A DNA stretch of 64,000 bases, from the NCBI RefSeq assembly GCF_029338555.1, contig NZ_CP119989.1, positions 310,001-374,000 of the forward strand, read 5' to 3'. Both the position numbers and the translations under genes were made by a program. The DNA comes from Halobaculum marinum (GTDB lineage: Archaea > Halobacteriota > Halobacteria > Halobacteriales > Haloferacaceae). Shown here in pieces: positions 1-64,000 of the stretch (positions are counted from its first letter, which is position 1; each line of letters begins with the position of its first letter). Below the pieces are notes generated by a model. It was not told where the DNA came from and ran no database searches. It saw only the letters and a program-made list of their open reading frames with translations.

Positions 1-1110
1 CTCCACGAGGTCGAGGACGTCGAGGTCACCCTCTATCCGGCAGACGAACAGGAGGCCGACGACGGCGAGGCGTACACGACGACCGTCGGCGAGGCCGTCG
101 ACGAGGGCGTCATCGGCTCCGACTGGGTCGGCTACTACCTCGGCGTCGCGCAGGGCTGGTACGAGCGCGTCGGCGTCGACATGGACCGGTTCCGCTTCCG
201 CCAGCACCTCCCCGGCGAACTCGCCCACTACGCGGCGGACTGCTGGGACGCCGAGAGCGAGGTCGGTGGCGACTGGATCGAGATTACCGGCTTCGCGTAC
301 CGCTCTGACTACGACCTCACGAAGCACGCCGAGCACTCCGGCGAGTCGTTCACCGTGTTCAAGCAGTACGACGAGCCGAAGACCGTCGAGCGCGCGGCGG
401 TCGACCCCGACATGGCGACGCTCGGCCCCGAGTTCGGCGGCGACGCCGGCGCGGTCGCCGAGGCGCTCCAGACGCTCGCCGAGCGCGACCCCGACGCCTT
501 CGACGCCGACGAGGTGACCGTCGAGGTCGACGGCGAGTCGTACAGCGTCGACACGGACGTGGCGAACTTCTCCGTCGAGACGGTGACCGAGAACGGCGAG
601 CACATCACCCCGCACGTCGTCGAACCGTCGTTCGGTGTCGACCGCATCGTGTACACCGTCATCGAGCACGCCTACCGCGTCGACGAGGTCGACGGCGAGG
701 AGCGCACCTACCTCGCGCTCGACCCGGAGATGGCCGCGACCGACGCCGCCGTCTTCCCGCTCGTCTCCAACGACGACCGCCTGCTCGACCTCGCGGACGA
801 GGTGACGGGCGACCTCCGGAAGGCCGGGCTCGCCGTCGAGTACGACGACTCCGGCTCCATCGGTCGGCGCTACCGCCGGCAGGACGAGGTCGGCACGCCG
901 TTCTGTCTCACCGTCGACCGCGACGGCATCGAGGGCGACGGCCCCGACACCGTCACGGTGCGCGAGCGCGACTCCGCCCGGCAGGTCCGGGTTCCCGTGA
1001 GCGAGGTCGCCGACGAGATCGCCGCCCTCCTCGACCCCGAGACGGAGCGCGCGTTCGACGCGCTGGCGGCGGCGTACGACGAGATCGCGACCGACGTCGA
1101 AACCGCCTGA
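1..1110 (+). CDS. glyS: Glycine--tRNA ligase, class II, C-terminal part (5' end outside window)
   Basis: The frame is open from the first base of the window, so this is the last 369 residues of a larger protein. It charges tRNA-Gly with glycine in the cytoplasm. The stretch around residues 201-218 (HVVEPSFGVDRIVYTVIEHA) is class II motif 3 with its arginine, in the form typical of archaeal/eukaryotic-type dimeric GlyRS, and the last ~100 residues form the anticodon-binding domain (VFPLVSND...DEVGTPFCLTVD). The next gene begins 7 bp downstream, so the two may be cotranscribed. The family call is secure; the N-terminal catalytic part cannot be seen. Confidence 0.95.
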   Translation, partial: LHEVEDVEVTLYPADEQEADDGEAYTTTVGEAVDEGVIGSDWVGYYLGVAQGWYERVGVDMDRFRFRQHLPGELAHYAADCWDAESEVGGDWIEITGFAYRSDYDLTKHAEHSGESFTVFKQYDEPKTVERAAVDPDMATLGPEFGGDAGAVAEALQTLAERDPDAFDADEVTVEVDGESYSVDTDVANFSVETVTENGEHITPHVVEPSFGVDRIVYTVIEHAYRVDEVDGEERTYLALDPEMAATDAAVFPLVSNDDRLLDLADEVTGDLRKAGLAVEYDDSGSIGRRYRRQDEVGTPFCLTVDRDGIEGDGPDTVTVRERDSARQVRVPVSEVADEIAALLDPETERAFDALAAAYDEIATDVETA

Positions 1111-1116
1111 GCGGGG

Positions 1117-1749
1117 ATGGGGGAACTCAAACGGCGGGCGGTGCACGCCTCGGGGACGGGCTTCCCCGCCATCTACCTGCTCGGCCTCGTGACGTGGCGC
1201 CAACTGCAGGCGCTGTTGCTGGTGGCGACCGCCGCCGTGTTCGTGTTGGAGTTCCTCCGCCTCGTCGTCGAGGTGGAGTGGGGCCCGCTGACTCGCGTGT
1301 ACGACGAGTTGACGCGCGAGTACGAGGCCGACAACGTCGCCGGCTACGCGCTGTTCATGGTCGGCGCGACGGTCGCGGCGCTGGCGTTCGCGCCGCCGTA
1401 CGGGCCCGACGCAGTCGCGTTCGAACCGCCGCTGGCGGTGCCGGCGATCCTGATGCTGTCTATCGGCGACCCCGTCTCTGGGTACCTCGGGAGCAACGAC
1501 GCGACGACGGCCAAGGAGGTGGGCGTGCTCGCGGTGATGTTCCTCGTCTGCTTCGCGCTGGCGGTGCCGTTCACCCTCGCGCACGCGGGGACCGTCGTCG
1601 GCGTCCTCGCCGCGGTCGCCGGTGCGCTCGGGGCGACCGTCGCCGACGGCCTGAAGCCGGTGATCCGCGGCTACGTCGTCGACGACAACCTCACCATCTC
1701 CCCGACCGCGGGCGCCGCGATGACGGCGGTGTTCGTGCTGCTGTCGTAA
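1117..1749 (+). CDS. Dolichol kinase / CTP:polyprenol kinase-like membrane protein
   Basis: 210 residues with about six hydrophobic segments. Motifs match the SEC59/cytidylyltransferase-like polyprenol kinase family: GDPVSGYLG near residue 118, a following Lys-containing loop (DATTAKE), and a C-terminal DDNLTISP near residue 190. Members phosphorylate lipid alcohols with CTP at the membrane; in archaea this could feed the dolichol phosphate used for N-glycosylation, for instance of archaellins. That specific role is inference. The gene lies 7 bp after glyS. Confidence 0.75.
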   Translation: MGELKRRAVHASGTGFPAIYLLGLVTWRQLQALLLVATAAVFVLEFLRLVVEVEWGPLTRVYDELTREYEADNVAGYALFMVGATVAALAFAPPYGPDAVAFEPPLAVPAILMLSIGDPVSGYLGSNDATTAKEVGVLAVMFLVCFALAVPFTLAHAGTVVGVLAAVAGALGATVADGLKPVIRGYVVDDNLTISPTAGAAMTAVFVLLS

Positions 1750-1780
1750 CTCGCGCCCGACGAGTGGGTCGCCGCCTCCC

Positions 1781-1960
1781 TCACCGCAACACGATCAGGT
1801 ACGTCACCAAGAACACGACGAGCGTCATCCCGACGACGTTCTCGACCGAGAGCGACGCCATCTCCGCGTACGACAGCCCCCACACGACGACGGTGGAGAA
1901 CAGCGTCGAGAGGACGAGATTCATCGCGATCAGCACGCGCGGGTCGCCGTCGCTTGCCAT
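1781..1960 (-). CDS. Small two-helix membrane protein, unrecognised
   Basis: 59 residues, MASDGDPRVL... at the N-terminus, then two hydrophobic helices (LIAMNLVLSTLFSTVVVWGL and VVGMTLVVFLVTYLIVLR). An upstream in-frame ATG at 1981 exists, but 1960 gives the more natural N-terminus and leaves 52 bp to the divergent gene at 2013. It converges on the dolichol-kinase-like gene. Short haloarchaeal membrane proteins of this kind are common; no function can be assigned. Confidence 0.6.
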   Translation of the reverse strand: MASDGDPRVLIAMNLVLSTLFSTVVVWGLSYAEMASLSVENVVGMTLVVFLVTYLIVLR

Positions 1961-2012
1961 GCGTCGGCCTGCGGGGACCACCTACTTGGCTCCCGCGGTC
2001 GTACTCGGCGCC

Positions 2013-2336
2013 ATGCCGCTTCGGAACCGCGAGGGCGACCCCGTCGACCCGGTTCCGTTCCTCGTCGTCGCCGGCGTCGCGTTCATGATCGTCTACTCCG
2101 TCGGGCCCATCTACCTGATGGCGCTGCTGGGCGTCGACCTCGCGACGGCGCTCGCCGGGTCGACCGCCGTCTACCTCCTCGCCGCCGGCGTCGCGTACCA
2201 CCGATTCGTCCGCACCGACCGACCGGACCTGCGGGCGGAGACCCCCGCCGCGTGGCGGTTCCGGCGACTGGTGTACGCGGCGGTCGCCTTCGGCCTGCTG
2301 TTGGTGCTCCTGTCGCTCCCGTTCGTCGACTGGTAG
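2013..2336 (+). CDS. Small membrane protein, unrecognised
   Basis: 107 residues with three predicted transmembrane helices (VPFLVVAGVAFMIVYSVGPIYL, LATALAGSTAVYLLAAGVAY, LVYAAVAFGLLLVLLSLPF). Charged residues sit at the helix ends. Divergent from the small gene at 1781-1960. No family recognised. Confidence 0.65.
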   Translation: MPLRNREGDPVDPVPFLVVAGVAFMIVYSVGPIYLMALLGVDLATALAGSTAVYLLAAGVAYHRFVRTDRPDLRAETPAAWRFRRLVYAAVAFGLLLVLLSLPFVDW

Positions 2337-2385
2337 GCGCAGCGGCTTCCCGCGGGCTTTTGTCGCGCCCCCGCCCACGCCGGGT

Positions 2386-2790
2386 ATGCGCGAAGTCGAG
2401 GCCGAACGGTTCGTCGGGGCGACGCCGGCGGCGCTGCGTCGACTGCTCACGCCGACGGCGCTCGTCGAGTACGAGGGGAGTTTCACGGCCCAGGACAGCT
2501 ACGCCGACGGCGACGCGACCGTCGTCACGGTCGCCGGCGGCGGCCTGGCGTTCGACCTCCGGGTGACCGAGACCGCCGACGGCTGGCGCTACGAACAGGC
2601 CGGCGACCGCGGACCGTTCGACGCGATGGAGACGGAGGTGACCGTCGAGCAGGCCAACGAGGGCAGTCGCCTCCGGGCGACCTCGCGCGTCTCGCTCGGG
2701 TTGCCGCTCCCGTTCGCCGACCGGGTCGCGGGGTGGAAGCGCCGCGGCGAACTGCGACGACTGCTCGACAACGTCGCCGCCGACGCCTGA
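2386..2790 (+). CDS. SRPBCC / START-like fold protein
   Basis: 134 residues. It begins MREVEAERFVGATPAALRRLLTP, the usual start of haloarchaeal polyketide-cyclase/START-like proteins, followed by alternating beta strands (FTAQDSYADGDATVVTVAGG) and a C-terminal helix (FADRVAGWKRRGELRRLLDNV). Such proteins form a hydrophobic ligand pocket; the ligand here is unknown. Stand-alone gene, read in the same direction as its neighbours. Confidence 0.7.
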   Translation: MREVEAERFVGATPAALRRLLTPTALVEYEGSFTAQDSYADGDATVVTVAGGGLAFDLRVTETADGWRYEQAGDRGPFDAMETEVTVEQANEGSRLRATSRVSLGLPLPFADRVAGWKRRGELRRLLDNVAADA

Positions 2791-2875
2791 GTCGAGGGAT
2801 CACGCCGTCGTCGGTCGTGTGCTGGCCGCGGGCACCCGCGGCGGAGTTTACAGCCGTGCCAGCGAGGCGCACACC

Positions 2876-3097
2876 ATGGGACTGCTCGGCACGCTCACGG
2901 AGACGCTGAAGGCCTCGACCGAGTCGCCGAACCGCGGCGACGGCACCGAGGAGTCGGCGGGCGCGTACTGGTGTCACGACTGCGACGAGCGACTGCTCGA
3001 CCTCGACGTGGAGGGTGAGGAGGCGCCGTCGTGCCCCGACTGCGGCGACGAGATGACGTTCGAGCGCTCGCCCGGGTCGACCGGGTGCGCCTGCTGA
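2876..3097 (+). CDS. Small zinc-ribbon protein
   Basis: 73 residues. Two CxxC knuckles, WCHDCDER (about residue 32) and SCPDCGDE (about 52), form a classic zinc ribbon, and the protein ends in a Cys-x-Cys. ATG at 2876 was preferred to the in-frame start at 2819, which would add an unlike-looking leader. It converges with the CobW-type GTPase gene at 3117-4445, a possible zinc-handling protein. Likely a nucleic-acid or protein-binding microprotein; function unknown. Confidence 0.75.
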   Translation: MGLLGTLTETLKASTESPNRGDGTEESAGAYWCHDCDERLLDLDVEGEEAPSCPDCGDEMTFERSPGSTGCAC

Positions 3098-3116
3098 CGG
3101 CTGGGTCCGCTGACGG

Positions 3117-4445
3117 CTACGCCAGCGAGACGACTGCCGCCTCCTCCTCGTCGGTCCGCTCCGGGAGCCACTCGGCCGGGTCGACGCCGGTGCCGTCCTC
3201 CAGTTCTGCGTCCGTGCACAGACAGTCGTCGAGTCGGGCACGCACCGCCGTTTCGTCGAGGTCGACGCCGATGACGACGAGTTCCGTGTGGCGGTCGCCC
3301 CACTCGTCGTGCCAGTCGGCGCCGTCGCCGCGGTTCGCACGGTACAGTTCCTGGTCCGCCTCGCTCATCGCGTCGACCCACGGGCCGACCGCCTCCACCC
3401 GAACCGAGGGGCCGGCCTGACTGTAGTTCAGGCGCTGGTCGCTGCCCGCGACGTGGAGCGTCCCCTTCGACCGGACGACCGACGCCGGGAGGTCTCGGAG
3501 GACCGCCGCGAGGCGCTCGGGGTGGAACGGACGGCGCTCGCGGTAGACGAACGAGGTGACGCCGTACACCTCGTCCGGGTGGGCGTGGTCGTGGCCGTCG
3601 TGACCCTCCCCGTGGCCGTGCCTGTCGTCGTGGTCGTGGTCCCCGTGGTCGTCGTGGGTGTGCTGGTCGTCGCTGCCTGCATCGGCACCTACGGTGTCGC
3701 CGTCGGGGTCGTCGCGGTGTTCGTACAGGTCGACGTCGAGCACGCGCTCCAGCGGCGCCGCCGAGTGCTCGGTACGGACGGTCTCGACGCCGGGCCGGAG
3801 TGCGCGCACGAGGTCCTCCGCCTCCGCGAGGGCGGCCTCGTCGCACAGGTCCGCCTTGTTGAGCAGCACCACGTCGGCGTCCTCGACCTGTTCGACGAGG
3901 AGGTCCGACAGCGGACGTGCGGCCTCGTCGGCCGTCTCGTCTCCCGCGGCGTCGGTTGGCGCCCCCCGTCGCTCGGGCGTCCCCTCGCCGGCGAACGCGT
4001 CGAGGAACTGCGGCGTGTCGAGGACGGTGACGACGGCGTCCATGCGGTAGCGGGCCGCCGCGGGGCCGTTGATGAACTGCCGGGCGACCGGGCCGGGTTC
4101 GCTGATCCCAGACGGCTCGACGACGAGGTGGTCGAACTCCTTCCCGTCGGCGAGTTGGACCACCGCGCGTTCGAGGTCGTCGCGCAGTTCACAGCAGATA
4201 CAGCCGTTCGACAGCTCTGCGACGCCGACGGCGGGGAGGTCGTCGCTGGAGAGGAGGTCGTAGTCGACGTTCACCGCGCCAACGTCGTTGACGAGCACCG
4301 CGATGTCGCGCTCGCCCGCGTTCGACAGCAGGTGGTTCACGAGCGTCGTCTTCCCGGCGCCGAGGCTCCCCGAGAGTACCGTCACGGGGATGGCGTCGTC
4401 GTCGGACGAACCGGGGCCGCCGCCGAGTCCGCGTCCGGGAGTCAT
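3117..4445 (-). CDS. CobW/ZNG1-type metallochaperone GTPase (G3E family) with His-rich loop
   Basis: 442 residues from the ATG at 4445. The N-terminal G3E GTPase domain has Walker [10 protein letters not shown] (about residues 26-34), the metal-binding CICC motif (82-85), a Walker B-like [12 protein letters not shown], and NKADLCD as the base-specificity motif. The C-terminal CobW_C domain follows. Between them, at about residues 258-291, is a loop with more than a dozen His alternating with Asp ([19 protein letters not shown]), a typical divalent-metal buffer. The family delivers Zn or Co to client enzymes; a zinc role is favoured from the CxCC and His loop. An upstream in-frame ATG at 4511 is less likely. 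Confidence 0.9.
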
Positions 4446-4555
4446 GTGTCGTCCACGGATCGGTCGGTGTGGTACTTGTGCCCGTTGATCGCGGCGACGG
4501 CGCGGCGACACCGCGACCGGAACTGCCTTATCCGCGCTACCGTGTCACACGGACA

Positions 4556-4879
4556 ATGAGCGACGACGGCGACAGCGAGGAGGTGACGCTGGCCGACCGC
4601 ATCGACCGCTACCTCGCGGTGGTGCGCGAATGGGGGGCGGGCCTGTTCCACGGCCTGTTCACCCACCCGGCGTACGAGAAGATCGAGAAGGAGGCCGAGG
4701 ACATCGAGGACACGTTCATGCTGGCGTGTTTCCCCGACGCCTTCGGCATCCCGTCGCCCGTCTCCTACTACACCGCCGAGTTGCTCCCGTACCTCGAATC
4801 CGAGTTCGAGGCGTGGGAGCGACGGATGTGGGACCGCGGATCGATGCTCGAGCGCAAGGGCGAACAGTACCACTTCTGA
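4556..4879 (+). CDS. Conserved small protein upstream of Get3, unrecognised
   Basis: 107 residues, soluble, acidic N-terminus, rich in aromatics (HGLFTHPAYEKIEKEAEDIEDTFMLACFPDAFGIPSPVSYYTAELLPYLESEFEAWERRMWDR). The start at 4556 was chosen because it follows an AT-richer stretch (CTTATCCG near 4527-4534) at leaderless spacing. It ends 2 bp before the Get3/ArsA-like ATPase start and is almost certainly cotranscribed and coupled with it, so it may be a partner or client adaptor. No domain recognised. Confidence 0.75.
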   Translation: MSDDGDSEEVTLADRIDRYLAVVREWGAGLFHGLFTHPAYEKIEKEAEDIEDTFMLACFPDAFGIPSPVSYYTAELLPYLESEFEAWERRMWDRGSMLERKGEQYHF

Positions 4880-4881
4880 CG

Positions 4882-5865
4882 ATGGAGAAGTTCGTGTTCT
4901 TCGGCGGTAAAGGCGGCGTCGGCAAGACGACCATGTCGGCGGCGTACGCCGTCAAGTGCGCCGACGCGGGGCTGGACACGCTCGTCGTCTCGACGGACCC
5001 GGCCCACTCCACGTCGGACGTGTTCGACCAGCAGTTGGGCGACGAACCGCAGGCCGTCGAGGGGCGCGACGGCCTCTGGGCGATGGAGATCGACCCCGAC
5101 GAGGAGGTCGAACACCACCTCATGGAGACGAAGCGTGCGCTCGGCGACCAGGTGAGCGCCGCCTTGGTCAACGAAATCGACCGCCAGATCGAGATGGCCC
5201 ACCAGACGCCCGGCGCCTACGAGGCTGCCCTGTTCGACCGCTTCGTCGACGTGATGCGCTCCAGCGAGCACTTCGACCGCGTCGTGTTCGACACCTCGCC
5301 CACCGGCGGCACCCTCCGCCTGTTGGGCCTCCCGGAGTTCCTGGAGGGGTGGATCGACCGCCTACGGCGCAAGCGCGAGCGGTCGATCGACCTGTTCGAG
5401 AAGGCCGCCATCGGTAACAACGAGCCCCGACGCGTGATGGATGGCGACCCGATTCTCGCGCGCCTGCGCGAGCGCAAGGAGTTCTTCGAGTACGCCGGCC
5501 GGATGCTGCGCGAGCACACCGCCTTCTTCCTCGTCGTCAACCCCGACGAACTGTCCGTCCGCGAGACGCGCCGCGCCGCAGCGGGCCTGGCCGACCGCGG
5601 CCTCACGGTGCGCGGCCTGGCGGTGAACCGCCTCACACCGTCGCCCGACGACGACGAGGACGGGCGCGGCGCCCGCTACCTCCGCGACCGCGTCGCGACC
5701 GAGCGGGCGCACCTGCAGACGCTGCGCGAGGAGTTCGACCAACCCCTCGTCGCCGAAATCGAGACGCGGATCGAGGAGGTGAAGGGGGACTTCCTCACCG
5801 AGGTCGCGGGCGAACTCGACATCGAGACCACGCCCCCCGCGGACCCGCCGGCGGACGCCGCGTGA
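4882..5865 (+). CDS. Get3/ArsA-family ATPase
   Basis: 327 residues. The deviant Walker A KGGVGKTT is at residues 9-17, the Switch I STDPAHSTSDVF follows at about 38-49, and FDTSPTGGTLRLL is the Switch II region. There is one ATPase domain only, so the active protein should be a homodimer. Archaeal Get3 relatives bind tail-anchored membrane proteins; ArsA relatives power arsenite efflux. No arsenic genes are nearby and no CxC arsenite-binding cysteines are seen, so the Get3-like role is favoured. Coupled to the 107-residue gene upstream. Confidence 0.9.
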   Translation: MEKFVFFGGKGGVGKTTMSAAYAVKCADAGLDTLVVSTDPAHSTSDVFDQQLGDEPQAVEGRDGLWAMEIDPDEEVEHHLMETKRALGDQVSAALVNEIDRQIEMAHQTPGAYEAALFDRFVDVMRSSEHFDRVVFDTSPTGGTLRLLGLPEFLEGWIDRLRRKRERSIDLFEKAAIGNNEPRRVMDGDPILARLRERKEFFEYAGRMLREHTAFFLVVNPDELSVRETRRAAAGLADRGLTVRGLAVNRLTPSPDDDEDGRGARYLRDRVATERAHLQTLREEFDQPLVAEIETRIEEVKGDFLTEVAGELDIETTPPADPPADAA

Positions 5866-5921
5866 GTCAGCGCGCGCGAGCACCGGCGCGGTCGCGAGCG
5901 GCGTGACCACAAAGTATTCAA

Positions 5922-6060
5922 GCGCAGATCGGCGGTAAATTCTGCGCCGAAACGTTCGAAACGTTAAGTGAACGAGCGTTCAACCCGGCGTATCGGTCGA
6001 TTTGTATCGCTCGCTCGGCGGCGAACTGTAACGTTTTTATATTCTGTCCACACACGCCTG
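5922..6060 (+). promoter_or_regulatory. cstA upstream region: TATA box and several palindromes
   Basis: A TATA-like TTTTTATATTC lies at about 6034-6044, 33-43 bp before the cstA ATG, so a short leader with GAGGT (6066-6070) as ribosome-binding site is likely. Upstream are an inverted repeat GCGCAGA (5922-5928) / TCTGCGC (5941-5947), two AACGTT hexamers (5951-5956, 5960-5965) and the perfect palindrome TGAACGAGCGTTCA (5969-5982). These are candidate operators; no regulator is identified. Confidence 0.5.
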
Positions 6061-6076
6061 CGATGAGGTAACACAC

Positions 6077-7918
6077 ATGGTGGCTGTGATGTGGCTGGTG
6101 CTCGCGGTGCTCGCGCTGTTCAGCGCGGGGTACCTCGGGTACTCGCGGTACCTTTCCAGGTTCGTCGAACTGGACGAGGAGCGTGAGACGCCGGCCCACA
6201 AGTACGAAGACGGACAGGAGTACGTCCCGGCCAAGAAGCCGGTACTCCTCGGGCATCACTATTCGAGTATCGCGGGCGGTGCACCCATCGTCGGCCCGAT
6301 CACTGCGGGCGTCGTGTGGGGCTGGGTGCCCGCACTCCTGTGGATCGGGATCGGGAACCCGCTGATGGGTTCGGTGCACGACTTCGTCTCGCTGTCGGCG
6401 AGTCTCCGACACGAGGGGAAGTCGATCGGGTACATCATCGGCGAGTACGTCGGCGAACGCGGCAAGAACATGCTGCTGTGGTTCGCGTTCCTGACGATCA
6501 TCCTCGTCGTGGCGGTGTTCGCGCTCGTCGTGGGTATCGTGTTCAACGCGTACCCAGAGGCGGCGACCGCGAGCCTGATCTACATCGCGCTCGCCGTGCT
6601 GTTCGGCGTGTACCTGTACCAACTGAACCTCTCGTTCATCCCGGGGACGATCGCGTTCGTCTCCGCGATGTTCGTGGGCGTCTACCTCGGGACGATGTTC
6701 CCGGTGGCGATCTTCGAGCCGGCGGCGCGCGCCCCGGCGGACACCATCGTCCTGCTGGGTAGCGGCGGCTCGTGGCTCCCGGCCTCGGGTGCGTTCGGCG
6801 CCAACACCGCCGCGTGGGTGCCGATCATCCTCGTGTACGGGGCGCTCGCGAGTGCGCTCCCGGTGTGGGTGCTGCTCCAGCCGCGCGACTACCTCTCGTC
6901 GTTCCTCCTGTACACGGGGGTCGGGGGGTCGCTGCTGGCGATCATCGTCGGCACCATCGGTGGCTCGCTCGGCATCGCGGCGATCACGCCGAGCCAGCCG
7001 CTCGTGACGCAGTTGGAGCCGTTCTACGGGTTCGTGGGGCGCTCCGGCGCGCCGCTGTTCCCGCTGCTGTTCATCACCATCGCGTGCGGGACCATCTCCG
7101 GGTTCCACTCGCTGGTGTCCTCGGGGACGACCTCGAAGCAGCTGAACAAGGAGACTGACGCGCGTGCCATCGGCTACGGCGGCATGCTCGGCGAGGGACT
7201 GCTCGCCACCGTCGCCCTCATCGCGGTCGCCATCGTCGCGCCCGAGGTCGGCGGCGGCATCGGCCTCGCGCTGCCGACGTTCGCGACCGGCGGCGGGATC
7301 ATGCTGACGAGCTTCGGCATCCCCGCCTCCTTCGGTGGGCCGTTCATGGCGCTGGTGCTCGTGAGCTTCCTGCTCACCTCCACCGACACGGCCGTCCGTC
7401 TGGGGCGGTACATGATGGAGGAGATCGTCGGCACGCCCGAGAGCTCCGTCGAGGAGTTCGCGGCCGACCGCTACGGGAACGCGGTCGTGCAGGCGGTGCC
7501 CGCGTACGTGCTCATCACCAGTGGCTCGTGGCTGACGCTGTGGCAGCTGTTCGGCGGCGCGAACCAGCTGCTCGCGGCGCTGGCGCTGCTCACCGCGACG
7601 GTGTGGCTCGCCAACTGGAGCGACTCCAAGCAGCTCATCAGCACCGGCGGGCCGATGGTGGTCATGGTCACCATCACGGTCATCGGCCTGCTGTGGCTGG
7701 CGCTGCACGACAACATCTACGCGAAGTTCCTGAACGACGGGTGGATGGCCGAGGCGACCGGCGTGGCCATGATGTCTGCCGTCGTCCAGATCATCATCGC
7801 GTTCGTCCTCATCTACCTGGCGCTGTCGCTGGTGAAGATGGGGTACGAGAACATCCAAGAGGCGCGCAGCGGCACCGGCGGCGCGGTCGCCACCGACGGC
7901 GGCCAGGCCGACGACTGA
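6077..7918 (+). CDS. cstA: Carbon starvation protein CstA-type peptide/pyruvate transporter
   Basis: 613 residues with about 16 hydrophobic segments. CstA hallmarks: an N-terminal FSAGYLGYSRYLSRFVELDEERETPAHKYEDG, then VPAKKPVLLGHHYSSIAGGAPIVGP, GNPLMGSVHDFVSL, and FHSLVSSGTTSKQLNKETDARAIGYGGMLGEG mid-protein. Bacterial homologues take up peptides or pyruvate in carbon starvation; the substrate here is not known. The ATG at 6077 has a Shine-Dalgarno-like GAGGT 6 bp before it. A T-run terminator follows the gene. Confidence 0.93.
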   Translation: MVAVMWLVLAVLALFSAGYLGYSRYLSRFVELDEERETPAHKYEDGQEYVPAKKPVLLGHHYSSIAGGAPIVGPITAGVVWGWVPALLWIGIGNPLMGSVHDFVSLSASLRHEGKSIGYIIGEYVGERGKNMLLWFAFLTIILVVAVFALVVGIVFNAYPEAATASLIYIALAVLFGVYLYQLNLSFIPGTIAFVSAMFVGVYLGTMFPVAIFEPAARAPADTIVLLGSGGSWLPASGAFGANTAAWVPIILVYGALASALPVWVLLQPRDYLSSFLLYTGVGGSLLAIIVGTIGGSLGIAAITPSQPLVTQLEPFYGFVGRSGAPLFPLLFITIACGTISGFHSLVSSGTTSKQLNKETDARAIGYGGMLGEGLLATVALIAVAIVAPEVGGGIGLALPTFATGGGIMLTSFGIPASFGGPFMALVLVSFLLTSTDTAVRLGRYMMEEIVGTPESSVEEFAADRYGNAVVQAVPAYVLITSGSWLTLWQLFGGANQLLAALALLTATVWLANWSDSKQLISTGGPMVVMVTITVIGLLWLALHDNIYAKFLNDGWMAEATGVAMMSAVVQIIIAFVLIYLALSLVKMGYENIQEARSGTGGAVATDGGQADD

Positions 7919-7940
7919 CGCGCGCGACAGACGACGCGGC

Positions 7941-7950
7941 TCCGTTTTTT
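7941..7950 (+). terminator. T-run terminator after cstA
   Basis: TCCG followed by six T (7945-7950) lies 22-32 bp after the cstA stop codon in a GC-rich context, the usual form of an archaeal intrinsic terminator. Confidence 0.6.
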
Positions 7951-8590
7951 GACGCACCGCCCCGCCAGCGGCGGCGCCGTGCGTCGCGTGTCCGTGTCCC
8001 CGTCCTCTCGGTCGCGACCTGGGGTCGCGGCCTCGACCCGGACGCGCGGTCCTGAGCCGACGGAGCGACGACACCACCGCTCGGAGCGCGTGGGTCGGCG
8101 ACGACGCCGCGGCGCCCAACGATCCCCCACAGGAACGCCGTGAGTGCGCCCACGCGTCGTTCGTCTCTGACGCGACGTCGTGGGCGACCGATGGGCACCG
8201 ACTCGGTGGTGGAGTCCACGCGTCTCCGAGGCGTCGCCGTGCGACGAGTCGGCAGTGGCGCGTCGGTGACCGCCGTCGACCGGCATCGATCACCGCGACC
8301 CCGTAACAACTGCCCGAGTTGGTGCGATCGGTCGACCACCAGCGACGCCGCTCGGCGACGTGTGACGGCGCGCGAAAACGGAACGGGGTCGGTACGTGAA
8401 CGCCAGGTCCCTACCCATGGCTTCGCTGCGACCCGACGGCGGCCACCTCCCGCACCCACGTGTCCGCCGCTACCGCATCCAACGGCCGACCGTACATAAC
8501 GGTTCGGCGCGGAGTATCAACGGTGAAATAGTGTGGTCGAAAGTCGACACAACCGGGTCGTCGAACGGCTCCAGCGACGAGTCGTGAGTC
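7951..8590. other. Gene-free region between cstA and arlJ
   Basis: About 640 bp with no convincing coding frame. Open frames on both strands are Arg/Ser/Pro-rich and lack the acidic composition of neighbouring genes. Near the right end (8495-8528) is a minus-strand promoter of the motility type that points into the region, so an RNA gene or a decayed gene is possible. No tRNA- or C/D-box-like structure was recognised. Confidence 0.5.
8495..8528 (-). promoter_or_regulatory. Orphan motility-type promoter
   Basis: On the + strand TATCAACGGTGAAA (8515-8528) matches the TATC-N6-GAAA box of the cheY promoter (TATCAGCCGTGAAA). Centred 24 bp leftward is CATAAC (8495-8500; GTTATG on the minus strand) in the TATA position, the spacing found at the motility promoters. 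Transcription would start near 8470 and run left. No gene is recognised there: the first ATG (8478) meets a stop after two codons. Confidence 0.4.
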
Positions 8591-10339
8591 TCAGATCGTG
8601 AGGATGGTGCTGACGAGGTGCTTCGTGAAGATGGCGACCGCCGAGCCGAGCCACGTCATGAGCACGAAGTGGAGGTAGGCGTTCGCCTTGTTCCCGCCGT
8701 CGATGGTCCGGATCATCACCGACGAGAGCACCGCGTTGAACAGGATGATCAACAGCAGGAGGAACTCGATGAGCGCGATGTCGTACACGCCGGCGTAGAT
8801 GATCTGGCCGACGCCGCCGGCGCTGGTGACGTTGAACTGCTGGGACAGGTCCGCGAGGATGTTCACGACCTGCAGGCCGATGAAGAACGCGAACGCCGAC
8901 GCGGAGGTGATCCCGTACAGCAGGCCGATCATCGTCACCGTCGCCTGCCGGCGCTGCTCGCGCAACTGCATGACGGTGTTCATGTTCTGGGAGATGAGCT
9001 CACCGAGCAGTTTCGGCTTGCCACCCATCGACCGCCCCTCCAGGTACATGTCGGAGAACTTCTGGATGAGGTACGAGCGCGTGTCGGTCGCGAAGGTGTA
9101 CCACGCCTCTTCGGAGCTGATCCGGATGTTGAGCCGCCGGTACAGCCGAACGATGGAGGGGGTGAGCGCGCCGAAGTCCTTCTTGTGGAGCGTCTTGAGC
9201 ACGTCGCCCGTGGTCGACTGCTTGGCGGACTCGGCGGCGCCGAGCGCCCGGACGAACGAGGGGAACTCACCGTCGCGCTCCTCGATGTTGCGCTCTTCTA
9301 GTCGGAGCATCACGCCCGTGATGGCCATCGGCGAGATGGGGACACAGAGGTACATCGCCAGCGGGATGTCCTCCATGAAAAAGAGGATCCCGCGCAGCCC
9401 CGGACCGACGCCGAACAGGCCCGCGCCGATGAACGCGACCAGCGCGGTGGTGCCGACGACGCCGACGCCGAAACTCGCCCACAGCCGGAAGTCCGAGGGC
9501 GCGCCCTGCTCGGAGTGGAACCAGACGGGGTCGTGGGGCGCCATCGCCCGGATGACGATGTAGAAGCCCAACTGGACCAGCATGAACAGGACGATGACCG
9601 CCGAGACGGTCATCGTGGGGTTGTCGCCGGTGAGGATGGGGAGAACGATGGCGAACACCAGCGCGAACGTCATCGACAGGATCATCGACATGTACAGGTC
9701 CTTCATGACCTCGAGGTTCGCCAGCGCGCCCTCGTACACCGTGATGTAGTTCTGGATGACCGCGTCCTGCTCGGACAGGAGGAAGTCGTCGAGCGTCTGC
9801 CCGGCGCCGATGGTGTAGCCGAGGCGGTCGAAGAAGTCCGAGAAGGCGTCGGAGGGGACCTCCTTCGCGCGGCGACGCAGGGCGTCGTCGAGCGACTGGT
9901 TCCACGTGTCGACGAGGTGGACGACGCGCCGGAGTTCGTCGGCGGCGGCGCCGTACTCCTCCTCGCGGGCGAGCGTGCGGAACACCTCCATCCGGTCGAT
10001 GTTCGTCGTCGACAGCACCGTCATGTGCGTCATGACGAGGTGGAGTTGGTTCTCGATGGCCACCTGCCGACCGTTGAGGTACAGTTTCGGGTAGATGACC
10101 GCCGCGACGAACACCAGGAATCCGAGCGCGGGGATCGGCAGGCGAACCGTCACCGGGAGCGGGAGGAAGAACGCGCCGGCGATCGTGAGCAGGAGGAACG
10201 CCGCTGAAGGGATCAGGACGTAGCCGACGTACTTCCGCTTCGACATGTCCAGCGCGTCGTACGACTCCAGCAGGTCGGCGGCGAGTTCCGCCGCGGAGTC
10301 GGGGAAGAAGTCTGACGAGGACGCGCTGTTAGCACTCAT
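8591..10339 (-). CDS. arlJ: Archaellum membrane platform protein ArlJ (FlaJ)
   Basis: 582 residues, the polytopic membrane core on which the archaellum is built and the partner of ATPase ArlI. It has two T2SS/TadC-like repeats (for example GYTIGAGQTLDDFLLSEQ and LGAAESAKQSTTGDVLKTLHKKDFG) and about nine hydrophobic helices, including a C-terminal bundle (AFFIGLQVVNILADL...IALIEFLLLLIILFNAVLSSVMI). The length is usual for haloarchaeal ArlJ. It starts 9 bp after arlI, so both are in one transcript; it is the last gene of the motility cluster. Confidence 0.95.
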   Translation of the reverse strand: MSANSASSSDFFPDSAAELAADLLESYDALDMSKRKYVGYVLIPSAAFLLLTIAGAFFLPLPVTVRLPIPALGFLVFVAAVIYPKLYLNGRQVAIENQLHLVMTHMTVLSTTNIDRMEVFRTLAREEEYGAAADELRRVVHLVDTWNQSLDDALRRRAKEVPSDAFSDFFDRLGYTIGAGQTLDDFLLSEQDAVIQNYITVYEGALANLEVMKDLYMSMILSMTFALVFAIVLPILTGDNPTMTVSAVIVLFMLVQLGFYIVIRAMAPHDPVWFHSEQGAPSDFRLWASFGVGVVGTTALVAFIGAGLFGVGPGLRGILFFMEDIPLAMYLCVPISPMAITGVMLRLEERNIEERDGEFPSFVRALGAAESAKQSTTGDVLKTLHKKDFGALTPSIVRLYRRLNIRISSEEAWYTFATDTRSYLIQKFSDMYLEGRSMGGKPKLLGELISQNMNTVMQLREQRRQATVTMIGLLYGITSASAFAFFIGLQVVNILADLSQQFNVTSAGGVGQIIYAGVYDIALIEFLLLLIILFNAVLSSVMIRTIDGGNKANAYLHFVLMTWLGSAVAIFTKHLVSTILTI

Positions 10340-10348
10340 GCGCGGCGA

Positions 10349-12016
10349 TCAGGTCGAGCGGTGCATGTCGAAGGGGAGTCCGTCGACGCCGTCGCGCTGG
10401 AACGCCTCGATGGCCTCGTTGACCTCGTGGTAGCCGAGGATCCCCTCTTGGATCATCCGCTCGATGAGCTCCGCGCGGAAGCTCAGGTCGTCGTAGATGT
10501 CGCGGGTGTCGGCGTACCCCAGCAGCGTCGCGATCTGTTCTTCGAGCACGTAGGAGTTGTTGCGCCCGCGGAACACGATCTCGTCTTCCACGGGGTCCCA
10601 GTCGAACACCTGCCGGGTGACGACGCCGTCCATCTCCTTGGAGTACCCCTCGATCTCCTGGACGGAGGTGACCCGACGCAGGACCTTGTCGCCCTGCTTG
10701 ACACGGTTCTGGAACAGCGCCACGTCGGCCACGTCCATGAACGTCTCCGGGACGTTGATCGGCTCGGAGGTGAACCGCTGGATCATCGAGACGATGTCGG
10801 ATGCGTGGAACGTCAGCATCACGGGGTGCCCCGTCTGGGCGGCCTGGAACGCCATGCGCCCCTCCGCCCCACGAACCTCACCCATGATGATGTAGTCGGG
10901 GCGCGAACGCAGCGCGGCCGCGACGAGGTCGAACATGTCGACCTCGTTGTCCTCGCCGCCGTCGCCCTCACGGGTCAACAGCTGCTGCCACGTGCTGTGT
11001 GGCGGGATGACCTCCGCGGTGTCCTCTGCGGTGTAGATCTTCGAGTCGCGGGGGATGTACGAGAGGATCGCGTTGAGCGTCGTCGTCTTCCCGGACGCCG
11101 TCTCCCCGACGACGAACACCGTCTGCTCGTTCTCCAGACACAGCCAGAGGTACGCCGACAGCTCCGGCGACAGCGTCCCCCAGTTCGTAATCTGGTTGAT
11201 GGACAGCGGCGTCTCCTCGCCCTGACGGATGGTGAGCGAGGAGCCCTTGATGGAGACGTCGTCGGAGTAGATGATGTTGATACGCGACCCGTCCGGCAGC
11301 GTCGAGTCGACGATGGGGTTGGAGTCGGAGACGGGGTCGCCCATCCGCTCGCCCATGTTGCGCAGCCAGTTGTCGAACTCCTTCGGGGTCCCGAAGTCGA
11401 CGGTCGTCTCCAGCATCCCGAACACGCCGTGATCGACGTGGCACTCCTTCGGGCCGATCACGTGAATGTCCTCGTTCTCCGGGTCGCGCATGACCGGCTC
11501 CAGCGGCCCGAAGCCGACGATGTCGCGGTTGAGGCGGTAGCGGATGTTGTCGTACGTCTGCTTGGACACCTCGATGCGCCCGAAGTTCTTCACCTTCGAG
11601 AGCACCCCCGGACTCGTCTGCTCTTCGGTGACGGCGGTGACCTCCTCCAGCAGCTCCTCGATGAGGTCGTCGTAGCCAGACTCGCCGTCGGGCGCGGGCT
11701 TGTGCCCGCTCTGGCGGAGGAGCTTCGACTTCACCGACTCGAGCACGGACTCCTCGGCGCCCGAGAGGTTCGGCTCGACGGTGTAGTACTTCGTCTCCTG
11801 GCCGAAGTCGCCGTACACGTGACAGAAGATCGGCCCGCCGACGGGGTACAGCACGTTCGGCCGTTGGGCCTCGTGCTCGCCTTCGATCTCGTCGACGAAC
11901 ATCGGGAACTCGCCCGTGATCTGCTTGAACTTCTGCAGGTGCTCCCGAAGGTGGGGGCGCTTCATCGCCAGCTGCTTCAACTCGCTCGACGGATTCGCCT
12001 GTCCCTGGTCTGTCAT
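10349..12016 (-). CDS. arlI: Archaellum assembly/rotation ATPase ArlI (FlaI)
   Basis: 555 residues, hexameric secretion ATPase of the VirB11/PilT superfamily that drives archaellin assembly and rotation at the cytoplasmic face. Visible motifs: Walker A GETASGKTTT, DSKIYTAEDTAEVIPPHSTWQQ (Asp box), RSRPDYIIMGEVRGAEGRMAFQAAQTGHPVMLTFHA (Walker B and His box). The ATG at 12016 overlaps the stop codon of a 32-codon upstream ORF by ATGA, and no separate TATA lies at leaderless distance from it, so translation by coupling is likely. Confidence 0.96.
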   Translation of the reverse strand: MTDQGQANPSSELKQLAMKRPHLREHLQKFKQITGEFPMFVDEIEGEHEAQRPNVLYPVGGPIFCHVYGDFGQETKYYTVEPNLSGAEESVLESVKSKLLRQSGHKPAPDGESGYDDLIEELLEEVTAVTEEQTSPGVLSKVKNFGRIEVSKQTYDNIRYRLNRDIVGFGPLEPVMRDPENEDIHVIGPKECHVDHGVFGMLETTVDFGTPKEFDNWLRNMGERMGDPVSDSNPIVDSTLPDGSRINIIYSDDVSIKGSSLTIRQGEETPLSINQITNWGTLSPELSAYLWLCLENEQTVFVVGETASGKTTTLNAILSYIPRDSKIYTAEDTAEVIPPHSTWQQLLTREGDGGEDNEVDMFDLVAAALRSRPDYIIMGEVRGAEGRMAFQAAQTGHPVMLTFHASDIVSMIQRFTSEPINVPETFMDVADVALFQNRVKQGDKVLRRVTSVQEIEGYSKEMDGVVTRQVFDWDPVEDEIVFRGRNNSYVLEEQIATLLGYADTRDIYDDLSFRAELIERMIQEGILGYHEVNEAIEAFQRDGVDGLPFDMHRST

Positions 12017-12111
12017 CGTTCACACCTCCGCACCGGGGCACCCCGGCGCGAGTTCGCGGCCGACCGCGTGACGGCACCGATCCCCCGGCTCCCTGCAGGG
12101 GTGGTACTCAT
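12013..12111 (-). CDS. Short upstream ORF coupled to arlI
   Basis: 32 residues beginning MSTTPAGSRGIG and ending in an Arg/Cys-rich tail. Its ATG (12111) lies 28-29 bp from the centre of a TATA hexamer (12137-12142), the spacing of a leaderless gene, and its TGA overlaps the arlI ATG as ATGA. The peptide is basic (many Arg), unlike normal haloarchaeal proteins, so the act of translation may matter more than the product. Inference from signals only. Confidence 0.45.
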   Translation of the reverse strand: MSTTPAGSRGIGAVTRSAANSRRGAPVRRCER

Positions 12112-12136
12112 TACGACGACAAACCGACGAGCGAAG

Positions 12137-12170
12137 CATAAAGCCTCCCCGCGAACTATCACGGGCGATA
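12137..12170 (-). promoter_or_regulatory. arlI promoter with TATC-N6-GATA box
   Basis: On the + strand CATAAA (12137-12142) reads TTTATG on the minus strand as TATA element. TATCACGGGCGATA (12157-12170) is the inverted-repeat box, its centre 24 bp upstream of the TATA centre. Expected transcript start is near 12111-12114, the start of the upstream ORF. Confidence 0.6.
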
Positions 12171-12232
12171 ACAGACCGGGTGACGGCAGCGACGACGAGG
12201 GCCGAAGACGCGTGAGTCGGAGACGCGGGGCG

Positions 12233-12991
12233 TCAGGCGACGCTGCGCGACTCGATGACGATGCCGGTGCCCGAGCGGACGGAGAACCCGATGGAGTCAC
12301 CGACCTGACTCCCCATCCCGGCGAAGCGCTTCACCGCGATGTTGCGGCGGACGTCGGAGCCGACCTCGACCATCTGGAGTTCGAGGAACACGTCGGCGAT
12401 GGAGCGGAACGGCCCGATGGCGTCGTCGCCGACCGCCGAGGGGTCGACGGTGAGGACGATCACCTTCCCCGTGGAGATCATGTCCCGGAAGAACGAGATG
12501 ATCTCCAGGGCCGCCTGTCGCTCGTCGTTGTTGCGGACGAGCGCCTCGAACGTTGGGTCGTTCCGGAGGATGGAGTCGAACGTGTCGATGATGATCACGT
12601 CGGAGTTCCACATCACCTCCGCCTCCATCAGCCGCTTGAGTAGCTCCTTGCGCTCGGCGTCGGAGTCGGAGAAGTTGCCGCCGGAGTCGAAGTCCGCCGC
12701 GAGGAACAGCAGGTCCTCGTTGAGCAGCGGCTTCGTCACGTCGTACCCCAGCGAGTACATCTGGTCGATGAACCCGGAGACGGTCATCTCCGTCGACAGC
12801 AGCGTGACCGACGCCCCCTCGTCGACGAGGCCGTAGGAGAACCGCTGGGAGATTGCCGACTTCCCGGCACCGTAGTCACCCTCCATGAGGACGATGGAGC
12901 CGCGGGGAATCCCGCCGCCCAGTTCCTTGTTCAGTTGGTCGCGCTCGGGCATCCCGATCGACAGCAGCGTGTTCTGTTGTGCTCGTGACAT
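12233..12991 (-). CDS. arlH: Archaellum motor regulator ArlH (FlaH)
   Basis: 252 residues, a KaiC/RecA-like ATP-binding protein that forms a ring within the archaellum motor below ArlI/ArlJ. Walker A GDYGAGKS occurs at about residues 39-46 and a Walker B-like VIIIDTFDSIL mid-protein. The C-terminal GSDVRRNIAVKRFAGMGSQVGDSIGFSVRSGTGIVIE is characteristic. Starts 4 bp after arlG; a 121-bp stretch then separates it from the arlI upstream ORF, which has its own promoter. Confidence 0.94.
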   Translation of the reverse strand: MSRAQQNTLLSIGMPERDQLNKELGGGIPRGSIVLMEGDYGAGKSAISQRFSYGLVDEGASVTLLSTEMTVSGFIDQMYSLGYDVTKPLLNEDLLFLAADFDSGGNFSDSDAERKELLKRLMEAEVMWNSDVIIIDTFDSILRNDPTFEALVRNNDERQAALEIISFFRDMISTGKVIVLTVDPSAVGDDAIGPFRSIADVFLELQMVEVGSDVRRNIAVKRFAGMGSQVGDSIGFSVRSGTGIVIESRSVA

Positions 12992-12995
12992 TGGC

Positions 12996-13448
12996 TTAGG
13001 TCCTGAAGCGGAACACTTCCTCGTCTCCGCGCACGACCAGCTTCAGGCGGTGGTCGGTGTCGGAGGTGAGTCCGCCCGTCGCGAACTCGATGCGCACCAC
13101 GTCGCCGCGGTGCCAGGCGTCGCCGCCGTCGACGACGGTGACGGTCACGTCCGTGACGTAGGCGCCGTCGAGGATCACGTCGACGGCCCCCGGATCGACC
13201 GGGAGGTCGGACGCACCCGTGTTGCGGACGTGGATGGTGACGTTCTCGGTCGTGCCGTTGTAGACGCTCGCGCCGGCGTCGGAGACGATCTCCGTGTCGG
13301 CGCGGATCTCGCCGGCGACGTCGAGTGACTTCGCCGAGATGGCGTCGCTGACGCGGTCCACCTCGCTGGTGAGCGTGCCGGCGACGGACGCGGCGATGAC
13401 GATCGCCGCGATGAACAGGATCAGTTCGGCGGCGCTCCCACCCGCCAT
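12996..13448 (-). CDS. arlG: Archaellum stator-associated protein ArlG (FlaG)
   Basis: 150 residues. An N-terminal membrane helix (AAELILFIAAIVIAASVAGTL) is followed by a beta-sandwich pseudo-periplasmic domain with archaellin-like repeats (NVTIHVRNTGASDLPVDPGAVDVILDG). ArlG with ArlF anchors the motor to the S-layer. One base separates it from the arlF stop codon, and the pair is surely translated in concert. Confidence 0.9.
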   Translation of the reverse strand: MAGGSAAELILFIAAIVIAASVAGTLTSEVDRVSDAISAKSLDVAGEIRADTEIVSDAGASVYNGTTENVTIHVRNTGASDLPVDPGAVDVILDGAYVTDVTVTVVDGGDAWHRGDVVRIEFATGGLTSDTDHRLKLVVRGDEEVFRFRT

Positions 13449-13449
13449 C

Positions 13450-13896
13450 TCAGTTCACCCCGACCTCAATCGCGTCGCGGACGCCGTGCTCGACGACGAC
13501 CTGCGTGCGGGCGGGCGCGCTCGTCCCGACGACGATCTCGAAGCGCGCCGTCTCGCCGGGCAGCCACAGGCCGGTGGCGGCGTCGCCCTCGACGGTCACG
13601 GTGACGTTCGCCGTCGGTGGGATCGCGTTGTCGACCAGCAGCGTCGTGTCGTTCACGCCGACGGTCGTCGTGCCGTCGTTGTCGGCGAGCACGACCAGCG
13701 TGTCGTTGCTCGTGTAGTACGTCGCGTTCGTCACGTCGACGGCGGTGTTGGCACGGTCGAGCGCGCGGTCGGCGGCGTCGTGGCGCGCGTCGGTGACCTG
13801 CTCGAAGCCGTTGGCCGCGGCGGGGTAGGCGATGCCGATGGCCAAGAACACCCCGAGGAAGACGACGCCGGAGGAGGCACTAACGCTGAGGCCCAT
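13450..13896 (-). CDS. arlF: Archaellum stator protein ArlF (FlaF)
   Basis: 148 residues. N-terminal helix (VVFLGVFLAIGIAYPAAA) preceded by MGLSVSASS, the usual start of haloarchaeal FlaF, then a helical stalk and an Ig-like extracellular domain with several N-x-T sequons (NATYY, NDTLV, NDTTL, NVTVT). It binds the S-layer and holds the motor static. Its start codon lies inside the last 17 bp of arlCE. Confidence 0.9.
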   Translation of the reverse strand: MGLSVSASSGVVFLGVFLAIGIAYPAAANGFEQVTDARHDAADRALDRANTAVDVTNATYYTSNDTLVVLADNDGTTTVGVNDTTLLVDNAIPPTANVTVTVEGDAATGLWLPGETARFEIVVGTSAPARTQVVVEHGVRDAIEVGVN

Positions 13897-15331
13897 GCAT
13901 GCCTCCCGAGAGCTGCGGCCACCGGTCGATGACGACCGACTCGGCCGTGGCGTCGGTCAACTGCATGATGTACTTGAGCGAGCGCGTGTGGTGGTCCAGG
14001 TCGAGGTGGTCGGTGCCGGGGCGGTCCATCAGGTTGCGGTCGATGTCGCCGAAGCCCGAGAGGAACCCCTTGAGCTGGTCGGCCACCTCGTCGTCGATCC
14101 ACTCGACGCGCTGGTAGTAGTTGACCGCCCGCACCGCGTCGGTCGTGGTGGACTCCTCGACGAGGAACTCCAGCCACTCCATCACCATCAGGTCGCCCAC
14201 GTAGTCGCCCGGCAGCGACGTGAGGTACGGCTTGTCCGGTTCGTCCGAGAGGTCGTCCTCCTCGACGAACTCGAAGCCGCCGTCGTCGTCGACGCCCGCC
14301 GACCGTCGGCTCGGATCGGTCGGAGCCGCCGTCGACTCTGGCTCGGGCTCCGGTTCCGGCTCGTCGCCGAAGCCGAGGTCGTCGGCCTCGTCGTGCCCGT
14401 TGGCCTCTGGTTGGGTGTCGAGTGCGTCGAGCGGGTCGTCCCCGGCGTCCGGTTCGGCCTCGGCGTCTGGGTCGGGCTCGGCGCCCTCGTCCCAGTCGGC
14501 GTCGCCGGACTCGTACTCGTCTTTCAGTTCGCTGAAACTCTTTCCGCCGCCGTTATCGGTCGCCATGGTGTCAGTGTCAGTGTCGTCGTCTTCGTCCCCG
14601 AAGCCGTCGAGGTCGTCGTCGAGTTCGTCCCCTTCGTCCATCTCGTCGAAGTCGTCGAGGTCATCCATGTCGTCCATGTCGCCCATGTCGTCGTCGAGGC
14701 CCTCGCCCGCGAGGTCTTCGTCGAAGAAGCCCTCCGCGTCGGCGCTGGCCAGGTCTTCGTCGAGGTCTTCTTCCTCCTCCTCGTCGCCCGCGTCGTCGAA
14801 CAGGCCGAAGCCGCCCTCGCCGCCGCCGCCGAGGTCGCCGCCGGCTTGCACGTCGTCGACGAAGGGGTTGATCCCCCGCGTGACCATCTCGTAGATGTCG
14901 AGGAGACTCCGCACGTCCTCTCCCATGTCCTCGACCTTCCCGGAGATCTCCTCGTTCTCCGAGCGGACCGTGTTGACGGTCGAGGAGAGGCTCGCGACCT
15001 CGTTCTCGAGGTCGTCGACCCGTTTCTCCAGTTCGGCGACGCCGTCGTCGCCGCCACCGTCTTCCCCCGCGAAGGGGTCGTCATCGTCCCAATCATCCAT
15101 GCCGCCGAGGTCGCCGAGGTCGTCGTCGCCGCCGCCGCCGCCGCCACCGAAGGCGCCGTCGTCGCCGCCCAACAGATCATCGCCGTCGTCGACGTCCCCG
15201 GGCCCGTCGTCGCCGTCGCGGAAGCGGTCGAGCAGGCTGGCTCCCAGCAGCCCGAGCGAGACCAGCAGTCCCGCGTCGGCTCCCGGGATCCCGCCGACCC
15301 ATGCTCCCGATAGCGCGGTGAGGAGACCCAT
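13880..15331 (-). CDS. arlCE: Archaellum cytosolic-ring protein ArlCE (FlaC-FlaE fusion)
   Basis: 483 residues. N-terminal membrane segment (ADAGLLVSLGLLGASLLD), a Gly/Asp low-complexity linker, a FlaC-type coiled coil (VAELEKRVDDLENEVASL) ending near ITRGINPF-like VTRGINPFVDD, a very acidic central stretch of about 200 residues, then a C-terminal FlaD/E domain (KPYLTSLPGDYVGDLMVMEWLEFL). In Euryarchaeota ArlC/D/E receive the CheY-CheF switching signal at the motor. The start at 15331 is leaderless with its own boxed promoter. The acidic central linker is longer than the folded parts and is probably disordered. Confidence 0.92.
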   Translation of the reverse strand: MGLLTALSGAWVGGIPGADAGLLVSLGLLGASLLDRFRDGDDGPGDVDDGDDLLGGDDGAFGGGGGGGDDDLGDLGGMDDWDDDDPFAGEDGGGDDGVAELEKRVDDLENEVASLSSTVNTVRSENEEISGKVEDMGEDVRSLLDIYEMVTRGINPFVDDVQAGGDLGGGGEGGFGLFDDAGDEEEEEDLDEDLASADAEGFFDEDLAGEGLDDDMGDMDDMDDLDDFDEMDEGDELDDDLDGFGDEDDDTDTDTMATDNGGGKSFSELKDEYESGDADWDEGAEPDPDAEAEPDAGDDPLDALDTQPEANGHDEADDLGFGDEPEPEPEPESTAAPTDPSRRSAGVDDDGGFEFVEEDDLSDEPDKPYLTSLPGDYVGDLMVMEWLEFLVEESTTTDAVRAVNYYQRVEWIDDEVADQLKGFLSGFGDIDRNLMDRPGTDHLDLDHHTRSLKYIMQLTDATAESVVIDRWPQLSGGMHGPQR

Positions 15332-15356
15332 TACACCTCACCACCCACGAACGAAC

Positions 15357-15390
15357 CTTAAACCCTGCCCGCGGATTATCGAGGGCGATA
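15357..15390 (-). promoter_or_regulatory. arlCE promoter with TATC-N6-GATA box
   Basis: CTTAAA on the + strand (15357-15362; TTTAAG on the minus strand) is the TATA element, centred 28-29 bp before the ATG at 15331. TATCGAGGGCGATA (15377-15390) is the inverted-repeat box, centred 24 bp upstream of the TATA element; extended by one base each side it is TTATCG-N4-CGATAA, a perfect palindrome. Confidence 0.65.
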
Positions 15391-15541
15391 ACCCCCGTCG
15401 CAGGCGTTCTCCGGGGAGTACGGCCGATCTGTGGATCGTGACTGCGGTCGTGACCGGCGAGAATTCCCGTCAGCGAGGTGGAACGAACGATCCGCGCAGG
15501 CGCGACGCGACCGACGGATCGAGCGAGAACAGGCGGCGGCG

Positions 15542-16093
15542 TTACAGAACGATGGTCTCGCCGCCGGCGTACGAGACGTGCAGGGTTCCGGTGTCGGTCT
15601 CGAAGCGCAGCGAGCGACCGCGAGCGCCGCCGGTGTCGGCGTCGACGAGCGGGATGTCCCGGTCGGCGAGCGCGGCCTCGGCGGCCGCGACGTTGCGTTC
15701 GCCCACGGACCCGGCGTCCTCGCCGAGGTCGAACTCGATCATCTGGGCGGCGCCCGCCACCTTGGCGTGGAGGCCGTCGGGGGGTGCACCGGCGGCCGCC
15801 AGCGCGTCGACCAGCGCGTCGATCCCATCGACGACGAACTTCTCGTCTGCGCCGGGACGGTCTGCCGCCTCGGGCAGCATCGCGTGGAGCAGTCCGCCGA
15901 CGCCGGTCGTCGGGTGGTACAGCGCGACCCCGAGACACGAGCCGAGACCGCTGGTGACGAGCACCGCTCCGTCGGTAGCGACCATCGCGTCGGACAGTCC
16001 GACCTTCCGACGCGGCGGCGACGACTCGCCCGGAACCGGGGACGAGGAACCGCCCGCAGGCGGGGAGTCGGAGGGACTCACGGCGTCGCTCAC
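15542..16093 (-). CDS. cheD: Chemoreceptor glutamine deamidase CheD
   Basis: 183 residues. CheD deamidates receptor glutamines and partners CheC. The catalytic segment LVTSGLGSCLGVALYHPTTGVGGLLHAMLPEA contains the Cys and, further on, His residues of the active site; HAKVAGAAQMIEF and GERNVAAAEAALADRDIPLVDADTGGARGRSLRF are also typical. The first 35 residues are a Ser/Pro-rich extension. The start is GTG, overlapping the cheC stop as GTGA, so the two are coupled. Confidence 0.93.
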   Translation of the reverse strand: MSDAVSPSDSPPAGGSSSPVPGESSPPRRKVGLSDAMVATDGAVLVTSGLGSCLGVALYHPTTGVGGLLHAMLPEAADRPGADEKFVVDGIDALVDALAAAGAPPDGLHAKVAGAAQMIEFDLGEDAGSVGERNVAAAEAALADRDIPLVDADTGGARGRSLRFETDTGTLHVSYAGGETIVL

Positions 16094-17289
16094 CGAGGGA
16101 GGCCGCCGTCTGTCGCGGCGGGCTCGATGCGGTCCAACGCCGCCGCCAGCTCTCGCTGGTCGGGCAGCGCGTAGATGTCACACCGGACGTTGCCGTCGGG
16201 GGTCCGGACGGTCGAGTCGATGATGAAGGCGTGGTCTTGCGTCTGTCCGAGCCGACTCACGAGCGGGCTCATCACCGCCGACCCCATGTCGTGGACGAAC
16301 TGCGGCGGCGTGTGCTCGATACTCGTTCCGAGCACGTTCGCCCAGCCGTCGATGAACCCGGAGGTCATGATGTTGCCCAACTCGCGGAGGGCACCCTTCT
16401 CCATGTCTCCGATCCCGGGCTCGGTCTCGGTGGGGATCATGCCGCTGGCGACCTCCTCGGCGGAGGCCTCGTCGAACAGGATGGCGAGGTAGCCGCTCGG
16501 GTCGCCGTGCAACTCGAACACCGTTCCGGCGACGGTCTCTTTGCCCAACTCGGAGGGCACGTCCTGCACCGGGACGAAGCGGAGCCGCGACACGTCGACG
16601 TCCGTCTCGGTACCGGTCATCATCGTGATGTTGTCGGCGGCGGAGGCCGCCCCCTGCCGGGTCATCTCGTTGAACGTCGGCAGTTTGTTCACCGGCACGG
16701 CGTCGCCCGCCTCGCCGACGGGGCCGTCGTGGCCGAGCATGTCCGTGAAGCCGGCGTACTCCGGGAGCATGTAGATCGTGAACTCCAGGTCCTCGTCCAT
16801 CGACGACACGCTCGACTCGAACATGAACACACCCTTGCGGTCGTCGTCGAACGCGCCGTCCGGGAGCACGTCCGTTCCCGACGCACGGATGTACGCGGGC
16901 GGCGTCATGTCGATGGCGACGCCGAGGTGGTCTGCCCACCCGTCGATGAACCCGGAGGTCATGATGTTGCCCGCCTCGGTGACGCCGCTCCTGACGAGTT
17001 CGCCGTCGCCGCCCCCCGGCAACAGTCGGTCGACGAGGTTGCGCGCGGCGTCCATTTCGAACGCCATCACCGTCTGTCCGCTGATACCGCCGTCCAGACC
17101 GATCTCGACGCCGACGAACTCGCGGCCGGCGAACGCCTCCCGCAGGTCGCCCGCGGCCATCAGCGTCACGTCGGTCACGTCGACGTACACGTTCGCCCCC
17201 GCGAGCTGTCCCAGCGCGTCCGCCGCGCGGTCTGCTCCCTGGCTCGCGAGGTCCGAGAACTCCCCCAGCGACTGGATGTCGACGTACAT
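16090..17289 (-). CDS. cheC: CheC-type CheY-phosphatase, two-domain
   Basis: 399 residues from ATG at 17289. Two CheC repeats are visible, each with the phosphatase signature E-x2-N: VTEAGNIMTSGFIDGWADHL in the first half and LRELGNIMTSGFIDGWANVL in the second, each followed by the TPP(A/Q) motif. CheC removes phosphate from CheY-P and binds CheD. The gene starts 2 bp after cheY and overlaps cheD by 4 bp, forming one adaptation/signal-termination unit. Confidence 0.93.
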   Translation of the reverse strand: MYVDIQSLGEFSDLASQGADRAADALGQLAGANVYVDVTDVTLMAAGDLREAFAGREFVGVEIGLDGGISGQTVMAFEMDAARNLVDRLLPGGGDGELVRSGVTEAGNIMTSGFIDGWADHLGVAIDMTPPAYIRASGTDVLPDGAFDDDRKGVFMFESSVSSMDEDLEFTIYMLPEYAGFTDMLGHDGPVGEAGDAVPVNKLPTFNEMTRQGAASAADNITMMTGTETDVDVSRLRFVPVQDVPSELGKETVAGTVFELHGDPSGYLAILFDEASAEEVASGMIPTETEPGIGDMEKGALRELGNIMTSGFIDGWANVLGTSIEHTPPQFVHDMGSAVMSPLVSRLGQTQDHAFIIDSTVRTPDGNVRCDIYALPDQRELAAALDRIEPAATDGGLPR

Positions 17290-17291
17290 CC

Positions 17292-17654
17292 CTACGCTGG
17301 GACGACGTCGTTGATGGCTTCGAGCACGTTCGGCTTCTGGAACGGTTTCGTGATGTACCCCTCGGCGCCCGCCTTCACCGCGGCCTTCATCTTCTCTTCT
17401 TGCCCGACGCTGGTGCACATGATGATGCTCGCGTCCGGGTGCTCCTCCGTGATCTCGGTCGTGGCCTCGATTCCGTTGCGGATCGGCATGACGATGTCCA
17501 TCATCACGATGTCGGGGGCGTGTTCGCTGTAGAGGTCGACTGCCTCCACACCGTTCTCGGCCTCGCCGACGATCTCGAACTCTCCTTCGAGGATCTCCCG
17601 CAGGAGGTTCCGCATGAACTCCGAGTCGTCTGCGATCAGCACGCTAGTCGGCAT
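17292..17654 (-). CDS. cheY: Chemotaxis response regulator CheY
   Basis: 120 residues, single receiver domain. Acid pocket D9-D10, phospho-acceptor D53 (DIVMMDIVMP), Thr in CTSVG and Lys in ITKPFQ are all present. CheY-P carries the switching signal to the archaellum through CheF. First gene of cheY-cheC-cheD, with a leaderless promoter (TATA hexamer 17681-17686). cheA, cheB, cheR and cheW are not in the window. Confidence 0.96.
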   Translation of the reverse strand: MPTSVLIADDSEFMRNLLREILEGEFEIVGEAENGVEAVDLYSEHAPDIVMMDIVMPIRNGIEATTEITEEHPDASIIMCTSVGQEEKMKAAVKAGAEGYITKPFQKPNVLEAINDVVPA

Positions 17655-17680
17655 ATATGAGATCGGCTCCCGGGAGCGAT

Positions 17681-17714
17681 GATAAACGCTCCCCTGCGGG
17701 TATCAGCCGTGAAA
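17681..17714 (-). promoter_or_regulatory. cheY promoter with variant TATC-N6-GAAA box
   Basis: GATAAA on the + strand (17681-17686; TTTATC on the minus strand) is the TATA element, 29-30 bp before the cheY ATG. TATCAGCCGTGAAA (17701-17714) is centred exactly 24 bp upstream of it and differs from the arlI/arlCE box by one base in the right half-site. Confidence 0.55.
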
Positions 17715-17751
17715 ACCGGAGGGCGACCGGCTACAACCGGAGAGCGACCGG

Positions 17752-18657
17752 CTACAGTTCCAGCCCGTCCTCGCGGTCGAGCGCGGCCAGGAGGTCCGTC
17801 ATCGTGTCGTCGCGCGACATCCCGAGTCGCGCCAACGCCCGCCGAACGGCGTCGGGCGGGACCCGCGGCCCCGACTCCATGTTCGACAGGAGGATCCCGA
17901 GCGCCTCCTGCGGTGGCGTGTCGCCGCCGGCGGCGTCCGCGAACCAGGTGACGAGCGTCTCGAACGTCTCGGCCACGTCGTCGGACGCCATCCGGTGGCG
18001 GGCCGTCCGCCCGTCGAGCGACAGGGTCGCGTCGAACCCGTAGGCGAACTCCGTGTCCGCCAACGAGGCGGCGAGCCACTGTCCGACCGCGCCCGCGTCC
18101 AGTTCGCCGGACGAGGTGTCGCCGACTGCGTCACCGCGGGGGGCGCCGCGGCGCGCGTGTGAGGCGGGACGATCCCGAGTGCCCGCCTGGCCGGCACCAG
18201 CGTCGGTGTCCGCCGTCCCGGTTGGATCGGTCGGCAGGCCGTCGGCGGCGCCGTCAGGCGTCGACGGGTCGGCTGCCGGAGTGGCGTCTGTGGTCCCGGC
18301 GGTCCCGGAGCCCGGGCCGGCGCGCCCGGGACTCACGGCGTCGGCGGCGGTGTCTGCCGTCGTCCCGGGTGCGTCTGTCGACGTGCCGGCCGGATCCGCC
18401 GTCGCACTGGGGCCGTCGTCCGGGGAGAGTCCCTCGCGGGCGGCCTCGGCAGTCGCGGCCGCGTCGATCTCGGGGGCGTCGTCGCCCGCGTCGGCGGAGC
18501 CGTCGTCGGGCTCCTCCTCACGGGGTTGGCGCGGCGGGCGGCGGCCCGGCGAGACGACGTAGCGGTCGTCGCCCAGCTCGCGGACGTACTCGCTCTTGGA
18601 AATGTCGAGGTCGTCCGGGTCGAGGCCGGGGTTGCCGCGCGGCGCGTCGTCGCTCAT
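17752..18657 (-). CDS. Motility-cluster accessory protein, unrecognised
   Basis: 301 residues. A conserved-looking N-terminus (LDPDDLDISKSEYVRELGDDRYVVSPGRRPP) is followed by about 120 residues of Asp/Ala/Pro/Thr low complexity, then a folded C-terminus (LDAGAVGQWLAASLADTEFAYGFDATLSLDGRTARHRMASDDVAETFETLVTWFAD). Soluble. It sits between the archaellins and cheY with its own TATA-like element (18682-18687), a position that suggests a motility or chemotaxis adaptor. Function not known from sequence. Confidence 0.75.
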   Translation of the reverse strand: MSDDAPRGNPGLDPDDLDISKSEYVRELGDDRYVVSPGRRPPRQPREEEPDDGSADAGDDAPEIDAAATAEAAREGLSPDDGPSATADPAGTSTDAPGTTADTAADAVSPGRAGPGSGTAGTTDATPAADPSTPDGAADGLPTDPTGTADTDAGAGQAGTRDRPASHARRGAPRGDAVGDTSSGELDAGAVGQWLAASLADTEFAYGFDATLSLDGRTARHRMASDDVAETFETLVTWFADAAGGDTPPQEALGILLSNMESGPRVPPDAVRRALARLGMSRDDTMTDLLAALDREDGLEL

Positions 18658-18681
18658 AGTACGGTGTTCTGTGGTGTACGC

Positions 18682-18687
18682 TAAAAA
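18682..18687 (-). promoter_or_regulatory. TATA element of accessory gene and archaellin terminator
   Basis: TAAAAA on the + strand (TTTTTA on the minus strand) lies 28 bp before the ATG at 18657, and just downstream of the archaellin stop (18704), so the same T-run can end the archaellin transcript and start the next gene. The TATC box is absent here. Confidence 0.5.
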
Positions 18688-18703
18688 GTGTGGGCGGGCC
18701 GGT

Positions 18704-19309
18704 CTACAGCTCGACGCCCTGCCGGTCCCCGAGCGACTCGGGCACCGTGAAGCGGATCGTCGTCGTCGCGCCGGCGCGCGTGTTGATCTTGATCGTTACC
18801 TCTTCGCCCTCGTTGAGCACCTCGGGCTGCCCGCTGCCGCTACCGAGGTCGAAGTCGATGTTGAACCGGTCGTCCGGATCGTCGAGGACGGTGTTAGAGC
18901 CGTCGGCGTTCTTCACGACCGAGGTCTGGAAGTCGTCGTCCACCGAGGTGGACGCGTTCACGTGGTTGAGCATGAACGTCCCGTCCGGACCGATCCAGGT
19001 GATGGTCGTGTTCTCGAGGTCGATCTCGCCGGCACCGGGCGCCAGCGTCACCGTCACGTTGACGGCGTCGATGAACGGCCCGCTGCCGGTGTCGGTGACG
19101 TTACCGACGGTGGCGACCTCCTGGAGACGGTTACTGACCTGCTTACTGCTCTGGGTCCCCGTCTCCTGGGCCTTGCTCTGGAGGAAGCCGGCGGTGTTGA
19201 CCAGGACGCCCGCAGCGATCGCTGCCACGAGCACCATCGCGATGAACACGATGAGCGTCCCGATACCGACCTGCCCGCGCTCTTCCTCCTCAGTGACGAA
19301 CTCGAACAC
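18704..19309 (-). CDS. arlB: Archaellin (second gene of tandem)
   Basis: 201 residues. Class III signal peptide [12 protein letters not shown] followed by [18 protein letters not shown]; the prepilin peptidase is expected to cut after RG. The hydrophobic helix forms the filament core; the rest is a beta-rich outer domain with N-glycosylation sequons (NVTDT, NVTVT, NTTIT, NASTS). The C-terminus [26 protein letters not shown] is shared with the first archaellin. It starts 2 bp after that gene, so it has no promoter of its own. Confidence 0.96.
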
Positions 19310-19311
19310 GG

Positions 19312-19908
19312 TTACAGTTCGACGGCGCTCTTCTGGCCGAGCGATTCGGGCACCGTGAAGCGGATGCTCGTGGTCGCGCCGGACATCGTGTTGATCTTGA
19401 TCGTCACTTCCTCACCCTCGGAGAGCTTGCCGGGGCCGTTGGCCGTGGTGTTGAGGAGGAAGTTGACGTTGAAGCGGTCGTCCGCGTCGTTCAGCACCGT
19501 GTTGGAGCCGTCGGTGTTCTTCACCGCCGTGGTGTTGAACTGCCAGTTGGTTCCGGAGGCTTCGTCGTGCGTCAGCGTCTCGGTCCCCGACGGACCGATC
19601 CAGTTGATCGTCGCATTCTGGAGGTCGATTTCGCCGGCCCCGGGCGCCTGCGTCACGGTCACGTTGACCGCGTATATCTGGTTGTTCGCCGTGTCGACCT
19701 GCCCGACAGTGACGACCTCCTGGAGCCGGTTACTGACCTGCTTGCTCGACTGCTGACCCGTCTCCTGCGACTTACTTTGGAGGAAGCCGGCGGTGTTGAT
19801 GAGGACGCCCGCGGCGATCGCCGCCACGAGCACCATCGCGATGAACACGATGAGCGTCCCGATACCAACCTGCCCGCGCTCTTCCTCGTCTGTGATGAAT
19901 TCGAACAT
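19312..19908 (-). CDS. arlA: Archaellin (first gene of tandem)
   Basis: 198 residues, same plan as the following archaellin: [12 protein letters not shown] then [18 protein letters not shown], with the processing site between. The N- and C-terminal thirds are nearly identical to the downstream copy while the middle differs. Sequons include NVTVT, NATIN and NTTAV/NTTAN. The promoter gives a leader of about 40 nt, unlike the leaderless neighbours. The A/B letter is positional only. Confidence 0.95.
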
Positions 19909-19974
19909 TTGTGGTTCTCTCGGTCCCGTCCCGTTCGTGGGGCGGGCTCTGTAGGCGACGACTCAGATTTCAGT

Positions 19975-20008
19975 AATAAACCTACGGCGCTAGATATCAG
20001 AAAAGATA
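19975..20008 (-). promoter_or_regulatory. Archaellin promoter with TATC-N6-GATA box
   Basis: AATAAA on the + strand (19975-19980; TTTATT on the minus strand) is the TATA element. TATCAGAAAAGATA (19995-20008), part of a longer ATATC-N6-GATAT palindrome, is centred 24 bp upstream. Start of transcription is expected near 19950, leaving a leader of about 40 nt before the ATG at 19908. Confidence 0.65.
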
Positions 20009-20020
20009 TTCCACGAACGG

Positions 20021-20034
20021 TATCGATCTCGATA
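20021..20034. promoter_or_regulatory. Second TATC-N6-GATA box in archaellin/regulator intergenic region
   Basis: TATCGATCTCGATA is a perfect palindrome matching the motility box. It lies 26 bp beyond the archaellin box (centre to centre) and about 65 bp before the TATA of the divergent regulator, so it could aid binding at either promoter. Confidence 0.5.
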
Positions 20035-20089
20035 GACTGATCTCCCAACCATCGAAAACCGAGCCGAGGGAGCCGATTCGAGGCGGTAC

Positions 20090-20096
20090 GCTTATG
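20090..20096 (+). promoter_or_regulatory. TATA element of the winged-helix regulator gene
   Basis: CTTATGA ends 26 bp before the ATG at 20122, the spacing of a leaderless haloarchaeal gene. No TATC box lies at the 24-bp position. Confidence 0.45.
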
Positions 20097-20121
20097 AGTA
20101 TCAAAATCACTACTGAGAGCT

Positions 20122-20463
20122 ATGGCCGGGGACGACGAGGAGATCATCGAGGTGCTCGGGAACAAGTACAACCCCGAGATCCTCGACGCGGCGGGCGAAC
20201 CGAAGTCGGCACAGGAACTCTCGGACCAACTCGGGGTACCGATCGCCACCTGTTACCGGCGGATCAACGAGTTGGAGAGTACCGAGCTACTGGAGCTCCA
20301 CGACCGACCGCTGTCGGACGAACACCGACGGATCAAGGTGTACCGTCGCTGCGTCGACGGCGTGAACGTCACCTTCCGCGACGGCCTGACTGTCGAGTTG
20401 GAGGAGCGCTCTGAGGTGAAGAACAAACTCGACGACGTGTGGCGGACGATGACCGACGGCTGA
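20122..20463 (+). CDS. Small winged-helix transcription regulator, candidate archaellum regulator
   Basis: 113 residues. The segment AQELSDQLGVPIATCYRRINELESTELLELHDRP is an ArsR-like winged helix-turn-helix (recognition helix near IATCYRRINELES), followed by a wing and a short C-terminal helix (LEERSEVKNKLDDVWRTM) that could dimerise. It is divergent from the archaellin operon and shares its regulatory region, which contains two copies of the TATC-N6-GATA box. By position it is comparable to wHTH activators of archaellum genes in other archaea; its DNA target is inferred. Confidence 0.8.
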   Translation: MAGDDEEIIEVLGNKYNPEILDAAGEPKSAQELSDQLGVPIATCYRRINELESTELLELHDRPLSDEHRRIKVYRRCVDGVNVTFRDGLTVELEERSEVKNKLDDVWRTMTDG

Positions 20464-20475
20464 GCGTCGCCGCGC

Positions 20476-21207
20476 TCAGAAGCCGCCGTCGGGGCTGTCG
20501 CGCCCCATCATCGAGAAGCCGCCCGCCCGCTCGTACACTTTGATCCCGCCCTCCCCGATCTCCATCGGGAAGATGTCGGTGTCGATGTCCTGTTTGCGCA
20601 TCTTGGCGACCCACACGTAGCGGTTGACGCCCGAGTCCGTCGGCGTCTGGATGAAGTAGATGTTCCCGTCGGTGAGGAAGTTCTCTAACCCGATCTCCGT
20701 CTCGGGGAACACCGCCCCCTGCTCGTTGATGAGCAGCGAGGTGAGGCCGTTCTGCTTCAGGATGTCGGAGAACTTCAGGAGGTACGTCCGCTTCTCCTTC
20801 TCGTCCTCGAAGAACAGCGAGAACATCGTCAGCGAGTCGAGCACGAGTCTGTCGTAGGAGGTGTTCGCGAAGTCTTCGAGGAGCGTCTCGAGCGCCGACG
20901 AGAAGTCCCCCTCGCGGAGCATGTGCTGTTTGTCGTACACCTTGATCGCACCCTCGTCGACGAGGTCGCCCCAGCGGTCGAAGCCGATCGACTCGGCCGC
21001 CTGCCGGATGTCCTCCTCATTCTCCTCGAAGGAGATGTAGATGCCGTGCTCGTCGTGGTCGGTGACGCCGTCGTACAGGTACTGGATGCCGAAGAGGGAC
21101 TTCCCCGTCCCCGGATTCCCGCTCACCAACACCGTCGCGTGCTCGACGAGCCCCCCGTTGAGGATCGAGTCGAGGCCGTCGACGCCGGTCGGAACCGTGT
21201 CTACCAT
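20476..21207 (-). CDS. KaiC/RAD55-like single-domain ATPase
   Basis: 243 residues from ATG at 21207, chosen over the ATG at 21228 because a TATA-like ATATGAAA (21229-21236, + strand) lies at leaderless distance. Walker A GNPGTGKS (about 30-37), GIYISFEENEEDIRQAAES and Walker B RLVLDSLTMFSLFF mark a KaiC-type RecA fold. Haloarchaea have many such proteins, often near signal transduction genes. It converges with the winged-helix gene. A regulatory role in motility is possible from location only. Confidence 0.8.
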   Translation of the reverse strand: MVDTVPTGVDGLDSILNGGLVEHATVLVSGNPGTGKSLFGIQYLYDGVTDHDEHGIYISFEENEEDIRQAAESIGFDRWGDLVDEGAIKVYDKQHMLREGDFSSALETLLEDFANTSYDRLVLDSLTMFSLFFEDEKEKRTYLLKFSDILKQNGLTSLLINEQGAVFPETEIGLENFLTDGNIYFIQTPTDSGVNRYVWVAKMRKQDIDTDIFPMEIGEGGIKVYERAGGFSMMGRDSPDGGF

Positions 21208-21365
21208 ATCGCTAGTCGGCGTCCTCACATATGAAAACGGTTGCGCCGTGGGCGCGTGTCTGAGCGGGGATCGGGCGGGTCGAACGCCGATCCAGCCCGT
21301 CGAGTGGGCGCGATTCGGTGCCAGCGTGCGATAGTTTTAAGCAGGAACACATCCGCGTCACCAAC

Positions 21366-21410
21366 ATGACTGACCGCGGGGTCAAGCGCGTGCGGGGGCG
21401 GTCGTCGTGA
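21366..21410 (+). CDS. Short upstream ORF coupled to the HalX regulator
   Basis: 14 residues, MTDRGVKRVRGRSS. The ATG is about 29 bp after the centre of a TATA-like TTTTAA (21335-21340), as for leaderless genes, and the TGA overlaps the next gene's GTG as GTGA. Basic peptide; likely a translational leader rather than a functional product. Inference from signals. Confidence 0.45.
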   Translation: MTDRGVKRVRGRSS

Positions 21411-21985
21411 CACGGCACGTGCTCATCGTCGAGGACGAACCAGAGGTAGCCGAGTTGTACCGCGGCTACCTCGCCGGTGACTACGACGTGACTGTCGCGA
21501 ACACCGGCGAGGAGGCGCTCGACCTCGTCGACGACGCGACCGACGCGGTGCTGTTGGACCGACGCCTGCCGGACACGTCCGGCGCGGAGATCCTCGCGGA
21601 GATCCGCGAGCGCGACCTCGACTGCCGCGTCGCGATGGTGACGGCGGTCGAACCGGACGTCGACATCGTCGAGATGGGGTTCGACCTGTACCTCGTGAAG
21701 CCGGCGACCCGCGACGACATCCAGTCGGCGGTCGAACGCCTCGGCACCCGCGCAGAGTACGACGACACCCTCCAGCAGACCGCCTCGCTCGTGACGAAAC
21801 GCGCCGTACTGGAGGCCGAGCGGACGCCCGCCGAACTCCGCTCGTCGCCCGAGTACGAGGACCTCCTCTCGAACATCGAGACGCTCCAGTCGGAACTGGA
21901 CGACCTCGCGGACGCCTTCTCCCCGGACGACTACCGGATGCTGTTCCGCGACATGAGCAAGTCGTCGGCCTCGGAGTCGGCGTAA
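21407..21985 (+). CDS. Response regulator with HalX domain
   Basis: 192 residues. The receiver domain (1-115) has the acidic pair E9-D10, phospho-acceptor D51 (AVLLDRRLPDTSG), Thr in MVTAVE and Lys in LVKPAT. The C-terminal part (RTPAELRSSPEYEDLLSNIETLQSELDDLADAF) is the HalX domain, an all-helical output module typical of haloarchaea. No histidine kinase is adjacent. The GTG start lies inside the stop of a 14-codon upstream ORF, so translation by re-initiation is likely. Confidence 0.88.
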   Translation: MTRHVLIVEDEPEVAELYRGYLAGDYDVTVANTGEEALDLVDDATDAVLLDRRLPDTSGAEILAEIRERDLDCRVAMVTAVEPDVDIVEMGFDLYLVKPATRDDIQSAVERLGTRAEYDDTLQQTASLVTKRAVLEAERTPAELRSSPEYEDLLSNIETLQSELDDLADAFSPDDYRMLFRDMSKSSASESA

Positions 21986-22019
21986 GGACTCTCGCCGGCC
22001 GACTGCCGGACGCGACCGT

Positions 22020-23495
22020 TCACTCGTCGCCAGCTAGTTGTTCGCCGACGAGTTCGTCGACCGCCGCGAGGAACGCCTCCCGCTGGTCCGCCGGGATGGT
22101 CGCCCCCGCGGCCACGTCGTGCCCGCCGCCGTCGCCGCCGACGGACCGACTCGCCTCGCGCATCACCGCCGAGAGGTCCAGGCCCTCGCGCACGAGGAAA
22201 CCGCTCCCCCTGGCGGACACCTTCGTCTCGCCGTCGCCCTTGTCGGCGAAGGCGACGATGGGCTTGCGCGCGGAGACGCCGTCGGCGCCGACGGCCATCC
22301 CCGCGACGATGCCGACGATGGTCTCGCGGATGCGCGTGCCGGCGTCGAACCACTGGAGGTTGTCCATCCGCTCGACGCCCTCGTTCGTCACCCACTGGAG
22401 CCCCTCAGAGAGGTTCCGGCGGTGGTTGCGCAGGAGGGTGCGCGCGCGCTCCAGCGCCGCACCGCGGTCGCCGAGACACACCGCGAGCCCCACGTCGGCG
22501 CGCTCGTAGCGGGCGGTCGCGTTGAGGAGCGTGGAGAACTCGCTCACGTCGCGGAGTTCCGTCCCGGGTTCCTCGTCGGCGAGCACGTACGTCGTCCCGA
22601 CCAGCGAGTCGACGCGCTCGCTGGGGACGCCCGAGGACACCGCCCGGCGGATGAGCGCGCTCGCGACGGTGCGGCGCTCGTCGGCCGTGAGGTCGACCCA
22701 CCGGCGCCACTCGTCGTCGCCGGTCTTCATCGGCACGTCCAGGTCCGAGAGGAACTCGATGGCGCCGGCCTGGTCGTTGGAGATGCCCGGGATGCGCGCC
22801 TCGCTGGCGTACTCAAGCAGTTTGGGGAGCGGACGGGTCTGGCGACCGTACAGCGCGAGGTCGGTCACCTCCTCGAGCGCGTCGGCGGCGACGGCGTCGG
22901 CGACGAGGCCCTCGTTGGCGCCCGAGAGGCCCCCCTCGCCGTCCTGCATGTCGCCGACCGCACCGACCACGGCGAGCGCGGCGAGGTCGCGGTTGTCGGT
23001 CCCCGTCGCGTCGCCGAGCGCCCGCGCGAGGAGGTAGGCGGCGCCCGCGCCGGACAGTTCGCTGGCGCCGTCGAGCCCTTCGAGGAGCGGGTTCAGGTGG
23101 AACTCCGTCTCCGCGTCCGCGGGCTGGTGGTGGTCCGCGATGACGGGGACGAAGTCGCCCGCATCCTCGTGGGGTGCGATCACGTCGAGTTGGCCGCTCC
23201 CGAAGTCGGTGAAGCAGACCACGTCGTAGTCGGTGGCGGCGATAGAGGCGACGGCGTCGGCGTCGAGCTGCTTGAAGAACGCCGTCTCGAAGTCGAAGCC
23301 GGCGCGCTCGAACGCCGACGTGGCGACGGCGGCGCTGGTGAGGCCGTCGGCGTCGATGTGCGAGCACAGGAGGAACTCGTCGGCCTCGCACAGGCGCTCG
23401 GCGCAGGCCGTAGCGCGCTCGCGGAGCGCCGGGACGGGGAACACGTCGCTGTCGCCCGCTTCCCGCTCGTCCGCGTCGGCGTCGGCGCTGGCCAT
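22020..23495 (-). CDS. DHH-family single-strand exonuclease (RecJ-like)
   Basis: 491 residues from ATG at 23495, preceded by a TATA-like TAAAAA at about 23523-23528. DHH phosphoesterase motifs: LLCSHIDADGLTSAAV (I), VCFTDFGSGQ (II), VIADHHQP (III, the DHH), and the DHHA1 domain near the end (KVSARGSGFLVREGLDLSAVMREAS...VGGDGGGHDVAAGATI). Archaeal relatives include RecJ-like/GAN nucleases that act at replication forks or in repair. Exact substrate not fixed. The next gene on the left converges with it. Confidence 0.88.
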   Translation of the reverse strand: MASADADADEREAGDSDVFPVPALRERATACAERLCEADEFLLCSHIDADGLTSAAVATSAFERAGFDFETAFFKQLDADAVASIAATDYDVVCFTDFGSGQLDVIAPHEDAGDFVPVIADHHQPADAETEFHLNPLLEGLDGASELSGAGAAYLLARALGDATGTDNRDLAALAVVGAVGDMQDGEGGLSGANEGLVADAVAADALEEVTDLALYGRQTRPLPKLLEYASEARIPGISNDQAGAIEFLSDLDVPMKTGDDEWRRWVDLTADERRTVASALIRRAVSSGVPSERVDSLVGTTYVLADEEPGTELRDVSEFSTLLNATARYERADVGLAVCLGDRGAALERARTLLRNHRRNLSEGLQWVTNEGVERMDNLQWFDAGTRIRETIVGIVAGMAVGADGVSARKPIVAFADKGDGETKVSARGSGFLVREGLDLSAVMREASRSVGGDGGGHDVAAGATIPADQREAFLAAVDELVGEQLAGDE

Positions 23496-23953
23496 CGTTG
23501 TGGGTGGGTGCGGCGTTCTCGGGTAAAAACGCTCGTACTCCGACGGCCTCCCGGTCGCAGTTGCGGTGGCGGTGGTTGTGGCAGTGGCGGTTGCGGTGGC
23601 GCGCGCCGCCCGTGCTCCGTCGCGGGCGGAAGCGCGCGAGGGATGAGCGAACCGCGAGCGGAGCGAGCGATGCGCGGTCGAGCCCTGCGAGACCGCGAAC
23701 GCGAACGGGGAGCGGAGCGACCCGTGAGCGAGGGAGCGAATCGGCTGGGGAGGAGGTGGCGGCGGTGCGGAAGCGGTGGGTGGGGCTGAAAGGGGCCGGC
23801 GCCGTCGGCGAGCGAGGCGACGCAAGCACCGTAGCGCGAACGACGTGAGCGCGAGGCGCGCAGCGAGCCGCAGCCGTCGACGGCGCCGGGGGCTTTCGAG
23901 GACGCGGAGATCGGAGCCGCCGAACCCAACGAAACCGATCGAACCGACCGAGG
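23496..23953. repeat. Gene-free region with extragenic inverted-repeat element
   Basis: 458 bp without a plausible gene. It holds GGTGGC/GGTTGC low-complexity runs (23570-23605) and many GAGCGA-type repeats. At 23788-23897 is a 110-bp element bounded by near-perfect inverted repeats: GAAAGGGGCCGGCGCCGTCG at 23788-23807 and its complement-like CGACGGCGCCGGGGGCTTTC at 23878-23897 (17 of 20 bases pair). The interior is AGCGAG/GCGCGAG-rich. It looks like a haloarchaeal extragenic repeat; copy number cannot be seen here. Confidence 0.55.
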
Positions 23954-24577
23954 CTACTTCACGAACTGGAGCAGGTCGTCGCGCTTCGCCTCGCGGAAGC
24001 AGTCGCGCAGCGCCTCGTTCAACGGTTCGATGCTCCCCTTCTTCGCCGTGATCGGTGCGATGGTGTCGTCCCACTGCTGCCACGGCGGGTACAGCCCCAG
24101 GCGCTCACACAGCGCGTTCAGCCGCTCGTCGCGGTCGTCCACCTTGTCCATCTTGTTCACCGCGACGATCGGTTTCACGTCCACGTCCTGGAGGAAGCTG
24201 AACATCTCCACGTCGTGCGGGATGTCGCCCGCCTCGCTGTGGCGGTCGATGATGTCGATCACGGCCTTCCCGTCGACGACGAGGATGCCGGCGAGGATGG
24301 AGTCGGCGTTGTCCTCGACGTAGCGCACCACGTCCGTCTTGATCGCCTCGCGGTGATCCTCCTCGACACCGCTCATGAAGCCGAACCCGGGGAGGTCGGT
24401 GAACATGAACGACTGCGGCGCCCAGTCGAAGTGGTTCGGCTTCCGGGTGACGCCCGGCTTCTTCCCCGTCGTGAAGTCGTGGCCGGTCAACTCGCGCATC
24501 AGCGTCGACTTCCCGACGTTCGAGCGCCCGACGAGCACCACCTCGGCGTCACGGTTCGGTCGCCCTTCGAAGGTCAT
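23954..24577 (-). CDS. engB: GTP-binding protein EngB (YsxC/YihA family)
   Basis: 207 residues. G1 GRSNVGKST (about 17-25), G3 FTDLPGFG, G4 VNKMDK and G5-like ITAKKG are present. EngB proteins assist large ribosomal subunit assembly in bacteria; haloarchaeal members are presumed to do likewise. Starts at 24577, divergent from the gene at 24697. Confidence 0.92.
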
Positions 24578-24696
24578 AGCGAGAGATGGACCGCGGCGCC
24601 GGATAAGCGACGCGGGTACGGACGGTCGGCGTCGGTCGAGGGGTCCGCTCCCGCCGGCAGCGACGCGCCCAAGTCCCCGCCGGGCGAGCCGTCGGC

Positions 24697-25431
24697 ATGG
24701 ACAAACAGCCCCTCCGCGAGCGGATCTGGGACGCGCTGGAGGACTCGGGCGAGGCGCGGTTCCCGTTCCCGCCCCACGGCCGCATCCCGAACTTCGCGGG
24801 CGCCGACGCCGCGTGTGACCGCCTCACCGCGACCGAGGCGTGGCGGGACGCAGAGACGATCAAGGCGAACCCGGACGCCCCGCAGTTGCCGGTCCGCCGC
24901 GCCGCACTCCGCGCGGGCAAGACCGTCTACATGGCCGTCCCCCGCCTGCGGGAGGAGCACCCGTTCCTCCGCCTCGCACCCGACGAGGTGCCGGACATCG
25001 ACGACGCGACGACGGTGTCGGGGTCCTCGACACACGGCGTCCCGGTCGGCCCCGACGAGGTGCCCCACGTCGACTTGATCGTCTCCGGCAGCGTCGCCGT
25101 CACCGAGGCCGGCGGCCGGGTCGGGAAGGGCGAGGGGTTCGCGGACCTGGAGTTCGCCGTGTTGTCCGAGTTGGGCGCGGTGGACGCAGAGACGACCGTC
25201 GCGACGACGGTCCACGAGCTGCAGGTCGTCGACGAGGCGGTCGCGTTGGACGCCCACGACGTGCCGCTCGACCTGATCTGTACCCCCGAACGGACGCTCC
25301 GAACCGCCGAGGTCCGTGCGGCCGACGGCGACGATCCGACGCCCGCACGACCCGACGGCGTCGACTGGGACGCGCTCCCGGCGGAGAAACTGACCGAGAT
25401 TCCGGTGCTCCAACGACTCGCACCGGAGTAG
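24697..25431 (+). CDS. 5-formyltetrahydrofolate cyclo-ligase family protein
   Basis: 244 residues. It begins [21 protein letters not shown]; central [28 protein letters not shown] and the ATP-binding [17 protein letters not shown] signature match the 5-FCL/MTHFS family, which makes 5,10-methenyl-THF from 5-formyl-THF. In haloarchaea the family may act on other substrates (some members are near thiamine genes); the exact reaction is uncertain. Confidence 0.82.
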
Positions 25432-25502
25432 TCGACCGGATCGCGACCCGGCGCCGCTCGTCGCTCCGTCGGCTATAACTCCCCCGTGGGTGAGGTGTAG
25501 CC

Positions 25503-26828
25503 GTGCGACTCGTCCAGGTGATGGTTCCCGCGGGCAAACGCGAGACAGTACTCGCGACGCTCGACGACGAGGGTATCGACTACGTGCTCTCCGACGAGAC
25601 GAGCGGTCGCGAGTACACCGCCGTCGTCTCGTTCCCGCTGCCGACAGAAGCCGTCGAACCGGTGCTCGCCGAGTTGCGCGAGGCTGGCCTCGAACGCGAC
25701 GCCTACACCGTCGTCCTCGACGCCGAGACGGTCGTCTCCAAGCGCTTCGAGGCGCTGGAAGAGCGATACGAGAACGGCGACGAGGGCAACGGCGACCGGA
25801 TCGCCCGCGAGGAACTGCTCGCGCGGGCGACCGACATGGCGCCGCGGTTCCCCACGTTCGTCACGATGACCGTCATCAGCGCGGTCGTCGCCACCGCGGG
25901 ACTGCTGCTCGACTCCGCCGCGGTCGTCGTCGGGTCGATGGTCATCGCGCCGCTCATCGGCCCGGCGATGGCCGCCAGCGCCGGCACCGTCCTCGACGAC
26001 GACGACCTGTTCGAGCGGGGGGTGAAACTCCAACTGCTCGGCGGCGTGCTCGCGGTCGCCAGCGCCGCGGGGTTCGCAGCGATACTGCGGTACGGGTCGG
26101 TCGTCCCCTTCTCCGCGAGCGAGGTGTTCTCCATCGCGGAGGTGCGCGAGCGCCTCGCGCCCGACGTGCTCTCGCTCCCCATCGCCCTCGGCGCGGGCGT
26201 CGCGGGCGCACTGTCGCTGTCGTCGGGCGTCTCCTCGGCGCTCGTCGGCGTGATGATCGCGGCGGCGCTGGTGCCGCCGACGGCGGTCGTCGGCATCGGC
26301 CTCGCGTGGGGCGAACCAGTCGCGGTGTCGGGTGCGGCGCTGCTCGTGCTCGTCAACTTCGTGTCGATCAACTTCGCGGCGCTGGCGACGCTGTGGTACA
26401 AGGGGTACCGCCCCGAGCGGTTCTGGCGCCTCGACGAGACCCGCGCGACGACGATCAAACGGGTCGGCGTGCTCGGCGTCGGCATCCTGCTGGCCTCGGG
26501 CGTGCTCCTCGGTGTCACCGTCGCGACCGTCGAGAGCGCGCAGTTCGAGAGCGCCGCCCAAGCGGAGGCGGACGCGCTGCTCGACGGTGACGCATACGTG
26601 TTGGACGTGGCGGTCACCTACGGCGGGTTCCCGTTCCGTCAGCCGACCGCGGTGACGGTGACGGTCGGTCACCCGCCGGGGGAGACGCCGCCACGGATCG
26701 CCGACGAGTTGGCCCGCCGACTCGCCGACGACGCCGCCTCGCCGTTCGGGGTGGGGAAGCCGGCGACGGTCGACGTGTCGGTGCGGTACGTCCCGGTCGA
26801 GAGCACGACCGTCGACGGCGCCGCGTGA
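25503..26828 (+). CDS. DUF389/TIGR00341 membrane protein
   Basis: 441 residues, GTG start. The N-terminal cytoplasmic ~110 residues are ACT-like (MRLVQVMVPAGKRETVLATLDDEGIDYVLSDE), followed by the DUF389 core with VVGSMVIAPLIGPAMAASAGTVLDDDDLF and about six membrane helices (GAGVAGALSLSSGVSSALVGVMIAAALVPP), then an extracytoplasmic C-terminal domain. The family is widespread and of unknown function. Confidence 0.85.
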   Translation: MRLVQVMVPAGKRETVLATLDDEGIDYVLSDETSGREYTAVVSFPLPTEAVEPVLAELREAGLERDAYTVVLDAETVVSKRFEALEERYENGDEGNGDRIAREELLARATDMAPRFPTFVTMTVISAVVATAGLLLDSAAVVVGSMVIAPLIGPAMAASAGTVLDDDDLFERGVKLQLLGGVLAVASAAGFAAILRYGSVVPFSASEVFSIAEVRERLAPDVLSLPIALGAGVAGALSLSSGVSSALVGVMIAAALVPPTAVVGIGLAWGEPVAVSGAALLVLVNFVSINFAALATLWYKGYRPERFWRLDETRATTIKRVGVLGVGILLASGVLLGVTVATVESAQFESAAQAEADALLDGDAYVLDVAVTYGGFPFRQPTAVTVTVGHPPGETPPRIADELARRLADDAASPFGVGKPATVDVSVRYVPVESTTVDGAA

Positions 26829-26885
26829 GGCGAACGGGGACGCCACCACCCACGTCGACCCACCGACACCGACTCCACCGACACT

Positions 26886-26945
26886 GACACCAGCGACGCC
26901 GACACCAGCGACACCGACACCAGCGACACCGACACCAGCGACGCC
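26886..26945. repeat. 15-bp tandem repeat, four copies
   Basis: Four adjacent units of GACACCAGCGACRCC (26886-26900, 26901-26915, 26916-26930, 26931-26945; R = A or G) between the DUF389 and SIMPL genes. A slipped-strand repeat; no spacer structure, so not CRISPR. Confidence 0.85.
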
Positions 26946-27049
26946 GACTTCACCGCCGCTGACCGTCGGAGCCACCCCACCGCCGCGAAGACACAAAGCC
27001 GCGTTTGCGCCTACGGCACGGTAAAGCCCAGGGCGCGCGTCTCTCGTCC

Positions 27050-27781
27050 ATGGACAGACGAGTCCTCCCTGCGCTCCTCGTCGCGGCCATGCTCGCACTC
27101 GCGGGCTGTGCCGGTGCGGCGACGAACGCCCCAGGCCAGTTACAGACGACGAACAGTTCGACCGCCGCGGCCACCGTCACCAGCGGCGGCACGGCCACCG
27201 TGAGCGCCTCCCCGGACCTCGCCGTGATCGGCGTCGCCGTCGAGGCACGCGCCGACACCGCCGCCGAGGCGCGCTCGCAGGTCGCCACCCAGGTCGAGGA
27301 ACTCCAGTCGGCGCTGACCGACGCCGGCTACGAGGCGGAGACGACCGCGTTCCGGCTCAGCCCCGAGTACGACTACGCCGGCGAGACGCGCGAACTCGTT
27401 GGGTACCGCGCGTACCACGCCCTCCAGTTCGAGACGACGCCCGACGACGCCGGGAGCGCCGTCGACCTCGCGGTCGACAACGGCGCCACCGCGATCCAGA
27501 CCGTGCAGTTCACCCTGAGCGACGAGCGCCGCGCCGAGTTGCGCGAGGAGGCGCTCGCCGCCGCCGTGAACGACGCCCGCGCGACCGCCGAGACGGTCGC
27601 CGGCGCCGCCGACCGCGGAGTCGGCTCGGAGCTGTCGATCCAGGTCGGCTCGGCCGGGTTCCAGCCGTACGACTCGCGGGTCGCCTACGAGACGGCCGCC
27701 GACGCCGGCGCGAGCACGTCGTTCGAGCCCGGAGAGGTGAGCGTCACGGCGTCGGTGACGGTGACGTACGAGTTGGAGTGA
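27050..27781 (+). CDS. SIMPL-domain (DUF541) lipoprotein
   Basis: 243 residues. The signal peptide DRRVLPALLVAAMLALAGC carries a lipobox (LAGC), so the protein is lipid-anchored outside the cell. The SIMPL domain follows (GTATVSASPDLAVIGVAVEARADTAAEARSQVATQVEELQSAL) with the usual repeated DARATAETVAGAADRG segment. Function of the family is unclear. ATG at 27050 was chosen to place the signal peptide at the N-terminus. Confidence 0.87.
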   Translation: MDRRVLPALLVAAMLALAGCAGAATNAPGQLQTTNSSTAAATVTSGGTATVSASPDLAVIGVAVEARADTAAEARSQVATQVEELQSALTDAGYEAETTAFRLSPEYDYAGETRELVGYRAYHALQFETTPDDAGSAVDLAVDNGATAIQTVQFTLSDERRAELREEALAAAVNDARATAETVAGAADRGVGSELSIQVGSAGFQPYDSRVAYETAADAGASTSFEPGEVSVTASVTVTYELE

Positions 27782-27846
27782 GCCGGCCCCGCAGTCGGGG
27801 GCTCACACCCGGAACCACCAAGTGATCCAGCGAGCGACACGACGCC

Positions 27847-28254
27847 GTGAGCGACGACGACTCCCGGCTGGTCACCGGGACGATGCTCGGACTGTTTCTC
27901 GCGTTCGGCGTCGACGTGATCGTGATCGTCGGCGCGCTGTGGTACGTCGGCGAGGTCGCCGGCTCGACCGCCGGTCGCGTCACCGCCGCGATCCTCGCCG
28001 CGTTCTCGCTGTGGGTCGTCGGCCGGTGGGTCCGCCTCCGGCGGGCCGACGGGACCGACGACGCGGCTGACACGGCGAGCGGTGAGGCCGACGCTGACCC
28101 GGTTGAGCGTCTCAAGCGGCGCTACGCGGACGGCGAGGTATCAGACGAGGAGTTCGAGCGTCGCATCGACCGCCTCCTCGACGCGGACAGCCGGTTCGAG
28201 GCGGGGGAGGTCGACGGGAACGAGGCGGGCGACCGACTCCGCGAGTCAGAGTAG
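27847..28254 (+). CDS. Membrane protein with SHOCT-like C-terminal motif
   Basis: 135 residues, GTG start. Two membrane helices (TMLGLFLAFGVDVIVIVGALWYV and AAILAAFSLWVVGRWVRL), then an acidic linker and DPVERLKRRYADGEVSDEEFERRIDRLLD, the SHOCT motif. Such proteins are frequent in haloarchaea and of unknown role. It converges with the NOG1-like GTPase, with 4 bp between the stop codons. Confidence 0.75.
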   Translation: MSDDDSRLVTGTMLGLFLAFGVDVIVIVGALWYVGEVAGSTAGRVTAAILAAFSLWVVGRWVRLRRADGTDDAADTASGEADADPVERLKRRYADGEVSDEEFERRIDRLLDADSRFEAGEVDGNEAGDRLRESE

Positions 28255-28258
28255 CCGC

Positions 28259-29227
28259 TCAGTCCTCGCCGCGCGTCGGCAGATCCGGCTCGAAGCCGAC
28301 GGCCTCGACCGCCATGTCGAGCACCGCGTCGACGTTCTCCTCCTCGGCGACGCTCATGTACGCGTCCGCCTCCACGTCGGTCGAGCGGTCGCTCTTGTTG
28401 CAGACGACGAGCACGGGGGCGTCGAAGCGCTCTTCGACCTCCGCGAGCAGTTCGAGTTGCGATTCCAGCGGGTAGCCGCAGTCGCCGGAGGCGTCGAGCA
28501 CGAACACGACGGCGTCCGCGAGGTGCGTGAGCGCGGAGACGGCCTGCCGCTCGATGCCGTTGCGCTCCTCCTCCGGGCGGTCGAGGATGCCCGGCGTGTC
28601 GATGATCTGGTAGCGGATGCGGTCGCGCTCGAAGTGGCCGATCTGGACGGCCTTCGTCGTGAACGGGTACGACGCGATCTCGTTGGAGGCGCGCGTCACG
28701 TGGTTGACGAACGAGGACTTCCCGACGTTGGGGTAGCCGGCGACGACGATCGCGGGCTCGTCGGGGCGGATGTCGGGGAGCGTCTTCAGCGCGTCGCGGG
28801 CCTCGCCGACCGTCAGGAGGTCATCGGAGATCTCGTCGATGATGTCCGCCATTCGGGCGAACGCCTGCTTGCGGTGCTTGCGCGCGGTCTCGACGCCCGA
28901 GCGGCGCATCTTCGCCTGGTACTCCGAGCGCAACTCGTCGATCTGACGAGACGCCCAGTTCACCTCCGACAGCGCCTGGCGCAGTTCGTCCACGTTGACG
29001 ACGGCGTCGGCGAGTTCGTAGTAGAACGGCTCGACCTCGAACTCGAAGTCGGGCCACGAGGTGGAGACGTTGGCGAGGTTGTCCGAGAGGATGTTCGCGG
29101 CGGTGATCAGCATCGTCTCCTGGGCGTCCCAGCCGTCTTTCGCGCGGCCGGCCCGGGAGGCGCGGGAGAACGCCTTGTCCAGGAGTTCCTCCGCCCGCGG
29201 TGTCGTGGGGAGGTCTTCGAACGTCAT
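28259..29227 (-). CDS. NOG1-type Obg-family GTPase
   Basis: 322 residues from ATG at 29227. An N-terminal helical domain (MTFEDLPTTPRAEELLDKAFSRASRAGR) precedes the G domain with G1 AGYPNVGKSSFVN, G2 YPFTTKAVQIGH, G3 DTPGILDRP and G4 CNKSDR. Eukaryotic NOG1 is a 60S ribosome assembly GTPase; the archaeal form likely assists 50S assembly. TATA-like TATAAG at 29259-29264. Confidence 0.9.
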   Translation of the reverse strand: MTFEDLPTTPRAEELLDKAFSRASRAGRAKDGWDAQETMLITAANILSDNLANVSTSWPDFEFEVEPFYYELADAVVNVDELRQALSEVNWASRQIDELRSEYQAKMRRSGVETARKHRKQAFARMADIIDEISDDLLTVGEARDALKTLPDIRPDEPAIVVAGYPNVGKSSFVNHVTRASNEIASYPFTTKAVQIGHFERDRIRYQIIDTPGILDRPEEERNGIERQAVSALTHLADAVVFVLDASGDCGYPLESQLELLAEVEERFDAPVLVVCNKSDRSTDVEADAYMSVAEEENVDAVLDMAVEAVGFEPDLPTRGED

Positions 29228-29572
29228 AGTCAGTTGTCGGGGATTGACGACGACGCCGTATAAGCCCGTTCGTTCGGGTTTCGCGTGTTCTCGGGTGTGT
29301 TTAGCCGTGTCGCGGCGGTGGGAGCGGGCGTACGTCGGGGCGGGTGCGGCGGGTCGATCGGCCGACGCGGGTGCCGCGACGGCGACGACACCCACGGTGA
29401 CCACGGCGACCACGGCGACGCGGAGACCACAGTGACGGCCACGGCGGCGGCGACCCCCACGTCTGACGGAGCCGTGAAACACACAGACACGCACACGGAA
29501 CCACGATCCCGGGAACAGCACCTTTATCAGGCGCACGAAGCGAAGTTCCAACGAGATTACTCTCGGAGGCCC
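29228..29572. other. Intergenic region between NOG1-like gene and eIF2-gamma
   Basis: 345 bp. It contains the TATA of the leftward GTPase gene (29259-29264), a GGCGAC/CGACCACGG low-complexity run (29385-29460), and the TATA of the rightward gene (CTTTATC at about 29522-29528). No gene or RNA structure recognised. Confidence 0.5.
29522..29569 (+). promoter_or_regulatory. eIF2-gamma promoter and Shine-Dalgarno
   Basis: TATA-like CTTTATC (29522-29528) lies about 47 bp before the ATG, so a leader of around 20 nt is expected, with GGAGG at 29565-29569, 3 bp before the start. A leadered mRNA with SD is the minority arrangement in this window. Confidence 0.45.
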
Positions 29573-30802
29573 ATGGTGACGGAGCAAACACAACCGGAGG
29601 TGAACATCGGACTCGTCGGTCACGTCGACCACGGAAAGACGACGCTAGTGCAAGCGTTGTCGGGCGACTGGACCGACCAGCACAGTGAGGAGATGAAGCG
29701 CGGGATCTCGATCCGTCTGGGCTACGCCGACGCCACGCTGCGTCGGTGCCCGGAGTGCGACGAGCCCGAGTGTTACACCGTCGAGGAGACGTGCCCGGAG
29801 CACGACGTCGAGACCGAGGTCATGCGGACCGTCTCGTTCGTCGACGCCCCGGGCCACGAGACGCTGATGGCGACGATGCTGTCTGGCGCGTCCATCATGG
29901 ACGGCGCCGTGCTCGTCGTGAGCGCCACCGAGGACGTTCCGCAGGCCCAGACCGAGGAACACCTCATGGCGCTGGACATCATCGGCATCGAGAACATCGT
30001 CATCGCCCAGAACAAGGTGGACCTCGTCGACGACGAGCGCGCCCGCGAGAACTACGAGCAGATCCAGGAGTTCGTCGAGGGCACCGTCGCCGAGGACGCG
30101 CCGGTCGTCCCCGTCAGCGCCCAGCAGGGCGTCAACGTGGACCTGGTCATCGCGGCGCTGGAGGAGCAGATCCCCACGCCCGAGCGCGACGAGACGCTCC
30201 CGCCGAAGATGTACACCGCCCGCTCGTTCGACATCAACCGTCCGGGCACGAAGGCGAAGGACCTGCTCGGCGGCGTGATCGGCGGGTCGCTCGCGCAGGG
30301 CACCCTGTCGGAGGGCGACGAGATCGAACTCCGTCCCGGTCGCGAAGTCGAGGAGGGCGGCTCCTCGGAGTACCACTCGATCGAGACCTCCGTTCGCTCG
30401 CTGCAGGCGGGCGGTCAGTCGCAGGAGAAAGTGGGCCCCGGCGGCCTGCTCGGCGTCGGCACCGGCCTGGACCCGAGCCTGACGAAGGGCGACGCACTCG
30501 CGGGGCAGGTTGCCGGCGAACCCGGCACGCTCCCGCCGACGCGCAACGCCTTCGAGATGGACGTCGAACTGCTCGACCGCGTCGTCGGCGAGGGCGAGGT
30601 CGACGAGATCTCGACCGGCGAACCGCTGATGCTCACCGTCGGCACCGCGACCACCGTGGGCGCGGTGACGAGCGCCCGCTCGGGCGAGTGCGAGGTCAAC
30701 CTCAAGCGCCCGGTGTGCGCCGACGAGGGAGCGAAGATCGCGATCAACCGCCGCATGGGCGCCCGCTGGCGTCTCATCGGCGTCGGGACCCTCACGGAGT
30801 AA
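29573..30802 (+). CDS. eif2g: Translation initiation factor aIF2 gamma subunit
   Basis: 409 residues. G1 [10 protein letters not shown] (about 15-24), switch region [11 protein letters not shown], a four-Cys zinc knuckle ([22 protein letters not shown]), G3 [14 protein letters not shown]4 AQNKVDLV and G5 VSAQQ are visible. The gamma subunit of the heterotrimer that brings Met-tRNAi to the ribosome. ATG at 29573 was preferred to upstream in-frame codons because the conserved domain starts there and GGAGG precedes it. The PIN gene follows after 4 bp. Confidence 0.96.
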
Positions 30803-30806
30803 CCGG

Positions 30807-31199
30807 GTGACGACGGTCGTGCTCGATACGAACGCGCTGATGATGCCGGTGGAGTGCGGCGTCCGCGTGTTCGACGAGCTCGACCGGCTCGTGGACGACC
30901 CCGACCTCGTCACTCCGGAGGCGGTCGTCGCCGAGCTGGAGAAGCTCGCGGCGGGCGCCGGCGAGGAAGCCACGGCCGCCTCGGTCGGCCGGGACCTCGC
31001 GGAGCGGTGTCGGGTCGTCGCGACGGCGGAGGAGTACGCAGACGACGCGGTCGTCGAACTCGCCTCGGGCGATTCCGAGGCGCCGTTCGACGGCTACGTC
31101 ACCACGAACGACCGCCCCCTGCGCGAGCGCCTCCTCGCTCGGGGCGTACGCGTAATCGGTTTAAGGGGCGCGAACACACTCGCGGTAACAGAACCATAG
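30807..31199 (+). CDS. PIN-domain nuclease (FCF1/UTP24-like)
   Basis: 130 residues, GTG start. VVLDTNALMMPVECGVRVFDEL at the N-terminus carries the first PIN aspartate; TPEAVVAELEKL the Glu; DGYVTTNDRPLRERLLARGVRVIGLRG the last Asp. The position between aIF2-gamma and rpo7 and the VIGLRG end match archaeal FCF1-type nucleases, thought to act in rRNA processing. One base before rpo7. Confidence 0.87.
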   Translation: MTTVVLDTNALMMPVECGVRVFDELDRLVDDPDLVTPEAVVAELEKLAAGAGEEATAASVGRDLAERCRVVATAEEYADDAVVELASGDSEAPFDGYVTTNDRPLRERLLARGVRVIGLRGANTLAVTEP

Positions 31200-31200
31200 C

Positions 31201-31779
31201 ATGTACAAACGGGTACGACTCAAGGACACGGTCGAGGTCCCGCCGGAGCATCTGGCGGACGTGAGCCGCGACCGCGTCCGCAAGCTCTTGCAGGACAAGT
31301 TGGAGGGACGCATGGACGAAGACGTCGGCAGCGTAGTCAGCGTCATCGAAGTCCACGACATCGGCGACGGCGCCGTCCTCCCGAACAGACCGGGCGTCTA
31401 CTACGAGGCGGAGTTCGACGCCGTGACCTTCGATCCGGACATGCAGGAGGTCGTCGACGGGAACGTCGTGGAGGTCGTCGAGTTCGGCGCCTTCGTCGGC
31501 ATCGGCCCCGTGGACGGCCTGCTGCACGTCTCACAGATCTCCGACGAGTACCTCGCGTACGACGGGGAGAACCAGCAGCTCGCCTCGACAGAGTCGAGCG
31601 ACACGCTCGGCGTCGAAGACCCCGTCCGCGTCCGCGTCGTCACGAAGTCCATCGACGAGCGCAACCCGCGCGACTCGAAGATCGGCCTCACGGCGAAACA
31701 GCCCGGACTGGGCAAACACGAGTGGCTGGAGGCCGACGTGCGCCGTCGCGCCGAGGGGGCGCCCGCGGAGGGTAACTGA
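31201..31779 (+). CDS. rpo7: DNA-directed RNA polymerase subunit Rpo7 (E')
   Basis: 192 residues, stalk subunit that with Rpo4 contacts emerging RNA. N-terminal MYKRVRLKDTVEVPPE tip domain and C-terminal S1 domain (GNVVEVVEFGAFVGIGPVDGLLHVSQISDEYL). Its TGA overlaps the spt4 ATG by one base. Confidence 0.96.
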   Translation: MYKRVRLKDTVEVPPEHLADVSRDRVRKLLQDKLEGRMDEDVGSVVSVIEVHDIGDGAVLPNRPGVYYEAEFDAVTFDPDMQEVVDGNVVEVVEFGAFVGIGPVDGLLHVSQISDEYLAYDGENQQLASTESSDTLGVEDPVRVRVVTKSIDERNPRDSKIGLTAKQPGLGKHEWLEADVRRRAEGAPAEGN

Positions 31780-31976
31780 TGGCGGAGGACCGCCTCGCCT
31801 GTCGCGAGTGCCACTTCGTCAACGACCCCGACGCCCAGACGTGCGAGAACTGCGGCTCGTCCTCGCTGACGGAGGACTGGGCCGGCTACGTCATCATCCC
31901 GCACCCCGAGAAGTCGGAGATCGCACCGGAGATGAACGTGAGCCAGGCCGGCAGCTACGCGCTGAAGGTCCGGTAA
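31779..31976 (+). CDS. spt4: Transcription elongation factor Spt4 (RpoE'')
   Basis: 65 residues with a four-Cys zinc ribbon (CRECHFV...CENCGSS) and the conserved DWAGYVIIPHPEKSEIA. Binds Spt5 to raise RNA polymerase processivity. Coupled to rpo7. Confidence 0.95.
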   Translation: MAEDRLACRECHFVNDPDAQTCENCGSSSLTEDWAGYVIIPHPEKSEIAPEMNVSQAGSYALKVR

Positions 31977-32007
31977 CCGCGCGAGCACGACGCCACACCG
32001 TCACCGA

Positions 32008-32544
32008 ATGTCGCTGCTCACGCTCCCCGACGACCTCCGCGGCGCGTTCAAAGACCCCATGGGTCCCGTCTACACCGACACGGAGCGACTGCTCTCCGAC
32101 GCCGGCGACCCCATCGTCGCCGTCGGCGACGTCGTCGCCTACCACCTCCGCGTCGCCGGGCGCGACCCCGACGTCGCCGTCATCGACGGGAAGACCGAAC
32201 GCGAGGCCGTGAGCGACGAGATCGCCGCCGTCCTCGCCGACGACGACCGTCGCATCGAGGTGACCAACGACCCCGCGACGCTCTCGGCGTCGATGCTGGA
32301 GGCGCTCGCCGAAGCGGTCGCCGACCCCGACCCGGTCGTCATCTACGTCACCGGGGAGGAGGACCTGGCGACCGTCCCCGCGCTCCTCGTCGCCCCCGAA
32401 GGAGCCAGCGTCGTGTACGGCCAACCCGGCGAGGGGATGGTGCTCGTCGACGTGACCGCGGCGTCGAAGCGCGAGGCGCGCGAGTTGCTCGGGAAGTTGG
32501 AGGGCGACACCGCGGCGGCGCTGGCGGCGCTGGGCGTCGAGTAG
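32008..32544 (+). CDS. GTP-dependent dephospho-CoA kinase (DUF359)
   Basis: 178 residues. DPMGPVYTDTERLL, VGDVVAYHLRVAG, DGKTERE and YGQPGEGMVLVDVT are hallmarks of the archaeal DUF359 family, which makes CoA from dephospho-CoA with GTP. The location after spt4 is the usual one in Euryarchaeota. Confidence 0.92.
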   Translation: MSLLTLPDDLRGAFKDPMGPVYTDTERLLSDAGDPIVAVGDVVAYHLRVAGRDPDVAVIDGKTEREAVSDEIAAVLADDDRRIEVTNDPATLSASMLEALAEAVADPDPVVIYVTGEEDLATVPALLVAPEGASVVYGQPGEGMVLVDVTAASKREARELLGKLEGDTAAALAALGVE

Positions 32545-32648
32545 CACGCGAGCGGAGCGGCAGAGGCTGCCGGACACTACCGTACGCCGGTGCAGAGCGC
32601 TTCGAAGTCCTTTTCCCGGTGCCGGGTCCATTGACTGACAACTGAACC

Positions 32649-32957
32649 ATGGACATCGACATCATCTCCGAGGAGGAGAACCCCATGCTCCACCGGACGG
32701 ACGTCCGGTTCGAGGTGCAGCACGACGAAGCAACGCCCGCGCGTCTGCAGGTTCGCGACTCGCTCGCGGCCAAGCTCGACAAGGGCTCCGACGAAGTCGT
32801 CATCCAGGAACTCGACACGAAGTTCGGGATGCGCAAGACCGTCGGCTACGCGAAGGTGTACGAGACGGCCGAGTACGCTGCCGACATCGAGCAGGACTAC
32901 GTCCTCGAGCGGAACGCCATCGCCGGCGACGAGGACGCCGAGGCAGAGGAAGCGTAA
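32649..32957 (+). CDS. rps24e: Small ribosomal subunit protein eS24
   Basis: 102 residues: MDIDIISEEENPMLHRTDVRFEVQHDEATP then LDTKFGMRKTVGYAKVYET, the eS24 signature, with an acidic tail. Only 6 bp separate it from kae1-bud32; the zinc-ribbon gene rps27ae that I would expect between them in haloarchaea is not present. Confidence 0.95.
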   Translation: MDIDIISEEENPMLHRTDVRFEVQHDEATPARLQVRDSLAAKLDKGSDEVVIQELDTKFGMRKTVGYAKVYETAEYAADIEQDYVLERNAIAGDEDAEAEEA

Positions 32958-32963
32958 CGCCGG

Positions 32964-34574
32964 ATGCGCGTCCTCGGCGTCGAGGGGACCGCCTGGTGCG
33001 CCAGCGCCGCGGTGTTCGACGCCGAGACCGACGCCGTGTTTATCGAGTCCGACCCGTACGAACCCGACAGCGGCGGCATTCACCCGCGCGAGGCCGCCGA
33101 GCACATGGGCGACGCGATCCCACGGGTGATCGAGACGGCGCTCGACCACGCTCGCGACGAGTACGACGACCGTGACGACGACGAGCCGCCGGTCGACGCC
33201 GTCGCCTTCTCGCGCGGGCCCGGACTCGGCCCGTGTCTCCGCATCGTCGCCACCGCAGCGCGGGCGCTGGCACAGTCGCTCGGCGTCCCGCTCGTCGGCG
33301 TCAACCACATGGTCGCCCACCTCGAGATCGGTCGCCACCGCGCGGGGTTCGACTCGCCCGTCTGTCTGAACGCCTCCGGCGCGAACGCCCACCTGTTGGG
33401 CTTCCACGACGGCCGCTACCGCGTCCTCGGCGAGACGATGGACACCGGCGTCGGCAACGCGCTCGACAAGTTCACCCGACACGTCGGCTGGAGCCACCCC
33501 GGCGGCCCGAAGATCGAGTCGCACGCCGCCGACGGCGAGTTCGTCGAGTTGCCGTACGTCGTGAAGGGGATGGACTTCTCGTTCTCCGGGATCATGTCCG
33601 CCGCGAAGGACGCGTACGACGACGGCGTCCCCGTCGAAGACGTCTGTGTCGGGCTGCAAGAGCACGTGTTCGCGATGCTCACCGAAGTCGCCGAGCGAGC
33701 GCTGTCGCTGACGGGCACGGACGAACTCGTGCTCGGCGGCGGCGTCGGCCAGAACGCGCGCCTCCGGGAGATGCTCGCGTCGATGTGCGCCGAGCGCGGC
33801 GCCGAGTTCCACGCGCCCGAACCGCGGTTCCTCCGGGACAACGCGGGAATGATCGCGGTGCTCGGCGCGAAGATGGCCGCCGCTGGCGACACCGTCGCCG
33901 TCGCCGACTCGGCCATCGACCCCGACTTCCGGCCCGACCAGGTGCCGGTGACGTGGCGCTCGGGCGAATCGGTGGCGCGCGTCCCCGACCCGGACGGTGA
34001 CGACGCCGACCTCCGCGGCGCGGAGGCGACCGTCGAGGTCCACGACGACGAGGTGGTGAAGCGACGGCTCCCGAAGGCGTACCGCCACCCCGACCTCGAT
34101 GCGACGCTCCGGCGCGAGCGGACGGTCGCGGAGGCGCGCCTGCTCGCGGCGGCGCGACGCGCGGGCGTGCCGACGCCGCTGGTGCACGACGTGGACGTCC
34201 CCGAGGCGACGCTGACGATGCAGTTCGTGGGCGAGCGCGACCTCGCTGCCGACCTGACCACCGACCACGCGCGAACCGTCGGCCAACACCTCGCGCGACT
34301 CCACGGGGAGGGCGTCGTGCACGGCGACCCGACGACCCGGAACTGCCGTGTCGGTGGGGACCGGGTGTTCCTCATCGACTTCGGCCTCGGCTACCAGTCG
34401 GACCACGTCGAGGACTACGCGATGGACCTCCACGTGTTCGAGCAGTCCGTCGAGGGAACCGCGGCGACGGCGGAGCCGCTGGTGGCGGCGGTGGAGGCGG
34501 GCTACCGCGCGGTCGGCGACGAGGCGGTGTTGGAGCGCCTCCGCGGCGTCGAGCGACGCGGTCGCTACCAGTAG
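32964..34574 (+). CDS. kae1-bud32: Kae1-Bud32 fusion: tRNA t6A synthase and KEOPS kinase
   Basis: 536 residues. Kae1 (about 1-325): metal-binding HMVAHLE, GRHRAG..., GGPKIES, GGGVGQNARLREM and the DNAGMIA motif. Bud32 (about 345-536): Lys in VVKRRLPKAYRHPDLD, VHGDPTTRNCRV catalytic loop and IDFGLGYQSDHVEDYAMDLHVFEQS. Adds threonylcarbamoyl to A37 of ANN-decoding tRNAs together with Pcc1 and Cgi121. The fusion is standard in haloarchaea. Confidence 0.96.
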   Translation: MRVLGVEGTAWCASAAVFDAETDAVFIESDPYEPDSGGIHPREAAEHMGDAIPRVIETALDHARDEYDDRDDDEPPVDAVAFSRGPGLGPCLRIVATAARALAQSLGVPLVGVNHMVAHLEIGRHRAGFDSPVCLNASGANAHLLGFHDGRYRVLGETMDTGVGNALDKFTRHVGWSHPGGPKIESHAADGEFVELPYVVKGMDFSFSGIMSAAKDAYDDGVPVEDVCVGLQEHVFAMLTEVAERALSLTGTDELVLGGGVGQNARLREMLASMCAERGAEFHAPEPRFLRDNAGMIAVLGAKMAAAGDTVAVADSAIDPDFRPDQVPVTWRSGESVARVPDPDGDDADLRGAEATVEVHDDEVVKRRLPKAYRHPDLDATLRRERTVAEARLLAAARRAGVPTPLVHDVDVPEATLTMQFVGERDLAADLTTDHARTVGQHLARLHGEGVVHGDPTTRNCRVGGDRVFLIDFGLGYQSDHVEDYAMDLHVFEQSVEGTAATAEPLVAAVEAGYRAVGDEAVLERLRGVERRGRYQ

Positions 34575-34756
34575 GGGCGGACAGGCGGCCCTGCTCGTGG
34601 CGAGCGACACGCGCCGTCGGGCCGCACACCCGCGTCCCGGCGCGCCGCGACTGTCAGCGCATCGTGGCGGCTGCGTCGCTATCGGGGAAGAACCCTCGCG
34701 AGGACCTGTCGGCGTCGGGGCAAAACGATTTATCCGAAGCCGCCGTTGGTCGGCAC

Positions 34757-35035
34757 ATGGCTGACAAACCCCAGTCTGGGGAACTCTTCGGGATCCCGTA
34801 CAACTTCGAACGGCCGAGCGTCGGTCGCCTGCTCTCCTCGTACTGGCAGCCCGGCAAGGGCATGCTGGTGAAGAAGCCGTTCGGCATCGGCTACACGCTC
34901 AACCTCGCGAGTTGGCGCTCGTGGGTCGTGCTCCTCGTCGCCGGCGCGATGCTGTACCAGGAGCGGTCGAGCCGCGGCGGCGAGGAGACCGTCGAAGAGT
35001 CCGAGCCGGTCGAAGTCGTCGTCGACGACGACTGA
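34757..35035 (+). CDS. DUF5808-type small membrane protein
   Basis: 92 residues from ATG at 34757, with TTTATC (34729-34734) at leaderless spacing. LFGIPYNFERPSVGRLLSSYWQPGKGMLVKKPFGIGYTLNL resembles DUF5808 repeats found in haloarchaea and Gram-positive membrane proteins. One membrane helix follows (SWVVLLVAGAMLYQ) and an acidic tail. Function unknown. Confidence 0.75.
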   Translation: MADKPQSGELFGIPYNFERPSVGRLLSSYWQPGKGMLVKKPFGIGYTLNLASWRSWVVLLVAGAMLYQERSSRGGEETVEESEPVEVVVDDD

Positions 35036-35107
35036 GGCGAGGACGAGGGCGCGAGCGACCCACTACTCAATTGTGACCCGGCGATCGAAGCGAGCGAGCC
35101 CCGGCTA

Positions 35108-35527
35108 TCACTCTCGCCACTTCCCCGAGCGTGCGCGCTCGCGCCACGCACGCTGTTGGGCGCGCTCGCTCACGTGGTCGAGGCCGCCTGCGAGGTCGTC
35201 GCGCACGGTCGTCTCGAACGCCTCCAGTTCGTCGACCAGACCGTGTCGGAACTCCGTGACGAGTTCGTACGTCCAGCGGTCCTCCACCGCGCCAAGCGGC
35301 AGGAGTCGGTCGCGAATCTCGTCGGCGTAGCCGTCGTGGCCGGCCTCCCGGAGTAGCTGCTCCGCCTCGGCGAACCGGTCCATGGCGTGGCCGGTTCGGT
35401 GGTGACAGCCGAGCAGGTCCGCGTACGCCCGGTAGGCGTGTTCGATACCCAACTGCAGGAGGTGGAGCGCACGCTCCTCGTCGTCGGTGAGTTCGGGGAG
35501 CGACCGGTCCGCGTCGTCGACTGCCAT
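35108..35527 (-). CDS. Conserved helical protein, unrecognised
   Basis: 139 residues, all-helical, rich in His/Asp/Glu (RALHLLQLGIEHAYRAYADLLGCHHRTGHAMDRFAEAEQLLREAGHDGYADEIRDRLLPLG). Soluble. Its spacing of Glu/His (for example ELTDDEE...HAY..CHH) might bind a metal but no known motif is matched. Divergent from the gene at 35603. Confidence 0.65.
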   Translation of the reverse strand: MAVDDADRSLPELTDDEERALHLLQLGIEHAYRAYADLLGCHHRTGHAMDRFAEAEQLLREAGHDGYADEIRDRLLPLGAVEDRWTYELVTEFRHGLVDELEAFETTVRDDLAGGLDHVSERAQQRAWRERARSGKWRE

Positions 35528-35602
35528 ACCCGTGGTACGTCACCGCAAGGCATGGCTGTTGCGCGCCCGAACGATTAGGGGCCCCGCCGGTGACGCCGAG
35601 GC

Positions 35603-35851
35603 ATGGACCGGACGTTCCTCGCCGCGATCGCCCTGACGCTGGCGTCGCTCGTCGGCTACGTCGCTGGCGTCGCGGCGCCGTACCCGGGGCGAGAGGTGAG
35701 CATCGCGGGGCTGTTGATCGGGGTGACGCTCGCGGCCGTCACGTACGGGCGCAACGGCGGTGGGACCGTCACCGGCGGGGGTGCGCCCCGATCCGATGGA
35801 GGCGACGCGACCACGAGGACGGCGGCGACGAACGAGAGTGACCGCCCGTGA
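35603..35851 (+). CDS. Small membrane protein upstream of corA
   Basis: 82 residues, two hydrophobic helices (TFLAAIALTLASLVGYVAGVA and VSIAGLLIGVTLAAVTYG), Gly/Thr-rich tail. Its TGA overlaps the corA GTG as GTGA, so it is coupled to the transporter. No family recognised. Confidence 0.65.
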   Translation: MDRTFLAAIALTLASLVGYVAGVAAPYPGREVSIAGLLIGVTLAAVTYGRNGGGTVTGGGAPRSDGGDATTRTAATNESDRP

Positions 35852-36870
35852 TCCGCGCGATGTCGTACACCGACGGCGAGGCGGCGACGTTCGATGATCC
35901 GGCGGCCGCCGCTGTGGCACCCGGGACGACGTGGGTGTGGGTAGACGTCGGTGAGTCGGCGGACGACGCCGACACCGCCCCCGCAGGCGACGGGCAGGGG
36001 CCGACCCGCCCGACGGGGGACTTGGCGACCGTGACCGAGCGGTTCGGCATCCACGCGCTCCACGCCGAGGACGTGGTCGGCGACGCCCGCCCGAAGTCGG
36101 AGGTGCTCGACGAGTACACGTTCCTGCTCGTGAAGGCCGCGCGCTTCCGCATCGGCGACACGACGTTCTTAGAGGAGATCCGGACCCGGTCCGTGGGCGT
36201 GTTCGTCGGCGACGACTGGCTCGTGACGGTGACGACCGACGGCGGCGCCGCCGTCGAGCCAGTGTGGAACCGCCTGGCTGGCGCCGAGCGACGGGCACTC
36301 GCGCGCGGCCCGGACTACGCGGGCTACCTCGTCGTCGACCGCATCGTGGACGGCTACTTCCGCCTGCTCGACGAGTTGGAGGACGACATCGAGACGGTCG
36401 AGGAGTTGGTGATCGACGCCCCCGACCCGGGGACGCTCGCCGAGATCAACGACCTCCGGCGGGAACTCCTCTCCGTCCGGCGGGTCGTGTGGCCGACGCG
36501 CGACGCGCTCAGCCCGCTGACGCGGGGCGACGCGGACCACGTCGCCGAGTCGACCGAGAAGTACTACCGCGACGTGTACGACCACGTCGTCCAGTTGGTC
36601 GAGTTAACCGAGACGTACCGCGACCTCACGGCGGGTGCGCGCGACATGTACCTCAACACGCTGTCGCAGTCGACCAACGAGGTGATGCGTCGGCTGACGG
36701 TCGTCGCGACGGTCGTCCTGCCGCTCACGTTCGTCGCGGGCGTGTTCGGGATGAACTTCGCGTCGATGCCGGAGCTGTCGTGGCCGTACGCCTACCACGC
36801 GACGATGCTCGGGATGGGTGGCATCGCGCTCGTGCTCATCGCGTACTTCCGGCGCGAGGGGTGGCTGTAG
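35848..36870 (+). CDS. corA: CorA-family divalent metal transporter
   Basis: 340 residues, GTG start. A cytoplasmic alpha/beta domain, a long stalk helix (DLRRELLSVRRVVWPTRDAL), then the first membrane helix ending in the GMN signature (VFGMNFASMPELSWPYA) and a second helix (MLGMGGIALVLIAYF). Takes up Mg2+, or Co2+/Ni2+ in some members. Coupled to the 82-residue membrane protein gene. Confidence 0.93.
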   Translation: MIRAMSYTDGEAATFDDPAAAAVAPGTTWVWVDVGESADDADTAPAGDGQGPTRPTGDLATVTERFGIHALHAEDVVGDARPKSEVLDEYTFLLVKAARFRIGDTTFLEEIRTRSVGVFVGDDWLVTVTTDGGAAVEPVWNRLAGAERRALARGPDYAGYLVVDRIVDGYFRLLDELEDDIETVEELVIDAPDPGTLAEINDLRRELLSVRRVVWPTRDALSPLTRGDADHVAESTEKYYRDVYDHVVQLVELTETYRDLTAGARDMYLNTLSQSTNEVMRRLTVVATVVLPLTFVAGVFGMNFASMPELSWPYAYHATMLGMGGIALVLIAYFRREGWL

Positions 36871-36925
36871 CGACGGCCTCGCCGCGACCTCCGGGTTTAC
36901 CCCGTCGGCGCCCGTCTGGGGCGAC

Positions 36926-37921
36926 ATGACCGGCTGGACCGCGGCGGACCTCCCCGACATGGACGGCGAGCGCGTCGTCGTCACGGGAGCAAACAGCGGC
37001 ATCGGGAAGGAGGCGACGCGGGGGTTCGCCCGCGCGGGCGCCGACGTGACCCTGGCGTGCCGGAGCGTCGACCGCGGCACGGACGCCGCCGCCGAGATCC
37101 GACACGCGGAACCGGGCGTCGACGGCGACGCACTCGACGTGCGCGAACTCGACCTCGCAGACCTGTCGTCGGTCCGCGCGTTCGCCGACGACTGGACGGA
37201 GCCGATCGACGTGCTGTGCAACAACGCGGGCGTGATGGCGATCCCGCGCACGGAGACCGTCGACGGCTTCGAGACACAGTTCGGCGTCAACCACCTCGGG
37301 CACGTCGCGCTCACCGGCCTCCTGCTCGACCACCTCCGCGCCGCCGACGGCGAGAGCCGCGTCGTCACGCAGTCGAGTGGCGTCCACGAGCGCGGCGAGA
37401 TCGACTTCGACGACCTCCAGCACGAATACGAGTACGGCAAGTGGGAGGCGTACGCCCAGAGCAAGCTGGCGAACGTGCTGTTCGGCTACGAACTCGACCG
37501 CCGACTCGACGCCGCCGGCGTCGACGACGTGACCAGCGTCGTCTGCCACCCCGGGTACGCCGCGACGAACCTCCAGCGACGCGGCCCCGAGGCCGAGGGG
37601 TCGGAGTTCCGCGCCTTGCTGATGAAGGCCGCCAACGCGGTGTTCGCGCAGTCGGCCGAGCGCGGCGCGTGGCCGCTGCTGTACGCCGCGACCGCACCGA
37701 CCGTCTCCGGGGGCGACTACGTCGGCCCCGGCGGGCTGTTGAACATGCGGGGGCACCCGGAACGCCAGCGCTCCAGCGACCGCTCGTACCGCGAGGACGA
37801 CGCCGAGCGGCTCTGGACGGTGTCCGAGGAGCTGACGGGCGTGTCGTTCGGCCTCGACGGCGCGGCCGACGCCGCCGGGGAGGAAGACGCCGCCGAAGCG
37901 GCGGACGCCACCGACGACTGA
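36926..37921 (+). CDS. Short-chain dehydrogenase/reductase, retinol-dehydrogenase-like
   Basis: 331 residues. Rossmann TGANSGIGKEA (about 19-29), CNNAGVMAIPR, catalytic Ser in VVTQSSGVHERG and YAQSKLAN (Y-x3-K) are present, so it should be an active NAD(P)-dependent oxidoreductase. Sequence style matches oxidoreductases related to WWOX/RDH. The C-terminus ends in an acidic tail. Substrate unknown. Confidence 0.88.
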   Translation: MTGWTAADLPDMDGERVVVTGANSGIGKEATRGFARAGADVTLACRSVDRGTDAAAEIRHAEPGVDGDALDVRELDLADLSSVRAFADDWTEPIDVLCNNAGVMAIPRTETVDGFETQFGVNHLGHVALTGLLLDHLRAADGESRVVTQSSGVHERGEIDFDDLQHEYEYGKWEAYAQSKLANVLFGYELDRRLDAAGVDDVTSVVCHPGYAATNLQRRGPEAEGSEFRALLMKAANAVFAQSAERGAWPLLYAATAPTVSGGDYVGPGGLLNMRGHPERQRSSDRSYREDDAERLWTVSEELTGVSFGLDGAADAAGEEDAAEAADATDD

Positions 37922-37993
37922 GCCGACCGAGTCGACGGCGCCGCCCCGAACCGAACGGCACTTCACCCGCCGCCGTGGAGTCGGAGGAACACC

Positions 37994-39433
37994 GTGAGCA
38001 CGCGACGCGTCAAGGACCCGGTCCACGGCTACATCGAGTTGGACGAGGAGCTGGTCGAGCGCGTCGTCGACACCCGGACGTTCCAACGCCTGCGACACGT
38101 TCGCCAACTGTCGGCGACGTACCTCGTGTACCCGGGGGCGACCCACACCCGCTTCGAGCACTCGCTCGGCGTGTACCACCTCGCGACGACCGTCTTCGAG
38201 AGCCTCCGCTCGCAGTCGTACTTCCGCGACGGCGTCGGCGAGGCTGAACTCGACGACATCCAGCGGACGCTCGCGTGCGCCGCCCTCCTCCACGACGTGG
38301 GCCACACGCCGCTGTCGCACGTCGGCGAGCGACACCTCGACGCCGCCGCGCTGCGCGACCGACTCGCGGCGTTGGGGCTCGCCGAGCGGTTCGAGCGGGT
38401 CGGCGTCGCCCCCGAGGGCGACTCGGGGTGGGAGCACCCGTACCCGATCCGGACAGCCGCACCACACGAACTGCTGAGCTGTGTGGTCGTCCTCGAACGG
38501 TTCGCGGAGCCGCTGTGTGCGATGGACGTGGACCCGTTCGAGGTGTGCGCGCAGGTGCTCGGCTGGAGCCTCGCGTACGAGGCCGGCGGGCGCTGGCAAC
38601 ACGGCGTCGCCGCCCAGCTCCTCCACTCGCCGGTCGACGTAGACCGCCTCGACTACATCATCCGCGACGACCGGATGACCGGCGCGGACGTGCTCGGCGT
38701 CGACACCGACCGGATGCTCGCCGCCTACACCGCCCACCCGGATGCGGGCCTCGCGCTCTCCGAGCAGGCGCTGTCGACGGTCGGCAACTACCTCGAAGGA
38801 CGCGTCTCGCTGTACATGTGGGTGACGCAGCACCACAAGTCGGTGTACGCGAACGTGCTCGTCGGGCGCCTGCTGGACGAACTCGCCGCCGCCGAGGACG
38901 ACCCGCTGTTCCCCGTCGACGGCGTCGTCGACGGGTGGCTCACCGACCACACCGCGATGGAGCGCCTGCGCCGGGCCGCCGCCGACCCGCCGACCGAGGC
39001 GTTCGCCGCGCTGTACGACCGCTTCCGCTCGCGCGACTTCGCCGAGTCGTGCTGGAAGCACCGCCTCGGCTACGCTGACGTGATCGCACCCGAGACGAAC
39101 GAGGGAGTCGTCGCCTACTCCGAGTGGCTCGTCGGCGACGCCGACCGGCTGGAGGCAGTGCTCACCGAGGCACTCGTCGTGCCGAGCCACGAGGTGTGGA
39201 TCGAACGCTCGTACGTCCCCGAGTACGAACCGGAGGAGTTGGCCGACATCCCGCTGGCGCACAACGGGCGCGTCCAACCGCTGTCGGACCACGGCCTGTA
39301 CGGCGGTCGCGAGTTCGACCGCTCGGTGCCGTTCGTGTACGTCCCCGCCGGCCACGTCGACCGCGCGGTCGACGTCCTCAACGACCGCTACGTCGCGGAA
39401 GTCGGCGTCGGCGTCCCGACGGCCGGTCGGTGA
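37994..39433 (+). CDS. HD-domain phosphohydrolase (SAMHD1/dGTPase-like)
   Basis: 479 residues, GTG start. RVKDPVHGYIELDEELVERVVDTRTFQRLRHVRQL and the HD set TRFEHSLGVYHLA, LLHDVGHTPLSH, DVDRLDYIIRDD give the H...HD...D metal site. Archaeal relatives hydrolyse dNTPs or remain uncharacterised. The stop codon lies in a 9-bp tandem repeat. Confidence 0.87.
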   Translation: MSTRRVKDPVHGYIELDEELVERVVDTRTFQRLRHVRQLSATYLVYPGATHTRFEHSLGVYHLATTVFESLRSQSYFRDGVGEAELDDIQRTLACAALLHDVGHTPLSHVGERHLDAAALRDRLAALGLAERFERVGVAPEGDSGWEHPYPIRTAAPHELLSCVVVLERFAEPLCAMDVDPFEVCAQVLGWSLAYEAGGRWQHGVAAQLLHSPVDVDRLDYIIRDDRMTGADVLGVDTDRMLAAYTAHPDAGLALSEQALSTVGNYLEGRVSLYMWVTQHHKSVYANVLVGRLLDELAAAEDDPLFPVDGVVDGWLTDHTAMERLRRAAADPPTEAFAALYDRFRSRDFAESCWKHRLGYADVIAPETNEGVVAYSEWLVGDADRLEAVLTEALVVPSHEVWIERSYVPEYEPEELADIPLAHNGRVQPLSDHGLYGGREFDRSVPFVYVPAGHVDRAVDVLNDRYVAEVGVGVPTAGR

Positions 39434-39465
39434 GCGGCGTGAGCGGCGTGAGCGGCGTGAGCGAC
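39430..39465. repeat. 9-bp tandem repeat at the 3' end of the HD gene
   Basis: Three perfect units GTGAGCGGC (39430-39456) and a fourth GTGAGCGAC (39457-39465). The first copy contains the TGA stop of the HD-domain gene. Confidence 0.85.
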
Positions 39466-39536
39466 CGACGCGGGCGCGTCCGGGTGCGTCGGGGTCGTGA
39501 GAAACAGTATACGCTCCGGGCGCGTATCCGGTCGGT

Positions 39537-40229
39537 ATGAAGCGAACCACCTCGCTCGCGCTCGGCGCCGTCGGTGGCCTCGTGGGCCTCGTCGGTGCGT
39601 GGAACCTCTACCAGCGCTACACCACCGAGACGGTGCCGTACACCGTCGTCGCCAGCGTCGGCGACGTGGAGTTGCGCCGGTACCCGCCGACCGTGCTCGC
39701 GGAGACGGTCGCCGACAGCCGACGCGAGGCGTTCGGTCGGCTGTTCCGCTACATCGCCGGCGCCAACGAGGCGGAGACGGACCTCGCGATGACCGCCCCC
39801 GTCCAGGTGGACGGCGACGGGGGCGACGGCGGCGTGTCCATCCCGATGACGGCGCCCGTCGAGGTGAGCGACGGCAACCGGCGCATCCCGATGACCGCCC
39901 CCGTCGAGACGGACGCGTCCGCCGACGGCGTGCGCATGGCGTTCTACCTCCCGGCTGAGTACGACGCCGAGACGGCGCCGCGCCCGACCGACGAGGACGT
40001 GACGCTCGTCGCGGTGCCCGAGCGGACGCTCGCCGTCCGACGGTTCTCGTGGCGCGCCACCGACCGCCGGGTGACCAACGAGGTCGAGAAGCTGGAGGAC
40101 GCGCTGGAGGACGCGTCCGTGCCCCTGGCTGGCGAACCGTTCTACATGGGGTACGACGCGCCGTGGACGCTCCCGTTCCTCCGGCGCAACGAGGTCGCCG
40201 TCGAGGTGGAGTCGGCCGACGCCACCTGA
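39537..40229 (+). CDS. SOUL heme-binding family protein with triplicated MTAPV motif
   Basis: 230 residues. The N-terminal hydrophobic helix (SLALGAVGGLVGLVGAW) may anchor it. SOUL features: TVPYTVVASVGDVELRRYPPTVLAET, RLFRYIAGAN, and MTAPV. The MTAPV motif occurs three times (LAMTAPVQV, IPMTAPVEV, IPMTAPVET) in about 45 residues where one copy is usual. TATA-like AGTATAC at 39508-39514 gives leaderless spacing. Role in haloarchaea unknown. Confidence 0.87.
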   Translation: MKRTTSLALGAVGGLVGLVGAWNLYQRYTTETVPYTVVASVGDVELRRYPPTVLAETVADSRREAFGRLFRYIAGANEAETDLAMTAPVQVDGDGGDGGVSIPMTAPVEVSDGNRRIPMTAPVETDASADGVRMAFYLPAEYDAETAPRPTDEDVTLVAVPERTLAVRRFSWRATDRRVTNEVEKLEDALEDASVPLAGEPFYMGYDAPWTLPFLRRNEVAVEVESADAT

Positions 40230-40250
40230 GGCGCAGCGACGACCCGCTGG

Positions 40251-41489
40251 TCAGACGACGACGCGCTCGCCCAGTTCTGGCGCGCTCGCGTCGTAGCCGT
40301 CTGCCCGAAGTTCCTCGGCGAACGCCGGACAGCGGTCGCCGTGGTTGACGAGCACGGTCGCGTCGCGGTAGCTGTCGAGGAACGCGCGGAGGCCGTCGCG
40401 GTCGGCGTGCGCCGAGAAGTCGAACAACTCGACGCCGGCGGCGACGGGGACGACCCCGCCGTCCAACTCGCAGCGCCCGTGTTCGAGGAGTTGCCGACCG
40501 TTCGTCCCCTCGACCTGATAACCGGTGAGACAGACGTGGTTCGTCGGGTCCGAGCGCAGGAGGGGGAGGTAGCGCATCACCGGGCCGCCGGACACCATCC
40601 CGGAGGTGGTGACGATGGCCTCGTTGTCGGCGGCGATGCGCTCGCGCTGGCCGTCCTTCCCCGTGACGTAGCGGGCCCCGGACTTCGCCCGACGGAGCGC
40701 GTCGGGGTCGCGGACGAACTCGGGGTGGCGGCGCACGATGTCGGTGACCGTCTGACCCATCCCGTCGAGGTACGGGCGCACCTCCGTGTCGCCCAACACG
40801 AGCAGCACCTCCTGCGTGCGGCCGATCGCAAACGCCGGGATCAGTGCCGTGCCGCCCTCGTAGCGGGTGCGGCGCACGCGCTCGACGAACCGCTCCTCGA
40901 CGCGCCGGCGGTCCTCGTGGGCCACGTCCGAGTACGTGCTCTCACAGATCACCGTGTCCGCGTCGGGCCGGGCGGTCGACCCCGACAGCAGGCGCGTGTC
41001 GTCGGTGTGGAAGTCCGCGGTGTAGAGGAGGCGGGTGTCGCCGTCGTCGACGAGGACGTGCGCGCTCCCGGGGATGTGGCCGGCGTCGTAGAAGGTGACC
41101 TCGTAGTCGGTGCCGCCGGCTTCGACGACGAACGGCTCGTCGTAGCCGTGGCGCTGCTCGACCTCACCGATCCGCTGGACGTGGCTCTCGGTGAACGTGC
41201 AGTCGTAGCCGCGCAGTTTCAGCGTGTCGCGGGCGAGCACCCGCGCCAACTCGCTCGTCGGCGGCGTCCAGTGAATCGGCGGCCGGCGGTCGCCGCGGAG
41301 GAGCGCGGGCACCTGCCCCACGTGGTCGAGGTGGCCGTGGCTGACGACGACGGCGTCCGGCTCCGGGCGACCGACGGGGTACTGCGGCGGGTCCCCGGTG
41401 AGCGTCCCGTAGTCGAGGAGGAGCGCGTCGTCGACGAGGATCGCCGAGCGACCCACCTCTCGGGCGCCGCCGAGGAACTGGATCTCCAT
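40251..41489 (-). CDS. Beta-CASP metallo-beta-lactamase ribonuclease-like protein
   Basis: 412 residues. HGHLDH (metal site), second His in FYDAGHIPGSAHV, Asp in LYTADFHTDDTRLL, beta-CASP motifs FAIGRTQEVLLVLG and TTSGMVSGGPVMRYLP, and FSAHADRDGLRAFL near the end. Family members process or degrade RNA (5'-3' exonuclease or endonuclease); no KH domain, so it is not the aCPSF1 type. Long enough to be complete. Confidence 0.88.
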   Translation of the reverse strand: MEIQFLGGAREVGRSAILVDDALLLDYGTLTGDPPQYPVGRPEPDAVVVSHGHLDHVGQVPALLRGDRRPPIHWTPPTSELARVLARDTLKLRGYDCTFTESHVQRIGEVEQRHGYDEPFVVEAGGTDYEVTFYDAGHIPGSAHVLVDDGDTRLLYTADFHTDDTRLLSGSTARPDADTVICESTYSDVAHEDRRRVEERFVERVRRTRYEGGTALIPAFAIGRTQEVLLVLGDTEVRPYLDGMGQTVTDIVRRHPEFVRDPDALRRAKSGARYVTGKDGQRERIAADNEAIVTTSGMVSGGPVMRYLPLLRSDPTNHVCLTGYQVEGTNGRQLLEHGRCELDGGVVPVAAGVELFDFSAHADRDGLRAFLDSYRDATVLVNHGDRCPAFAEELRADGYDASAPELGERVVV

Positions 41490-41654
41490 CGACAGAGGGC
41501 AGGGGCTCGCGGCGGTTGGGTTCGTCGGTTCGCGCCGGGCTCCCGGTCGCGCCCCGTCGCGGTTCCGCGTCCGCTCCCGTTCGGCTCCCGTGTTCTCGTC
41601 GCTCCCGTTGCTCGCGTTTGCTCCCGATGCTCCCGATGCTCCCGGTCGACCCGC

Positions 41655-41747
41655 TCAGATCACTTGGACGGCGATGAGCGCCGCCGCCACTCCTGCGACA
41701 ACCAGGAGCGTCCCCAGCGAGATGGTCGACATCCGTTTGGTGTTCAC
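41655..41747 (-). CDS. 30-residue single-helix membrane microprotein
   Basis: GTG at 41747 gives an N-terminus NTKRMSTIS followed by one membrane helix (LGTLLVVAGVAAALIAVQVI); positive charges precede the helix. An internal ATG (41732) would give 25 residues, but GTG at 41747 lies 27-28 bp from the centre of a TATA-like hexamer (41772-41777), as for leaderless genes. The promoter carries the motility-type box. Function unknown. Confidence 0.5.
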   Translation of the reverse strand: MNTKRMSTISLGTLLVVAGVAAALIAVQVI

Positions 41748-41771
41748 ATCGGATCCGGAGTGGAGGTGCGG

Positions 41772-41805
41772 GATAACCGTTCGGCCCCGCCTATCACGGC
41801 TGAAA
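41772..41805 (-). promoter_or_regulatory. Motility-type promoter of the microprotein
   Basis: GATAAC on the + strand (41772-41777; GTTATC on the minus strand) is the TATA position. TATCACGGCTGAAA (41792-41805) is a TATC-N6-GAAA box centred exactly 24 bp upstream, the same geometry as at cheY, arlCE, arlI and archaellin. Confidence 0.5.
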
Positions 41806-41873
41806 GGCGGTGTCGCGCCGGGCGTGCCGTCGCCCGTCTGGTCGACGGTGCCGGCGACGGCTCAGTCGACGAG

Positions 41874-43271
41874 TCAGTCCCCGTCCGCGTCGACGAAGCG
41901 GTCGCGCGCGACCGACACCGAGCGGTCGCCGAGCGCGAACGCCTCGACGGGCCGGCGGGCGAGGCGGCTCCGCGCGGCGACCCGGCCGAACGCGGCCGCC
42001 GGGACGCGCACGAGCGCCGGCGGGACGTACCGGCCGTACCGGAGCCACGCGGCGAGCGACCGGGCGCCGCGGCGCTGGAGCCGGATGACGCGCTCGACGG
42101 TCGGTCGGCGGCGGCGCTCGAACGGACGGAGTGTCGCCGCCGAGAGCGGCCCGTTCCCCGACGCGAGTGCCCCCGCCAGCAGGTCGTGGAGGACGACCGC
42201 GTCCTCGACGGCGAGGGGGTTCCCCTGCGCGCCGATGGGGCTGGCGACGTGGGCGGCGTCGCCGAGCAGGACGAGGCCGTCGCGGGTCCACGTCGGTGCG
42301 ACGCCGGGCGCGACGTCGAGGAGCGTCGTGTCGGCGAAGCCATCGAGGTGAGCCGCCATCGCGTCGGCCACCGCGGGGTCGACGGCGGCGACGCGCTCGC
42401 GGAACGCGTCGAACCCCTCGGCGCGGACCGCCGGCCACGTGCCGTCGAGGACCGGGTAGCCCACCTGGAGGCGGCCGCCGCCGAGGCCGAAGTGGACGAG
42501 CACGCCCCCCGGCCCGAACTGCCCCTGTGTCGCGGCGTCGACCGCGCCTGCCGGGAGGGTGAACCACACCAGGTCGATGGGCGAGTCGAACAGCCCCGCG
42601 TCGATATCGGCGGTCGAGCGCACCGTGGAGTAGCGGCCGTCGGCGCCGACGACGACGCGGGCGTCGACCGCGACGACCTCGTCGGCCGCGCGGTCGCGGG
42701 CGACGACGCCGCACACCGCGCCGTCGGCGTCGCGCCGGAGGTCGGTCACCGTCGTCGAGGGACGGAAGACGAAGCCGTCGTACGCGCTCGCGCGGTCGAC
42801 GAGGAGTTCCAACAGCGCCGGCTGTTCCATCAGCAGCGCGTACGGGTAGTCGGTGTCGAGCAGGTCGAAGTCGAGGACGGACACCCGTTCGCCGGCGACG
42901 ACGAACGAGCCGTCTCGGACCGTCTCGTGGGCGAGGTCGAGCACGTCGTCGAGCACGCCCATCTCGTCGAACAGCCGGACGACGCCGGGGTTCCAGCCGA
43001 ACCCGCGGTACTCGCGCTCGAACGTCGCCTCCCGCTCGACGAGCGTCACGTCGACGCCGCTGCGGGCGAGCAGGGACGCGAGCACCGCGCCGCCGGGGCC
43101 GCAGCCGACGACGACGACCTCCGTCGTCTCCGTGCGGTCCGGGGCGGGCGCGTCGTCGCGGTCGGCGGTCCCCGCGTCGGTCGTGTTGGCCGCGTGGGTC
43201 GCGTTGGCCGCGTGGGTCGCGTTGGCCGCGTCGGCCGCATCAGACTCGTCGGCGACCGCGGTGTCCGTCAC
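41874..43271 (-). CDS. FAD-dependent monooxygenase (PHBH fold)
   Basis: 465 residues. GCGPGGAVLASLLARSGVDVTLVERE is the FAD Rossmann motif, GADGRYSTVR the second FAD motif and GDAAHVASPIGAQGNPLAVEDA the GD motif. The first ~45 residues hold a repeat (AANATHAANATHAANTTDA) encoded by three imperfect 18-bp DNA repeats at 43185-43238, so the true start might be internal. Cotranscribed with the upstream aldehyde:ferredoxin oxidoreductase (10 bp apart). Substrate unknown. Confidence 0.87.
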   Translation of the reverse strand: MTDTAVADESDAADAANATHAANATHAANTTDAGTADRDDAPAPDRTETTEVVVVGCGPGGAVLASLLARSGVDVTLVEREATFEREYRGFGWNPGVVRLFDEMGVLDDVLDLAHETVRDGSFVVAGERVSVLDFDLLDTDYPYALLMEQPALLELLVDRASAYDGFVFRPSTTVTDLRRDADGAVCGVVARDRAADEVVAVDARVVVGADGRYSTVRSTADIDAGLFDSPIDLVWFTLPAGAVDAATQGQFGPGGVLVHFGLGGGRLQVGYPVLDGTWPAVRAEGFDAFRERVAAVDPAVADAMAAHLDGFADTTLLDVAPGVAPTWTRDGLVLLGDAAHVASPIGAQGNPLAVEDAVVLHDLLAGALASGNGPLSAATLRPFERRRRPTVERVIRLQRRGARSLAAWLRYGRYVPPALVRVPAAAFGRVAARSRLARRPVEAFALGDRSVSVARDRFVDADGD

Positions 43272-43281
43272 GACGGCCCCC

Positions 43282-44976
43282 TCAGTCGTCCGCCGCCGCC
43301 GCGTCGCTCCCCCCGCCAGCCTCGCCGAGGCCGGGGACGACGCCGTCCTCGCGCCAGCCGCGGGACTCGTAGTACTCGTCGAGCGCGGCGTCGAAGCCGT
43401 CGATGTCGTACGGGAGCGTGTCGTCGGCGCGGTCGAAGCCGCGGCGGTTGTTGAACGCCCGCTCCAACTCCACGACGCGGGCGCCCACGTCGAACAAGTC
43501 GTCGTAGTCGGCGTCCAGCAGTGCGCCCAGTCGCTCGTCGCTCACGAAGTCCCGGCTGAACTTGCACGCGACCGCCGAGTCGAGGACGGCGGCGTGGTTC
43601 TCCGCTTCGGCGACGAGCGGCGGCTTCCCCTCCAGCCCGCGTTTGTCGAGCGCCTCCTCCTTGGAGACGAGCGGGTACTCCTTCGCGTAGAAGCCGGCGT
43701 ACATGTGGTCGGCGCCGCGGTTCGACACCGCGAACGAGAGGCCCTGCCCGTTGAGCGCCCGACCGTCGTGGGCGGCGAACTCCAGTCCCTTCACGGTCCA
43801 GTCGTCGACGCCCAACTCGGCGGCGGCGCGGTGGACGCCCTCCGCGAGCAGGTCGCCGACCTCGCCCTCGCGGAACGCCGCCTTCTGGAGCAATTCGCGG
43901 GCGCGCTCGGCGTTGCCGAGGTCGTCCTCGCTGGCGAGGTACGCCGCCATCGTGTCGCCCGCGGAGATGGTGTCGACGCCGAGGCGGTCACACAGTTCGT
44001 TCCCCTTCATCACCTCGACCACGTCGTCGACCGACTGGTTCGACCCCCACGCCATCACCGTCTCGAACTCCGGCCCCTCCGTCTCGACGCCCGCCTCCTC
44101 GTCTCTCGTGGGGAGTTTGCACGCGAACGCACACTGCGAGCAGGTTCCCCGCTTGTACTTCTTCGACTCCACTGCGTCGCCGCCGATGCCCTCGACGCCG
44201 TCGAACGACTGCTTCGAGAAGTAGTCGGTCGGGAGCGCCTCCACCTCGTTGGCGAGTTCGGTGACGCTGGTGGTTCCCTGCCGCTTCATGATGTGGTCCG
44301 ACGTGGCGGCCTCGCGGTGGATCTCTGACTGCACGGGGTCGATCTCCACGTCGGCTTCCGCGTCGCCGTCGAACGTGAGCACCTTCACGTTCTTGCTCCC
44401 GAGCACCGCCCCCATGCCGGTGCGCCCGAACGCGCGGGTCTCGCTGGTCATCACGCAGGCGTAGCGCACGAGGTGCTCGCCGGCGGGGCCGATGCACGCG
44501 AGGTGTTCGGCCTCGAGGTCGTGTTCCTCCTCGGCCCACGCCGTCACCTCGGGCACCTCCGCGTCGACCAACTCGGGCACTTCCTCGAACGTGACGCCGT
44601 CGTCGCGGACGTGGACTGCGAGGGGTTCGTCCGCTGCGCCGCGGAGTTCGACGGCGGCGTAGCCGGTCCCGGTGAAGTTGCGCGAGAGGAAGCCGCCGGC
44701 GTTCGAGGACGCGAGGCCGCCCGTCAGCGGGGAGACGCTCGTCATGTTCATCCGTCCGGTGAAGCTCATCGACGAGTGTTGGAGCGGCCCCGTCGTCAGG
44801 TACAGACGGTTCTCCGGGCCGAGCGGGTCCGCGTCGAACGGGACGCGGTCGAACGCCAGTTTGGTGGCGACGCCGCGCCCGCCGACGAACGCCCCGAGCA
44901 CGTCGTCGACGTCCTCTTCGGTCGCCTCGCGTGCCGAGAGGTCGACCGACAACAGTCGACCGGTCGCGTGGATCAT
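43282..44976 (-). CDS. aor: Aldehyde:ferredoxin oxidoreductase, tungsten type
   Basis: 564 residues from ATG at 44976. SFTGRMNMTSVSPLTGG and FGRTGMGAVLGSKNVK are pterin-binding segments. CSQCAFAC with a later Cys (VACKFSRD) forms the [4Fe-4S] site. Oxidises aldehydes to acids and reduces ferredoxin with a W- or Mo-bispterin cofactor. The downstream FAD monooxygenase may consume or supply its substrate. An upstream in-frame start (45054) is less likely. Confidence 0.93.
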   Translation of the reverse strand: MIHATGRLLSVDLSAREATEEDVDDVLGAFVGGRGVATKLAFDRVPFDADPLGPENRLYLTTGPLQHSSMSFTGRMNMTSVSPLTGGLASSNAGGFLSRNFTGTGYAAVELRGAADEPLAVHVRDDGVTFEEVPELVDAEVPEVTAWAEEEHDLEAEHLACIGPAGEHLVRYACVMTSETRAFGRTGMGAVLGSKNVKVLTFDGDAEADVEIDPVQSEIHREAATSDHIMKRQGTTSVTELANEVEALPTDYFSKQSFDGVEGIGGDAVESKKYKRGTCSQCAFACKLPTRDEEAGVETEGPEFETVMAWGSNQSVDDVVEVMKGNELCDRLGVDTISAGDTMAAYLASEDDLGNAERARELLQKAAFREGEVGDLLAEGVHRAAAELGVDDWTVKGLEFAAHDGRALNGQGLSFAVSNRGADHMYAGFYAKEYPLVSKEEALDKRGLEGKPPLVAEAENHAAVLDSAVACKFSRDFVSDERLGALLDADYDDLFDVGARVVELERAFNNRRGFDRADDTLPYDIDGFDAALDEYYESRGWREDGVVPGLGEAGGGSDAAAADD

Positions 44977-45108
44977 GGGCGGGCGTTCGTCGGCATCCGA
45001 GGTAAATCCCGCCCCGGCCACCGCGGGGACGACCCCCTCGGTTCGGTGTCGCAAGGGGCGCTACGGGTCGGAACCACTATCCCGCCCGGCGTCGGACCTA
45101 CGAACCGA

Positions 45109-46485
45109 ATGAAGGTCTTCGGATCGAGCGGCACCCGCGGGGTCGTGGGCGAGGAGTTCACCCCGGAGTTCGTCTCCCGGGTGGCGGCCGCCGCCGCGGC
45201 GACGTGGGACGCCGAGCGCGTCGCCCTCGGCCGCGACACGCGCACGTCCGGGCGGACGTTCGCGGACGCCGCCGCCGCCGGCATCACCGCCGCCGGCGTC
45301 GACGTGGAGCGACTCGGCGTCGTCCCGACCCCGAGTCTGGTGCGGTACTGCGAAGTCGAGGCCGTGCCGGGCGTGATGATCACGGCGTCGCACAACCCGC
45401 CGGAGTTCAACGGCGTGAAACTCGTCGGCGACGACGGGGTCGAACTCCCCGTCAACCGGCTCGAAGTGATCGAAGAGCGCCTGCTCGCGGAGAACACCAC
45501 CACGGTCGCGTGGGACCGCATCGGCGCCTCCCGCCGCGTCGCCGACGCCAACGACGACTACGTCGCAGAGATGCTCGACACGGTCGACCGCGACGCCATT
45601 GCCGACGCGAACCCCACGGTCGCGCTCGACCCCGGCCACGGCGCCGGCGCACTCACCTCCCCCGAGTTCTTCCGCGAGTTGGGCTGTGACGTCGTCACGG
45701 TGAACGCCCAGCCAGACGGCCACTTCCCGGGACGCGACCCCGAACCCGTCGAGAAGAACCTCGCCGACCTGAAACGGCTCGTCCGCGCCGCCGACGCCGA
45801 CGTGGGTATCGCCCACGACGGCGACGCCGACCGCGCCGTGTTCGTCGACGAGGACGGCGACTACGTCGAGGGGGACGCCTCGCTTGCGGCACTGGCGGCC
45901 CACCACCTCGGCGAGGGCGACACGACCGTCGCCGCGGTGAACGTCTCCCAGCGCCTCGTCGACGTCTGCGAGGCGGCGGGCGCGAACCTCGAACTCACGC
46001 CCATCGGCTCGACGAACATCATCACCCGGATCAAAGAGCTGTGGCGCGAGGGCGAGTCCGTCCCCGTCGCCGGCGAGGGGAACGGCGGCGTGTTCTTCCC
46101 CGACTACCGACTCGTGCGCGACGGCGCGTTCATCGCCGCGAAGTTCCTCGAACTGCTCGCCGAGCGCGACGCGAGCGTGAGCGAGGTGGTCGCCCCCTAC
46201 GAGGACTACACGAACGTCCGCGAGAACCTCACCTACGAGTCCGACGCCGAGTTGACCGCGATGCTGGAAGCCGCCGCGGCGTACGCGGAGGCCGCCGACG
46301 CCGACCCGGACACCAAAGACGGCTACCGCCTCGACTACGGCGACGCGTGGGTGCTCGTGCGCCCCTCCGGCACGGAGCCGAAGGTGCGCGTATACGCCGA
46401 GTCCGCCGACCCCGAGCGTGCGCGGGCGCTCGCGACCGAGGCGCGCGAGGCGCTCGAAGACGCGAAGGCCGGCGTCGAGGCGTAG
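45109..46485 (+). CDS. glmM: Phosphoglucosamine/phosphomannomutase
   Basis: 458 residues. MKVFGSSGTRGVVG start, phosphoserine loop TASHNPPEFNG (Ser near residue 91), Mg site DGDADR, sugar loop GEGNGGVFF and phosphate-binding RPSGTEPKVRVYAE. Interconverts hexosamine or hexose 1- and 6-phosphates for nucleotide sugars. Exact sugar not fixed by sequence. Divergent from aor. Confidence 0.9.
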   Translation: MKVFGSSGTRGVVGEEFTPEFVSRVAAAAAATWDAERVALGRDTRTSGRTFADAAAAGITAAGVDVERLGVVPTPSLVRYCEVEAVPGVMITASHNPPEFNGVKLVGDDGVELPVNRLEVIEERLLAENTTTVAWDRIGASRRVADANDDYVAEMLDTVDRDAIADANPTVALDPGHGAGALTSPEFFRELGCDVVTVNAQPDGHFPGRDPEPVEKNLADLKRLVRAADADVGIAHDGDADRAVFVDEDGDYVEGDASLAALAAHHLGEGDTTVAAVNVSQRLVDVCEAAGANLELTPIGSTNIITRIKELWREGESVPVAGEGNGGVFFPDYRLVRDGAFIAAKFLELLAERDASVSEVVAPYEDYTNVRENLTYESDAELTAMLEAAAAYAEAADADPDTKDGYRLDYGDAWVLVRPSGTEPKVRVYAESADPERARALATEAREALEDAKAGVEA

Positions 46486-46542
46486 CCGACAGCGAGGCGT
46501 AACCGACGCCCGCGGTCGTGCCGACGCCGCGACTCGTTCTCC

Positions 46543-47340
46543 TCACTCGATCCGTTCGACCTGCACCAGCGCCGCCGGTTCCTCCCACCCGTACACCGCC
46601 GGGTCGAGGTCGCCATCGCCCGAAACGCCCGGGTGCGGCCGGATCACGTCGTCGGTCGCCAGGTCCGGGTTACTCTCGGTCGTCCCCCCGTCCGGGTCGC
46701 CGCCGAGGATGAGCGACTGGGCGGGCGGGACGAGGTCTTCGTACAGTTCGGTGTTCTCCTCGGTCCCCACGTCGTAGCCGTTGGCGTAGTGCGTCTCGGA
46801 GGCGTTCACCGCGGTCGGCAGTTCGACCGTGTCGAGCCCGACGATGCCGTCGTTGGTCGCGACGAGCATCGACAGGAACGTGAGGTGGGTCGCGCTCGCG
46901 TCCGCCGACAGCTCCAGCGACGTGTAGTACGGGAGGTCCGTCTCCCCGGGGTCGCCCGCGGGCACCAGCGGCGACCCGCCGACGGTGGCCGTGCGGATGG
47001 CGTTCGTCTCTCCGATCAGCGCGAGCAGCGGGTCGAGGTTCCCGTTCTCGGCGAGTTGCTGGACCGCCTCGTTCGCCGGCTCGCCGACGGAGAACACCTC
47101 GGCGCTCGGGCGGTGGAGCGCCACCGCCGGCGGGGTGAACGGCTGCCCCGGCGTGAGGTTCGCGACCGTCACGCGGTAGGTTCGGGCGCCGCCGCCGTTC
47201 CCGTTCTCGTCGTCCTCGTCGTCTTCGTCGTCCTCCTGTGCCCACGCGAGACCCGCGCCGCCGAGCGCGAGCGCCCCCGCGGCCCCGCCCGCCGCGAGCG
47301 CGCGCCGGCGAGTGAGCCAGAGCGTGTGGTCGTCGGTCAT
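46543..47340 (-). CDS. Tat-exported Spondin_N-domain protein
   Basis: 265 residues from ATG at 47340. The signal LTRRRALAAGGAAGALALGGAGLAWA is a twin-arginine type with cleavage near AWA-QE. An acidic linker is followed by a spondin_N domain (YRVTVANLTPGQPFTPPAVALHRPSAEVFSVGEPANEAVQQLAENGNL...). Likely cell-surface; function unknown. Confidence 0.87.
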   Translation of the reverse strand: MTDDHTLWLTRRRALAAGGAAGALALGGAGLAWAQEDDEDDEDDENGNGGGARTYRVTVANLTPGQPFTPPAVALHRPSAEVFSVGEPANEAVQQLAENGNLDPLLALIGETNAIRTATVGGSPLVPAGDPGETDLPYYTSLELSADASATHLTFLSMLVATNDGIVGLDTVELPTAVNASETHYANGYDVGTEENTELYEDLVPPAQSLILGGDPDGGTTESNPDLATDDVIRPHPGVSGDGDLDPAVYGWEEPAALVQVERIE

Positions 47341-47502
47341 TCGTCGGTCCCTCCGCCCGTCCGGATCGCACCAGTCGTGTTCATGACGAACGGAGGAGAG
47401 ACGCGCCAGGACCGCTTCGTTATGCGACGACGGCACGCGAGTAGGGGTGCCGCAGGCCCGGATAATGTCGCTCGTGTGCAGGCGCGTCTCGACTCGGGTG
47501 CG

Positions 47503-47521
47503 AGCCTACTCCCGGTAGGCT
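47503..47521. promoter_or_regulatory. Inverted repeat upstream of the GNAT gene
   Basis: Perfect arms AGCCTAC (47503-47509) and GTAGGCT (47515-47521) with a 5-base loop, about 30 bp before a TATA-like CTTTTG (47543-47548). A candidate operator or hairpin. Confidence 0.4.
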
Positions 47522-47572
47522 GCCCCCCGAGCACCCCCGCGACTTTTGCTCGAACGGCACCGAGTCGGCGAC

Positions 47573-48097
47573 ATGGACACGCTGGTTCGCTCCGTCGCAT
47601 CGGCGGCGGAGTTCCGCGCGGCGTTGGAGGTGAACCGCGCGGCGTGGCGCGACGCCTACGCCGACATCCTCCCCGCCGACCGACTCGACGCGATGACGGT
47701 GCCGAGCGGCGCCGCCCTCCAGACGCGGTACGAACGCGCCAAGGGCGAAGACCGTGCGTTCCTCGTGGCCGTCGACCGCGCGCCCGGCGCGGTCGTCGGG
47801 TTCGCCGACGTCGTGTGGGGCGACGGCCGCAAGGCGTTCTGCGAGGCCGGAGACGCCGACCTGCGGGCGATATACGTCCACCCAGACCGACAGGGCTCGG
47901 GGGTCGGGACGGCGTTGCTCGACGCGCTCGTCGCGCGGGTCCCCGACCAGTTCGACCGACTCGCGCTGGAGACGTTCGAGGCGAACGACGCGGCCCGCGG
48001 GTTCTACGAGGCGCGCGGCTTCGAGCGCGTCGGCTCGTCGGCGTTCGAGGCGTGGGACGGGTCGTACCCGACAGCGGTGTACGCGCGACCGCTGTAG
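47573..48097 (+). CDS. GNAT-family N-acetyltransferase
   Basis: 174 residues from ATG at 47573, with TATA-like CTTTTG about 27 bp before it. LRAIYVHPDRQGSGVGTALLDALVA is the acetyl-CoA binding motif A, and LALETFEANDAARGFYEARGFERVGSS motif B. Acetyl acceptor unknown. Divergent from the spondin-domain gene. Confidence 0.88.
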   Translation: MDTLVRSVASAAEFRAALEVNRAAWRDAYADILPADRLDAMTVPSGAALQTRYERAKGEDRAFLVAVDRAPGAVVGFADVVWGDGRKAFCEAGDADLRAIYVHPDRQGSGVGTALLDALVARVPDQFDRLALETFEANDAARGFYEARGFERVGSSAFEAWDGSYPTAVYARPL

Positions 48098-48116
48098 TCC
48101 GCGGTCGCGCCCATGG

Positions 48117-49325
48117 TCACTCGCCGTCGAGCGCGTCGGTCAGCGCGGCCCGCCGTGCCCGTGCGGCGGCCAACTCGTCGGCCGCGGCGCCGGAGGCGAC
48201 GCGGTCGAACTCAGCGTCCGACAGTTCCGCCTCCGCCTCGGCGGCGCGGCGGAGTCGCTCGTACTCGGGGTGGTCGGCCGCCCCCCGAAGCGCGCGAGCG
48301 CGGGCGACGACCGACTCGTCGGCGAACTTCGCGACCAGCGAGACGAGTTCCTCTCGCTGGAAGCGGAGCGTCTCCGCCGCCGGCGGCGGCCAGCCAACGG
48401 TCAGAGGGTCGGCGGAGAGCCGTTCGAGATACGTCCGGTGAGGACGCACCCGGGCGGTGAACGTGCCCGGGTCCGCGACGTAGTGGTCCAGTTTCGACGC
48501 GGAGTAGTCGGCGTACTCCAGCAGGTCGGGGATAGGGTCGGTCCCTGCGTCCACGTCGTCGAGGAACGTCACCAACTCCGGCGGCGGGGTCGTGTAGTCG
48601 ACGAACGGCGTCTCGGCGGCCTCGGCGACGAACGCCAGCACTTCGCGGGCGGGCGCCTCCCGACGGAACGACTCGAAGGCGGCCGCGACGGCGTCGTCGT
48701 ACGCGGCGATGGGGTCGCGGAGGTTCTCGACCGGCGCGTCGAGGTCGGCCTCGCCCAACTCCACGAGGCGATCCAACTCTGCGATCCGGTCGTCGAGGCG
48801 GTCGAGCCGACGCTGTGCGTCTCGTTCGGCCTCGTACACGGCGGTCGCCGCGCCCTCGCGTTCGGCGAGGCGGCCGGCGAGGTCGCGGGCCGGGCCCAGC
48901 GCCTCGCGGGCGCGCTCGAAGTCCGACTCGGAGAGGCGACGCCCGTCGACCGCCTCGTTGGCTCGCTCGAACGCGTCGTAGCCGGGGGTGGACTCGTCGA
49001 GACCCTCGACGACGCCCGCGAACTCTCCTTGGAACTCCACGTACGCCTGGAAGTCGCCGGTGCCGGTGGCGGAGTCGGCGTACCGCTCCAGCAGGCGGTC
49101 GGCGCGGTCGACCGCGTCGCGAACCGTCTCCAGCGTCGCCTCGCCGTGCTCCTCGACCGCGGCCTCGGCGTCGGCGCGGCGTTGGCGGGCCGCGCGGAGG
49201 TCCGCGAGCAGCGTAGCCGCGTCGCGGTCGGCGTCCGGGAGAGGGTCCGGGGTCGCACTCGCGTCGGGCGAGGGCCGGGCGTCGCCCGTCGGCCCGTCGG
49301 CCGCGTGGTCGGCGTCGCGCGCCAT
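48117..49325 (-). CDS. Coiled-coil protein, unrecognised
   Basis: 402 residues, almost all helical and acidic: RDAATLLADLRAARQRRADAEAAVEEHGEATLETVRDAVDRAD then several heptad-like blocks (AVYEAERDAQRRLDRLDDRIAELDRLVELGEADL). The C-terminal ~150 residues (FVDYTTPPPELVTFLDDVDAG...) look folded. No membrane segment. It starts 3 bp after hisI in the same direction, an operon not obviously related to histidine synthesis. Confidence 0.75.
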   Translation of the reverse strand: MARDADHAADGPTGDARPSPDASATPDPLPDADRDAATLLADLRAARQRRADAEAAVEEHGEATLETVRDAVDRADRLLERYADSATGTGDFQAYVEFQGEFAGVVEGLDESTPGYDAFERANEAVDGRRLSESDFERAREALGPARDLAGRLAEREGAATAVYEAERDAQRRLDRLDDRIAELDRLVELGEADLDAPVENLRDPIAAYDDAVAAAFESFRREAPAREVLAFVAEAAETPFVDYTTPPPELVTFLDDVDAGTDPIPDLLEYADYSASKLDHYVADPGTFTARVRPHRTYLERLSADPLTVGWPPPAAETLRFQREELVSLVAKFADESVVARARALRGAADHPEYERLRRAAEAEAELSDAEFDRVASGAAADELAAARARRAALTDALDGE

Positions 49326-49328
49326 CGG

Positions 49329-49721
49329 TTACTCGTAGACTGCGTCGGGGTCGAACACCCGCTCGCCCACCTCGTCGCCGTCGACGGTGCGGTGGAAACA
49401 CGAGCGGTGGCCGGTGTGGCAGGCGCCACCGGTCTGGTCAACGAGGTACAGGAGGGCGTCGGCGTCGCAGTCGACGCGCACCTCGTCGACGGCCTGCGTG
49501 TGGCCGCTGGTGGCGCCTTTCTCCCACAGTTCCTCGCGCGAGCGAGAGTAGTAGTGCGCCCGCCCCGTCTCGCGAGTCCGGTCGAGTGCCTCCCGGTTCA
49601 CGTACGCGAGCATCAACACCTCGCCCGAGTCGGCGTCCTGTGCGACCGCGGGCACGAGTCCGTCGTCGCCGAAGTCCACGTCGACGCCGTCGCCCGCGGC
49701 GTCTGCGTGCGAATCGCTCAT
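49329..49721 (-). CDS. hisI: Phosphoribosyl-AMP cyclohydrolase HisI
   Basis: 130 residues from ATG at 49721. [72 protein letters not shown] carry the metal-binding Asp/Cys/His of HisI. Third step of histidine synthesis; monofunctional (no HisE domain). Confidence 0.96.
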
Positions 49722-49776
49722 TGTCGGGAGGTCGGGGCTGTCGCGGATAGGTCTTGTGCGTACCGCGGCGTCGCGG

Positions 49777-50169
49777 TCACGCCGTCGACTCGTCCGCTGC
49801 CGCCAGGCGCGCCACCTCGGCGCCCACGACCGCGCCCGCGACGAGGACGCCCACCACGAACGCGACGAGTGCTGCGACGACTGCACCGTCGACTCCGAGT
49901 CCAGCCGCGAACGACACGGCAGCCTGCGCGACGACGGAGCCGAGCACCGCCGGGATCACCGTCCAGCGATTCGGGACGCTCCCGTCGGACGCCCACAGCG
50001 GGCCATCCGTCAGCGGCACGGCGACGACGACGCCCCAGACGACCGCGTTGCCGAGCGCGAGCGCCGGTGCGTGAGCGAACGAGTACGTCGCGACCGCGGC
50101 AACCGCGGCGAGTGTCGCGGCGAGGAGCCGCCGCGAGGTCGATCCACGGGCGAACGATGGAGGGGTCAC
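49777..50169 (-). CDS. Four-helix membrane protein, unrecognised
   Basis: 130 residues, GTG start at 50169 with a TATA-like ACTATCG (minus strand; about 50193-50199) at leaderless spacing. Hydrophobic helices: [75 protein letters not shown]. Read downstream of the prepilin peptidase and before hisI, same strand. Confidence 0.65.
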
Positions 50170-50225
50170 ACCGGCGAGTGTCGACCGGACGACGATAGTT
50201 CGGTCGGTCGATCGGTAACCCCGCG

Positions 50226-51341
50226 TCAGACCAGCCCGAGCGCCCCGAGGACGACCGTCAGCGCGTCGCCGTACGTCAACGCGAGCAGGAGGCCGCCGAA
50301 CAGGGGGACGAGGAACGGGAGGCCCGGCGACACCCACAGCGCGTCCTCGCTGGTGACGCGCTCCAACCCCTCGCGCAGACGCTCGGGAGAGGTGCCGTAG
50401 GCGCTCCCCTCGATGTCGCCGAGGAAGCGCTCGGCCGCCCACGGGTCCTCCGCACCCGCGGGTTCCGACGCGTCGCCGGCGGTCACCGACTCGGGTTCGG
50501 TCGCGACCGCGTCGTCCGCGGCGTCGGGGAACTCGAAGCCGCCGGTGTCGTCGGTCGGGCCGACGTCCCCGGTCCCGCCGTCCGTCCGGGGACCGTCGTG
50601 GACCGCGCCGTCGGTCGGCGGGTGCGTCTCACCGACGGACGCCGGGTCGCGGTGGGCGTCGGGGGCCGCGCGCACGGCCGCGAGCGTCGTACCACGCCAC
50701 CGGAGGTACATCCGCAGGGCGTCGAGGTCGAGGCCGCGAACCGGGCGGAGTCCGTCGACACGGATTATCTGGCCGTGCACCTCGGGGAGGTCGTCCACGG
50801 CGGTCCACCGCCCGACGAACATCGCCGGCGAGAGGCGACCGGCGACGACGTTGGAGGCGAACAGCAGGGCGATGTAGCCGGCGCCGAACAGCACCGCGTT
50901 CGTCAGCGCCGACATCGCCGCGACCCCGAGCGCGGACGGGTGGGCGGGGAATCCGACCGTGTGGAGCCACGTCACGTCCGGGAGAATCCACAGGGGGACG
51001 ACGTACTGCGGGGTGGTCGGGAACGCGACCGCGAGCACGACGAGCGCCTTCATGTCGGCGCCGCCGAAGGCGGCCATCCGGTAGGCGAGGAAGGAGAACG
51101 GGATCAGAAACAGGAGCGAGAAGCCCGCCCGCACGAGGAACAGCCGCCCGGCGTAGTCGTCGAACGGGAACGCCGCCGCGGCGTCGATGGCGAACGCGAG
51201 GGCACCGATCGCGAGTAGTGGGTACCACAGGGAACTGGAGACGCGACGGGTGCGGATGTCGCGGTAGGCGGCCCACGCGAAGCCAGGGAGCAGCAGCAAG
51301 CGGAGGAGGTCGGCCGCGGTCGCGATGCCGAAGACGCGCAT
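50226..51341 (-). CDS. pibD: Type IV prepilin/prearchaellin peptidase (A24 family)
   Basis: 371 residues. The membrane aspartyl protease core has AAYRDIRTRRVSSSLWYPLL (first Asp) and FGGADMKALVVLAVAFP (GxxD motif with second Asp). About 120 residues of acidic low complexity are inserted before a last helix (PFLVPLFGGLLLALTYGDA). It removes the class III signal peptides of archaellins and pilins, so it should process both archaellins and the pilin-like protein in this window. Confidence 0.9.
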   Translation of the reverse strand: MRVFGIATAADLLRLLLLPGFAWAAYRDIRTRRVSSSLWYPLLAIGALAFAIDAAAAFPFDDYAGRLFLVRAGFSLLFLIPFSFLAYRMAAFGGADMKALVVLAVAFPTTPQYVVPLWILPDVTWLHTVGFPAHPSALGVAAMSALTNAVLFGAGYIALLFASNVVAGRLSPAMFVGRWTAVDDLPEVHGQIIRVDGLRPVRGLDLDALRMYLRWRGTTLAAVRAAPDAHRDPASVGETHPPTDGAVHDGPRTDGGTGDVGPTDDTGGFEFPDAADDAVATEPESVTAGDASEPAGAEDPWAAERFLGDIEGSAYGTSPERLREGLERVTSEDALWVSPGLPFLVPLFGGLLLALTYGDALTVVLGALGLV

Positions 51342-51459
51342 ACCGGGTCGGGCGCCGCCGAGGAGTTAGTCGTTGCCCTCGACGACCCGGGGGCGAGCAC
51401 ATCGCGACAGCCGCGGCTGGCGGGGCGAATAAACGAGAGAAGGTGCGGCGAAGCCGCGT

Positions 51460-51849
51460 TCAGATGACGCGGTTCTGGAGGTAGTCCAGGTGCTTCGCGT
51501 TGTAGACGATCTTGATCTCGTCGGCCTGGGGCGACCCGATGCAGGTCAGACGGACGTTCTTGTCCTCGACCTCCTCGTCGGAGAGGATCTGCTGCATGTC
51601 CATCTCGATTTCACCCTCCTTCAGGATCGCCGCGCAGTTCGCGCAGGCGCCGGCGCGGCACGAGAAGGGCCAGTCGTAGCCCTGAGCCTCGGCGGCCTCG
51701 AGGATGTACTCGCCCTCGTTCACTTCGAGGGAACCGTAGTCCTCCGCGTCCAGCCCCGCATCCGCGGCGTTGGCGAAGAGGTCGTCGTCGTCGAGGTCCC
51801 AGCCGTTGTCGTCCAGCACTTCGTAGTTGAGGTATTCGACCGTGGGCAT
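51460..51849 (-). CDS. fdx: Halophilic [2Fe-2S] ferredoxin
   Basis: 129 residues. [13 protein letters not shown] plus a later Cys (RLTCIGSP) form the plant-type cluster site. The acidic N-terminal insertion ([31 protein letters not shown]) is the hallmark of haloarchaeal ferredoxins. Electron carrier for 2-oxoacid:ferredoxin oxidoreductases and possibly the aldehyde oxidoreductase here. Confidence 0.96.
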
Positions 51850-52009
51850 TTCGTCCCGCGATTCGACCGCCGGGCCATTAGTTGTTGCTATCTCACGAGG
51901 TATATCGCCGCCCGCTGGCGTTTAGGCCCGCCAAAACCACCGATCTCCGATCCACGAGCGGGGGCAGCCCGGTCGTCTCCGGCCGAGTCGGGGTCGGCGT
52001 CGCCGGCGG

Positions 52010-53194
52010 CTACAGCGGTGCGAACGCGAACAGCGCGTAGGAAGCGGCGAACGACAGCGACGGCGTGAGGATCCAGAAGAAGACGACGCGGCCAGTCGTC
52101 CCGGGGTCGAACAGGTCCTCCGCGAGGAGGTCGTCTTCCTCCTCCTCGCCGACGCGGGGCACCTCGTCGGGCGAGGAGCGCTCGGCGGTGAGCGCGTTCA
52201 CCGACACCTCCGGCCGCTCGCGCTCGCCCCCGTCTGCTCCGGCGCCGATGGCGCCGCCGACGGCGTCGCCGATGGTCGTCGTCCGGGTGGCGCGCCCCCA
52301 CCCGAGGCCGACGATTGACATCGTCGCCGACACCGCTAGCGAGGCGGGAATCCCGATCGCAGAGAGGAACGTGATCATGCTCGCGGACACCACCTCGACG
52401 ATCAGCGCCGCCAGCAGCGGCAGGTCCGTGAGGTCGTTGCCGACGGTGTCGAGCGTCCGTCGGGCGATGGTGAACGCCCCGAGCGCGATGGCGCCGCCAG
52501 CGAGCAACACGCCCTGACTCGCGGTCACCGAGCCGTTGCCGACCAGCGGCGCGACCGCGTTGGCGGCGTTGGACGCGCCCGCCGAGAACGCCATGTAGCA
52601 GGCGATCACGAGCACGAGAAGCGTGCCGACCAGTTCCTTGGGGGTCGTCCCGTCGGTGATCCGAGGGCGGAGGCCGTCGAGTTCGACGACGGCACCGGGT
52701 GAGCGGTCGATGGCGAAGGCGGCGTCGAGATACGGGTAGAGGTAGCGACCGATGACCGCACAGATCCAGAACGCGACGACGGGCGCGACGAGCCACCAGC
52801 CGACGATGCGGAGCATCACCTCCGAGTCGAGCGTCCCCGTCGCCGCCCCGAGACCCGCGATGGCGCCGACGGCGGTCATGGACGTGGAGGCAGGGACGCC
52901 GAAGGTGTTGGAGACGAGCAGCGCCAGCCCCACGAAGAAGAGGACGGCGACGCTGGCGGTCAGCGTGAACTGCGCGGCGGGGACGATCTCCCCGCCCATC
53001 GTGTTGATGACCTCCCGGCCGACCGTCCACCCGCCCGCGAGCGCGAACAGCGACATGAGCGCCGCCGCCGCGGTCTTCGAGAGCGTGCCGCTCCCCACCG
53101 CCGGCCCGAACGAGACGCCGGTCGACGAGCCGCCGATGTTGAACCCGACGAACACCGCGACCAACAGTCCGACCAGCAGGAGTGCCTCGACCAC
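52010..53194 (-). CDS. pitA: Inorganic phosphate transporter, PiT family
   Basis: 394 residues, GTG start with TATA-like CTATAC (minus strand; 53218-53223) 27 bp before. Two inverted PiT repeats: GFNIGGSSTGVSFGPAVG in the N-half and GASNAANAVAPLVGNG in the C-half, separated by a short cytoplasmic loop. About ten helices; an acidic loop (RVGEEEEDDLLAEDLFD) precedes the last helix. Cation-coupled phosphate uptake. Confidence 0.9.
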   Translation of the reverse strand: MVEALLLVGLLVAVFVGFNIGGSSTGVSFGPAVGSGTLSKTAAAALMSLFALAGGWTVGREVINTMGGEIVPAAQFTLTASVAVLFFVGLALLVSNTFGVPASTSMTAVGAIAGLGAATGTLDSEVMLRIVGWWLVAPVVAFWICAVIGRYLYPYLDAAFAIDRSPGAVVELDGLRPRITDGTTPKELVGTLLVLVIACYMAFSAGASNAANAVAPLVGNGSVTASQGVLLAGGAIALGAFTIARRTLDTVGNDLTDLPLLAALIVEVVSASMITFLSAIGIPASLAVSATMSIVGLGWGRATRTTTIGDAVGGAIGAGADGGERERPEVSVNALTAERSSPDEVPRVGEEEEDDLLAEDLFDPGTTGRVVFFWILTPSLSFAASYALFAFAPL

Positions 53195-53254
53195 ACCGCT
53201 ACTCGCGCCCCTCGGTGTATAGTCCGTTCGTTCGGCGACAGACGCACCGCTTCC

Positions 53255-54247
53255 TCAGCCCCACCACACCCAGTCGTCCCACCAGCCACCGCCGCCTCCG
53301 TCGTCACCGCCGTCGCCGCCGTCTCCACCGTCTCCATCGCCTCCGTCGTCGTCTCCGCCCCACACCCAATCGTCCCACCAGTCCCACCAATCCCACCAGC
53401 CGTCGTCCCAGTCGCCCCACCAGTCCCACCAGTCGTCGGCGTCCGCGACCGTGACGTGCTGGTCGGCGAGCGTCTCGTCGGTCGCGCCGACTGCCGACGT
53501 CCCGTCTGCGTCGGCGGCGCGGACGAACTCGACGGTGTAGTCGCCGGGTTCCGCGGCGACCGCCGCACCGTACTCGTCGGCCGAGACCGCGAAGTCGTCC
53601 CGGTCGAGGCGAGCCACGACGGCGCCGTCTGTGTCGCGGACGCGGACGTCGAGCGTCGCCAACGCGGCGTCGGACTCCACCTCGACGTCGATCCCCTCCC
53701 CGTCGCCCTCGGCGTCGAACTCCTCGACGACGGGTGGGTCGGCAGGCGGTGGTGTCGGTGTGGCTGTGGGCGTCGCGGTCGGTGTGGCTGTCGGCGTCGC
53801 CGTGGGCGTCGCGGTCGGTGTTGCGGTCGGCGTCGCCGCCGGGAGGACGATCCGGCCGTCGTCGACGACGCCGCCGGTGGGGACGTGGACGACCAGCACG
53901 CGGACGCCGCCGGTCCGGTTCGCCAGCGCTCCCGGGACAGTCACGCGCTCGCCGGGGTCGAACCGGCCGTCCGCGAGCGCCCCGTCGTCGGGGGCGTCGT
54001 CTCCGGGTATGGAGTCGCCGTCGACGACGAAGCGGATCGTCTCCACCGGGAGCGCGTCGCCGCCGCGATGGACGACGACGAGGCTCGCGCCGTCCCGCTC
54101 GAAGTCGTACTCGCCGAGAGGGGTCAACTCTCGGTCAGAGGGGGCGACCGACTCGACGACCGCGAGTCCGACTGTCGTCGTCACCACCAAGACGACCGCC
54201 GTCGCGGCGATCACACCGACGAGGTCAGCCTGTGCGCGGTCGGCCAT
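53255..54247 (-). CDS. Pilin-like protein with Pro/Thr stalk and Trp-rich tail
   Basis: 330 residues. N-terminus RAQADLVGVIAATAVVLVVTTTVG resembles an archaeal type IV pilin helix. A beta domain, then (ATPT)n stalk (encoded by about 53755-53835), a second beta domain, and a 60-residue tail with 18 Trp in an Asp/Gly background; the motif WWDDWVW occurs twice, on either side of a (GD)n linker. The tail is unlike any family I know. Divergent from htpX, sharing its regulatory region. Expected surface-exposed. Confidence 0.8.
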   Translation of the reverse strand: MADRAQADLVGVIAATAVVLVVTTTVGLAVVESVAPSDRELTPLGEYDFERDGASLVVVHRGGDALPVETIRFVVDGDSIPGDDAPDDGALADGRFDPGERVTVPGALANRTGGVRVLVVHVPTGGVVDDGRIVLPAATPTATPTATPTATPTATPTATPTATPTPPPADPPVVEEFDAEGDGEGIDVEVESDAALATLDVRVRDTDGAVVARLDRDDFAVSADEYGAAVAAEPGDYTVEFVRAADADGTSAVGATDETLADQHVTVADADDWWDWWGDWDDGWWDWWDWWDDWVWGGDDDGGDGDGGDGGDGGDDGGGGGWWDDWVWWG

Positions 54248-54274
54248 GCTAATCGTTCGGCCACGCGACAGGTC

Positions 54275-54296
54275 ATAATCGGTCGGATCCGATTAT
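54275..54296 (-). promoter_or_regulatory. Inverted repeat over the pilin-like gene promoter
   Basis: Arms ATAATCGG (54275-54282) and CCGATTAT (54289-54296) are perfect complements with a 6-base loop. The left arm overlaps the expected TATA position of the pilin-like gene (27-30 bp before its ATG). Confidence 0.5.
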
Positions 54297-54316
54297 CAGT
54301 CGCAGTGACGGTCGGC

Positions 54317-54351
54317 GGGGATCGGCTCCGATCCCCACGACAGCGTTTAAG
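54317..54351 (+). promoter_or_regulatory. htpX: htpX promoter and perfect inverted repeat
   Basis: TATA-like GTTTAAG at 54345-54351 is 27 bp before the htpX ATG. Directly upstream, GGGGATCGG (54317-54325) and CCGATCCCC (54328-54336) form a perfect 9-bp palindrome with a 2-base spacer, centred about 21 bp from the TATA. It shares the ATCGG/CCGAT core with the repeat at 54275-54296. Confidence 0.55.
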
Positions 54352-54374
54352 CCGTGCATCCGGTAGTAGGGGGT

Positions 54375-55250
54375 ATGGAATGGAAGACGGACTGGGGACT
54401 CCGCGGTCGCATGGTGCTGACCGGGTTCCTCCTGTTCGCCCTCTACATCGTGTTCGGCGCCGTCGTCCTCCGGTTGGGCTACGGTGGGATGCTCATCTTC
54501 ATGGTGCCGTTCCTGTTCGCGCAGTTCTTCTTCAGCGACAGGCTCGCCCTCTACTCGATGGGCGCCAAGGAGGTGTCCGAACAGGAGTACCCCGACCTGC
54601 ACCGCACGATCACCCGGCTGTCTCAACAGGCCGACCTGCCGAAGCCGAAGGTCGCCGTCGCTGACTCGCGGGTCCCGAACGCGTTCGCGACCGGGCGCTC
54701 GCAGAAGAAGTCCGCCGTCTGCGTGACGACCGGCCTCCTGCGCACCCTCGACGACGAGGAGTTGGAGGGCGTGCTCGCCCACGAGCTCGCGCACATCAAG
54801 AACCGCGACGTGATGGTGATGACCATCGCGTCGTTCCTGTCGACGCTGGCGTTCATCATCGTGCGCTGGGGCTGGCTGTTCGGCGGCGGCGGCGACAGCC
54901 GCGGCGGCAACCAGGCACCCGTGCTCGTCGCCATCCTCGTGTCGCTGGTCGTGTGGGTGGTCTCGTTCCTGCTCATCCGCATGCTGTCGCGCTACCGCGA
55001 GTTCGCGGCCGACCGCGGCGGTGCGGCCATCTCCGGCAAACCCGGCGCGCTCGCGTCGGCACTGATCACCATCGACAGCGGCATGGACCGCGTCCCGAAA
55101 GAGGACCTGCGCGACACCGCCGAGATGAACGCGTTCTTCGTCATCCCGATCAAGTCCGGCTTCGTCGGGAAGCTGTTCTCCACCCACCCGAGCACGGAGA
55201 AGCGCGTCGAGCGCCTCCGCGCGCTGGAGCGCGAACTCGAGTCGGCCTGA
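54375..55250 (+). CDS. htpX: HtpX-family membrane zinc metalloprotease
   Basis: 291 residues from ATG at 54375. HELAH in VLAHELAHIKNRDVMVM is the zinc site, with Glu downstream in REFAADRGGAAISGKP. Four membrane helices. Degrades damaged membrane proteins. The ATG at 54354 upstream is inconsistent with the TATA position. PspAB follows two genes later, supporting a membrane-stress role. Confidence 0.93.
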   Translation: MEWKTDWGLRGRMVLTGFLLFALYIVFGAVVLRLGYGGMLIFMVPFLFAQFFFSDRLALYSMGAKEVSEQEYPDLHRTITRLSQQADLPKPKVAVADSRVPNAFATGRSQKKSAVCVTTGLLRTLDDEELEGVLAHELAHIKNRDVMVMTIASFLSTLAFIIVRWGWLFGGGGDSRGGNQAPVLVAILVSLVVWVVSFLLIRMLSRYREFAADRGGAAISGKPGALASALITIDSGMDRVPKEDLRDTAEMNAFFVIPIKSGFVGKLFSTHPSTEKRVERLRALERELESA

Positions 55251-55331
55251 CGAACCCGACACCGCCCCGTCCCCGACGCGCCCCCGGTCCCCGTCCGAGG
55301 GTTGAAATACGATCCCGGAGCACCAGCGTCC

Positions 55332-55910
55332 GTGAGCGAGCGCACCTACGACATCGCCGGGATCGACCTCAGCGACGACCGCTACACGGTCGTCCAGAGC
55401 CTCGTCCGCAACAAGTACCGCGCCGAGGACGCCGCCGGCAACGTCGTCCTCCGGGGGAAACAGAAGATGCTGAAGCTGAAAGAGGAGTTCCCGTTCGTCG
55501 ACGCCGACGGCGACCCGGTGTTCCGGGTGAAGGCCGCCGGGATGCTCGACGTCGCCGGCAACTACGTCCTCACGGACTCGCAGACGGACGAAGAACTGGT
55601 GATCCTCGACAACGACTACTCGATACTCCAAGACACGTGGACGGTCCGCGACGCCGAGACGGGGGCGCGACTGGCGCAGATCGACTCCCGCGGCGCGGCG
55701 GTCACCGTCGCGCGCAACGTCCTCCCGTTCGGCGCGTGGATCCCCCACAAGTACGAGATCACCGACGCAGACGGCGACCACGTCGGCTCGATCGAGGGGC
55801 AGTTCTCGCTGGCCGACACCTACGAGATCACCGTCGACGACGCGAGCGACGTGCCGAAAGAGCCCGTCGTCGCCGCGGCGATGGTGATCGACGCGATCCA
55901 GGGGAACTGA
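55332..55910 (+). CDS. LURP-one/scramblase-like beta-barrel protein
   Basis: 192 residues, GTG start at 55332 with TATA-like GAAATA 23-28 bp before. YDIAGIDLSDDRYTVVQSLVRNKYRAEDAAGNVVLRGKQKMLKLKEEFPFVDADGDPVFRVKA is the LOR/DUF567 pattern (Tubby-like fold). Might bind membrane lipid; function unknown. Sits between htpX and pspAB. Confidence 0.8.
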   Translation: MSERTYDIAGIDLSDDRYTVVQSLVRNKYRAEDAAGNVVLRGKQKMLKLKEEFPFVDADGDPVFRVKAAGMLDVAGNYVLTDSQTDEELVILDNDYSILQDTWTVRDAETGARLAQIDSRGAAVTVARNVLPFGAWIPHKYEITDADGDHVGSIEGQFSLADTYEITVDDASDVPKEPVVAAAMVIDAIQGN

Positions 55911-56000
55911 GGCGCCCGCAGTCGCGACGCCGACCCACCTTCGAGACCCGCGGGAGGCGACGACTTCAACACGTCCCCCGCCGTCGATCTGGCAACGACG

Positions 56001-56609
56001 ATGGGGATTCTCGACACACTCCGGTCCGTGCTGGGCGTGCGCGCGGAGACCGACGCCGTGAGCGACGCCGACCCCGAGGACCTGTTCGGGATGAGCACCG
56101 CCTACGTCACCATGGAGGCGGACCTGGGGTTCGCCTCCGTCGGCGAGGCCGCCTTGTGCTTCTCGTCGGTCGACTCGACCGACTTCGCCGAGACCGTCGA
56201 CGCGGTGGAGACGATTCTCGACGCCGGGGAGGAGGAGACGGGCACGACGTTCCGCCGTCACGCCGACGACTACGGCTACCAGTGGGTCGTGCTCGGCGAC
56301 GACGACCCGGAGGACCTGGTCACCTCCGTCCACTTCGCCGCCGACGAGTTCATTGAGCGCGGGTACGGGTCGCGCCTGCTCGCCGCAGTCTTCGGCTTCG
56401 AACGCGACAGCGGCGAGCGCGCCTACTGGATCTACTCGTTCCGCCGGGGCGCGTACTACCCGTTCGCGCCCAAGAGCACCGACGAGCGCGACAACAAGAT
56501 CGAGTTCAAACTGGAGTCGATGCTCGACGGCGAACTCGGGGTCGAGACCGAGAAGGAGTACTGGTACCCGCTGTGGCCCGACACGCCGAACGGCCACCCC
56601 TGGGGCTGA
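56001..56609 (+). CDS. pspAB: PspA-associated protein PspAB
   Basis: 202 residues: MGILDTLRSVLG, then DPEDLFGMSTAYVTMEADLGF and AYWIYSFRRGAYYPFAPKST. This matches the PspAB family found beside PspA or HtpX in haloarchaea and actinobacteria. Its location near htpX agrees with a membrane-stress function. PspA itself is not in the window. Confidence 0.8.
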   Translation: MGILDTLRSVLGVRAETDAVSDADPEDLFGMSTAYVTMEADLGFASVGEAALCFSSVDSTDFAETVDAVETILDAGEEETGTTFRRHADDYGYQWVVLGDDDPEDLVTSVHFAADEFIERGYGSRLLAAVFGFERDSGERAYWIYSFRRGAYYPFAPKSTDERDNKIEFKLESMLDGELGVETEKEYWYPLWPDTPNGHPWG

Positions 56610-56914
56610 CCGCGTCGCACACCGTCGACGCGACGGCGACCACGACCGCGTAGCGCCCGCGACGGTCGCGACCTCCTGACCACCCGCCCCCGAGACGCTC
56701 CCCACCACCTGTGTTCGACGCCAGATCGATCCGTCCACGAGCGGCAGCGCCGTGTGCCCTCCGTCCGCCCGCGCCCGCCGCTCCGTTCGATCCGACCGAT
56801 CCGGGGTGAACGCTCGGACACCCGTGGTGATCGACCCGCTCACGTACCTCGATTTCACTTCCACCCTACTGTTAACGAGGGTTTATGTGGTGAGCGGAGT
56901 AAGAACCGGGTACG
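56610..56914. other. Intergenic region upstream of radA
   Basis: 305 bp. The only clear signal is the radA TATA (GTTTATG, 56881-56887), about 30 bp before its ATG. The rest holds no plausible coding frame or RNA structure that I recognise. Confidence 0.5.
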
Positions 56915-57946
56915 ATGCCAGAAGACGATCTGCAGGCGCTTCCCGGAGTCGGCCCCGCGACCGCGGACAAGCTCGTCGAGGCGGGCTTCAAGAGCTACCA
57001 GAGCCTCGCAGTCGCCAGCCCGGGCGACCTCGGCAACACCGCCGACATCGGCGAGTCGACCGCCGCGGACGTGATCAACGGCGCCCGCGAGGCCGCCGAC
57101 GTGGGCGGCTTCGAGACGGGCGCGGCGGTGCTGGAGCGACGCGAGGAGATCGGCAAGCTCTCCTGGCAGATCGACGAGGTCGACGACCTGCTCGACGGCG
57201 GGCTGGAGACGCAGTCGATCACCGAGGTGTACGGCGAGTTCGGGTCCGGTAAGTCGCAGGTGACCCACCAGATGGCCGTCAACGTCCAGTTGACCCACGA
57301 GAACGGCGGGCTCGACGGCGGCTGCATCTTCGTCGACTCCGAGGACACGTTCCGCCCCGAGCGGATCGACGACATGGTCCGCGGCCTCGACGACGAGATC
57401 CTCGAAGACGAGTTCGAGCGCCGTGAGATCGAGGGCTCGCCCGACGACGACGAGGCGATGCAGGAACTGGTCGGCGACTTCCTCGACCACATCCACGTCG
57501 CGAAGGCGTTCAACGCCAACCACCAGATCCTCCTGGCCGAGAAGGCGAACGAACTCGCCAGCGAGCACGAGGACACCGACTGGCCGATCCGCCTGCTGTG
57601 TGTCGACTCGCTCACCGCCCACTTCCGCGCGGAGTACGTCGGCCGCGGCGAGTTGGCCGAGCGCCAGCAGAAGCTCAACAAGCACCTCCACGAACTCGAC
57701 AAGGTCGGCAACCTGTACAACGTCGCCGTGCTCGTGACCAACCAGGTCGCGGCCAACCCCGACTCGTACTTCGGCGACCCGACCCAGCCGATCGGTGGCC
57801 ACATCCTCGGCCACAAGTCGACGTTCCGCATCTACCTCCGAAAGTCGAAGGGCGACAAGCGGATCGTCCGCCTCGTGGACGCGCCGAACCTCGCCGACGG
57901 CGAGGCGGTCATGCGCGTGCAGGACGGCGGCCTGAAGCCCGAGTAA
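56915..57946 (+). CDS. radA: DNA repair and recombination protein RadA
   Basis: 343 residues. N-terminal HhH domain ([27 protein letters not shown]), Walker [11 protein letters not shown], Walker [16 protein letters not shown], and VVTNQV-like [10 protein letters not shown] with the L2 loop. No intein. The archaeal RecA/Rad51 recombinase. Confidence 0.97.
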
Positions 57947-58056
57947 CGCCGCAGTCGACGCGAGCCGTCCGGGTGGCAGGCTCCACCCGACGCCTGCGGT
58001 CGATTCCGACGGAAGGTGTGAGAGTTTTTAACACGTTTCCGGTCGTCTAGCGGAGC

Positions 58057-58431
58057 ATGAGCACCGAAACCGCGTCGAGGGGACTGACGATCCACACGGA
58101 GTCGATGACCAGCATCCACTGGCTCGGCGTCGCGCTGGCGACGATCACGGGCGTGGTCCACCTGTGGCTCGCGTACGCGTTCATGTCGGAGACGGGGCCC
58201 GCCATCGCGTTCCTGATCGCCGCCGTAGGGTTCTTCGGCGGCGTCGCGGCGGTGTTGCTCGACTACCGACGGCGACTGTTCTACGCGCTCGGAATCCCGT
58301 TCACCGCCGGCCAGATCCCGCTGTGGTACGTGGCGAACGCCCCCGACTTCGGCGCGATCGGGATCGCAGACAAAGTCGTGCAGGTGGTGCTGATCGTCGT
58401 CCTCGTCGTCCTGTTCCGCCAGGAGTCGTGA
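58057..58431 (+). CDS. Four-helix membrane protein, unrecognised
   Basis: 124 residues; TATA-like TTTTTAA (58025-58031) at leaderless spacing. Helices: WLGVALATITGVVHLWLAYAF, IAFLIAAVGFFGGVAAVLL, LFYALGIPFTAGQIPLWYVA, VVQVVLIVVLVVLF. Looks like small haloarchaeal membrane proteins of unknown role. The next gene starts 10 bp downstream. Confidence 0.7.
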   Translation: MSTETASRGLTIHTESMTSIHWLGVALATITGVVHLWLAYAFMSETGPAIAFLIAAVGFFGGVAAVLLDYRRRLFYALGIPFTAGQIPLWYVANAPDFGAIGIADKVVQVVLIVVLVVLFRQES

Positions 58432-58441
58432 GCCGGCCGTG

Positions 58442-58996
58442 ATGGCGTTCACCCACGCGCTCGTCGGCGCGGCGGTGGCGGCCCCCGTCGTCGTGCTTGC
58501 CCCCGAACTGGCCGTTCCCGCGGCGCTGGCGGGGATGGTCGGTGGGCTCCTCCCCGATATCGACCTGTTCGTCGGACGCCACCGGCGGACGCTCCACTTC
58601 CCGGTGCTGGGGTGGGCGCTCGCGCTCCCCGCAGGCGCGGTCGCCGCGGCGTTCCCGACGGTCGCCACGGTGTCGCTCGCGACGCTGAGCGCCTCGTTCG
58701 CACTCCACGCCGGCACGGACGCGCTGGGGGCCGGCGACGAGGTCCGCCCGTGGGAGCGCACCTCCGCGGAGGCCGTGTACGACCACTTCCGCGGGCGCTG
58801 GATCGGGCCGCGGTACGTTATCCGGTACGACGGCGCCCCGGAGGACGCCGTCGCGACCGCGGTGTTGGCCGTGCCGGTCGTCGCGTTCTACCCGGCACCA
58901 CTGCCGGCGGTGGCCGTGACCTGCGTCGCGCTCGGCGTCGTGTACGCGCTCGTCCGGCGCCGCCTCCCGCCGGTCGTCGAGGAGTTCGTAGGGTGA
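58442..58996 (+). CDS. YdjM-family membrane-bound metal-dependent hydrolase
   Basis: 184 residues. MAFTHALVGAAVAAPVV and GGLLPDIDLFVGRHRRTLHFPVLGW carry the His/Asp residues of the LexA-binding/YdjM (DUF457) family, predicted membrane metalloenzymes. A GTG codon precedes the chosen ATG. HAGTDALGAGDEVRPWE continues the conserved pattern. Confidence 0.82.
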   Translation: MAFTHALVGAAVAAPVVVLAPELAVPAALAGMVGGLLPDIDLFVGRHRRTLHFPVLGWALALPAGAVAAAFPTVATVSLATLSASFALHAGTDALGAGDEVRPWERTSAEAVYDHFRGRWIGPRYVIRYDGAPEDAVATAVLAVPVVAFYPAPLPAVAVTCVALGVVYALVRRRLPPVVEEFVG

Positions 58997-59150
58997 GGCG
59001 GGTGTCGCGCGGTCGGCGCCGCGTCGGTCGCCTCGGTCACGACACGTTTAGGGTGACTGAGTCGCTGTGTGTTCTCAACAGATCGACCGACGCGGCGACC
59101 GTCGCTGCCCTCGACCGCGGCGCGTCGCGTGGCCGGCGCGTCACCCACGC

Positions 59151-59564
59151 ATGACCTACCGCACGACCGTCACCCGACAGTTCGTCGCACAGCACTACCT
59201 CACGGTCCCCGACCCCGGTCCGGAGGGCGACCTCCACTCGCACGTCTTCGCCGTCGAGGCAACCTTCGCTGGCCCGTCGCTGAACGAGTACAACTACCTC
59301 GTCGACATCGACGACGTGCGCGCCGCCCTCGACGACGCCGAGGCGCGCTACCGCGACGCCACGCTGAACGAACTGGCGGAGTTCGACGGCTACAACCCCA
59401 GCGTCGAGCGGTTCGCCCGCGTGCTCCACGAACGGATCGCTCCCGCCGCGGCGGACGGCCCGGCTGACACCCTCCGCGTCACCGTGTGGGAAGACGACGA
59501 GGCCGCCGCCGGGTACGAGGCGCCGGTCGCCGCCGCGACCGACTCGGACGGCCGGGATGGCTGA
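59151..59564 (+). CDS. 6-pyruvoyl-tetrahydropterin synthase (PTPS/QueD) family protein
   Basis: 137 residues. Zn ligands: His in FVAQHYL and the HSH of DLHSHVFAVEA. NEYNYLVDIDDVRAALDDAE and DATLNELAEFDGYNPSVERFARVL are family motifs, and VTVWEDD the late Glu. The Cys that usually precedes the HxH motif in QueD/PTPS is absent (PEGDLHSH), so the reaction may differ. First gene of a three-gene overlapping operon with a glycosyltransferase and a methyltransferase. Confidence 0.85.
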   Translation: MTYRTTVTRQFVAQHYLTVPDPGPEGDLHSHVFAVEATFAGPSLNEYNYLVDIDDVRAALDDAEARYRDATLNELAEFDGYNPSVERFARVLHERIAPAAADGPADTLRVTVWEDDEAAAGYEAPVAAATDSDGRDG

Positions 59565-60669
59565 GGCGACCGACGGACTCGCCGTGGCGGTAGTCCTCCC
59601 GGGCGACCCGTCGACCACCTCGGGCGGCTTCCAGTACGACCGACGCCTCGTCGCCGGTCTGCGGGCCGCGGGCGCGACGGTCCGGGTGTTCTCCGTCCCG
59701 TGGCGCCGCTACCCGCTCGGCGTCGTCGACACGCTCGGACTCGCGACGGGCGTCCCCCAAGGACTGCGCGAGGCAGACGTGGTCGTCGTGGACGAACTCG
59801 CACATCCCGGGACCGCGGGACTGGTCCGCAGGCTCCGGCGTGGCGGCACGCCCGTCGTCGCGCTCGTCCACCACCTCCGGTGTGCCGAGGGCGGTCGGTT
59901 CGCACCCGTCGCCCGACGGCTCGAACGGACGTTCCTCCGCGGGTGTTCGGCGGCGGTCTGCGTCAGCGCCGCGACCGAACGCGACGTTCGCGACCTGGTC
60001 GGCGACGGCCTCCCGACCCACCTCGCGGCTCCCCCGGCCGACCAGTTCGCCCCCGACGTGACTCGCGACGACGTGGCGCGGCGCGCCCGGGAGTCGCCGC
60101 TCCGTGTCGTCGCGCTTGGATCGCTCGTCCCCCGGAAGGGCCACCCGACGCTGGTGCGGGCCCTCGCGGGGGTCGACCCCGCGGTCGACTGGCACCTCGC
60201 CGTCGTCGGCCCCGAACCCGACGCGGCACACGCGACGGCGGTCCGCGACCTCGTTGACGGCCTCGGTGTCGACGACCGGGTGACGTTCCACGGGAAGGTT
60301 CCCGGCGACCACCTCGCCGACGTGCTCCGGCGCTCCCACGTCCTCGCGCTCCCCTCGACGTACGAAGGGTTCGGGATGGCGTACCTGGAGGGGATGGGGT
60401 TCGGCCTCCCAGCGGTCGCCACCGCGGCCGGCGGCGCCGACGCGGTCGTCACGGACGGCGTAGACGGCTTCCTGGTCGACCCGGGCGACGTGGGCGGCGT
60501 CCGGGAGGCGCTGACCACGCTCGCGACCGACCGCGAACGACTGGCCGCGATGGGCCGTGCCGCGCTCGACCGATTCGACGCCCACCCCGAGTGGAGCGAC
60601 ACCGTCGCGGGGGTCCGCTCGTTCCTCGCGAGCGTCGTCGCCGACCCGGAGGTGCCCGATGGAGGGTGA
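59557..60669 (+). CDS. Glycosyltransferase family 4 (GT-B)
   Basis: 370 residues. GGFQYDRRLVAGLRAAGATVRVFSVPWRRYPLG at the N-terminus and LGSLVPRKGHPTLVRALAG, ALPSTYEGFGMAYLEGMGFGLPAVATAAGGADAVVTDGVDGFLVDPGD in the C-domain (E-x7-E type) are GT4 hallmarks. Overlaps the PTPS-like gene by 8 bp and the methyltransferase by 11 bp. May glycosylate the product of its neighbour; acceptor inferred from context only. Confidence 0.87.
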   Translation: MAEATDGLAVAVVLPGDPSTTSGGFQYDRRLVAGLRAAGATVRVFSVPWRRYPLGVVDTLGLATGVPQGLREADVVVVDELAHPGTAGLVRRLRRGGTPVVALVHHLRCAEGGRFAPVARRLERTFLRGCSAAVCVSAATERDVRDLVGDGLPTHLAAPPADQFAPDVTRDDVARRARESPLRVVALGSLVPRKGHPTLVRALAGVDPAVDWHLAVVGPEPDAAHATAVRDLVDGLGVDDRVTFHGKVPGDHLADVLRRSHVLALPSTYEGFGMAYLEGMGFGLPAVATAAGGADAVVTDGVDGFLVDPGDVGGVREALTTLATDRERLAAMGRAALDRFDAHPEWSDTVAGVRSFLASVVADPEVPDGG

Positions 60670-61570
60670 CGACGTGGCGTACCTGGAGGCTGCGGCCACC
60701 GTCGACGACCGCGCCCACAGCGCCGCCGGCGACGCCGCGTTCCGCGAGGCGCTCGGCGTGGCTGGAGACGCCGACGCCGATGCCACCGCCGACGACGCCG
60801 ACAGTCACTCCGACGCCGTCCGCGTGCTGGAAGCCGGTGCCGGCACGTGCGGGCTGCTCCGACGACTCCTCGCCGCCGTGACGCTCCCGACTGGCGAGTG
60901 GGTCGCCGTCGACACCGACGAGCGGTCGCTGCGCACCGGCCGCGACCGACTCCACGACGCCGCGCGCGCCGCCGGCTACGGAGTCGAAACGGAGGGGTCG
61001 GCGACGAGTATCAGATCGCCGGACGGAGGGCGACTTCGGGTCCGCTTCCGCGTCGCTGACGTCCGGACCGTGGCCGCCGAGTCGACGTTCGACGGCGTCG
61101 TCGCGCGCTCGTTCGCCGACCTCCTCGCGCCCGGGGCCGTGCTCGACCTCCTGCGGACGGCCGCGCCGGACGGCTGGTACCACCTGCCGCTGACGTTCGA
61201 CGGCGAGACCGAGTTCACGCCCGCCCACCCGGCGGACGCCGCCGTTGTCGACGCGTTTCACGGGACGATGCGCAACCGCGGCCGGGCGGCGACGCTCCTC
61301 GCCGACCGGTTCACCGAGGCGGGCGCGGCGCCGACGGTCGACGCGCGCTCGGACTGGGTGGTCGAGGGCGACGGGACCGGCGGCTATCCCGCCGCCGAGG
61401 CGACGTTCCTGCGGACCATCCTCGACACCGTCGTCGCGTCGGTTCGCGAGTCGGGCGCGGTGGCGGAGCAGTTGCTCACCGACTGGGAAGCGACGCGGAG
61501 GGCGCAGTTGGCGCGGGGGGAGTTGGGGTACGTCGCGGCGAACCGCGACCTGTTCGGGCGGGTGCCGTAG
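60659..61570 (+). CDS. SAM-dependent methyltransferase
   Basis: 303 residues from ATG at 60659. Motif I VLEAGAGTCGLLRRLL and acidic VAVDTDERSL are visible; the later LPLTFDGETEFTPAHP...VDAFHGTMRNRGRAATLLADRF looks like the substrate domain of small-molecule methyltransferases. Last gene of the PTPS-GT4-MT operon, all overlapping; likely modifies the same product. Confidence 0.85.
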   Translation: MEGDDVAYLEAAATVDDRAHSAAGDAAFREALGVAGDADADATADDADSHSDAVRVLEAGAGTCGLLRRLLAAVTLPTGEWVAVDTDERSLRTGRDRLHDAARAAGYGVETEGSATSIRSPDGGRLRVRFRVADVRTVAAESTFDGVVARSFADLLAPGAVLDLLRTAAPDGWYHLPLTFDGETEFTPAHPADAAVVDAFHGTMRNRGRAATLLADRFTEAGAAPTVDARSDWVVEGDGTGGYPAAEATFLRTILDTVVASVRESGAVAEQLLTDWEATRRAQLARGELGYVAANRDLFGRVP

Positions 61571-61586
61571 CGACCGCGTCGGTCGC

Positions 61587-62015
61587 TCAGTCCTCGGTCT
61601 TCGTCACGTCGAGGTCGTCGAGTTCGCCCTCGTACAGCTTCGCGCCGTCCTGGGCGACCTGCCGGGCGAGCACGGCGCACTTGATCCGCATCGGCGAGAT
61701 GTCGACGCCGAGCATCTCGGTCACGTCGTCGGTGTCCATCGCCTCCAGTTCGTCGAGCGTCTTCCCCTGCAGACGCTCCGAGAGCATCGACGCCGACGCC
61801 TGCGAGATGGCGCAGCCGTCGCCCGAGAACGCGACGTAGTCGATGGTCTCGCCGTCGTCGTCCAGCCGCACGTCGACCCGGATCGTGTCGCCACAGGAGG
61901 GGTTCTCGCCGGTGTGGGAGAACGTGGCGTCGTCGAGTTCGCCGTAGTTGCGCGGGTTCTTGTAGTGGTCGAGAATCTGCTGGCGATACATGTCGGAGCC
62001 GCCGCCAATGCCCAT
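61587..62015 (-). CDS. sufU: Fe-S cluster scaffold SufU/IscU-type
   Basis: 142 residues. Three conserved Cys: ENPSCGDTIRV, GDGCAISQASASML, MRIKCAVLARQ. GDGC with Ser-rich stretch is the SufU/IscU pattern. Holds nascent clusters or shuttles sulfur from SufS. 69 bp after sufS, same strand. Confidence 0.93.
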   Translation of the reverse strand: MGIGGGSDMYRQQILDHYKNPRNYGELDDATFSHTGENPSCGDTIRVDVRLDDDGETIDYVAFSGDGCAISQASASMLSERLQGKTLDELEAMDTDDVTEMLGVDISPMRIKCAVLARQVAQDGAKLYEGELDDLDVTKTED

Positions 62016-62084
62016 TGTTGTCGGGAATTGGTGAGAGAGTCCGTTAAGGGTTCCGGGGAGTCGTGCTCCGTGGCGACGTGCGGC

Positions 62085-63362
62085 TCAGGCGAACAGTTGC
62101 CGCGCGTCGTCCACGGCCTCAACGAGTTTGTCGATCTCCTCGCGCGTGTTGTAGATATAGAAGGACGCGCGGGCGCTGGCCGGCACCCCGAGTTTGTCGT
62201 GGAGCGGCTGGGTGCAGTGGTCGCCGGCGCGGACGGCGACGCCGTGGTCGTTGAGGATGCTGGAGAGGTCGTGCGCGTGGACGCCGTCGACGTTGAACGC
62301 GACCAGGCCGGCGCGGTCGTCGCCCGGCGGGCCGTAGATGTCCACGTCGTCGTACGCGGTGAGTTCGTCGTAGGCGTACTCCGCGAGCAGTTGCTCGTGG
62401 GCGTGGACGTTCTCCATCCCGAGGTCCTCGAGGTAGTCGATGGCGGCGTGGAGCGCGATGCCCTGCTCGATGACGGGCGTGCCGGCCTCGAACTTCCACG
62501 GGAGGTCCTCCCACTGGGAGTCCTCGAACGTGACCTTCCGGATCATCTCCCCGCCGTACAGGTACGGCTCCATCTCTTCGAGGAGGTGCTCCTTCCCGTA
62601 CAGCACGCCGATGCCCGTCGGGCCGCACATCTTGTGGCCCGAGAACGCGAAGAAGTCGGCGTCGATGGTCTGCACGTCGACGGGCATGTGCGGCACCGAC
62701 TGCGCGCCGTCGACGAACACGAGGCCGCCGTGGTCGTGGACGAGGTCGGCGAGTTCGGCCACCGGGTTCACCGTGCCGAGCGTGTTGGAGACGTGGACGA
62801 CGTTCGCCATCGCGGTGTCGTCGTCGACCAACTCGCGGGCGTGGTCCATGTCGAGGCGCCCGTCCTCGTCGACGCGGATGAAGCGCACGTCCGCGCCGGT
62901 CTTCTTGCCGATCTGTTGCCACGTGACCAGCGAGGCGTGGTGCTCCATCTCGGTGAGGACGACGTTGTCCTCGGGGCCGAGTTCGTTGAGCCCCCACGCG
63001 TACGCGACGAGGTTCTCCGCCTCGGTGGTGTTCTTCGTGAACACGACCTCCTCGCGCCCGTTCGCGCCGATGAACTCGGCGACGCGGTCGTGGGCGTGTT
63101 CGTACGCGGTGCTGGCCTCCTGACTCAGTTGGTGGATGCCGCGGTGGACGTTGGAGTTGTACGAGTGGTAGTAGTCCACGATGGTGTCGACCACCTGGTC
63201 GGGCGTGTGGCTCGTCGCCGCGTTGTCGAGGTACACGAGCGGTTTCGTGTCGCCCTCGCTCTCGCCGGGGACGGTGACGTCGCCGCCGACCTTCCGGTCG
63301 AGGATGGGGAAGTCCTCCCGGACGGCGTCGACGTCGAGCGGATACGATTCCTGGATACCCAT
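62085..63362 (-). CDS. sufS: Cysteine desulfurase SufS
   Basis: 425 residues from ATG at 63362. PLP Lys in FFAFSGHKMCGPTGIGVLYG; active Cys in VAVRAGDHCTQPLHDKLG (short loop, group II). EHHASLVTWQQ and STHGDVN-like segments conserved. Supplies sulfur for Fe-S clusters with SufU. The sufBCD genes are not in the window. Confidence 0.95.
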   Translation of the reverse strand: MGIQESYPLDVDAVREDFPILDRKVGGDVTVPGESEGDTKPLVYLDNAATSHTPDQVVDTIVDYYHSYNSNVHRGIHQLSQEASTAYEHAHDRVAEFIGANGREEVVFTKNTTEAENLVAYAWGLNELGPEDNVVLTEMEHHASLVTWQQIGKKTGADVRFIRVDEDGRLDMDHARELVDDDTAMANVVHVSNTLGTVNPVAELADLVHDHGGLVFVDGAQSVPHMPVDVQTIDADFFAFSGHKMCGPTGIGVLYGKEHLLEEMEPYLYGGEMIRKVTFEDSQWEDLPWKFEAGTPVIEQGIALHAAIDYLEDLGMENVHAHEQLLAEYAYDELTAYDDVDIYGPPGDDRAGLVAFNVDGVHAHDLSSILNDHGVAVRAGDHCTQPLHDKLGVPASARASFYIYNTREEIDKLVEAVDDARQLFA

Positions 63363-63440
63363 TGCCGGAGACACGGGACCGAGGGGTAACATCCCTTCGG
63401 TCGCGGGGAGGCAACGGGGCGAAACCGGCGCGAGGGGGCG

Positions 63441-63641
63441 TCAGTCGTCGGTGTCGACCGCGGCGAACAGGTACGCCGAGGCGTACGACCAGACGGCGTA
63501 CAACCCGACCCCGACGACTGCCAGGGCGAGTCCACCGACGATCAGGTTCCCGGCGAGCACGTCGAGCGCGTACACGATCACCGCGACGGCGACGAGTCCG
63601 AGGAACACGTCCAGTCGGACCAGAAGTTCTGAGTCTGCCAC
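63441..63641 (-). CDS. Two-helix membrane protein, unrecognised
   Basis: 66 residues, helices LDVFLGLVAVAVIVYALDVLAG and LIVGGLALAVVGVGLYAVWSYA. Read after the DUF424 gene, same strand, 41 bp apart. Confidence 0.65.
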   Translation of the reverse strand: MADSELLVRLDVFLGLVAVAVIVYALDVLAGNLIVGGLALAVVGVGLYAVWSYASAYLFAAVDTDD

Positions 63642-63682
63642 GACGGAATCGCGACGCGAGCGGACAAGAAGGCGTCGGCGGC

Positions 63683-64000
63683 CTACAGCCAGAGCAACTG
63701 CGCGTGGAGCGTGCCGCCCACGTCGAGCACGCGCTCCTCGTCGATGATCCCCTCGTCGACGGCGACGCCGACGCAGTCCTCGCCGACGAGGTTCGCCGTG
63801 TCGGCGTCGTACAGGCCCTCGACGACCGCCTCGGCGTCGGCGGGTTCGGCGTCGTCGCCCCCGTAGAACTCCTCACTCACGTCCAGCGACACCGGGCCGT
63901 TCTCGAACGACTCGCCGAGCACGGCAACGTCACACACCGCCACGAGCGTCCCCTCGGGCGTCTCGCGGCGCGTGAGCAGGTAGTCGGCGTCCGCGTCGGC
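63683..64000 (-). CDS. DUF424-family protein, 5' end outside window
   Basis: The frame is open to the right edge, so the visible 105 residues are the C-terminal part: YLLTRRETPEGTLVAVCDV then LGESFENGPVSLDVSEEFYGGDDAEPADAEAVVEGLYDADTANLVG and a final DEERVLDVGGTLHAQLLW. This is DUF424, a small archaeal family of unknown function. A GTG at 63943 exists, but conserved residues lie upstream of it. Confidence 0.85.
   Translation of the reverse strand, partial: ADADADYLLTRRETPEGTLVAVCDVAVLGESFENGPVSLDVSEEFYGGDDAEPADAEAVVEGLYDADTANLVGEDCVGVAVDEGIIDEERVLDVGGTLHAQLLWL

Follow-up and report, generated by a model that had tools for sequence, protein, structure and literature searches.

A gene of Halobaculum marinum encodes a pilin-like protein whose last 60 residues, DDWWDWWGDWDDGWWDWWDWWDDWVWGGDDDGGDGDGGDGGDGGDDGGGGGWWDDWVWWG, hold 18 Trp and carry a net charge of -21, while the remaining 270 residues hold no Trp at all. 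The original prediction had singled out this tail, describing 18 Trp in the last 60 or so residues of the protein and the motif WWDDWVW repeated around a Gly/Asp linker, and our count confirms the description: WWDDWVW flanks a 25-residue Gly/Asp linker at both ends. We asked whether so unusual a tail is genuine, where else it or something like it occurs, and what it might do on a pilin-like protein. Brine, in which charge is screened and hydrophobic contacts dominate, offers a setting for asking how proteins stick together or to surfaces, and a discrete, transplantable Trp module on a pilin-like protein would be a simple handle on stickiness under such conditions. For Haloferax volcanii alone, 47 substrates of the prepilin peptidase PibD have been predicted, few of them with a known function (PMC4371748).

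Anatomy of a divergent pilin-like protein

The gene occupies an open reading frame for 330 amino acids, from an ATG start to a TGA stop, on the minus strand of the window, by which we mean the whole 64,000-nucleotide stretch that was analysed. Its parts, in window coordinates, are these:

53255-54247, minus strand: whole gene, pilin-like surface protein with a Trp/Asp/Gly tail (330 amino acids; stop included)
54233-54247, minus strand: prepilin leader MADRA, residues 1-5 (sequence and the processing rules of PMC4371748)
54152-54232, minus strand: hydrophobic N-terminal helix (H-domain), residues 6-32 (sequence; AF2 helix 3-33 at low pLDDT)
53843-54115, minus strand: pilin-type beta domain, residues 45-135 (AF2 pLDDT about 80; best match 8fj5)
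53732-53842, minus strand: Ala/Thr/Pro stalk of ATPT repeats, residues 136-172 (sequence; tandem repeats)
53438-53731, minus strand: second beta-rich domain, residues 173-270 (AF2 strands 174-243; alignment A1)
53360-53437, minus strand: first Trp cluster of the tail, residues 271-296, DDWWDWWGDWDDGWWDWWDWWDDWVW, 13 Trp
53285-53359, minus strand: Gly/Asp spacer of the tail, residues 297-321, 25 residues (longest Trp-free run exceeding that of shuffles, P 0.0001)
53258-53284, minus strand: terminal Trp cluster of the tail, residues 322-330, WWDDWVWWG, 5 Trp

Both the prepilin-type N-terminus and the ATPT stalk that had been read from the letters are present, the stalk being evident from sequence and tandem repeats. 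Archaeal prepilins are cut at sites such as RAQI or RAVS, with Gly, Ala or Ser at -1 and a charged residue at -2 (PMC4371748). Set against these rules, the predicted cleavage after Ala5, between MADRA and QADLVGVIAATAVVLVVTTTVGLAVV, has Arg at -2, Ala at -1 and Gln at +1 and is followed by a hydrophobic helix, the make-up of a class III (prepilin) signal.

The identification as a pilin-like surface protein is supported by fold as well as by motif. Structure prediction, which had been proposed as a check, yielded a pilin beta domain modelled by AF2 from only three sequences (pLDDT about 80) that lies nearest to archaeal pilus subunits. A Foldseek search with the predicted domain returned the Haloferax volcanii type IV pilus, 8fj5, at E 7.8e-5 as its sole match below 0.001; VIA-align likewise placed 8fj5 in the top row (Z 9.9, 93 residues, 3.7 Å), followed by 8rey, an archaeal filament subunit (Z 8.5), and then by unrelated sandwich folds at Z of about 8. 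An N-terminal helix and a small beta domain, the elements of a pilin fold, are thus both found, the helix itself with low confidence. The full-length AF2 model of the 330-residue protein is poor (pLDDT 60, pTM 0.34) and says nothing reliable about the tail, within which it draws residues 272-296 as a helix.

Like archaeal type IV pilins (PF07790; 8fj5), the protein has R-A before a hydrophobic helix and a beta fold; unlike them, it adds a stalk, a second domain and a Trp-rich tail, and its match to the Pfam profile PF07790 (Pilin_N), at 15.6 bits (E 0.03), falls short of the gathering cut-off of 25.2 bits. All four members of alignment A1 match Pilin_N, the best at E 5.3e-7. A search of the window protein for the almost invariant PilA-type H-domain found it absent, the H-domain there reading QADLVGVIAATAVVLVVTTTVG; other pilins of the same genome do have it. 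We therefore class it as a divergent pilin-like protein rather than a PilA-type pilin. As for an archaeosortase (PGF-CTERM) signal, the C-terminus WWDDWVWWG has neither a TM helix nor basic residues.

The tail as genuine coding sequence

Across 55 coding-like frames in the window, 1.1% of residues are Trp, and outside the tail the count in any 60 residues peaks at 5; the Trp excess of the tail is far beyond chance. G+C at codon positions 1/2/3 is 0.71/0.61/0.83 in the tail and 0.79/0.53/0.89 in the body, and by this position-specific composition the tail lies in the coding frame. Because its Gly codons are a mixture of GGC, GGA and GGT and its Asp codons a mixture of GAC and GAT, the tail is no fresh product of slippage, and short repeats, 9 and 33 bp long and arranged in tandem in its DNA, may show a route by which it grew in the past.

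The original prediction had itself raised the possibility that the tail is a frameshift or assembly error, and the low complexity of the DNA, with other reading frames partly open across the stretch, lends the idea some footing. It is not borne out. Besides the coding-type G+C, comparable in-frame tails occur at the same locus in two species of another genus (L019 and L037, described below), which excludes an assembly error private to the window genome; these orthologs refute an artefact in practice, and we consider it exceedingly improbable.

Syntenic orthologs and a patchy distribution

The gene and its ortholog-bearing loci are best described from the neighbouring genes in the window:

54375-55250, plus strand: HtpX/M48 peptidase, divergent from the pilin gene, synteny anchor (PF01435)
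52010-53194, minus strand: phosphate permease of the PHO4 family, separated by 60 bp from the pilin gene, which lies upstream on the same strand (PF01384, E 6e-43)
51460-51849, minus strand: 2Fe-2S ferredoxin (PF00111; synteny)
50226-51341, minus strand: A24 prepilin peptidase, PibD-like, downstream of the pilin gene at a distance of about 1.9 kb (PF01478 and PF06847)

A search of 170 genomes of the family revealed a syntenic ortholog in three others. Two belong to another genus (L019 in genome G102 and L037 in G101) and have a gene of the same protein family flanked by htpX and PHO4, encoding proteins that end in VDVDDDDGGWWDDWWGGDDDGQEDPDDRGDGGWNWWPW and ADEDWWDGGWWDDWWGGDDGDGGDDDTGGTDGGDWWRW, respectively, with 8 and 9 Trp in their tails. 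They share with the window protein the htpX/pilin/PHO4 locus, the architecture and a W/D/G tail with a terminal WWxW, but their tails have fewer Trp and their second domain is short or absent. The third, L006 (G010), comes from the window's own genus; the gene adjoins htpX, and its product ends in five Glu and then poly-Asp, without Trp. Identity to the window protein over the pilin domain is 43% (G010), 40% (G102) and 37% (G101), and alignment A1 shows the second domain kept in G010, partial in G102 and absent in G101. Since L037 retains the tail, placed directly after the stalk, in a protein that lacks the second domain, the tail is a separable module that comes and goes independently of that domain. 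C-terminal tails can evidently turn over quickly on a retained scaffold, W/D/G in one species and poly-Asp in a congener.

Of the 11 genomes in the window's genus, 9 lack the gene at the locus, as does 1 of the 3 in the other genus. htpX and PHO4 directly adjoin in nine of these ten gene-less genomes, the exception being G007, with no PHO4 match within the stretch examined. Given this patchiness at the locus, the gene may be either old and often lost or spread through exchange of the locus. The L006 locus has no PHO4 permease, which puts the ferredoxin gene immediately next to the pilin-like one.

The three Trp-bearing tails, from the window, L019 and L037, are built alike: each has a cluster rich in WW, then a spacer rich in Gly and Asp, and last a terminal WWxW. 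When tail pairs were scored against shuffled tails of equal composition, the score exceeded that of shuffles for window-L037 (P 0.006), window-L019 (P 0.048) and L019-L037 (P under 0.0002). Each of the three tails has a longer Trp-free spacer than its shuffles (P 0.0001, 0.037 and 0.0055), and Trp enrichment at the extreme end is significant in L019 alone of the three. With a thin basis of three Trp tails, two of them from one genus, these comparisons give modest evidence for a shared plan in which a WW cluster containing WWDDW-WGGDD is followed by a spacer of Gly and Asp and then by a Trp-rich end.

Acidic tails and WWDDW motifs elsewhere

Pilin-like proteins with an 'RAQS... H.GGD' domain are common across haloarchaea, and many haloarchaeal pilin-like proteins end in acidic low-complexity tails of poly-D, D/E or E/N. 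A D-rich tail is found in Halopenitus persicus (L105), an acidic D tail with scattered W in L132 and a Y/E tail in L130; in the group to which the latter two belong, four of the six members have an acidic stretch without aromatic residues. These proteins and L148 resemble the window protein in their RAQS-type start, 'H.GGD' beta domain and acidic C-terminus, but their tails are of the D, D/E, E/N, Y/E or D-plus-scattered-W kind, none with WW-rich clusters. Judged by such comparisons, the Trp-rich tail is a rare form of a common feature, whose usual state is a Trp-free acidic tail.

Tail variety is wide even among close counterparts. The pilin-like proteins L130 (G091) and L132 (G072) are orthologs of each other, yet their aromatic/acidic tails differ greatly, one reading EYEYTYEYEYTYEIGNYLYEYEYNYEW and the other DDWDDDDWGDDEDDWDDD; their relatives L159 and L160 have plain poly-Asp, and the last 70 or so residues of a pilin-like protein in G405 (L148) are nearly all Glu and Asn.

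WWDDW-type motifs also stand beside a TM segment in small two-TM proteins of other haloarchaea (L059, L073, L078, L082 and L068), all of which we take to be SHOCT-like. Four of these (L059, L073, L078 and L082) share WWDDW, of the WWDDWWGEE type, in an acidic setting with the pilin tail, but they are small membrane proteins without a pilin domain and unrelated to the pilin; the motif is probably convergent. In searches for the DNA patterns of WWDWW and WWDDW, the matches inspected beyond the three tailed genes were chance frames or SHOCT-like proteins, and seven viral matches to WWDWWDWW proved to be chance frames or simple repeats.

A separate database search with the tail, another check that had been proposed, found only the tail itself at E 0.001 among 392 genomes, in a search insensitive to low complexity that also missed the known G101 tail. 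A scan of 84,980 genomes seeded with short exact patterns, which can miss relatives, gave none for the single window protein and only two distant pilins with the alignment as query; plasmids and viral contigs likewise held no relatives. Over residues 271-330, Pfam and NCBIfam profiles gave no match, carbohydrate-binding and RTX modules included. PDB sequence matches over the tail were weak and to single-chain antibody linkers, and those to the ATPT stretch (circumsporozoite repeats) were low-complexity chance. A literature search for Trp-rich tails in archaea, with most subscription papers outside its coverage, found none. The claim that no described family resembles this protein holds for one half of it: the tail is real and its Trp/Asp version apparently undescribed in profile libraries, the PDB and the literature, whereas the pilin-like scaffold is already known, the N-terminal part belonging to a large haloarchaeal pilin-like group with many acidic-tailed members.

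A possible adhesin with stickers and a spacer

Surface adhesion of H. volcanii needs PibD (PMC4343526), and pilins can promote adhesion even when they are not part of a pilus (PMC4371748). From the computed anatomy, pilin fold and tailed syntenic orthologs we infer a course that leads through PibD cleavage, retention of the helix and exposure of the tail at the surface to adhesion. The prepilin peptidase would act on the gene product, a pilin that would either join a type IV pilus as a minor subunit or stay in the membrane, held there by its N-helix. The A24 peptidase at 50226-51341 is likely the processing enzyme, and with eight other Pilin_N proteins over the cut-off and six T2SSE-family ATPases, the genome has pilin processing and assembly machinery. 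Cleavage would be expected after Ala5, leaving the N-helix in the pilus core or the membrane; the pilin beta domain would then be surface-exposed, with the C-terminus pushed outward by the second domain and the proline-rich stalk. There the two Trp clusters would act as stickers, while the Asp/Gly stretch would keep the chain soluble and flexible in brine. Contacts of Trp with Trp, with carbohydrate or with a surface, strengthened by high salt, would bind partner tails of neighbouring cells, S-layer glycans or solid surfaces. Molar salt screens the charge repulsion between Asp residues and favours aromatic contacts, which makes a Trp/Asp/Gly tail a plausible glue. The tail is probably a sticky surface module; the fuller reading, a PibD-processed, surface-displayed pilin-like adhesin with Trp clusters as stickers on a soluble Gly/Asp spacer, is one that we favour tentatively and rate somewhat short of an even chance.

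The strongest objection to an adhesive Trp tail comes from the poly-Asp ortholog in G010, which shows that this gene can do without Trp, as would be expected if acidity alone were the function. The absence of the gene from the locus in most genomes of its own genus and the greater commonness of Trp-free acidic tails also count against an adhesin, as do the small number of Trp tails and the sub-threshold Pilin_N score. The poly-Asp ortholog and the patchy presence of the gene, with the many pilin-like proteins that have D, D/E or E/N tails and the 9 and 33 bp tandem repeats, favour the main rival to the adhesin: a passive acidic low-complexity extension that maintains solubility and hydration in brine, its Trp having arisen by repeat expansion and drift and having no role. 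Yet Trp, an expensive and hydrophobic residue, is the last thing that a tail meant for solubility would call for and, with its single codon, should be purged fast by drift; instead, two genera with pilin domains just 37-40% identical have both kept Trp-rich tails, with residue order conserved beyond shuffles. A passive tail is a serious alternative that we nonetheless find rather unlikely.

The shared WWDDW-WGGDD core and Trp-rich terminus resemble a short recognition motif, and the Trp clusters might instead dock on one defined partner of the cell's own, be it the S-layer glycoprotein, a further pilin or a secreted enzyme, and hold the protein in the envelope rather than attach cells to surfaces. 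Motif number and spacing vary between species, however, and no partner gene is conserved next door save PHO4 and htpX, which also adjoin where the pilin is missing, leaving such docking doubtful. Known carbohydrate-binding modules hold sugars on aromatic platforms, and RTX-type proteins bind Ca2+ through repeats rich in Gly and Asp; by analogy, the Trp faces could stack on sugars and the Gly/Asp stretch could bind Ca2+ or Mg2+, the tail folding on binding. Against this speak the Pfam, NCBIfam and PDB sequence searches, with no such module over the tail, and the lack of any visible RTX nonapeptide register, and we think a carbohydrate- or metal-binding module quite improbable.

Returning to the adhesin, a wider generalization would make aromatic/acidic low-complexity C-terminal tails (W/D/G in the window protein, Y/E and D/W in further pilin-like ones) an undescribed class of haloarchaeal adhesive modules, a salt-strengthened sticker-and-spacer glue that in saturated brine would hold cells to one another or to surfaces; this bolder proposal is speculative, and we judge it unlikely.

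Other features of the locus

The same 64 kb that hold the PibD-like peptidase also hold an apparent archaellum cluster (window 8591-19962), with FlaJ/FlaI/FlaH-like frames and two archaellin-like frames. Inspection by eye of the 120 bp that precede the pilin gene in L006, L019 and L037 showed no inverted repeats comparable to those of the window. In the window, the pilin-like and htpX genes diverge from a gap of 106 bp that contains two perfect inverted repeats, ATAATCGG-6-CCGATTAT and GGGGATCGG-2-CCGATCCCC (54275-54296 and 54317-54336), which are possible candidate operators.
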